Below are positions 1-31,201 of a stretch of 31,201 bases of DNA, in pieces (the first letter of the stretch is position 1; every line of letters starts with the position of its first letter). The stretch lies in IMG/VR virus record IMGVR_UViG_3300010885_024310, positions 1 through 31,201 of that record, one strand, 5' to 3'. The stretch is from a virus. A program made the translations under genes and the position numbers. The notes beneath the pieces were generated by a model that was given only the letters and a program-made list of their open reading frames with translations, was not told the DNA's origin and made no database searches.

Positions 1-1588
1 ATTCTTTATTGAGAACTAATGCTTGATTATATTCGATATTTTCGAATTTTATGCTATCGTAATTATAAAAGGGGATATTTTCATCTCTCAACACTGTAAT
101 ATACTCGGTTTGTTCATTAAGATGTGATATATAACTGTCTCCCATGAAAAATAGATTGTCTTTATTTTGATTACTTGGTGATATGTAAATATCTTTAGTG
201 ACTAGAGTAATTATGAAAAATTCAGCATAATTCCATGTTTCTAAATCTTCTAATTCGTCCCAATTTCTTTCAATAAATTCGTCCCCCCATATAAATAAAT
301 CATCAGGATAGAATTTTTCTCTATTAAACACAGCAAATGTCTTTTCTGGTTTGCTGAAAAACTTTTTAAACACTGAATTGTTGGTTATTACATAGAATAC
401 ATTAGAATCTTGTTCGGATATAGCCATTCTATTGAATTGACCGTCTGTATCTGGAAATAATATATCTTCAAACACATGAGTTTTTATCAATGTATATTTT
501 TCGTCATATACAAATAACCCATATTGTGGAGAACTCGAAACATAATCATCTCGGAACAACACATAAGTATAATTATTCATTACTCGATGTCTGATATCCA
601 TCACCGAATATTTTCGTATTGCTGGTATTTTAATGGTTCTTATCCAAATAAAATTATCATCAAATATCTTGATTACATTGTTTCCCGTATCATAAATCCA
701 TACTTCATTTAATTTAGAACCCAATACAGTACATCCATTGAATTTATTTTTGATGTCCTCGTTTCCAATTCCCCCAATTGGTTCGATTAGAAATCTTTTT
801 CCGTCAAATACCGAATCCCCACTATAATATTGTGTTACGTCGTATTTAAATACTTGACCACCGCCATTTATTTTAGAATCGCTTATATACAAATATCTTC
901 CATTGTATGTAATGTCTTCTAAATTCTTACAAGTTTCGTTTGTGTTATTATCAATAAGATCCGAATAAAAAGTAAAACTAGCATCATATAATTGTCCCCC
1001 CTCTGTTATTTTGCTTGTTAATCCCATTAGATATGTATCGGATATACCAAATATACTAATACCTGATGCATCTTTGAACGGAATTACTGCCATTCGTTTC
1101 ATAGAGTCATATTCTTTGAATCCCGACAAACTAGCAACCGCAGATAATGCACCAAATCCGCGTGCTTTGACTTCCCAACCAAAATTTTCGGTTCCAATTA
1201 AATTACATAATGTATTGACATTTCCATCTACAGGAACATCGGTGCTTCCCATAAACATCCTACTATAGAGATATTCCAAATTGTTTATGAAATATTCTAT
1301 CTTTTTATTCAGAGTAACGAAATTCACAAGTTCATTCGGCTGTATTAGTATTTCATCTAAATTATTGGGCATGTATATGCCGTCGAACACATATCTATCT
1401 TTGAAATTGTTTAATTTATAATAATCAGCAGAATATTTAGAAACGGCTTCTAGAGTATTCGCGGATTCTGTATAATAACGACCTTCGTACACATTTTTCA
1501 AATCATCGACATTAAAATAACCAACATAGGATTTATTATTTTTTGTCAAAAACTCCCCACCGCTTGTATAATTAAATCTAGTTTGCAT
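1..1588 (-). CDS. Structural (fibre/appendage-region) protein, probable beta-propeller, C-terminus cut by window edge
   Basis: An open frame reads leftwards from ATG at 1588 to the window edge without a stop, giving about 529 visible residues (start MQTRFNYTSGGEF); the C-terminus lies outside. The start overlaps the stop of the upstream gene in a TAATG junction, so the two are translationally coupled. The protein is rich in Asp, Asn, Tyr and aromatic strand-turn patterns. It contains NHL/propeller-like units such as VWIYDTGNNVIKIFDDN followed by IWIRT, and later YGLFVYDEKYTLIKT. This suggests a beta-propeller or other all-beta virion protein, but I cannot assign a family. It is the last visible member of a run of three tandem surface-type proteins, so a peripheral baseplate or fibre role is inferred from position. 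No Shine-Dalgarno sequence is visible. Confidence 0.75.
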   Translation of the reverse strand, partial: MQTRFNYTSGGEFLTKNNKSYVGYFNVDDLKNVYEGRYYTESANTLEAVSKYSADYYKLNNFKDRYVFDGIYMPNNLDEILIQPNELVNFVTLNKKIEYFINNLEYLYSRMFMGSTDVPVDGNVNTLCNLIGTENFGWEVKARGFGALSAVASLSGFKEYDSMKRMAVIPFKDASGISIFGISDTYLMGLTSKITEGGQLYDASFTFYSDLIDNNTNETCKNLEDITYNGRYLYISDSKINGGGQVFKYDVTQYYSGDSVFDGKRFLIEPIGGIGNEDIKNKFNGCTVLGSKLNEVWIYDTGNNVIKIFDDNFIWIRTIKIPAIRKYSVMDIRHRVMNNYTYVLFRDDYVSSSPQYGLFVYDEKYTLIKTHVFEDILFPDTDGQFNRMAISEQDSNVFYVITNNSVFKKFFSKPEKTFAVFNREKFYPDDLFIWGDEFIERNWDELEDLETWNYAEFFIITLVTKDIYISPSNQNKDNLFFMGDSYISHLNEQTEYITVLRDENIPFYNYDSIKFENIEYNQALVLNKE

Positions 1589-3030
1589 TACCGGAATTCT
1601 ATGTTGTTGATTGTTGTTGTTGCTGGTAATATATTTTTCAATTTTTCCGTAAGTATATCTTTTAGTTGAGTTTTCAGAGCATTATTAGTCAATTGAGAAT
1701 TTTTAATAATTAAATTTATTTTATTGCTTTTGTTCCCCGTTGTATCTAATTTGAATTGACGTTCAATACCATCTAATTCATTTCGTTGATCACATGGAAG
1801 AGAAACAACCAAATCTTGCATTTCTATTCCATTATATACATGAAAATTAATTTCATTATTAGATAATGCCTTATTATATATTTTAAATTGCTTCAATTTT
1901 AAATTTTTGATATAATAATTGGTTTGATTTAAGAATTCTGGTAATGATATATTATTGCGGAAATACGTATTTCCGACATTAATACTTTCGTCCATTATAT
2001 CTTGAAATATATATTGACCGGGTGGTATGTCTACAGTATTTATTTCATCTCCATCACAAAAAATACTAATTTTTCCTTCTAATCCATCCAGTCTAAAAGC
2101 AAAATGATGATATTCACATTGAAATAAATATTTGCTAATGGGTATCTCTACTCTTAATTTTTCTAAATTGTTATACACATTCTTCAATACAACTTTAAAA
2201 GTAAGTATATCTGTTTTTGTGTATGTATTTTTCAGATAATCATATCCAGTTAATTTATAATTAATATGTCTTGAATTATCATACGAATAATATTGTGTAA
2301 TTAGTGTATTGAATTTTGCATAACTCACAGCACTTGCATCTTCATAATCAGTTCCGATATATTGTTCATCAAGTTTAGCTAAAAACATCTGTCCTGCTGA
2401 TAAGAAGTTATTTCCTATGTCGTCCGCAACGATTCCCATTATTATGGGGTATGATTTCAATCCATCAGTGGTATATTCTCTTACAAAATCAATTTTTATT
2501 ATTTCTAATGTGTTGTTAGGCATTATATAAAACGGATTAAACACACCACTCAAAGTTGGTGTTAGATGATATCTATATTTTAATATACGGTCTTTCGTAA
2601 ATTTAGAAACATAGTTTACATTATGTATAACATAGTAATTATAGTCTTCATCAATGAAATAGTCTCGTATTTCTGTTTTGCTTGATAAGAGTATAACACT
2701 AAGTGTTCTGTCGAATGATTCTTGTACTAATGTGTTGTTGTTTTTTACATAAAGTACTGTATCATTTGTGTATTGTTTCGCATCGTACCCATCAAAACCA
2801 TATATTTTGTTGTCGTATTTTAATATAGAATAGCATTCCCCGTTCTTTATCGCATTGAACGTACTGATATCTTCTGTTGTTGTATCGTAACTAGTTACAG
2901 ATCCATTGGTATCGTTTAAAAAATATATGTTATTTTTATCATAACACATTGATACATAAGTTTCCGATAAATTTCCGGAAGCATCGTAAATAACCGAATC
3001 TGAATTAAATTTTGTGATTAAGGGCAACAT
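1588..3030 (-). CDS. Virion structural protein with C-terminal LamG/concanavalin A-like region
   Basis: This 480-residue protein has an N-terminal half (about 1-130) of repeated short strands such as YFLNDTNGSVTSYD, suggesting part of a propeller. Its C-terminal third resembles the second half of a LamG/ConA-like jellyroll: HHFAFRLDGLEGKISIFCDG (about 320-340), then a segment with LKQFKIYNKALSNNEI near 400-415. In that family such folds commonly bind glycans or act as structural adhesins; here that role is inference. The gene starts one base after the TAG of its upstream neighbour (TAGTATG), without a Shine-Dalgarno sequence. A TAAATA lies 9 nt before the ATG, off the spacing seen at other genes. 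The preceding protein ends in what looks like the first half of the same fold, so the pair may be a split gene or two halves of one complex. Confidence 0.8.
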   Translation of the reverse strand: MLPLITKFNSDSVIYDASGNLSETYVSMCYDKNNIYFLNDTNGSVTSYDTTTEDISTFNAIKNGECYSILKYDNKIYGFDGYDAKQYTNDTVLYVKNNNTLVQESFDRTLSVILLSSKTEIRDYFIDEDYNYYVIHNVNYVSKFTKDRILKYRYHLTPTLSGVFNPFYIMPNNTLEIIKIDFVREYTTDGLKSYPIIMGIVADDIGNNFLSAGQMFLAKLDEQYIGTDYEDASAVSYAKFNTLITQYYSYDNSRHINYKLTGYDYLKNTYTKTDILTFKVVLKNVYNNLEKLRVEIPISKYLFQCEYHHFAFRLDGLEGKISIFCDGDEINTVDIPPGQYIFQDIMDESINVGNTYFRNNISLPEFLNQTNYYIKNLKLKQFKIYNKALSNNEINFHVYNGIEMQDLVVSLPCDQRNELDGIERQFKLDTTGNKSNKINLIIKNSQLTNNALKTQLKDILTEKLKNILPATTTINNIEFR

Positions 3031-3031
3031 A

Positions 3032-4984
3032 CTATTCGATATTTATTGTGTAAAAAGAATCCAAATGATCTGTTCTGTATATATCCTTTATGAAAGAATT
3101 AGATATATTTTGTTCATTTGAAAGAGATCCGGAATCCAATATATCAAAATCAGTATTAAATGAATATACTTTGTTGTTGGCTTGTATTGTAATAATTGGT
3201 GTTATCTTCTCGTCATCTAATAAAGCAAATCCTTTATTATTCAAATTTCCAACAATCTGATGTCCGAACTCATTAGTCCAATCATCGGATTGCATCCAAA
3301 AACAAATAGTAAATTGATGCGAATTGTTAATTTTTCCGTAATTAGTAATTTCTGAAAAAGTATTTCCGTCTAATTGATATTCCAAACTATCAATATCGGA
3401 TGCTGATAATAATATATCTACTCTTTTGTTGTCTTTTAACGACAAACCATTCAAAATCAACGAATCCTGTATTGTTTTCAGAATAGTATCTACGTATACA
3501 TCACCAATTCTATGATATATGTATTCCTTGTCTGGTGCTATGAATAAATCACTTCTTTTATCAAAGAATGATATGCCGTATAATGCACTTTTATCTGTTT
3601 GTGGAGTGTTTTCTGATTCCGTTATGTTTGTATTATAAACATCAGGCACATCATAATATTCAGACGACGATAATTCCTGACTCAAAAGGTTATTTATTGG
3701 ATCAATATAAGTATAATTGAAAGAAGTTGCCAATGCTTCGGCATATGATGTCTTTTCTGGATAGTAATAACGATCTAACCACGTAGTTGTTCCGTTTCTA
3801 TCTTGATGTAACCAAGAACACAAATATTCGGCATTTGATGAATATTGCGCATCTCTTTTTTGGAATATTTTATCCGACATATACGGATTCTCGCCCGCAA
3901 TAGATCCCCGATGATTCCATTCCAAATCATTGATGTTAATCTGTTCATACGGATACAAGCTTTTCGGTGTGGTGAATGCGGTATACTTGTCTTTTTCAAA
4001 TTTATAATCACTGTTATAAAATTCGTAACTTAGTGTTATTCCGTAATCTCCGGTTTCTTGGTTATTACCAGTGAATAAACCAATATAATCACGGTTATCC
4101 ACAGAAGGAACATTTGGATTCACCTTTTCTAGGTAATTCGAACGATAACTATAATTTTTATGGGTATGTTGATTTTTTAATGTTAATATATTCGAATAAA
4201 TTGTATTCCCCGTGATATTACTATATTGCGTAGATATTAGATAATTATTTTCTAAATTATTTCGGCTTTTTATGGGATTGATATCATAAGCATTTTTATG
4301 TTTCTTGTCATAAGAAACCCATGATGTGTTTATTTTTGGGGTTAAATGCTGTATATAATAATTAATCGAAAAGTTATTAATATTAAAACTGTTTATATCG
4401 TCTTCGAAAACTATGTGACGTGCTGATGTCGTGACTATTTTAGAATTTTGGAATAATCCGATTTTGTTGTTGTTTTTATCTAAAACGTAATTAAAAATAG
4501 TAGTCGGAACCGAGGGATTCGTAGTGAATCCGAAATTGCTGCCAGAATTCAAATAATAATTTATTCTGTCTTTGCTTCTATGAACGATTTGTACCGTAAG
4601 TTTTTGTTCGTCGATATGGAACTCAAAAATCCTGTCTGTTAAAATTACATATCTGTCTTCCTTTTCAGTGAAAAAATAAGAACTTCCCGAAGCAGTCAAA
4701 TATAATCCGTTTTTGTCCACTATTGATGTGTTGAAAATATACACATCAGTAGAAGACGATAACTGTTCTACATACAATATATCTTCGCATTTTTGTTTAT
4801 TCGTTAGATATATAGAAGAATAATTATTAATTTTTCTGTCTGTTGCATTTTTAAGATAGCTTTCGTCAAAAAATGTATATCCTTCTTCAGTTTTACCCGA
4901 ACGAGCAATCATCTTCAGTCCCGCATCTCCTACATAAGAGGTAGACAAAGGAATTGAAAACAAGTTTGAATCAATAATCTCCAC
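3032..4984 (-). CDS. Large virion structural protein, C-terminal half-LamG region
   Basis: This 650-residue protein starts at GTG (4984); the next in-frame Met is about 24 residues in. A TAAATA box lies 5 nt before the GTG, which supports this start. The body is rich in Tyr, Asn, Ser and Asp, as in phage fibre and appendage proteins. Segments such as AYDINPIKSRNNLE and YLCSWL followed by TTWLDRYYYPE look like a family I associate with large structural proteins of marine T4-like phages, but that is recollection, not a search. The last about 110 residues (FTICFWMQSDDW, IVGNLNNKGFALL) resemble the opening strands of a LamG/ConA-like domain that stops abruptly. The matching closing strands are in the next gene. 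It is probably an appendage or fibre component. Confidence 0.8.
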   Translation of the reverse strand: MEIIDSNLFSIPLSTSYVGDAGLKMIARSGKTEEGYTFFDESYLKNATDRKINNYSSIYLTNKQKCEDILYVEQLSSSTDVYIFNTSIVDKNGLYLTASGSSYFFTEKEDRYVILTDRIFEFHIDEQKLTVQIVHRSKDRINYYLNSGSNFGFTTNPSVPTTIFNYVLDKNNNKIGLFQNSKIVTTSARHIVFEDDINSFNINNFSINYYIQHLTPKINTSWVSYDKKHKNAYDINPIKSRNNLENNYLISTQYSNITGNTIYSNILTLKNQHTHKNYSYRSNYLEKVNPNVPSVDNRDYIGLFTGNNQETGDYGITLSYEFYNSDYKFEKDKYTAFTTPKSLYPYEQININDLEWNHRGSIAGENPYMSDKIFQKRDAQYSSNAEYLCSWLHQDRNGTTTWLDRYYYPEKTSYAEALATSFNYTYIDPINNLLSQELSSSEYYDVPDVYNTNITESENTPQTDKSALYGISFFDKRSDLFIAPDKEYIYHRIGDVYVDTILKTIQDSLILNGLSLKDNKRVDILLSASDIDSLEYQLDGNTFSEITNYGKINNSHQFTICFWMQSDDWTNEFGHQIVGNLNNKGFALLDDEKITPIITIQANNKVYSFNTDFDILDSGSLSNEQNISNSFIKDIYRTDHLDSFYTINIE

Positions 4985-4989
4985 TACTT

Positions 4990-4997
4990 TATTTAAT
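4990..4997 (-). promoter_or_regulatory. Late-promoter-like box ATTAAATA
   Basis: ATTAAATA on the minus strand ends 5 nt before the GTG at 4984. It shares the TAAATA core and exact spacing with boxes at several other genes here. It lies in the 73-bp gap after the fibre gene. That gap has no convincing terminator, only a weak AAGAG-AAAT-CTCTT hairpin near 5013-5026 without a T tract. Confidence 0.5.
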
Positions 4998-5057
4998 GAT
5001 GATGCAAGAGAAATCTCTTAGGTCTTCAATTATCAATTATCTACATTTTAGATTTCG

Positions 5058-6983
5058 TTAAGATCTTACATTAGTACCATATTTTAATGAAGATAGTGAT
5101 CCGTTTTCAGTAAATCTATAAAAAGTACTTAATTGAGGCATGTTAGACAATGGCTTATATATTATATCACCTCCGTAAATATTCGATGCTTTGTATGCAT
5201 CGGTTGTTATGTTATAAATCCAACGATCTCCAGTTATGGTTCCTTCGGCACTATCCCATGCACCTTTATACATTAGTATGGGAGATGCGCTAAATTTATC
5301 TGTTTCCGTAGATGATCCGTCTAGTGTCCATTTTCTGATTTCTGAAGAATTATACATACTAATCAAAACTCCTTTACCAAAATTAACTGGATGTAACGGA
5401 TAGTCATTACTATATGTTGATATTCGAGTTGGTTGTGAATCATCTATTCTTTGTTTTCGTATATTTAAATTATTGACTATATAAATAGGGTATGCTTCTA
5501 TAGTACTACCACTGTTGATATTTATGAAAACGTCATTATTAAAACAGAAATCACCGTCAAATATGATCGAACATCTCATATGTGAAATATTTTGTGTGAA
5601 TGCATCATATTCTATTTGTCTTAAATAAGCATTGCTGTTCAAATCCATAAAACTATTTGTGAGGGTGGCAGCAGATAAATTACTTCCTGCTACATATTGA
5701 TTACCAATAATAGCTAGACCATATCCCGGATATTTATAATTGTTGTCTTGTCTAGATTTTAACGAAGATCCGCATACAAACACGTCTACATTTTTCAAAG
5801 CTCGTATTAAAGAATAATTATAAAATCCTGTTCCCAAATAAGATAATGTTACATTACTCAAATTTACATTACTATTTTGTATGTCATAAGGTGCTGAATC
5901 ATTACAGTTATTTCTATTAACAAAATTGAGGTATCTTATATTTATTTTAGAATCAAATATAGATAATCCAGCACCTCTTACATAACAAAAACCAATATTA
6001 GTATCGGTATAATTTAGACGCCTTGTCCAATTTGATTTTCTGTTTGCAACAGCTCCCCATTTTGAATCGATATCGCTCGAACTCCAATCTAAACTAATAT
6101 CATTAGTATAGTATACGTTATAATTAACGGAATTTGGTTCCTCGTCAAAATATCTTTCGGTATCCCACCAAAAATTCGGTGCTGTTCCTCTTTTGAAACG
6201 TGATCGTATATGTGCTGTTGCTGATTTAGATCCATTTCCTAAATTATATCCAAAATTCATCCCACCTTGCATTTTCTGATTTTTAATTCTAGGCCAGCAA
6301 TATAACCCACCTTTTAATCCAGAACTAAATCCGAAAATAGTATCAACCGTATTTTGATCTATGTATTGGATTGTTATATTAGCAGTGTTCCAATTCCAAT
6401 TTATTATCGCCCAATTTGCCGGGCGATTCGTATTGTCCGATGGCTCTAAGTAATTAGCTCCTTCTCCTTCGGTTGTGTCTTCGTCCACATATATAGTATA
6501 ATTGCCATTGATATTATTTTGTGCCCACCAAGAAGCTACTGTTAGTGTTTTGAAACATGGACGTAATTCACCGTTAACGTTTGATCGTGCTTGCGGAGCA
6601 CTATCAGTAGCATTAATATCACTGGGACGAACCACTACTATACTGGATGTTCCAGCAACTGGTGCTATTTTTATTTGTCCGGAAGCATTAAACATTAATC
6701 CACCAGTTGGATCTAAATTTACGGAAATTCCGTTATCTAATTTTATTCCCTTGGTTGTGTTGACTATATTTGGATTTAATTTATCTAATGTGATGGCATT
6801 ATTAGATATATTATTCTGGTTTATAGTTAACGAGGATGGATTGTTTTGTATTTCGCTATTTACGTATTTTAAAACAGAACTCAATTGTGCGGAGTTTGAA
6901 ACATTATTGTGATCTACATGGATATAATCTCCAGCATTTAATGTGTTGATCAAAGGTAGGTCTGTTATATACTTATTAGCCAT
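5058..6983 (-). CDS. Tail fibre-like protein with probable beta-helix
   Basis: This 641-residue protein starts MANKYITDLPLINTLNAGDY, a typical N-terminus of phage tail-fibre and tail-attachment proteins (compare MANKKITEL-type starts). A low-complexity Asn/Ser stretch follows (about 35-75), then conserved-looking aromatic segments (ASWWAQNN, WAIINWNW). The central region (about 300-520) has irregular repeats of short strands with Asn turns, such as IRYLNFVNRNNCND and NVNLSNVTLSYLG, consistent with a right-handed beta-helix. The role in host recognition or as a baseplate appendage is inferred. It has its own perfect TATAAATA box just upstream and follows a terminator, so it begins a new transcription unit. 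Start ATG 6983 is fixed by the box spacing and by the family-like N-terminus. Confidence 0.85.
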   Translation of the reverse strand: MANKYITDLPLINTLNAGDYIHVDHNNVSNSAQLSSVLKYVNSEIQNNPSSLTINQNNISNNAITLDKLNPNIVNTTKGIKLDNGISVNLDPTGGLMFNASGQIKIAPVAGTSSIVVVRPSDINATDSAPQARSNVNGELRPCFKTLTVASWWAQNNINGNYTIYVDEDTTEGEGANYLEPSDNTNRPANWAIINWNWNTANITIQYIDQNTVDTIFGFSSGLKGGLYCWPRIKNQKMQGGMNFGYNLGNGSKSATAHIRSRFKRGTAPNFWWDTERYFDEEPNSVNYNVYYTNDISLDWSSSDIDSKWGAVANRKSNWTRRLNYTDTNIGFCYVRGAGLSIFDSKINIRYLNFVNRNNCNDSAPYDIQNSNVNLSNVTLSYLGTGFYNYSLIRALKNVDVFVCGSSLKSRQDNNYKYPGYGLAIIGNQYVAGSNLSAATLTNSFMDLNSNAYLRQIEYDAFTQNISHMRCSIIFDGDFCFNNDVFININSGSTIEAYPIYIVNNLNIRKQRIDDSQPTRISTYSNDYPLHPVNFGKGVLISMYNSSEIRKWTLDGSSTETDKFSASPILMYKGAWDSAEGTITGDRWIYNITTDAYKASNIYGGDIIYKPLSNMPQLSTFYRFTENGSLSSLKYGTNVRS

Positions 6984-6988
6984 GTATC

Positions 6989-6996
6989 TATTTATA
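6989..6996 (-). promoter_or_regulatory. T4-type late promoter box TATAAATA (perfect match)
   Basis: The minus strand reads TATAAATA, then GATAC, then ATG. The octamer matches the T4 late (gp55 sigma) -10 consensus exactly. It sits between a terminator and a fibre gene. With T4 geometry (box about -13 to -6), transcription would start on the A of the ATG. No Shine-Dalgarno sequence is present. Confidence 0.75.
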
Positions 6997-7007
6997 AGAT
7001 TTGTGTC

Positions 7008-7038
7008 AAAAAAACCAATTGATCCTTAGTCAATTGGT
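7008..7038 (-). terminator. Rho-independent terminator after the Ig-domain gene
   Basis: On the minus strand ACCAATTGA, loop CTAAGGA, TCAATTGGT form a perfect 9-bp stem, followed immediately by seven T residues (forward A run 7008-7014). It lies 55 bp beyond the stop of the Ig-domain gene and upstream of the fibre gene's late promoter, so it separates two late transcription units. Confidence 0.85.
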
Positions 7039-7092
7039 AGTTCGTGGTGTGTGTTGGTTATGCCGGTGAATCAAAAAATATTTGATTATTTT

Positions 7093-8448
7093 TTAATATT
7101 TCAAGTTAATATAACTGTTATCTTTGAAAATCAGATAATCATTAAGTTTTGTAATTAAATACGTAGAATCAACAACAACAACTATATCTGCGGTAGTATC
7201 GAAACCTGCTACATTTGATATCACACATTTGTATGTACCGGAATCCGAAAGTTCTAAAGAATTTATAGTAAACGTTTCGTTAGTTATTCCCGTGTCTATA
7301 TTATTTTTATACCATATGTAACTGAATGGTTCATCTCCTTTGACTTTAAGCATTAATGATAACGACTCATTTGGTTTTTTAATTATGCTATGTAACGGTT
7401 GTGAAACTATAGAAGGAGGATTTAGCAAAGTTATATTAACAGAATTACTTACTACGCTTCCAGCAGTATTACTTACTCTGCATGTTATATCAGAAAGATT
7501 TATTTTTATATTTGATATTGCATATGTCGAATTTGTTGCATTGGGATCATCGATTCCGTTAATTCTCCATTGATATGATAATGGTGTAGTTCCAGTGGCA
7601 TCTATATGTAATACCACGGAATCACCATTAGTTATATTTTGCGATATTGGTTGTAGTGTTATAACAGGCTTGATAGGAGCTACCTTAACTTGTAATGATG
7701 CAAATCTGCTAGTAATCGGATCTGATGTTGTGACAGAAGCAACACAATAATACACCATAGTGTCAGAAATCTGAGCATCTGTTATGGTCATCACATTGCT
7801 CACATGATTGATAGTATTGATATCTAGTCCATCTGTTCTAAACCATGAGTATGAAATGGGTTCGTCATTATATACAGCACTTACTACAAAAGAAGCCGTT
7901 TCGTGTTCGTTTATTATGATATTATGGTGTTGTCTGATCCATTTAAACTTGGATACGACTGCTGCTTGTATTGGTATTGTTTTTGATAAAATTAATTTAT
8001 TTATAACATTACCTTTAGCAGTATCCATCATAACAAAAACCGAATTGTCGGTATCGTCAAGAAATTGAGCATTTCCTATATATAAATTTTCATATTCTTT
8101 ATAAAACGAATTCTGTGCTATTTTTATAGGCATTTGATATCTAAAAATGCTGAAATCTAAATATGTTATTGTTATTGTGGGATAATAAAAAACATTATAT
8201 GTATCCACAGATGGATACAATGTGTGTTTTATCAAATCTAATTCTAATTTATTAATTTCTGAAAACGAAAACTTTTTAACTAATATATCGGTATCATCAG
8301 TGAAATTAATTTCTATTTTTATAATAGGATTAGTCAATCCCACCAAATTAGAAAAATCTATAACTATTTCGGTTTCTCCTTTGAATGTTCTAGCTGGGTA
8401 TGTATATCCCAATCCGCCAAAAGTAGTTAATTTATAATAAGAATCCAT
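7093..8448 (-). CDS. Virion protein with three tandem Ig-like domains
   Basis: This 451-residue protein has an N-terminal domain of about 165 residues with no assignment. Three immunoglobulin-like domains follow at about 176-257, 259-342 and 344-427. Each has the core Trp on strand C (YSWFR, YQWRINGI, YIWYKN). Domains 1 and 3 have a classical strand F (SDTMVYYC, SDSGTYKC); domain 2 has the variant LSDITCRVSN. Ig-like domains are common on phage capsids, tails and baseplates, where they are thought to give weak surface adhesion. Here the position after the wedge genes suggests a baseplate-peripheral protein. The start lies two bases after the upstream stop (TAATTATG), with no Shine-Dalgarno sequence. 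A terminator follows the gene, so it ends its transcription unit. Confidence 0.85.
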   Translation of the reverse strand: MDSYYKLTTFGGLGYTYPARTFKGETEIVIDFSNLVGLTNPIIKIEINFTDDTDILVKKFSFSEINKLELDLIKHTLYPSVDTYNVFYYPTITITYLDFSIFRYQMPIKIAQNSFYKEYENLYIGNAQFLDDTDNSVFVMMDTAKGNVINKLILSKTIPIQAAVVSKFKWIRQHHNIIINEHETASFVVSAVYNDEPISYSWFRTDGLDINTINHVSNVMTITDAQISDTMVYYCVASVTTSDPITSRFASLQVKVAPIKPVITLQPISQNITNGDSVVLHIDATGTTPLSYQWRINGIDDPNATNSTYAISNIKINLSDITCRVSNTAGSVVSNSVNITLLNPPSIVSQPLHSIIKKPNESLSLMLKVKGDEPFSYIWYKNNIDTGITNETFTINSLELSDSGTYKCVISNVAGFDTTADIVVVVDSTYLITKLNDYLIFKDNSYINLKY

Positions 8449-8450
8449 AA

Positions 8451-11138
8451 TTATGAAAAAGATAATACTCCGTCTTCAAATTGATTTGTTGTATTAGATG
8501 TTATGTCATTTAATATTATATTATTATCCAATAATGAAGGAGTATCATAAAAATTAATAGTTTTGTATGTTTCATTTCCGAAATATTTATGAAATATTAT
8601 TTTATATGGATTAATCTCTTTTCCATTATAATTAAACCAAATTTGATATATATATGCAAATTCGTTTTGGTCTTCTACTGTTGTTATTACGGAATATACA
8701 TTATTTCTCGAATTATAAATTAATGTTGGTTGGTTAATTTTGGTAATTTTGATAGGATTGTCTACTGCATTGTTGTGATATGATTCTGATACTAATACAA
8801 TTGATATTTTAGTTTTTACTCCAGTAGAATAGTCTATTTTATAAAAAGAAGGAATTATGGAAAAATCATTTGACTCGTGATCATACACAGATAATTCAGC
8901 GACCATGCAATAGTCTCGATTTTCGAATATAAATGGATTAGAAACATTTCTCAAAAAACCAGTTTCGATTCCGTTTTTTATGAAACTGGCTTCTGTTCCG
9001 GAATATTCAAACATTCCAGAATTATATAGTAACTTCTCAAATATTATGTTATTTTTAGTTCTTATCCAAATGAAATCATTGTATATATTAAAATCAAGTA
9101 TTTGAGAAAAATCGTCTTGGTATTTGTTACTGATTTGTACGGATAATGCCGATGATAATGGTGATATTGCTCCTGTAATAATATCTCTTATATACAAAGA
9201 TCCATAAGAGCTTCTTAATTCATACGAATTTAAAGTGTTATTATCTGTAATTGTTGATGTTATTGTTTTGTTTGATGACAATGTTTCGTTTATTACGAAT
9301 TTTGTTTGTGAATTGAAATCAAATTCCGCATCGCATACATCTGTTATAAGACCACCATCAAAGTCTTTGTGTTTTATAGAAGATACTATGTTTTGATAAG
9401 CATCATATTCCGATGTTCCGTTTGTGAAATCACCTACTTCTCCGTCTATAGATAAATTATAATAATAATCCGATGCCCATACATCAGGTTTTACCCATTC
9501 TGGATCATTCAATTGCACTTCTTCCGGAAGAATTTTGCCCCCAAAGAATTCTATAGGTCCGCCTTCATATTCTTCACATATGTCAATAGATATATTATCA
9601 ACAGTGGTGTTGTCTTTTAACTGTTTTCTACTTTTTTGTTTAAATAGTGCATATTGATTACCATATATATCAGTAGTCCATTTGGATATCACTCCCTTAT
9701 CGTAAATATTAGAAAAATTAGTAAGAAACCCATCATTTCCTAAATTAAAGTTATTTGATAACTGATTTCTTGAAAAATAAGGATAATAATCTTGTGTATA
9801 TGGATTAGAATTTATATCTCCTTCTTCATTTCCCGTACTTTTATTTTTAACGGATTTTGTATACTCTGCAATATGAATTAATGGATATTCATAATTAAAT
9901 TTTCTGGTCAATCCTGAAGTATTTCCATATATGTCTGGATCGGGAAATATATAAAGTTTGTTTGGTTCTAATTTACTAGAATCTATCTTGTATTTTTTTT
10001 CTGGAACAGAATAATATAATATGCTGTTCTTTTCCGGAGTAAAAAACAAACCAATTCTTCTGCATGATTGAAGATCTGATTCTTCTTCTACTGATGCCGT
10101 TGTTGGAAAATGTCTGTTTAATAAATTACCAGAAGGATTATCTGCCTTGAATAGAATTGATGATGTTACATCAGTTATCGTAGAACCAGTGGTTATGTAA
10201 TAGAAATCACTACCGATGTATTTCTTAATTAATTTATTTTTAAGAGATACTATTCTTTCTGATTTTGTTTTATTAGTGGATATTAAGTCATATAGCTTAT
10301 CGTCCGGCTTACAATTCAAATCAACAGAAGTTAAATTGTAATTTACTGTGAATATTCTCCCAAATTCTGTTAAAAATGTCCGCACATTTTTCATTATTTC
10401 GTCCACTATCGATTGTTCGAAATTAATGAATATATTTGCATTAATATCATTAATGTTGGAAGAATATAGAACCTTTCTCAAATCTGTCTTGACATCATAC
10501 GTTTCATACGACTCTACTGGGTCGTTATCTAGATAATTTGTATAAAGATCATACAATTCTTCGATTTCTATCTTTAAATCCGATAATAATAAGGTTTCGT
10601 CTATTATTGTTTGTTGTGTTCCGACTTCTAATACATCGAAAAATATCACATCGGTTATGGTTTCGTATATAGTTTGTTCTAAGCTATTACCCGTTCCTTT
10701 GTTTTTGATTTTTTGAGATTTGTTTTTTAACTTTTCTCTCTTATCTGAATAAAAATCACATATTTCTCTTAATTTTTTAGATAAGAATGGAATAATAATA
10801 TCCATATCAAACTCGTCATCAAAATCGACATTTGAAAGGAATCGTTTCTCTTCCAAAGTCGAATATTTAAGAAGTACGTCTTTTGCAAATTCTATGTATC
10901 TTTCTTGTATAGACTGATTTATCTGTAGATTAGAACTTTTCTTAATTGCTCCCCATTGTTTTATGTATTCTATGTATAAATCATTTGCCTGTATAGGAGA
11001 TAAATTAGAATTTATATATTTTATGTAATCAAAAAACGAAAATGGACTTTGTGAATCCAAATATTCAGAAGATACTGTATTTGGATTTACAATCGAATTT
11101 AACGGTAAAATTTTCGAAAATACGAAAGAATTTGACAC
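8451..11138 (-). CDS. Large structural protein, baseplate-wedge region (function unknown)
   Basis: This protein of about 895 residues is not assigned to a family. Residues about 100-330 are charged and probably helical (FLSKKLREICDFYSDKREKL). The remainder is rich in beta-type Asn, Asp and Tyr sequence (EYEGGPIEFFGGKILPEE, NDPEWVKPDVWASDYYYNLS). It follows gp25, gp6 and a gp7-sized protein, in the place where T4 has gene 8, but I see no similarity to gp8. I chose GTG at 11138 (VSNSFVFSKILPL). It lies one base after the upstream stop (TAATGTG) and 5 nt after a TAAATA box. A TTG five codons upstream (11153) would also keep the frame but overlaps the upstream gene by 14 bp. Confidence 0.75.
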   Translation of the reverse strand: MSNSFVFSKILPLNSIVNPNTVSSEYLDSQSPFSFFDYIKYINSNLSPIQANDLYIEYIKQWGAIKKSSNLQINQSIQERYIEFAKDVLLKYSTLEEKRFLSNVDFDDEFDMDIIIPFLSKKLREICDFYSDKREKLKNKSQKIKNKGTGNSLEQTIYETITDVIFFDVLEVGTQQTIIDETLLLSDLKIEIEELYDLYTNYLDNDPVESYETYDVKTDLRKVLYSSNINDINANIFINFEQSIVDEIMKNVRTFLTEFGRIFTVNYNLTSVDLNCKPDDKLYDLISTNKTKSERIVSLKNKLIKKYIGSDFYYITTGSTITDVTSSILFKADNPSGNLLNRHFPTTASVEEESDLQSCRRIGLFFTPEKNSILYYSVPEKKYKIDSSKLEPNKLYIFPDPDIYGNTSGLTRKFNYEYPLIHIAEYTKSVKNKSTGNEEGDINSNPYTQDYYPYFSRNQLSNNFNLGNDGFLTNFSNIYDKGVISKWTTDIYGNQYALFKQKSRKQLKDNTTVDNISIDICEEYEGGPIEFFGGKILPEEVQLNDPEWVKPDVWASDYYYNLSIDGEVGDFTNGTSEYDAYQNIVSSIKHKDFDGGLITDVCDAEFDFNSQTKFVINETLSSNKTITSTITDNNTLNSYELRSSYGSLYIRDIITGAISPLSSALSVQISNKYQDDFSQILDFNIYNDFIWIRTKNNIIFEKLLYNSGMFEYSGTEASFIKNGIETGFLRNVSNPFIFENRDYCMVAELSVYDHESNDFSIIPSFYKIDYSTGVKTKISIVLVSESYHNNAVDNPIKITKINQPTLIYNSRNNVYSVITTVEDQNEFAYIYQIWFNYNGKEINPYKIIFHKYFGNETYKTINFYDTPSLLDNNIILNDITSNTTNQFEDGVLSFS

Positions 11139-11139
11139 A

Positions 11140-14100
11140 TTAATATTTAACAACGCCTAAGCCTTTTGCCAAGGAATATACCAACATGTTCTCTCTGATA
11201 TCATCCCACTGTTTTTTGGAGGTTATATATTCCGAAATTGTTGTGTATTTATCAGCCCAATTTATAATTCCTTCGGTTTGTGAATTGTCGTAATTTTCCA
11301 CATATTCGTAGAATTTATAATATTTTGTTATATCATTTTGTTCATATGTGTCCGGTAACACCAATCCCCACCCCCAATACGGATGATACGAACTCAAATA
11401 ATATGTTCTTGTATGTGAATCTAGAAATTTAATATAAGAAGAACTAAGAATATCTGTGTTTAAAATAGTGTAAGTTTCGCTAAATTTCTCAAATGCAATT
11501 ATATCGAATCCCGCTGATAATATCGTTGTTTGAAAATCTAATTCTTTTCCTTTGTTTGTTCCGTATATAGGAATCCCACCATTCGCGATAATATCCTCAT
11601 TTATATAACCATTATCTTTGAAATTTTGATTAAATTTGTTTCTACTTCCTTTTAATTTAGAAAATTTTATGGAAAACAAATCTATGAGACGATTCACATC
11701 AGCTGGTAAATGAAGATTATTGTTTGTAAATTCATACAAATCTTCGTTCAGCATGGTATACATCGATTTTAATGTCTTTAAATTACACGAATCAATGTTT
11801 GCCACGTTATCAGTAAAATTAGATATTTTTTCGTATACTAATTTTCCTAATTCTGTTGGATTTGATGATAATGTACCAAGAGCTGATCCTATTATTCCGT
11901 CAAATAGTTTATCATCGTTTGATAGATATTCTTGAAATCTATATGATTTTATTTGTTGTAATGCATCAAAATTTTCATTTACTTTTCTTATATCATATTC
12001 TCCAGAAGTAGAATCAAATATCGAAAACGTATTACTGATTCCTTCCATTTGTAATGTATCTGCTGCTAAATGCTCGTATTTGTTTATATGACGAAATCCA
12101 TTCCAATCTCCGTATCCTGTTATTTTGTCTTGTATTTTATTTGTAACTGAATCTACAATTTTGGGTATTTTTATACTTTTTGAAACAAAACCATATTTAT
12201 CGACATCAGATTTGAAATACTGTAACGAATGATTTTTATTGTCGATTACTAAAATAGTATTATCTGTTGTGCATGTTATTCCTTCTAAATTACTTATATA
12301 ATTATCGGGATTGTTATCAAACGGAGAATTTATTGTGTATGTTTGCGTAGTTATTATTGGTGGCGTTATTTTAACAACCTCGTTTATGTTTTTAGTGGCC
12401 CAAATATTTCCGTTTGCATCTAATGTTAAATTCCATAAACTTCCTCCTGCATCGTAATCAATTACAGTTGAACCATTTTTATCAATTTTTACTATTTTGT
12501 CATTTTTCGAAGACAATGCTTTGCTGTTCGTAATCAAATCTTTGCTTATTACCCATGCATCTCCATGTAAATCAGTTATTAGTTCAGTAGCTTCGTAGTG
12601 GGGAGTGAATATTTTATTAAAAATAAAAACTCCTTCGTTAGTGTATTTTTCAACAAACGATAAGGTTTGATTCGAATATGATATCCATATATTATCAAAT
12701 ACATCAGTATCTACGGATGCAGGAGTTACCGTGTTTTCGAAATCTATGTTATTATTTGCTATAGATGGCGTAATTACTTTATCTATGATATTTGTATTAT
12801 TATTAATTCGTATAGTGCTAACCGAATCATACAAAGTAATCCACACATTACCATATCGATCACTAGAGATATCCGAAGGAGAAGAATTTGCTGGTATATC
12901 AAAACTATCGTATACCAATGCAAGAGTATCATCACTATTAATGCTAAATTTTTTAACAGATTGTCGATCTCCGTCTACTATCCATGCATATTTAATAACT
13001 GAACCATCGTCATTCAATTTGGAAGTAACACAGGATGAATATATGCCAGATAACCCAACATCTAATACATGATCATTCAGTACTTTATTTAAAATATTCG
13101 CCGTATCAATTTTTACTGTTATGTTATGTATTTGTGTAGCTTGTGGTTCTCCTATTATTGCATTTGATGTGTCCACAAAAAATACATCATCGACATTTAT
13201 AGGAACTTTTGCATATATATGAACATCGTCTAATTGTTTATCAGATACCAAATATCCTCTAAAGTATCCTCCGTATTTTTCCGAAGACAATACACCGAAA
13301 TTAGCATAGAAATTTATATCTGGTATTTTTACATCGTTTTTATCCTGTAATTCAATTTGTACTTTATAAGGTTCCGGATTAGTTCCTTCTAATAATGATA
13401 ATATATTGTAGTATCTAGAGGAAGATACATAACCATATTTATTTTTGTCTTTAATTTTAACAACAAATGGTATTTTTTGGTTCGTAAATTTTAATTTATT
13501 AATATCGAACGTATTAATATATTTTCCGTTATTATCGTCATCAATGCCATTGGATGTTATTGATAACTCGCTTGGATTTAATTTTTTAATAGTTATAGAA
13601 AATCCATTAGTATCATACACGGTATTTAAAATAGAAAGTTGATTATCTATAAAATTCTTATCAAAATATTCTGGATTTTTGAATCGCTTCGTGTCAAACG
13701 TACAATAGATAGTTGCTGCTACGGTTTTGTCTAGTTCGCTTTCTTTTGGAAGATCATCTATATAATAAAAAAGTTTACTTCCTGATGTTCCTGCAAGGCA
13801 AGATCCAGTTTCCGATTTGTCGCAAAATATTAATGTATTATCGTAATCTAATTTTACATACAATTCGTTATTATCGGTTTGTATATTATTAACAGGAATT
13901 TTTTCTGTATTTCCTGTAATTGGATTTAAGATAAATGTTTCAAATCTAGCATATGGTTTCAAGTGACCCCATTTGTCCGAATTATATTTTTCCGCATTCA
14001 ACAACGGAGCTACGTTACCACTTACATGCAGATTTATAGTATATTCTCCTGATAATATATAAAAATTCTGCCAGCTATTGAATCGAAATACTATGAATGG

Positions 14101-14472
14101 ATTCTGTAAAGATCCTGTTTCTGTTTTGTTTTTTGATCCGGATAAAACAATGGTATCTGATATAAAATCTTTAACTAAAATATTTTGCGAAAACGAACTT
14201 TCGTTTCCACGGCCATTACTTCCTAATGTATAACATTGTACTGTATACCAACCCGGAAGATTGTAATAATGTGTTGCTGTGACTGAATCCGATGTTGTTC
14301 CATCACCAAAATCCCATAATATTCTCTGGTTCGAATAATTAGCATTCGAACCATCATCAAATGTAGCAACAAATGTAAATGGAGTTATAGGTAACGTATA
14401 CCCACTTGTTGCAGGCATTCCAGTATGATCAAAAACATCAAAATAAATGTAATTATTGTGTTTTACTTGCAT
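11140..14472 (-). CDS. PKD-domain and beta-propeller baseplate protein in the gp7 position
   Basis: This 1110-residue protein has a PKD domain at about 25-105 with the hallmark WDFGDGTT (53-60) and a matching GWYTVQCYT strand. At about 490-760 lies a Vgb/NHL-type beta-propeller with blades carrying DRYGNVWIT, DVFDNIWIS, DLHGDAWVIS and DANGNIWAT. The C-terminal about 270 residues look helical, with a Tyr/Trp-rich segment (YHPYWGWGLVLPD). It is read directly after gp25 and gp6, and its length is close to T4 gp7 (about 1030 residues), so a wedge role is inferred from synteny; the domain content is unlike T4 gp7. It overlaps the gp6 stop by one base (TAATG) and also has AGAGG 7 nt upstream, so coupling and a ribosome-binding site both support this start. 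Confidence 0.8.
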   Translation of the reverse strand: MQVKHNNYIYFDVFDHTGMPATSGYTLPITPFTFVATFDDGSNANYSNQRILWDFGDGTTSDSVTATHYYNLPGWYTVQCYTLGSNGRGNESSFSQNILVKDFISDTIVLSGSKNKTETGSLQNPFIVFRFNSWQNFYILSGEYTINLHVSGNVAPLLNAEKYNSDKWGHLKPYARFETFILNPITGNTEKIPVNNIQTDNNELYVKLDYDNTLIFCDKSETGSCLAGTSGSKLFYYIDDLPKESELDKTVAATIYCTFDTKRFKNPEYFDKNFIDNQLSILNTVYDTNGFSITIKKLNPSELSITSNGIDDDNNGKYINTFDINKLKFTNQKIPFVVKIKDKNKYGYVSSSRYYNILSLLEGTNPEPYKVQIELQDKNDVKIPDINFYANFGVLSSEKYGGYFRGYLVSDKQLDDVHIYAKVPINVDDVFFVDTSNAIIGEPQATQIHNITVKIDTANILNKVLNDHVLDVGLSGIYSSCVTSKLNDDGSVIKYAWIVDGDRQSVKKFSINSDDTLALVYDSFDIPANSSPSDISSDRYGNVWITLYDSVSTIRINNNTNIIDKVITPSIANNNIDFENTVTPASVDTDVFDNIWISYSNQTLSFVEKYTNEGVFIFNKIFTPHYEATELITDLHGDAWVISKDLITNSKALSSKNDKIVKIDKNGSTVIDYDAGGSLWNLTLDANGNIWATKNINEVVKITPPIITTQTYTINSPFDNNPDNYISNLEGITCTTDNTILVIDNKNHSLQYFKSDVDKYGFVSKSIKIPKIVDSVTNKIQDKITGYGDWNGFRHINKYEHLAADTLQMEGISNTFSIFDSTSGEYDIRKVNENFDALQQIKSYRFQEYLSNDDKLFDGIIGSALGTLSSNPTELGKLVYEKISNFTDNVANIDSCNLKTLKSMYTMLNEDLYEFTNNNLHLPADVNRLIDLFSIKFSKLKGSRNKFNQNFKDNGYINEDIIANGGIPIYGTNKGKELDFQTTILSAGFDIIAFEKFSETYTILNTDILSSSYIKFLDSHTRTYYLSSYHPYWGWGLVLPDTYEQNDITKYYKFYEYVENYDNSQTEGIINWADKYTTISEYITSKKQWDDIRENMLVYSLAKGLGVVKY
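11144..11151 (-). promoter_or_regulatory. Late-promoter-like box GTTAAATA inside the upstream gene's end
   Basis: GTTAAATA ends 5 nt before GTG 11138 and is itself the last codons of the upstream gene (GTT AAA TAT TAA). Because it overlaps coding sequence, conservation of the box may be forced partly by the protein. The spacing matches the other boxes in the window. Confidence 0.4.
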
Positions 14473-16298
14473 TATAAGACCTCTATTTTATTAATTAAAT
14501 TTGAAATCTGATAAAAGAACGGAAATTCGAAAAATTTCAATGTTATGTTTTGTGAAAGTGTATTAACTGTTGATTTAGTATACAATGGATTCCAGTATAT
14601 AAAATTTATTTTAGATGTTTTGTATTCTGTATTGTTATTGTATCTTATGGTTTCTAAAGACTTGACTCCATTTAAATTAAGTATATTGAAACTTAATTGA
14701 CTCATATCCAAAAATTGTCCTAGTTTATTATTACTTTGATCGAAGAAATTTTTAATATAATTAAAAACATTACTTCTTATTTGTTCTTTTGAAATAATTT
14801 GGTCGGAAGATCGGGTAATTCTTATAATAGTTTCGTCTCTGATAGAAGAAGTCACTGTTTCTCCCAAAATTGGTAATCCTATATCAAATGCTAAATAAAT
14901 CGGGTCGCTCACAACAACATTATGATTCAACATTTTGTATTGATTCATTTTGTCAATTATAGATTGCTTTTGTGCAAAGAATAATTCGATTGGAGTTGTT
15001 TCATTGATAATAGTTCCTAATTTGGGGACACAAAATGAATATATATTATTAAAATCGCACGCATCATTGAATGATATCTGATTAAAAAGCAATTTATCAT
15101 CCATGTTGGGTTTTTCCAATCCAAGATCATAAAAATAAGAAAGATATTCCGAAGTATACTGTTTATTTGATACAACTTTAACATCTTGAATGATATTAGA
15201 GAAGTTTTTATATATTAATGATTCATAATCGGAAACGGTAACTGCTCGATTTTGTGCAGAAAATACTAATGGTGCATTTTTTCTGATATCGTCTACGGTT
15301 TGTATGAATGTTGGAGGGACTGATGCATAAGTATTATCAAACTTCAATGAAATGATATCATTTGCTGTGATATAATTTGTATTTTCGTCTTTTATGTCAT
15401 TATATATTTCACTATATAGTCCTGTGTTAAATAATGTTAATTTTCCTGCTTTGGTTGCGTTGTTTCCGACCAATCCAGCATTACCGTCACTTTCGAGATA
15501 ATAAATAGCAATAATATCTCCGGAATTTAATCGCTTTCCATTAATATTATCTCCGAATTTTATTTCTTGGTGTCCATATTCGTTCAATCTTTTTTCAAAA
15601 ACTGATGAGATATTATCAGAAAGATACAAACTACTTACTTCTTTCCATTCCGTCCATTTTTGTGTATTAACATCTCTGATAAACACATATATATTGTTAT
15701 GATCGACCATTTTAGATGGTGATGACGAGGGATAATCAACATTTAGTGTAACTTGTTCGTAATTTTCACCTATAGCAATAGAAAGGGGATATTCTCTAAA
15801 CATTCCCTGATATAAAAGATTGTTACTTCCTATGGAATCTATGGTTTCGTTCTTATTAATGAGATATTTTTGAAATGTTATATCAGAATTAAATGAATAT
15901 GGTGTATTTCCTATACTCATATTAGAAAATCTTTTAATGGTATATGCTTTTCCTCCGGTTAGTTTAGAATCAGCACTAACTGACACGTTTAAACTTGATG
16001 TATAGTTACCATTTGTCTTGTATCCTATCAAAGATACAATTTTGTTCATGTTTTCGAACAAATCGGCTTGGGTAAACAACGAATCGGATGCTGTTTGGTT
16101 GAGATAAAACATCAATACATGAAATGTATATGCCACAATATCTACCAATCCATTGATATTACTACCTTCATAATCAATATCTGGAAATATACCACTACTT
16201 TTGATACGATTTGTTATTAATTGCTTCATGCTAACTGCATCAAACGCAGCATACGCATTTCTAGCAAGATTAAATTCTGTAAAATTTTGTGTATTCAT
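14472..16298 (-). CDS. 6: Baseplate wedge protein, gp6/J-like
   Basis: This protein of about 608 residues (T4 gp6 is 660) starts MNTQNFTEFNLARNAYAAFD, continues with helices and LVDIVAYTFHVLMFYLNQTA, and has the family signature APLVFSAQNRAVTVSDYESL in its middle. That signature is shared by gp6, gpJ and baseplate-J proteins. In contractile tails gp6-type proteins dimerise to form the inner iris of the baseplate and connect the wedges. The gene follows gp25 directly, as is common in contractile-tail loci. I chose ATG 16298, one base after the gp25 stop (TAAAATG). An in-frame GTG eight codons upstream (16322) would overlap gp25 and adds no family-like sequence. Confidence 0.9.
   Translation of the reverse strand: MNTQNFTEFNLARNAYAAFDAVSMKQLITNRIKSSGIFPDIDYEGSNINGLVDIVAYTFHVLMFYLNQTASDSLFTQADLFENMNKIVSLIGYKTNGNYTSSLNVSVSADSKLTGGKAYTIKRFSNMSIGNTPYSFNSDITFQKYLINKNETIDSIGSNNLLYQGMFREYPLSIAIGENYEQVTLNVDYPSSSPSKMVDHNNIYVFIRDVNTQKWTEWKEVSSLYLSDNISSVFEKRLNEYGHQEIKFGDNINGKRLNSGDIIAIYYLESDGNAGLVGNNATKAGKLTLFNTGLYSEIYNDIKDENTNYITANDIISLKFDNTYASVPPTFIQTVDDIRKNAPLVFSAQNRAVTVSDYESLIYKNFSNIIQDVKVVSNKQYTSEYLSYFYDLGLEKPNMDDKLLFNQISFNDACDFNNIYSFCVPKLGTIINETTPIELFFAQKQSIIDKMNQYKMLNHNVVVSDPIYLAFDIGLPILGETVTSSIRDETIIRITRSSDQIISKEQIRSNVFNYIKNFFDQSNNKLGQFLDMSQLSFNILNLNGVKSLETIRYNNNTEYKTSKINFIYWNPLYTKSTVNTLSQNITLKFFEFPFFYQISNLINKIEVL
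14480..14484 (-). promoter_or_regulatory. Shine-Dalgarno sequence AGAGG
   Basis: AGAGG lies 7 nt upstream of ATG 14472 on the minus strand, inside the end of the gp6 gene. It is one of the few recognisable ribosome-binding sites in the window and supports the TAATG-coupled start. Confidence 0.55.
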
Positions 16299-16299
16299 T

Positions 16300-16779
16300 T
16301 TAATTATTAAAGATATAGCCACTGTTAGCTAATGATCCAAACATAGATATGTTATGTATATTTAGGGCTGGTATATTATAGTATATATGAATATCAAATT
16401 CATTAACGTCTTCTAAAATTATGATATGCACATTAGTAACTTTAACTCGTGGCTCAAATCTAGAAATTTGCGTATATATTTCATTTCTTAGAAGTTCTCC
16501 GATGTCACGGGTTGCTGGTATGAATAAAAATTTCCTAAAATCCAATCCGTATTCAGGATTTAGTATTTTATCTCCGGGTGCTGTGGTAAATAAATTTCTA
16601 AGAGAATTTTTTATCGCATCAATATCATAATCGACTTTAAAATCATTAATTTCTCTTTTTCTGTGTAATTCGGAATTAATACCATAATTTTCCTCCAAAT
16701 CCATATGGAGATCAGCGTAGAAATAAGAATTGTTCTTCATTTCACTCTGAGGAAGATTATTTAATACTATTTTTCCCAT
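16300..16779 (-). CDS. 25: Baseplate wedge protein gp25 (GPW/gp25 family)
   Basis: The protein has 159 residues (T4 gp25 is about 132). The family core is complete: DAIKNSLRNLFTTAPGDKIL, NPEYGLDFRKFLF, then RNEIYTQISRFEPRVKVTNV with the conserved FEPRV, and a C-terminal strand pair (FDIHIYYNIP). gp25 is a small, highly conserved wedge protein that starts sheath polymerisation at the baseplate. About 45 extra N-terminal residues precede the core. It is the first gene of the left wedge operon and is separated by 32 bp from a divergent plus-strand gene. A TAAATA box lies 5 nt before its ATG, with no Shine-Dalgarno sequence. Confidence 0.92.
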   Translation of the reverse strand: MGKIVLNNLPQSEMKNNSYFYADLHMDLEENYGINSELHRKREINDFKVDYDIDAIKNSLRNLFTTAPGDKILNPEYGLDFRKFLFIPATRDIGELLRNEIYTQISRFEPRVKVTNVHIIILEDVNEFDIHIYYNIPALNIHNISMFGSLANSGYIFNN

Positions 16780-16784
16780 TAAAA

Positions 16785-16792
16785 TATTTAAC
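16785..16792 (-). promoter_or_regulatory. Late-promoter-like box GTTAAATA for gp25 and the wedge operon
   Basis: GTTAAATA ends 5 nt before ATG 16779 (spacer TTTTA). It lies in non-coding DNA, so coding constraint does not explain it. It sits back-to-back with the box of the divergent gene. Confidence 0.6.
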
Positions 16793-16798
16793 AGAATG

Positions 16799-16806
16799 AC
16801 TAAATA
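16799..16806 (+). promoter_or_regulatory. Late-promoter-like box ACTAAATA, plus strand
   Basis: ACTAAATA ends 5 nt before ATG 16812 (spacer TTGTT), the same arrangement as on the minus strand. Only a few bases separate it from the divergent gp25 box. Confidence 0.6.
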
Positions 16807-16811
16807 TTGTT

Positions 16812-17390
16812 ATGGAAAAGAAGTTTATTAAACTTATGGAATCAAATATCACCAGATCAACCCGAGGAGGATTTCTAGTAGGTGATTATGTTGAATTTCT
16901 TAAAAATTATAAATCCAAACGACAATACAAAGATCTGAATGATTCTATGAAAGATGCAGTCGATCATTTAGCAAATACCGAACTACATGTTCGTGTAGTT
17001 GGTGTGAACGATACCAAGTCTACTAGTTTTCAAGGAAATCCTGATGAAATGACTGGAAATGTCGTATTATCTCTTGCAGAAGATCAAGGAGGAGGTCGTA
17101 TATACCATAATGTTCTAGTTCCTTCTAGTTTATGCAAAGTAAAGGACTTTTATCCTAATTATGCTCCATTACCAGCCGTATGGTCATACGATAACAAAGA
17201 AATTCACAAACCAATTGAAGTAAAACAAGTAGATAGTGGTTCTTCAGGCATTGATTACGCTTTGCCTACCAAAGACACAAAAATTAAACCTTCTTCTACC
17301 TCTAAAAAGAAGAAAAAGAAGGTTAGTGTTAAGATTAACAAAGAATCTTATACCGCTGGTTATCTATCAGGAATGGAATATCTTCGATAA
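16812..17390 (+). CDS. Conserved-looking hypothetical protein with Lys-rich tail region
   Basis: This 192-residue protein is one of only two plus-strand genes. It begins MEKKFIKLMESNITRSTRGG and has a compact domain at about 15-125 with GFLVGDYVEFLKNY, LHVRVVGVNDTKST, GNVVLSLAEDQGGGRIYH and VLVPSSLC, suggestive of a small beta-barrel. A low-complexity linker with six consecutive lysines (about 164-169) follows, and a C-terminal peptide ESYTAGYLSGMEYLR. I do not recognise the family. The Lys run and linker could contact nucleic acid or a partner, which is speculation. It is read divergently from gp25, and its 3' end overlaps the convergent clamp-loader gene by 24 bp. Its upstream TAAATA box suggests late expression. 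Confidence 0.75.
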   Translation: MEKKFIKLMESNITRSTRGGFLVGDYVEFLKNYKSKRQYKDLNDSMKDAVDHLANTELHVRVVGVNDTKSTSFQGNPDEMTGNVVLSLAEDQGGGRIYHNVLVPSSLCKVKDFYPNYAPLPAVWSYDNKEIHKPIEVKQVDSGSSGIDYALPTKDTKIKPSSTSKKKKKKVSVKINKESYTAGYLSGMEYLR

Positions 17391-18746
17391 GGCAACCATT
17401 GCCACAAAGGCATTGATTTCTATGTCCATAACAGAAGAATGACGGTCCATATGGTGTCCTAATACCATAATTGACTCTTTTTTCTTCATGGAATCAATAG
17501 TTTCGTTATAAATTAAGTTCAATAATGCTTTTAGTAGACTATGATAGTCAGATTGAAACACGCTTTCGTTCTTAATTACGAATTCTCTGAATTCTATACT
17601 ATCTTCTTTTAGAATTTTAGTGTAAATTTCACGAATAAACTCATCTGGTAGTGATGAATTTCGTATATTAAGTGTTCCTGATAAAGAATACTTCTGTAAT
17701 TCATTCAGAATCTTTCGGAAATCGGGAAAATTTGATTTAATTAATGATTGGAATGATACAAACTGGTCTTTTGGTATAATAATACCTTCTTTATTAAGAA
17801 TTTTAACACAATGTTTAGCAACATCACTAATGTTGTGACTGAAACTAAGTGTTTGGCATCTACTTTGAATTGCTGGAATGATTTTATGCTTATAATTCGC
17901 AGTCAAAATGAATCTGGTGTTGTCTGCATACTCTTCCATAACATTGCGTAACGCTCTCATACCTTCTACTGTAACCCCATCACAATTAGAAGTTAATACT
18001 TGCTTCTTTCCCACAAAGAAGTTGTGGGTTTCATCAACGCTGAGATCATATACATGAGCCTTTTTATCAAGTTTATTAATTTTTTTAATTTTTAATGTAT
18101 TTATGACATTAAATTCATTTACTGTAACTATTTCATCAATTCCTTCATTAATAATATCTATTAACTTTTTTCTAATAGGAATATTTGATTCGGGACTGCT
18201 AACATACCATTTGTGTTCAGCGGTACAACACACAATTTCTCCATTTTCGAATTCAACTTCATATACATCTTGTATATTTTTATCTATTTTATAAAATGGT
18301 CTCCATTCAATTCTATTTTTGGAAAAATTGAATGTTTTTACTAAATCATTGCATTCGTCTACATCTTTGATTCTTATTTGTTGCTCTGTGCCATTTCTAA
18401 GAACTGATATAAGAGTATCTTCATGTAGACATTCATCTAATATCACAACTTTAATACCACCATCAAATGACTTGGTTTGCGCATATCCGATGATCTTATG
18501 TCTGATGGTATCAATGCCGTTTTCATCAGATGCATTGATATAAAGGTAATCACATTTCAGAATATCATTAACAATGATCTTAGCTACTGAAGTTTTACCA
18601 CTTCCGGGGGTTGAAGTGAATAATAAGTGAGGAATATCATGATTTTTCTTAAAAACTTCTAGAATTTCTCTTGTCTCATCCGAGATACAAAGACTTTCGA
18701 GAGTTTTTGGTCTGTGTTTTTCACACCAAAGTTGATTAAAATCCAT
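17367..18746 (-). CDS. 44: DNA polymerase clamp loader ATPase (gp44/RFC-like) interrupted by a mini-intein
   Basis: The protein has 459 residues; without the 149-residue intein the host protein is 310, close to T4 gp44 (319). It has an N-terminal WCEKHRPKTL segment typical of RFC/gp44 proteins. Walker A is TPGSGKT (46-52). Walker B is VVILDE (100-105), interrupted by the intein and resuming with CDG. Sensor 1 is LTAN (281-284) and the arginine-finger motif is SRC (295-297). The helical collar occupies the C-terminus. It loads the sliding clamp for replication; in T4 the clamp also activates late transcription. ATG 18746 has AAGG 6 nt upstream and lies 8 bp after the dUTPase stop, so the two are one operon. 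No TAAATA box is present, unlike the structural genes. The 3' end overlaps the convergent gene by 24 bp. Confidence 0.93.
   Translation of the reverse strand: MDFNQLWCEKHRPKTLESLCISDETREILEVFKKNHDIPHLLFTSTPGSGKTSVAKIIVNDILKCDYLYINASDENGIDTIRHKIIGYAQTKSFDGGIKVVILDECLHEDTLISVLRNGTEQQIRIKDVDECNDLVKTFNFSKNRIEWRPFYKIDKNIQDVYEVEFENGEIVCCTAEHKWYVSSPESNIPIRKKLIDIINEGIDEIVTVNEFNVINTLKIKKINKLDKKAHVYDLSVDETHNFFVGKKQVLTSNCDGVTVEGMRALRNVMEEYADNTRFILTANYKHKIIPAIQSRCQTLSFSHNISDVAKHCVKILNKEGIIIPKDQFVSFQSLIKSNFPDFRKILNELQKYSLSGTLNIRNSSLPDEFIREIYTKILKEDSIEFREFVIKNESVFQSDYHSLLKALLNLIYNETIDSMKKKESIMVLGHHMDRHSSVMDIEINAFVAMVALSKIFHS
17985..18431 (-). other. Mini-intein (149 residues, no endonuclease domain) in the clamp loader
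   Basis: The intein spans host residues 106-254. Block A starts at CLHEDTLISVL with Cys1. Block B holds CTAEHKW, the T-x-x-H splicing motif (intein T70, H73). Block F is VYDLSVDETHNFFVG. Block G is VLTSN, followed by Cys +1. Asn149 is the cyclising residue; the penultimate residue is Ser rather than the usual His, as in DnaE-type inteins ending ASN. There is no space for a LAGLIDADG or HNH endonuclease. The exteins join as VVILDE-CDG, reconstituting the DExD box, so the ATPase is inactive until splicing. All splicing residues look intact, so activity is likely. Confidence 0.93.
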
Positions 18747-18752
18747 AATATG

Positions 18753-18756
18753 CCTT
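18753..18756 (-). promoter_or_regulatory. Shine-Dalgarno sequence (AT)AAGG for the clamp loader
   Basis: AAGG lies 6 nt before ATG 18746 and overlaps the dUTPase stop codon (CGATAAGG), which suggests coupled translation. Confidence 0.45.
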
Positions 18757-19222
18757 ATCGACCACTAGAACCAAACCCTTTATCACCTCTATTGGTTTCG
18801 TCTTTCTGTTCTGTCCAACAAATCTCGGGTTCGATCAATTTATACACAACAAGTTGAGCAATTCTGTCTCCTTTTTTGACATTATATGATACATCCGTAT
18901 TGTTTATCAATGCTATCGCCAAATTTCCACGGTACGCACAGTCCAGTACCCCAAAAAAAGCGGTAATACCGTGTTTGAAGAACATTCCAGACCTAGATTC
19001 AATACGAATCCAATATCCGGGCTGAATAAACCCAATATCCAATCCAATTGGAACTTTCATTGTTCCATGGGCTGGAATTAGTGTATCTTCTACAGCATAA
19101 ATATCATAACCAGTATCGCCTGTGAGGTGTTCTTTGTTATTTCTTTCGGGAAGACGAGCATCTTCGTGTGTTTTTACAAAACAAATCTTAATTTGTGGAA
19201 ATGGTGAATTAGTGAACGGCAT
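18755..19222 (-). CDS. dut: dUTPase (trimeric dUTP pyrophosphatase)
   Basis: The protein has 155 residues from ATG 19222, the normal length for trimeric dUTPases. All five motifs are present: 1, DTGYDIYA (36-43); 2, RIESRSGM (73-80); 3, GVLDCAYRGN (91-100) with catalytic Asp94 and the base-stacking Tyr97; 4, GDRIAQLVV (118-126); 5, RGDKGFGSSGR (145-155). It hydrolyses dUTP to dUMP and pyrophosphate, keeping uracil out of phage DNA and feeding dTMP synthesis. An in-frame start 42 codons upstream (19348) exists but would overlap the divergent gene and adds unrelated sequence, so I reject it. It is the first gene of a dUTPase-clamp loader operon with a possible sigma70-type promoter and no TAAATA box, consistent with early or middle expression. 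Confidence 0.96.
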   Translation of the reverse strand: MPFTNSPFPQIKICFVKTHEDARLPERNNKEHLTGDTGYDIYAVEDTLIPAHGTMKVPIGLDIGFIQPGYWIRIESRSGMFFKHGITAFFGVLDCAYRGNLAIALINNTDVSYNVKKGDRIAQLVVYKLIEPEICWTEQKDETNRGDKGFGSSGR

Positions 19223-19229
19223 AATTGGA

Positions 19230-19258
19230 ACTATATGTTGGTGGATACTGGAAAGCAA
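19230..19258 (-). promoter_or_regulatory. Possible sigma70-type promoter for dUTPase-clamp loader
   Basis: Minus-strand TTGCTT, a 17-bp spacer and TATAGT lie in the 59-bp divergent gap. The -10 matches 5 of 6 positions but the -35 only 3 of 6. The predicted start is next to the ATG, leaving almost no leader. In AT-rich DNA this could be chance. Confidence 0.3.
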
Positions 19259-19268
19259 GGAAAAATTG

Positions 19269-19276
19269 TCTAAATA
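19269..19276 (+). promoter_or_regulatory. Late-promoter-like box TCTAAATA, plus strand
   Basis: TCTAAATA ends 5 nt before ATG 19282 (spacer TCTGT), the same layout as the box upstream of the other plus-strand gene. It supports 19282 rather than the in-frame ATG at 19225. Confidence 0.55.
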
Positions 19277-19281
19277 TCTGT

Positions 19282-19740
19282 ATGTCCGATGATACAGAAC
19301 TAGATGATACCGTGAATTCTCTCTTAAATCAATTGAAATCCGTACCAACTGTTGCTAAAAAAACACATGATCCTTCTAATTCGGACTATACTTCGGAAAA
19401 TTTAGAAAAATTCGTAATTCAATACGCAAGTAGACTAGTAGAAAACGCAATGGAATCAGTTGAATACATAAAAGATAATGTTCAAGCAGCGCCCACAGCA
19501 GAAGATGTTATATCTTTATCGGAATTAATCAAATCAACATCAAGTTCCATAGAAATTCTTAATAAGATCGTCATCAATAAAGAAAAATTGAAGAATTCCG
19601 TTAAGATTAAACAAATGGATATTGAAAACAAACGAGAAGAACTAGAAGTTAAAACAACTACGTTTCTTGCCACAAGAGAAGAAGTATTAAAACAACTAAT
19701 AAACAAAGCTAAAGTTATCGATATAACTCCCACTGCTTAA
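19282..19740 (+). CDS. Probable small terminase subunit (gp16-like)
   Basis: This acidic, almost all-helical 152-residue protein has a disordered N-terminus (MSDDTELDDTVNSLLNQL). At about 33-95 it has the pattern DYTSENLEKFVIQYASRLVE, a two-helix core with APTAEDVISLSELIKSTSSS, and a long coiled coil at about 95-140. Length and layout (a DY-containing segment, then two antiparallel long helices) match T4 gp16 (164 residues), which forms an oligomeric ring that regulates DNA packaging. Sequence similarity is too low to be certain; another coiled-coil phage protein is possible. No large terminase follows, since the next gene is convergent and shares the TTAA at 19737-19740 as both stop codons. 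ATG 19282 is chosen from the TAAATA spacing and the N-terminus. Confidence 0.5.
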   Translation: MSDDTELDDTVNSLLNQLKSVPTVAKKTHDPSNSDYTSENLEKFVIQYASRLVENAMESVEYIKDNVQAAPTAEDVISLSELIKSTSSSIEILNKIVINKEKLKNSVKIKQMDIENKREELEVKTTTFLATREEVLKQLINKAKVIDITPTA

Positions 19741-21560
19741 CAACCGGGATTATTTACTACAGATGCTTTTATTGGATCATCTGTAGACCATTTAACATAT
19801 TTTATATATTCCGAATCCATTTTTATTACGTATGGTTTGAATTTCGCCATCCCAAATTTTTTAACACGCTCCCAATCTGTTCTACATGTAAACATAGGCG
19901 CAAATTGTGATGCTTCTTGTGGATTCCACTTTGCCAATGGTTCTCTTGTGTCAGCAACTTGAATAGTCATTTTCAAATTACTAGCTCCTTTTCTAAATGC
20001 TGCCAACATTTTACTTCCTGTTTTAGAAGGCAAGAATTCATCAATCAAAAATTTAAAATTACCTCCCTTATGAATAAGATTCGGTTCGGATTTATCACCC
20101 ACTTGTCGTCTTTCAACCCAAGTATTACCTGATTTGTCTGTGCATGTAATAATAAGCACATCACCTACTTTAACCATGCCGCTTTTTATAGTTACTGGAT
20201 CAACTGCGATGGTTTTTAGCGGTATGATCATATTTTCCGCACTTCCTAATCCAATTTCTGATCCAGTATCAGGACATTCATCCATAGCATATCCATATGC
20301 GGTGACTTTTACTTCGCCATATCCGAATTCATATACTTTTCCATTGGTTGGTATGTTGCCCAATCCTGCTCCGGCTACATTGGTTTCACCTGCTGTTATA
20401 TTCGTTCCTCCTCCAGCGGTTACTACGGATTCTAATCCTTTAGATGGACCACTATAGGTATCATATTTAGGAGCTTTTGGTGAATCATCGTAACTTCTGT
20501 AGTTATTATCGGTGGGGACATCTAATGCATTTACATATGTATTCTCTGTTACATATTGTGCTGGTGCTGGTGCTCCTAATATATCAATCAATGACATTAC
20601 ATTTCCGTTTTTAACCCCTATGTATTTTCTTTTAGAGTAAGAAGCATTCATGGTGGGATCATATGGATTGTATCTTTGAGCATATTCAAACATTCTAAAA
20701 CAATCTCCTAATTGATTTTGTATTTTTGATTGTATTTGTGAATGAATGCTTGAGGTTGTAAAATAAGCTTGTGTGTCTCCTGTTAATGGTAATCTTTCAA
20801 ATGTATTATCGGGTGTGAGTCCTTGTGCTGCTTTGTCTTTTACTCGTTGTCTGTCTTCATCAGAAAAAAATGGTTTCACGCCATCTTTATAAAGATCTTG
20901 TGATAATATTTTCAATTTAAAAAATTCGTTTTTGAATGCTGGTTTGATTTTATTCATTATTCCAGTGGCAATATTTGTCGGCGCATGTAATGCATCGCTT
21001 CCAACATCACAGAGAATTGATGCGCTATCGCTTAATGCTCTTCCAAAGTCTGCTAGCGTTCCAATGCTTGATGATGTAGGCTTGAAATAATTACAAGGAG
21101 CTTTACATGTTTTAAGCATTGATGCTACTTTATTGAGAAAGTTTTTATCTTTATCAATTTCTTTATGATTCGTAATGAATGTGGTAGGTTTATGATTCGT
21201 AATGAATGTGGTAGGTTCGTATACGGATGTTATTTGTTTTGCCGCTTCGAATGCATTTCCTAATTCATTTTTAACCATCGTACTGTAGTATTCCGGATAA
21301 ACATTTACTTTATGAACGAAAAATTTTAATGTCTGTACATCTAAATCAGGTCCATATATAACAAATTTTTTAACAAAATTTCTTAAAGCATTTAATGGAT
21401 TAGATGATCGTTTTACTGCTTTCCAATCATACATCAATTCGACTTCTTGTGGAAACCCGCTTACGAATTCACAAAAGGTTGTATTCTTTTCTAGAAATTG
21501 TGGATTAGGACCAATAGATATAGCTTCTAAAAATTCTGGAAATGTATTTCGGTAAAACAT
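19737..21560 (-). CDS. Baseplate hub protein with 3D-type double-psi barrel domain
   Basis: This 607-residue protein has a 3D-like domain at about 417-536. It starts with VTAYGY (419-424), then TIAVDP (450-455), a VGDK (487-490) and FLIDEF (504-509), giving the three spaced aspartates of that family, and ends FRKGASNLKMTIQV. The 3D fold is a double-psi beta-barrel related to MltA/RlpA lytic transglycosylases, so it may cut or bind peptidoglycan during infection and replace a gp5-type lysozyme. Before it, residues 375-410 form a Gly/Thr/Asn-rich linker. Residues 116-133 hold a perfect tandem duplication of PTTFITNHK. It follows the gp27-like gene, matching a hub operon. AAGGAG 8 nt before ATG 21560 is a strong ribosome-binding site. 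The assignment to the hub is inferred from order. Confidence 0.75.
   Translation of the reverse strand: MFYRNTFPEFLEAISIGPNPQFLEKNTTFCEFVSGFPQEVELMYDWKAVKRSSNPLNALRNFVKKFVIYGPDLDVQTLKFFVHKVNVYPEYYSTMVKNELGNAFEAAKQITSVYEPTTFITNHKPTTFITNHKEIDKDKNFLNKVASMLKTCKAPCNYFKPTSSSIGTLADFGRALSDSASILCDVGSDALHAPTNIATGIMNKIKPAFKNEFFKLKILSQDLYKDGVKPFFSDEDRQRVKDKAAQGLTPDNTFERLPLTGDTQAYFTTSSIHSQIQSKIQNQLGDCFRMFEYAQRYNPYDPTMNASYSKRKYIGVKNGNVMSLIDILGAPAPAQYVTENTYVNALDVPTDNNYRSYDDSPKAPKYDTYSGPSKGLESVVTAGGGTNITAGETNVAGAGLGNIPTNGKVYEFGYGEVKVTAYGYAMDECPDTGSEIGLGSAENMIIPLKTIAVDPVTIKSGMVKVGDVLIITCTDKSGNTWVERRQVGDKSEPNLIHKGGNFKFLIDEFLPSKTGSKMLAAFRKGASNLKMTIQVADTREPLAKWNPQEASQFAPMFTCRTDWERVKKFGMAKFKPYVIKMDSEYIKYVKWSTDDPIKASVVNNPGC
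21162..21215 (-). repeat. Perfect 27-bp in-frame tandem duplication
   Basis: Two identical adjacent 27-bp copies (21162-21188 and 21189-21215) encode PTTFITNHK twice in the hub protein. The absence of any mismatch suggests a recent slippage or unequal-recombination event. Confidence 0.95.
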
Positions 21561-21563
21561 ATT

Positions 21564-23114
21564 TTAAACTCCTTGCTTTAGAAAATCATCTAATTTCATT
21601 CCGTTTTCTTCTCCATCTACCAATCTGTATGGTTTTATGGTTTCTATTTCATTATGATACTTATCAAATTCAAATGTGTGCTTTACGGATGTAATCAAAT
21701 GTCTTCCTAATGTATTTAGATCCCATTTCGTAGCAACAAACTTTCCGTTTTTATTTTCTGCGGCTTTTATTACATCAATAAATGATAAACTTTTTCTATG
21801 TGTTTTGCCTATTAAATTGAATTTGTATATATTATTCAGATACAATAAAGATGACATCTTTTGATTCAGAAATTTCTTTTCATCTAGTACTGGAGGTAAT
21901 ACTCCTTTGAATGTATTATAATTATTTTTCTTATTTGGATTTGGATAGAAATTAGGAAAAACTTCGTACTTCTGACTTCCACTGGTTGTGAAATCGTCTT
22001 TGAATGGTTTTACAAACAAATCATAAAATGTTTGCATGAATGTTTCGCTGTTTAATGTAGTCAAATCAAATATCATTGATTTGCATCCTTTGGAATTTGA
22101 TAAAATCCCCGAGTTGCCTGACAAATTTACATTGTATTTACAGGTTGGTGGTTCGTTATAAAATTGATTTATCTTGGATTCATCAAATGTAATTGGAAAT
22201 GTTTCCCAGTTTACTGCGGATGTTTCGGTTTTGTTATTCTGTTCATCTCCAAACGAAGATTGACTTGGTGACGGAAATTTTAATGTTTCGATTACGTAAT
22301 TTTTATTATCACTGAACAATCTCTGAAGAGAAATTAATAAAAACTTCTTTTGGTATCTATCGAATTGTAATACACACGGAGACTTTTTATAAGAATGAAA
22401 CGAAAGTACATAGTTTAATACATCGGCATACGACATTACTCCGTATGGATTTAATGTTATTACCACGTCACCTTCTGCATCGAATATCTTTTGATTAGTC
22501 TTTGAATCTGTATAGAATAAATCTTCAGAAGGTTTATTATCATTATACACAGCATACAATATGGCTTTAATAACCTCGCCTGTTTGCTTTCCGTTACCAC
22601 CATTAGTTTCCATGTAATTACCAGCTAATGCTCCGGCTTTTTGCAAACCAAATATATTACATATATTCTCAGACAACATATATTGAGCATATTCAACCAA
22701 TGTCATTTTTTTACAAACTGATCCATTATGAATAATATCAACACATTCTATAACTACGAATTGAAATTTAAGTCCTAAATGTTCTTTGTTTTTTTCGTCT
22801 TCCGAATCTTTATCAAAATTACCAGTAGAAGATGGTATGATTTCTATATCAATGATATCTCTTCCATTTCCGAGAAATACATAAGGACTGGGAGATTTTT
22901 CAATTACTGATTGATCATTAGCCAATATCATAGTCGCACTATGAAATGGATTGAAAATGTTATCTTCGATACACAGATAAATCAAAGAATTCCTTTGCAA
23001 GAAAACCACGTTTCCTTGATTATTATACATAATAAGACTAAAATAGAATTCCTCATTTCCATATTTTGCATAGAAATGTTTTTGATTATTACTGTTTGTA
23101 ACTTCAGAAGCCAT
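21564..23114 (-). CDS. Baseplate hub protein, gp27-like (putative)
   Basis: This 516-residue protein is mixed alpha/beta without signal or membrane segments. N-terminal strands (FYAKYGNEEFYFSLIMYN, LIYLCIEDNIFNPFHSATMI) resemble the tube-like barrels of gp27/gpD hub proteins. Then come GVMSYADVLNYVLSFHS and KFLLISLQRLF, and a C-terminal barrel-like segment (LGRHLITSVKHTFEFDKYHN). In that family a trimer adapts the six-fold tube to the three-fold spike. The placement between gp53 and the 3D-domain hub gene supports this, but the sequence match is weak and T4 gp27 is shorter (391). ATG 23114 lies one base after the gp53 stop. The stop codon lies just after the neighbour's ribosome-binding site, so the two are coupled. 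Confidence 0.65.
   Translation of the reverse strand: MASEVTNSNNQKHFYAKYGNEEFYFSLIMYNNQGNVVFLQRNSLIYLCIEDNIFNPFHSATMILANDQSVIEKSPSPYVFLGNGRDIIDIEIIPSSTGNFDKDSEDEKNKEHLGLKFQFVVIECVDIIHNGSVCKKMTLVEYAQYMLSENICNIFGLQKAGALAGNYMETNGGNGKQTGEVIKAILYAVYNDNKPSEDLFYTDSKTNQKIFDAEGDVVITLNPYGVMSYADVLNYVLSFHSYKKSPCVLQFDRYQKKFLLISLQRLFSDNKNYVIETLKFPSPSQSSFGDEQNNKTETSAVNWETFPITFDESKINQFYNEPPTCKYNVNLSGNSGILSNSKGCKSMIFDLTTLNSETFMQTFYDLFVKPFKDDFTTSGSQKYEVFPNFYPNPNKKNNYNTFKGVLPPVLDEKKFLNQKMSSLLYLNNIYKFNLIGKTHRKSLSFIDVIKAAENKNGKFVATKWDLNTLGRHLITSVKHTFEFDKYHNEIETIKPYRLVDGEENGMKLDDFLKQGV
21569..21574 (-). promoter_or_regulatory. Strong Shine-Dalgarno AAGGAG for the 3D-domain hub gene
   Basis: AAGGAG lies 8 nt before ATG 21560 and contains the final GGA codon of the upstream gene. 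It is among the best ribosome-binding sites in the window and shows that the host ribosome uses anti-SD pairing. Confidence 0.75.
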
Positions 23115-23115
23115 T

Positions 23116-23466
23116 TTATATTTTATTCTTTAATGAATTGAGAATAGTGTCTATATAATCTAATTTAATTATCTTTATAATAGAACCCGCTTGTAATAAT
23201 TTAACTGGATTTTTGATATTATTCACTGTCATTATCAACCACCACAGATGTTGCGTTTTGTATAAATTATAACTCAATGTGGTTAAAGGAATTGATGCTT
23301 CCACCGATATATAGTCAAATACATTATCATTAAGATTTGATGGCAACACCACTTTGCTCAGAATATTATAAAATGCATACGTATCACCATTATCCGTATC
23401 AAATTTATACATGTTGAAGATATTCTCATATCTTTCTGGATCATTTATTACGATTATCTTTTCCAT
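23116..23466 (-). CDS. 53: Baseplate wedge protein gp53-like (LysM-like)
   Basis: This 116-residue protein starts at ATG 23466 (MEKIIVINDPERYENIFNMY). Its C-terminal half has the gp53/LysM signature: LSYNLYKTQHLWWLIMTVNN, INKNP-type turn (IKNPVKLLQAG) and SIIKIIKLD, i.e. a short alpha/beta unit with a WWLI core. T4 gp53 (196 residues) joins neighbouring wedges around the hub; this one is shorter. An upstream in-frame GTG (23478) would extend it by four residues. I prefer the ATG because it follows the upstream TAA by one base and has AGGAGG 11 nt upstream. Confidence 0.75.
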   Translation of the reverse strand: MEKIIVINDPERYENIFNMYKFDTDNGDTYAFYNILSKVVLPSNLNDNVFDYISVEASIPLTTLSYNLYKTQHLWWLIMTVNNIKNPVKLLQAGSIIKIIKLDYIDTILNSLKNKI

Positions 23467-23467
23467 A

Positions 23468-24952
23468 TTAATGCACACCTCCTAAATTACCATACGCATT
23501 TGGAGAAATAGCCGTATGTGTAATTGGTCTATCTGGTGGGAATGATTGTTTGGGTTCTGGTATTGGTGGTCCTAGTACTTCTGGTGATTTTTGTGCTACT
23601 GGTGCATCTGCTGTGGATTTTGATATATTAAAATCAGGAGGATTGGAAAAACTTTGAGCAGTTCCGTATCGCTTTGATACATCAATTCCTGCTGATCCCA
23701 TTTCAGGTATAAAAAAGTTATTAACTTCGGAAGTTAGTGATTTAAATTCAATATGAACTTTGTATGCATCAGGTATAATAACATCTCGTCCGTTTGCTTT
23801 TAGTATTCTTCTAGTTCCTTCGAATGTTACTTGAAGATTACTAATATAAGTATATGGGTAAAAACCTCTTCCGGGAATAGTAAGTTCGTATACACATGGA
23901 GGATCAACTAGTAAACGATCAAATCTATGCGGAGTGTTTTGAATTATTAGTTTTGTTATTAAATCCAAGTTTTTGATGAACGAATTTTCTGTTATCGTAT
24001 TATATAAAAAGAAATCAACACTGGCTGTATATTCCGAATCACCAAATTTATAAAATTGTGGTCGTTGTATATACATTCCGGGTTCTGTCAATGAAGCAAC
24101 ATTCAGCAAATTTGCTGCTTTTGTTATAGTCTCTGATAAATTTTTGAAAACTCCCTGATATGCGGTTTCTGGATTGAAGGCATCATTGTATGAATTGTTT
24201 ATACCAAAAAATGCGTTATCAAAATAAGGGAATTTATATGTTCTTCCTGTGGATTTTCTAATGTATAAATACGCATACATATCTTTTAGATCTGCTGCAT
24301 TATTAAACCTCGACCATTCATCTGCGGTTTTGTCCACGGATTTAACTTGATCAACAGCCCATGTTGCAAATGATTTCGCATTGTCTGTTATTTTTCCGGC
24401 AAGATTGGGTGTGTTGCTTTGTATAAAGTCTGCAAATTTATTATCTTTGAACGCTCCTTGTATTTTTTGTGCAAATGAATCAGGCACTAATTGTGATTGT
24501 GCTTTGATAACATCAGGAAACAACAAAGCCGATGACATCAATGATGTCATATAAGAATTCCCTGCTAATTTAAATTCCTTTATTTGTACATACGGAATTT
24601 CATTTGCTTGGCTTTTTTTGTTTATGGAATAAGTCCAATCATAATTTTCTATGATATTAATAACCTCATCCACTTGAGTTTTTGGTGTAGATGGTTTTAT
24701 GTTTTCCGGAACCCCTTTATTGTTGTTTACTTGTTGTGATGTTTCTTGTTCTTCGGTATACGGAGTTACATCTGCCTTTTTTTCTGGAACTTCTGGTGGT
24801 TGTACTGGAGGTGGAGCTGGAGGTTCAGGTGGTTTTTGAGCTTTTGCCTCTTCAGCATCATATATCTTGTCCCATCTAAGCAATTGAAGATCCGCAGTAG
24901 CTGGATCACTACTGAGATTAACGGCTCTTCCTCTGTATTCTATAGTAGGCAT
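23468..24952 (-). CDS. Baseplate tail-tube cap/initiator, gp48-like, with Pro-rich linker
   Basis: The protein has 494 residues (T4 gp48 is 364). A short N-terminal segment is followed by a proline-rich stretch (41-56, PPEPPAPPPVQPPEVP) and a polar linker to about 105. The core has YIQRPQFYKFGDSEYTASVD, FFLYNTITENSFIKNLDLIT, LVDPPCVYELTIPGRGFYPY, YISNLQVTFEGTRRIL and IIPDAYKVHIEFKSL. These resemble gp48-type tube-initiation proteins of T4-like phages, which cap the hub and seed the tail tube. It is read straight after the tape measure, as gene 48 follows gene 29 in T4. A second Pro-rich tail occupies the C-terminus (GPPIPEPKQSFPPDRP). A TAAATA lies 17 nt before the ATG, outside the usual spacing. 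Confidence 0.7.
   Translation of the reverse strand: MPTIEYRGRAVNLSSDPATADLQLLRWDKIYDAEEAKAQKPPEPPAPPPVQPPEVPEKKADVTPYTEEQETSQQVNNNKGVPENIKPSTPKTQVDEVINIIENYDWTYSINKKSQANEIPYVQIKEFKLAGNSYMTSLMSSALLFPDVIKAQSQLVPDSFAQKIQGAFKDNKFADFIQSNTPNLAGKITDNAKSFATWAVDQVKSVDKTADEWSRFNNAADLKDMYAYLYIRKSTGRTYKFPYFDNAFFGINNSYNDAFNPETAYQGVFKNLSETITKAANLLNVASLTEPGMYIQRPQFYKFGDSEYTASVDFFLYNTITENSFIKNLDLITKLIIQNTPHRFDRLLVDPPCVYELTIPGRGFYPYTYISNLQVTFEGTRRILKANGRDVIIPDAYKVHIEFKSLTSEVNNFFIPEMGSAGIDVSKRYGTAQSFSNPPDFNISKSTADAPVAQKSPEVLGPPIPEPKQSFPPDRPITHTAISPNAYGNLGGVH
23478..23483 (-). promoter_or_regulatory. Shine-Dalgarno AGGAGG for the gp53-like gene
   Basis: AGGAGG lies 11 nt before ATG 23466, a slightly long spacing, and is embedded in the Gly-Gly-Val codons at the end of the upstream gene. 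It may therefore partly reflect coding sequence. Confidence 0.5.
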
Positions 24953-24972
24953 ATTGTATTATTTTTAAATAT

Positions 24973-27237
24973 TTAGTTGCCTATGGTCATGTTGGTTAAT
25001 TTAAGATTAGACATGTAATTGTCTTTAGTATTAAATGAAGGCGATGAAATTGTAGTTGAATTAGGAGGAGTTGATATATTTGTACCGCCCCCTGTTCCTC
25101 CTTTTTGTACTATTTGTCTTAGTAAATCACCATTTGCACGCAATTGATCAAGTTGTGCTTGTTGTACTGCTAGTTCTTGTTGATTTATTTCTAAAATAGA
25201 TTTTTGTATTCCCGAATCATTTTGTACATTCATTTTGTACATCTGATTCATTTCTGCTTCCATCTTAACTTTATCTAATTCTTTGTATGCACTAGCAAAT
25301 GCTACTAATGCCGAAGAAAACTGTACTAAGGGAGCTGTCATGTTTGATATATCTTTTGTGATATCCTTTAATTCTATGCCTTGTGATAATGATCTCAATC
25401 CTTCGGCTAAGAATTTCATACCCGTTCCCAGTGTTAACATTTTTTCCGCATCTAATTTTTCGAATTTCTTTAAATACGAAACTGGATCGACTCCTATTAA
25501 TCCTGCTAATCCATTTGCGATGCCTCCTGCTATTCCTGCTCCAGTACCTACTAGCATAAGTGCCAAACCCCCAGCAATTGCTACCATGCCTTTTGCAACC
25601 TGTATTAAACTATCACCATTTATAGTTTGATACTTTGCAAGGGAATCAGCAATCACTCCCAAGGCATATGCCAATGCTAATACTACGCCACCTGCTACTG
25701 CTCCTGCTATAATTCCTATTGGACCACCTGCTGCCATAGCTACTGCAAGTATTCCTGTTATGGTAACCAATGTGCCGAAAGCAATTCCCGCTATTTTCAG
25801 TCCTTCTATTATACTATCCCATGGTTTGTTTGCGTATTTTTCTAATTGATCGGCAAGATAACCAACCAAGTATACCAACTCAAACATAATAGCACCCGTA
25901 ACAGCCATTCCTGCTTTTCCTATAAGACCAGTACCTACTGCTATTAATGCAAACATTGCAAAAAAAGCACCAAATGCCAATCCTGCTATTTTTAATCCTT
26001 CGGTAATTGCATCCCATGGTTTATATGCGTATTTTTCTAATTGATCTGCAAGATATCCAATCAAAAACACAAGAACCACCATAGCTGCTGTGGCTACAAT
26101 AACATTTCCTTTTTTAACAGTACCCATCAACAACATTAATCCGATACATACTCCGACAATTAATGTGAATTTAGCTAATCCATCAAGTATAACTTCCCAA
26201 GATATCTCCGCCAATCGTTGAAATAATGGTATCAACAAAAATCCAACAATTAAACCTAATATCGCCAACCCTGCTGTTGCTACAATAACATCAGATTTTT
26301 TTATCTTCTTCATTAATATCATTAATCCGATACACACACCAACAACCAGAGCAAATTTTGCCAAGCCTTCTAACAATACAGAAAATTTCATCTTCTCTAA
26401 ATTTTCAATCAGAGGAATTACGATAAATGCTATGGTTGCTGCTAGTATCCCGAATCCTATTGCTGCGTTCTTCAAGCCACTTCCCATTTTTCCAACCAAA
26501 ATAAATATACCAATCAACAGTGCTAGAACTCCCAACACTTTCATGGTTTTCATCATGTCCATTTTACCTGCATTTGCTAATGCATTAATAATTAAAAATA
26601 ATCCAATTCCGATAATAGCCAATCCTGCTAAATTTTTAAAAGAAGCCATTCCTCCTTCTTCTTTCTTTTTAGGTTTTTTTGAATCTTCTGTTAAATGCAC
26701 TAATTTGCTTATACCAAAATTCAATTCTCTTTGAAGATATCGCTGACGATCCAAATGAAGCATGATTGCATCTTTCAAGTCAAACCATTCCAATCCCTTT
26801 ATTAGTTTATTTATTAATGCTTGTGCGTCGTTTTTTTGTGATTTGGACTTACTTCCTGTGTTGATTTTTTGCATTAATCCTGATATTAATGCTTGTGTGT
26901 TATCTTTTGTAGGTTTAATTTTTGCCATTTTCCCTACATTATCAACTATATTATCTAAACTGTCTCCTACGTATTCAAAAAAATTGGTAAATCCTATAAC
27001 ATTGTTGAATATTTTGGCTGTTTCTGTTGTATCTTTTGGGTTGAAACCTAAACCTAATATTTTTTTATAAGCATTGGCTGTTATGTAAGCCGTAAGCTTT
27101 ATCTTTTCTGCTTCTTCTCGTGTGAATTTGCCTTTTATGTTTCCTTTGGCGTCTTTTGTAGACGTAAAGCCACCACCCATTGCCTTTAACTGGGCAATTA
27201 CATTATCAAGTTTGTTGGCTAATACAGAAACATCCAC
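24973..27237 (-). CDS. 29: Tail tape measure protein
   Basis: This 754-residue protein has a charged helical N-terminus (1-195). A hydrophobic block at about 200-590 follows, built of tandem repeats of about 62-65 residues: GLAKFALVVGVCIGLMILM (from 290), GLAKFTLIVGVCIGLMLLM (from 353), GLKIAGLAFG (from 414) and GLKIAGIAFG (from 479), with LADQLEKYAYKPWDAI / LADQLEKYANKPWDSI at 396 and 461. A polar coiled-coil region (about 640-715) and a Ser/Thr/Asn-rich tail complete it. Multiple membrane-like segments are typical of tape measures, which set tail length and may enter the host membrane. By the usual rule of about 0.15 nm per residue, the tail would be about 110 nm. Start GTG 27237 lies 6 nt after TAAATA; the next Met is residue 20. 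Confidence 0.88.
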   Translation of the reverse strand: MDVSVLANKLDNVIAQLKAMGGGFTSTKDAKGNIKGKFTREEAEKIKLTAYITANAYKKILGLGFNPKDTTETAKIFNNVIGFTNFFEYVGDSLDNIVDNVGKMAKIKPTKDNTQALISGLMQKINTGSKSKSQKNDAQALINKLIKGLEWFDLKDAIMLHLDRQRYLQRELNFGISKLVHLTEDSKKPKKKEEGGMASFKNLAGLAIIGIGLFLIINALANAGKMDMMKTMKVLGVLALLIGIFILVGKMGSGLKNAAIGFGILAATIAFIVIPLIENLEKMKFSVLLEGLAKFALVVGVCIGLMILMKKIKKSDVIVATAGLAILGLIVGFLLIPLFQRLAEISWEVILDGLAKFTLIVGVCIGLMLLMGTVKKGNVIVATAAMVVLVFLIGYLADQLEKYAYKPWDAITEGLKIAGLAFGAFFAMFALIAVGTGLIGKAGMAVTGAIMFELVYLVGYLADQLEKYANKPWDSIIEGLKIAGIAFGTLVTITGILAVAMAAGGPIGIIAGAVAGGVVLALAYALGVIADSLAKYQTINGDSLIQVAKGMVAIAGGLALMLVGTGAGIAGGIANGLAGLIGVDPVSYLKKFEKLDAEKMLTLGTGMKFLAEGLRSLSQGIELKDITKDISNMTAPLVQFSSALVAFASAYKELDKVKMEAEMNQMYKMNVQNDSGIQKSILEINQQELAVQQAQLDQLRANGDLLRQIVQKGGTGGGTNISTPPNSTTISSPSFNTKDNYMSNLKLTNMTIGN
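25816..26060 (-). repeat. Two near-identical 50-bp copies in the tape measure, 195 bp apart
   Basis: Forward 25816-25865 and 26011-26060 match at 46 of 50 bases and encode the LADQLEKYA-KPWD segments exactly 65 codons apart. The rest of the repeat unit has diverged more, so this part is either younger or under stronger selection. Confidence 0.85.
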
Positions 27238-27243
27238 TTATAT

Positions 27244-27251
27244 TATTTAAT
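27244..27251 (-). promoter_or_regulatory. Late-promoter-like box ATTAAATA for the tape measure
   Basis: ATTAAATA ends 6 nt before GTG 27237, in the 20-bp gap between genes. No Shine-Dalgarno sequence is visible. The spacing is one base longer than at most of the other boxes. Confidence 0.45.
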
Positions 27252-27257
27252 GAACCG

Positions 27258-28004
27258 TTATTCTTTTGAGAATAATCTAGCATCAATAGATAATGTATTG
27301 CCATCCACCGTAATATAATCCATTTCTTCTTTTCGAAAACCTTGAATATACTCAAGAATCTTGTTATTCAATTCTGCGGGAATATTTTCTACTACAGACA
27401 AACGATCCTTGATTGAATATGCCTTCATATCAACTTCTTCTTTGTTCACTTCTAGTTTTGTAATGAATTTAAGAATTTCATAGATGAACAAAGATCCCAC
27501 CGTTTCACTGATATCTTCTTCTTTTCCCTTTTTGAGCTTGTCTAGTTGAAAATTATTGATTTTTGTGTCTTCTTCTAGTGTTAGCACATCCAATGTAACA
27601 GTAATATCGACATTATCCAAGCTTAATTGGGTTTTTCCTATGTTTGTATAGGATAAATCTTTGGATAAAATCAGATCTAGATCATATCGGGTTTCGTTTT
27701 GATCTTGTTTTGATACGAATTCACTACCAAATGATTGTTTTCTTAGGGATAGGATCACGGGAATCTTGTCCACCACAAGAAAGTCGTATTTTTCTGTGGA
27801 ATTATCTGTAATTACTTGGTTGATTACGTTACTAATGATAATTCCCGAAAGAATTCCGTCTAATCCGCTCTTAATTAGATCTTTTTGTTGTCTAACCGAA
27901 ATCGGTTTGAACTTCATTTCTTTCTTTGCTGATGGTACATATACCGAAATTAAATTCGATTCATTAATTTGATTTAATTTTGATAGAATACTAGTAACAC
28001 TCAT
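27258..28004 (-). CDS. gp26-like baseplate hub/tail assembly protein (putative chaperone)
   Basis: This 248-residue protein shows a gp26-type layout near the N-terminus: ISVYVPSAKKEMKFKPISVR, a helical QQKDLIKSGLDG segment, then FLVVDKIPVILSLRKQSFGS. Phage T4 gp26 is a hub assembly protein, and genes just upstream of the tape measure commonly encode its chaperones. A C-terminal pattern, VENIPAELNNKILEYIQGF, is also found in modified form in the adjacent upstream protein (IDNIPANLTDELIKFINLY), so the two look paralogous. ATG 28004 has TAAATC (one mismatch from TAAATA) at 5-nt spacing. The 34-bp gap to the upstream gene has no terminator. Confidence 0.65.
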   Translation of the reverse strand: MSVTSILSKLNQINESNLISVYVPSAKKEMKFKPISVRQQKDLIKSGLDGILSGIIISNVINQVITDNSTEKYDFLVVDKIPVILSLRKQSFGSEFVSKQDQNETRYDLDLILSKDLSYTNIGKTQLSLDNVDITVTLDVLTLEEDTKINNFQLDKLKKGKEEDISETVGSLFIYEILKFITKLEVNKEEVDMKAYSIKDRLSVVENIPAELNNKILEYIQGFRKEEMDYITVDGNTLSIDARLFSKE

Positions 28005-28038
28005 AAAAGGATTTAGTGGTTTTTGTTAAAATTACAAA

Positions 28039-28920
28039 TTATTTGTATTTTGGTAGTGATGGCATAGACGGGGTTCCGCCATTTGATTTAGATTGTGCTT
28101 CTTCTTGACGCTTCATATCTTGATTGTAAAAATTTATATGTATTTTGCATTCATTTGGTGTCATCTGTAAAAAATGATCATGGGATATATTCATTTTAGA
28201 TATGAGATTGTATTGAAGTTCGTAGAAGTTAATTAAATCATCATTAAATATAGACTTAATAAATGTAAATAGTGTGTTATCAAACACTTTTAATGGTATT
28301 TGTTCTATACCAAACTTATTATTTTCTGTTATTATATTAATACTATTACCTATGTTCTGATATAAATTAATAAACTTTATAAGTTCATCAGTAAGATTTG
28401 CCGGAATATTATCTATGATAGAGTCTCTTTCTACTTCTGTCAAGTCATAAAAATTAATAATATCATCATCTATTTTTATTTTATCAATTAATTCTCTGTA
28501 TATTTGATCAAAATTATTAATTGTAAATACTTTAGGAGCTGATAAAAATAATGTTATACTATTATATTCAACAGTTTTTGTTAATTCTAAATCTTTTAAT
28601 TTATTAATTATGTTATTTTTAATAGAAGAAATTTGATAATCTATACTAATATCTCTTTCGCCTTTTAATGTTAACTTATCTCCTAATGAATAAGAACGTA
28701 AATCAAGTAATATTAAAAACTTCTCGACATTAGACAATTTATTGACTATACTTTTATCTACCAAACATTCTGATATAACCCATTCAAAATATTCATTTAA
28801 TCCATCATTATCTTTATTTGTTATGAATTTCAATAAATCAAAAAACATCGAATTGTTTAAATGATAATATCTTGCCTGTTTTTTTAAAATGGGAAGATAT
28901 ATTTTAGATGAAAATTTCAT
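28039..28920 (-). CDS. gp26-like tail assembly protein with chaperone-like C-terminus
   Basis: This 293-residue protein has an N-terminal two-thirds with the same order of elements as the following gene: YLPILKKQARYYHLNNSMFF, VEKFLILLDLRSYSLGDKL, then IDNIPANLTDELIKFINLY. The C-terminus adds KMNISHDHFLQMTPNECKI, then FYNQDMKRQEE, a pattern typical of tape-measure chaperones and assembly proteins (a short helix, then MTP-E). This makes it a likely paralogue of the neighbour with an extra module, probably helping to fold or load the tape measure. The start is two bases after the upstream stop (TAGAAATG), with no Shine-Dalgarno sequence or TAAATA. Assignment is by pattern and order, not by a search. 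Confidence 0.6.
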   Translation of the reverse strand: MKFSSKIYLPILKKQARYYHLNNSMFFDLLKFITNKDNDGLNEYFEWVISECLVDKSIVNKLSNVEKFLILLDLRSYSLGDKLTLKGERDISIDYQISSIKNNIINKLKDLELTKTVEYNSITLFLSAPKVFTINNFDQIYRELIDKIKIDDDIINFYDLTEVERDSIIDNIPANLTDELIKFINLYQNIGNSINIITENNKFGIEQIPLKVFDNTLFTFIKSIFNDDLINFYELQYNLISKMNISHDHFLQMTPNECKIHINFYNQDMKRQEEAQSKSNGGTPSMPSLPKYK

Positions 28921-28922
28921 TT

Positions 28923-29648
28923 CTAACGATTATTTCGAGAATTACTGGGATCTGCATCGTATCGGTACTTTTCGTACATCCAAGTAACTCCTGCGGCTAC
29001 GGGTGCTTCTGATGGCTCTGAATCATATTTAAGAGTCCTATCAGGAACATCAATAGGCACACATCCTTCAAACGTATGCATTAATCGTGTTGGTTTCAAA
29101 TCATAATCACGTTCTCTTGTGAACTCCTGTACAGTTATAGTACATTTGATGGAATTCTCTTTTCCTGTGTTTACTAATCCTCTATAACCTGCTGCAATAA
29201 TCCATGGACGTATTAGTCCATATACGAAATCTAAATTAGTTTCTAAAAAATCTATATGCACTGCACGCTCGGAAACACCCATTCGATCAGAACCAACAAA
29301 TCCTTTTAAATAACCACCCATGTTATCTAATCCTGCTCCTGTAACAGAAAACGCCTCTTTGGGTAATTTTATTGATTGTGCATAATATAATCCCAACCCA
29401 TCAAATTTAGGTTGGGTATTATCGTTTAATAATTTATTTTGAACGCTGGTTGGGACAAAAAAGTTATGGGCATCAATTTGAGTATATTTTTTAATAATTT
29501 CAAACAATGCATCAGGACCACCCGTGTCGTATGTATCGGGAACTATAGCAACTGCCCATTGGGTGGTTAAGGGAATATTATAATCCCAATAACCACCCAT
29601 CAAATCTAAGAAATTTGTTACTAAACTATTTTGATTAACTTCTGCCAC
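28923..29648 (-). CDS. Tail tube-type protein (gp19/gp54 fold), second copy
   Basis: This 241-residue protein starts at GTG 29648 (MAEVNQNSLVTNFLDLMGGY). The tube-type core has YYAQSIKLPKEAFSVTGAGL, HIDFLETNLDFVYGLIRPWI, IKCTITVQEFTRE and MHTFEGCVPIDVPDRTLKYD, the sequence of strands seen in gp19-family tube proteins. It is longer than gp19 (163 residues) and carries an insert at about 40-75. It may be a second tube protein, a tube terminator or an initiator. The GTG lies in TAATGTGG directly after the previous gene's stop, and a TAAATA box is 6 nt upstream. An ATG two bases upstream is out of frame, so the GTG is used. Confidence 0.75.
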   Translation of the reverse strand: MAEVNQNSLVTNFLDLMGGYWDYNIPLTTQWAVAIVPDTYDTGGPDALFEIIKKYTQIDAHNFFVPTSVQNKLLNDNTQPKFDGLGLYYAQSIKLPKEAFSVTGAGLDNMGGYLKGFVGSDRMGVSERAVHIDFLETNLDFVYGLIRPWIIAAGYRGLVNTGKENSIKCTITVQEFTRERDYDLKPTRLMHTFEGCVPIDVPDRTLKYDSEPSEAPVAAGVTWMYEKYRYDADPSNSRNNR

Positions 29649-29649
29649 A

Positions 29650-30240
29650 TTATCTATTTAATGGAGCAACTATGTTACTGCCCATAGAAGTGCGATCAAA
29701 GAAATGATAAGCTATACCAACAGTGAAGGACATTACGGCACCATTGCCTTCTGCCATACTATATGATACTTCACCAACATTTCTTATCGAACAGCCAATT
29801 AGACGGTACTTATAAATCACATCAAGATTTTTGTCCAACTGAAGTAAGGTCATGATGGAATTTGCGTTTGCAATAGATCCACCAGCTTGTCCACTGCCAG
29901 CAATACCAAAAACATTACCGAATGTTCTGGTTGATTCGTTCATAAGCAATTCACGAACTGATGAAGTTTCTGGACAATACATTTCAATTTCGTATGATTC
30001 CGAACCGGGAAAGGTTACAGAACCGGGAATATTAAATGTCTGACCTGCGTATTTTACTTCTTGGTTCATAATTGAACGTGCGGGTAATTTAGCGGTTTTC
30101 GCATACAATAGATCGGTTGGTGATAAATTAACTCCGTTGTCGAAATTAACCGATTCCACACGGAATAGGAAATCCCGTGCAAAGTCATTAACTACTGCAT
30201 TGTTGAAAAATGTATTGATTGTCTGATTCGGTACGTCCAT
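29650..30240 (-). CDS. 19: Tail tube protein gp19-like
   Basis: This 196-residue protein (T4 gp19 is 163) has the classical fold order: RDFLFRVESVNFDNGVNL, LLYAKTAKLPARSIMNQEVK (the SIKLP-type segment), GSVTFPGSESYEIEMYCPET, then the C-terminal YRLIGCSIRNVGEVSYSMAE and VMSFTVGIAYHFFDR. It polymerises as stacked hexameric rings to form the inner tail tube. It would normally follow the tail sheath gene, but here a homing endonuclease gene lies immediately upstream. ATG 30240 lies 5 nt after AATAAATA, without a good Shine-Dalgarno sequence. It overlaps no neighbour; its stop is shared with the TAATGTGG start of the second tube-type gene. Confidence 0.85.
   Translation of the reverse strand: MDVPNQTINTFFNNAVVNDFARDFLFRVESVNFDNGVNLSPTDLLYAKTAKLPARSIMNQEVKYAGQTFNIPGSVTFPGSESYEIEMYCPETSSVRELLMNESTRTFGNVFGIAGSGQAGGSIANANSIMTLLQLDKNLDVIYKYRLIGCSIRNVGEVSYSMAEGNGAVMSFTVGIAYHFFDRTSMGSNIVAPLNR
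29655..29662 (-). promoter_or_regulatory. Late-promoter-like box ATTAAATA in the end of the first tube gene
   Basis: ATTAAATA ends 6 nt before GTG 29648 and lies within the last codons of the preceding gene (CCA TTA AAT AGA TAA), so coding constraint may contribute. Confidence 0.4.
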
Positions 30241-30245
30241 ATAAT

Positions 30246-30253
30246 TATTTATT
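30246..30253 (-). promoter_or_regulatory. Late-promoter-like box AATAAATA for the tail tube genes
   Basis: AATAAATA (7 of 8 matches to TATAAATA) ends 5 nt before ATG 30240, in the non-coding gap after the homing endonuclease gene. Together with 6989-6996 it is the closest match to the T4 late consensus in the window. Confidence 0.65.
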
Positions 30254-30280
30254 CTTTTCTATTAATTATTTAGAAAAGAA
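30252..30280 (-). repeat. 10-bp perfect inverted repeat between homing endonuclease and tail tube gene
   Basis: TTCTTTTCTA (30252-30261) and TAGAAAAGAA (30271-30280) pair perfectly with a 9-nt loop that includes the endonuclease stop codon region. There is no T tract behind it on the minus strand, so it is not a standard terminator. It adjoins the AATAAATA box and could be an RNA-processing hairpin or a boundary of the inserted gene. Confidence 0.6.
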
Positions 30281-31201
30281 CAAACAACATTGTGCCTGCA
30301 TCCCACAATTTTCTATAGCTATTATCCATCATATTTTGATTTTCTGTTTTATTTGTATCGAAATTTTCTAATATTTTTGCTAATCTGTGTTTTTGTGTTG
30401 AAAACCGTGACAATATTTTATCTTTTTTTGTATATACATACGATGGTGGGGTAAAAGACTTGAAGACAAATCCAAGTTTTTTGTACATATTTCCATTGCT
30501 GTACCGCAAATCAGCATATGATATCAGGCTTTTTGGATTTTGTAATTTCTTGAAATGGCTTAATAATTTCGAAGCTCCGCCAATTACGTTATGGTTTAAT
30601 TTATTACAGAATCTAACCAATTCCCATTCATAATTTTTATTAAATCGTGGTTTAGAAAATGTCATAACAGACACAAGATCACCGTTATATTCTAATCCTA
30701 ATTTAATTTTAGAATTATCCATACCTTGTAAATGATTCGTATTTAAAAAGTCATTCTTTTGTTTATTATCTAATTCAACAATTTTACATTTTCTTGCATA
30801 TATTCTATTACTGTTTCCTAGTTTATTATTAATAATAGATTTCCAAATATTTTGCTTATTTACATTATTCCATTCATGTGAATTAATTTGCAATAAATTA
30901 ATATTTAAATCTAGGCATTCTTTGTATTTTACAAAATGGTTATTTCTTTTTTCGGCTTCTTGATCAATATTATTTGGAAAACTACTACCAAAAGAATGCC
31001 ACACTCCTCCGTTATATTCTATGGCTATATTTTTAGATGGTATGTATATATCTAATTCTTTATTTGTGTTTGTATATTTATAATTTTCTAAAATATCGGA
31101 TTCATATTGTTTTACATATGCTAATACTGTTTTTTCTTGATAAGAAGTACCGTTCTTTCCATAACATACATAACATCTGATATTTTTCCATTTTCCGTCC
31201 G
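30270..31201 (-). CDS. Homing endonuclease, Vsr-like PD-(D/E)XK type, N-terminus outside the window
   Basis: The frame stays open to the right edge, giving about 310 visible residues; internal GTG 31004 is not the start. Visible order: a CYVC pair (half of a zinc-binding motif); then ELDIYIPSKNIAIEYNGG with VWHS, the E-x-D ... E catalytic pattern of the Vsr-like/EDxHD nucleases; then a DNA-contact segment (NRIYARKCKIVELD). The C-terminal domain follows with LNTNHLQG, KLGLEYNGDLVSVMTFSKPR, ELVRFCNKL, GGASKLLSHF and SYADLRYSNG. Such proteins occur as free-standing or intron-borne homing endonucleases in phages. It sits directly before the tail tube gene, a common invasion site between conserved structural genes. 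Whether it belongs to an intron cannot be seen here. Confidence 0.85.
   Translation of the reverse strand, partial: DGKWKNIRCYVCYGKNGTSYQEKTVLAYVKQYESDILENYKYTNTNKELDIYIPSKNIAIEYNGGVWHSFGSSFPNNIDQEAEKRNNHFVKYKECLDLNINLLQINSHEWNNVNKQNIWKSIINNKLGNSNRIYARKCKIVELDNKQKNDFLNTNHLQGMDNSKIKLGLEYNGDLVSVMTFSKPRFNKNYEWELVRFCNKLNHNVIGGASKLLSHFKKLQNPKSLISYADLRYSNGNMYKKLGFVFKSFTPPSYVYTKKDKILSRFSTQKHRLAKILENFDTNKTENQNMMDNSYRKLWDAGTMLFVLF

What the first reader, a model, noticed from the sequence alone, without database searches (positions are those of the whole stretch)
17985..18431. Endonuclease-free mini-intein inside the clamp loader Walker B box
A 149-residue intein interrupts LDE|CDG, the DExD box, of the gp44-type ATPase. 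All splicing blocks are visible (Cys1, TAEH, THNFF, TSN|C), but there is no homing endonuclease. The ATPase cannot work before splicing, so splicing could time replication and, if late transcription is clamp-dependent as in T4, late gene expression. It is short and lacks the penultimate His, like fast DnaE-type inteins.
Basis: partly seen in the sequence, partly recalled or inferred. Interest (0 to 1): 0.72.

Follow-up and report, generated by a model that had tools for sequence, protein, structure and literature searches.

The report
Re-fused split intein in clamp loader
A phage DNA-replication gene carries a self-removing protein insert that was almost certainly once split in two by a selfish endonuclease gene; relatives show every stage of that endonuclease's loss and the re-joining of the halves, which shows how broken genes can heal.

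Summary
Window 17985-18431 (-) encodes a 149-residue class-1-type mini-intein, with no endonuclease, between LDE and CDG of a gp44-type clamp-loader ATPase (459 aa; 310 spliced). AlphaFold2 gives the intein fold. The comparison changes the meaning. The same site is occupied in 54 distinct relatives from viral contigs. In most of them (39, plus 6 with a decayed or divergent nuclease) the intein is naturally split at the canonical position, with a free-standing TnsA-like PD-(D/E)XK nuclease gene between the halves. This is the 'fractured gene' arrangement, at a site outside the RFC sites a-c. Three more are split with no detectable nuclease. The window and four other lineages are contiguous, and one clade for them is rejected (p-AU 7e-10). 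Three of these keep the old C-half start Met in frame, and a fourth has a GTG codon there. The window's sister L008 is split with a nuclease, and the sequences on either side of that insert abut in the window. Best reading: a homing split intein lost its endonuclease and re-fused into a cis-splicing mini-intein under purifying selection. Nothing supports splicing as a replication or late-transcription timer. Splicing itself is untested. New variant of a known kind.

The parts
17367..18746 (-). Clamp-loader (gp44-type AAA+ ATPase) precursor ORF, 459 aa, containing the intein
18432..18746 (-). N-extein, 105 aa: Walker A (TPGSGKT) and Walker B up to LDE
   Evidence: Pfam AAA
17985..18431 (-). Mini-intein, 149 aa, Cys1 to Asn149, no endonuclease
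18429..18431 (-). Cys1, first splicing nucleophile (block A)
   Evidence: invariant in alignment A4
18213..18224 (-). Block B, TAEH (T and H invariant in the family)
18105..18116 (-). Re-fusion junction, EFNV codons GAATTTAATGTC. In the sister L008 this is where the N-half ends and the C-half starts, with the nuclease ORF between them; Val109 aligns with the second Met of the L008 C-half (MMINTLKIK)
18015..18053 (-). Block F, VYDLSVDETHNFF
17982..17999 (-). Block G and +1 residue, VLTSN|C (penultimate Ser, terminal Asn, +1 Cys)
17367..17984 (-). C-extein from CDG (rest of Walker B, lid and collar), with stop codon
   Evidence: Gp44_lid

Best explanation
The insert is a self-splicing class-1-type intein. 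Cys1 attacks the LDE-Cys bond, the chain is passed to the +1 Cys, Asn149 cyclises, and the loader is religated as LDE-CDG, restoring Walker B. It descends from a mobile element at this site: a naturally split intein (N part about 100-113 aa, C part 36-42 aa) whose halves flank a free-standing TnsA-like PD-(D/E)XK homing endonuclease gene, so that the loader was made as two polypeptides joined by trans-splicing. In the window's lineage the endonuclease gene was deleted and the two half-genes fused in frame, giving one ORF and a cis-splicing mini-intein. It has been kept because only an exact excision at the essential Walker B box would be tolerated. Shown by sequence: the intein and its position; a split sister with nuclease; repeated independent contiguous forms; fossil starts; decayed nucleases; stronger amino-acid conservation in the intein than in its host protein. 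Inferred: that it splices, that the split relatives trans-splice, that the nuclease promotes homing, and that fusion followed nuclease loss in the window's own ancestor.
For: Intein. Sister L008 is split, with the nuclease ORF (4366-5733) between an N-half ORF (3650-4321) and a C-half ORF (5708-6451); its blastn blocks end at window 18117 and resume at 18114. Survey of viral contigs: 54 distinct loci = 39 split with nuclease, 6 split with decayed or divergent nuclease, 3 split without detectable nuclease, 6 contiguous, plus the window. Extein tree: contiguity needs at least 5 independent changes, all forced by well-supported branches; window + L008 100/99; one contiguous clade rejected, p-AU 6.9e-10. 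Nuclease tree: those of L011 (= L008), L012, L014 (= L009), L034 and L108 form one clade, 100/99; in the extein tree the same five fall in the clade that holds the window and L062, so a nuclease was probably there before those two lost it. Scars: fused L083, L057 and L062 keep the C-half start Met in frame; L049 has GTG where L053 and L043 have the ATG; L092 and L053 keep only the 3' end of the nuclease gene; L043, L055 and L082 keep larger fragments; L061 and L094 have broken nuclease frames. Direction in recent pairs: intein dS 0.05-0.17 against extein dS about 1.2-1.4 for L083 (fused) / L079 (split+nuclease), and 0.04-0.07 against at least 1.19 for L053 (nuclease lost) / L073 (nuclease present), i.e. 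recent transfer of the intein alone, then nuclease loss. Constraint: window/L008 intein dN 0.091 and 0.054 at dS 1.25-1.4, exteins dN 0.245 and 0.315.
Against: No splicing or homing was observed. Counts of change on a tree do not by themselves give direction; direction rests on the scars, the nuclease tree and the recent-transfer pairs. The window's own scar is weak: Val-GTC rather than Met, with an ATG out of frame. Intein-free loaders are nested in the extein tree, so some gain and loss by transfer has occurred, and L084's nuclease does not follow the extein tree. dN/dS between window and L008 averages both lineages and dS is near saturation, so constraint after nuclease loss is not isolated.
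Confidence: 0.84

Rival explanations
1. The contiguous mini-intein is the ancestral form, and nuclease genes inserted repeatedly into such inteins, splitting them; the window was never split.
For: Trees alone do not polarise the change. The window has no in-frame Met at the junction. Insertion of free-standing endonucleases into inteins is the published idea for how fractured genes arise (Dassa 2009, from memory; the paper is not held).
Against: Four of five contiguous lineages keep a start codon or its GTG derivative exactly where split relatives start the C-half. Nuclease-less split forms keep the nuclease 3' end. Nucleases of the window's relatives form one clade. Near-identical inteins occur fused and split in otherwise diverged genes.
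Confidence: 0.1
2. The intein is an adaptive switch: splicing at Walker B sets when clamp loading, and thus replication and late transcription, begins.
For: The insertion follows the Walker B Glu, which clamp loaders need for ATP hydrolysis and ligand binding (PMC3740443). The intein is under strong purifying selection without an endonuclease.
Against: Constraint is equally expected because an unspliced loader would be inactive. Most relatives are split selfish elements with nucleases. No sensor feature was found. TATAAATA is below chance expectation.
Confidence: 0.05
3. The insert is a non-splicing structural domain, a dead intein, or an assembly chimera.
For: Splicing was not tested. The Pfam score is just under the curated cut-off.
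Against: All catalytic residues are intact, the intein fold is predicted confidently, nonsynonymous change is low, a second contig agrees, and intein-free loaders are continuous at the site.
Confidence: 0.02

Closest known systems
'Fractured genes': split inteins with a free-standing endonuclease between the halves (Dassa et al. 2009, known from memory and from citations; later PolB split intein with an HNH endonuclease in phage MIJ3, PMC6892783)
   Same: The window's relatives have this arrangement: conserved replication gene, split at the canonical intein position, nuclease ORF between the halves.
   Different: The window is contiguous and nuclease-free. The host site is the clamp-loader Walker B box. 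The nuclease is TnsA-like rather than Vsr-like or HNH. Fused and half-decayed stages are present in the same family.
RFC inteins (archaeal/eukaryotic clamp loader), sites a (Lys51|Thr52), b (Ala76|Ser77) and c (Ser138|Cys139) (PMC2814812)
   Same: Inteins in the conserved core of a homologous clamp loader. Relatives of the window also carry inteins at GK|T (like site a) and at RFIL(T)|C (like site c).
   Different: The window's site, DE|C of Walker B, is none of the three.
Cyanobacterial DnaE split inteins (Npu, Ssp)
   Same: Predicted fold, split position about 102/36-40, no penultimate His (from memory).
   Different: Different host gene; low sequence identity (22-23% in structural alignment); no free-standing nuclease known between DnaE halves (from memory).
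gp41-1, NrdJ-1, IMPDH-1 phage-like split inteins
   Same: Metagenomic split inteins of phage replication-related genes (gp41-1 and NrdJ-1 structures among the fold matches).
   Different: No close sequence match; other host genes and sites.

Membership tests
Class 1 intein | Hint/intein fold | tested here: met
   AlphaFold2 pLDDT 86.8; top PDB neighbours are inteins, E 4e-8
Class 1 intein | Cys/Ser at position 1, block B TxxH, terminal Asn, +1 Cys/Ser/Thr | tested here: met
   Cys1, TAEH, Asn149, +1 Cys
Class 1 intein | Intein-free homologues continuous across the site | tested here: met
   L002-L006 read LDEFCG or LEEADG without insert
Class 1 intein | Self-excision with extein ligation | not testable with these tools
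   needs expression and mass spectrometry
Class 1 intein | Penultimate His (common, not defining) | tested here: not met
   TSN|C; relatives have THN, TSN or TGN
Fractured gene with split intein | Intein coded in two separate genes | tested here: not met
   Window ORF is continuous; met in most relatives
Fractured gene with split intein | Free-standing endonuclease gene between the halves | tested here: not met
   None in the window; present in 39 of 54 distinct relatives, decayed or divergent in 6
Fractured gene with split intein | Common descent of intein with such loci | tested here: met
   Sister to the split L008/L011 in extein and intein trees; 83% identity over the first 105 intein residues
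RFC-a/b/c inteins | Insertion at one of the three RFC sites | tested here: not met
   Site is LDE|CDG in Walker B versus sites in PMC2814812
TnsA-like PD-(D/E)XK nuclease (relatives' endonuclease) | Sequence and fold similarity with conserved E...D...ExK | tested here: met
   Pfam TnsA-like N in 13 of 16 members, best 7.7e-5; invariant E, D, ExK; TnsA structures with Foldseek probability 0.98-0.91 but E only 0.055-0.2

The most novel reading that the evidence does not exclude
After losing its endonuclease and re-fusing, the Walker B intein was taken over by the phage as a post-translational gate: the loader is inactive until splicing, so splicing rate sets the onset of processive replication.
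Probability: 0.06. Interest if true: 0.8.

Novelty: new variant of a known kind. Interest (0 to 1): 0.62.

Why it matters
Split inteins with an endonuclease between the halves have been read as a step in how genes become broken. This family holds all stages at one site: split with endonuclease, split with decayed endonuclease, split without it, and re-fused. Re-fusion happened at least five times on the trees built here. So gene fracture by a homing endonuclease appears reversible, and contiguous mini-inteins can be descendants of split ones. Matched natural pairs such as L083/L079 and window/L008 make the cost of trans- versus cis-splicing directly testable, and the family supplies about 50 uncharacterised natural split inteins for protein ligation.

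Tried and rejected
tblastn of the intein alone against 50,697 phage records: no match at E 0.01, so no isolated phage with this intein was found there. Megablast of window 15000-21000 against phages: none. Group I intron instead of split intein: set aside, because the nuclease ORF fills the gap and its stop overlaps the C-half start in nearly all loci. T4-like late control: TATAAATA not above chance. Profile search of the nuclease against PDB sequences: nothing meaningful. Literature: Dassa 2009 not held; the searches of the held library listed no clamp-loader Walker B intein by title or abstract, and the passages read named none; this is not proof of absence elsewhere. The threshold label 'decayed nuclease' is doubtful for L100, whose ORF is long (488 aa) but divergent.

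Full report
What is there. The ORF at 17367-18746 (-) encodes 459 residues. Residues 106-254, window 18431 to 17985 (-), form a 149-residue insert between LDE and CDG; without it the protein is 310 residues. The flanking protein is a gp44-type clamp loader: PHROG_168 1.8e-63, Pfam AAA, Gp44_lid. The insert carries Cys1, TAEH, VYDLSVDETHNFF and LTSN followed by Cys; Pfam Intein_splicing scores 34.5 bits (cut-off 35.8). AlphaFold2 on an alignment of five contiguous homologues gives pLDDT 86.8 and pTM 0.79; every listed PDB neighbour is an intein or intein-like domain. A second contig, L001, matches over 11,377 bases with two substitutions, one within the intein.

Relatives at the same site. A scan of viral contigs with the intein alone returned L008 (83% identity) and L009 (57%), each matching only the first 103-105 residues. 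In both, the N-half ORF stops at that point, a separate nuclease-like ORF follows, and a third ORF starts with the rest of the intein and the C-extein. Scans with the nuclease and with an alignment of N-inteins (best 80 of 87 kept) gave about 90 loci. Profile searches of their ORFs and removal of duplicates left 54 distinct loci with both halves: 39 split with nuclease, 6 split with nuclease below the length threshold (L043, L055, L061, L082, L094 decayed or frame-broken; L100 long but divergent), 3 split with no detectable nuclease (L040, L053, L092), and 6 contiguous (L030, L049, L052, L057, L062, L083; L030 is the window's near-identical contig). The split is at the canonical position: N part 100-113 residues (116 in L040), C part 36-42. 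The nuclease stop overlaps the C-half start in nearly every locus, most often by 20 bases, which suggests translational coupling (inference).

The nuclease. The family matches PHROG_15427 'endonuclease' and Pfam TnsA-like N terminus in 13 of 16 members. E, D and ExK are invariant, and the predicted structure has TnsA among its best matches at high probability but weak E-values. It is thus most likely a PD-(D/E)XK nuclease. That it is a homing endonuclease is inferred from its position and from the transfer evidence below. No trace of it remains in the window.

Direction of change. On the extein tree contiguity needs at least five separate changes, all forced by well-supported branches, and a single contiguous clade is rejected (p-AU 6.9e-10). 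The window is sister to split L011 (= L008) at 100/99 and L062 to split L014 (= L009) at 100/99. The nucleases of L011, L012, L014, L034 and L108 form one clade at 100/99; in the extein tree the same five lie in the clade that also holds the window and L062, which argues that a nuclease was there before those two lost it. Scars agree: L083 reads FSP|MKKLKIK, L057 ...VI|MQKIKIK and L062 ...VT|MLAQLKIK, each with an in-frame Met where split relatives start the C-half; L049 has GTG in that place (compare MELKKIKI in L053 and L043); the window has Val (GTC) opposite the second Met of L008. L092 and L053 keep only the last codons of a nuclease gene. Two recent pairs have near-identical inteins in diverged genes: L083 (fused) / L079 (split with nuclease), intein dS 0.165 and 0.045, extein dS 1.24 and 1.36; L053 (no nuclease) / L073 (nuclease), intein dS 0.065 and 0.044, N-extein dS 1.19 and C-extein dS saturated. 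These look like recent transfers of the intein followed by loss of the nuclease. The tree counts alone would not tell direction.

Constraint. Between the window and L008, dN is 0.091 and 0.054 in the two intein parts at dS 1.25 and 1.40, against 0.245 and 0.315 in the exteins. The C-extein dS (1.38) is like that of the intein, so in this pair the intein has the same age as its host gene and is the more constrained. dS is near saturation, so ratios are rough.

Function. The insertion lies directly after the Walker B glutamate, which RFC needs for hydrolysis and for ATP-dependent ligand binding (PMC3740443), so the precursor should be inactive until spliced (inference). That explains why an intein without an endonuclease is retained: only exact removal is tolerated. 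It does not require a regulatory role. TATAAATA occurs 7 times against 10.6 expected, so the T4-like late-transcription premise gains no support from this window.

Place among known systems. Fractured genes with split inteins and a nuclease between the halves are known (Dassa 2009, cited in PMC6892783, PMC7090010 and PMC10448857; the paper itself was not held). RFC inteins are reported at three sites, none of them Walker B (PMC2814812). I found no report of this site in the held papers, but many papers are not held. The window is therefore a new variant of a known kind: the re-fused, nuclease-free end state of a fractured gene.

Noticed in passing
L062:3163-6053, L094:3149-7700, L043:3917-6311, L019:2195-6648: Clamp-loader genes with a second, atypically split intein at Walker A (GK|T): a short N part ending about 30 residues after GK|C, another ORF or a nuclease remnant in the gap, and a long C part, so that the loader is coded in two (L062) or three pieces.
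   Followed up: partly
L062:3443-4468: The ORF in the Walker A gap ends with ...YDFCYKNVIVEFNGDFWHMNP..., which resembles Vsr-like endonucleases by eye; a different nuclease type from the Walker B one.
   Followed up: no
L095:6257-8554: A long intein of about 520 residues, apparently with a LAGLIDADG-type domain, at RFILT|C in the C-extein, equivalent to RFC site c, in addition to the split Walker B intein.
   Followed up: partly
L040:4644-6045: Split intein without nuclease in which the N-half frame runs over the start of the C-half: apparently an out-of-frame fusion still needing two polypeptides.
   Followed up: partly
L109: Same Walker B split intein and nuclease in a contig binned as a Nitrosarchaeum MAG (JAHFUM010000010.1); viral contig or mis-binning not resolved.
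   Followed up: no
L027:4383-7202: The TnsA-like nuclease also sits next to an intein start in a terminase-like gene, so the nuclease family is not tied to clamp loaders.
   Followed up: no
window 16812-17390 (+): Convergent ORF of unknown function overlapping the clamp-loader 3' end by 24 bases; homologues sit in the same place and orientation in L008 and L009.
   Followed up: no
window 7093-8448 (-) and 11140-14472 (-): Large virion-type proteins with immunoglobulin-like and PKD domains next to baseplate genes (gp25-like, gp6-like).
   Followed up: no
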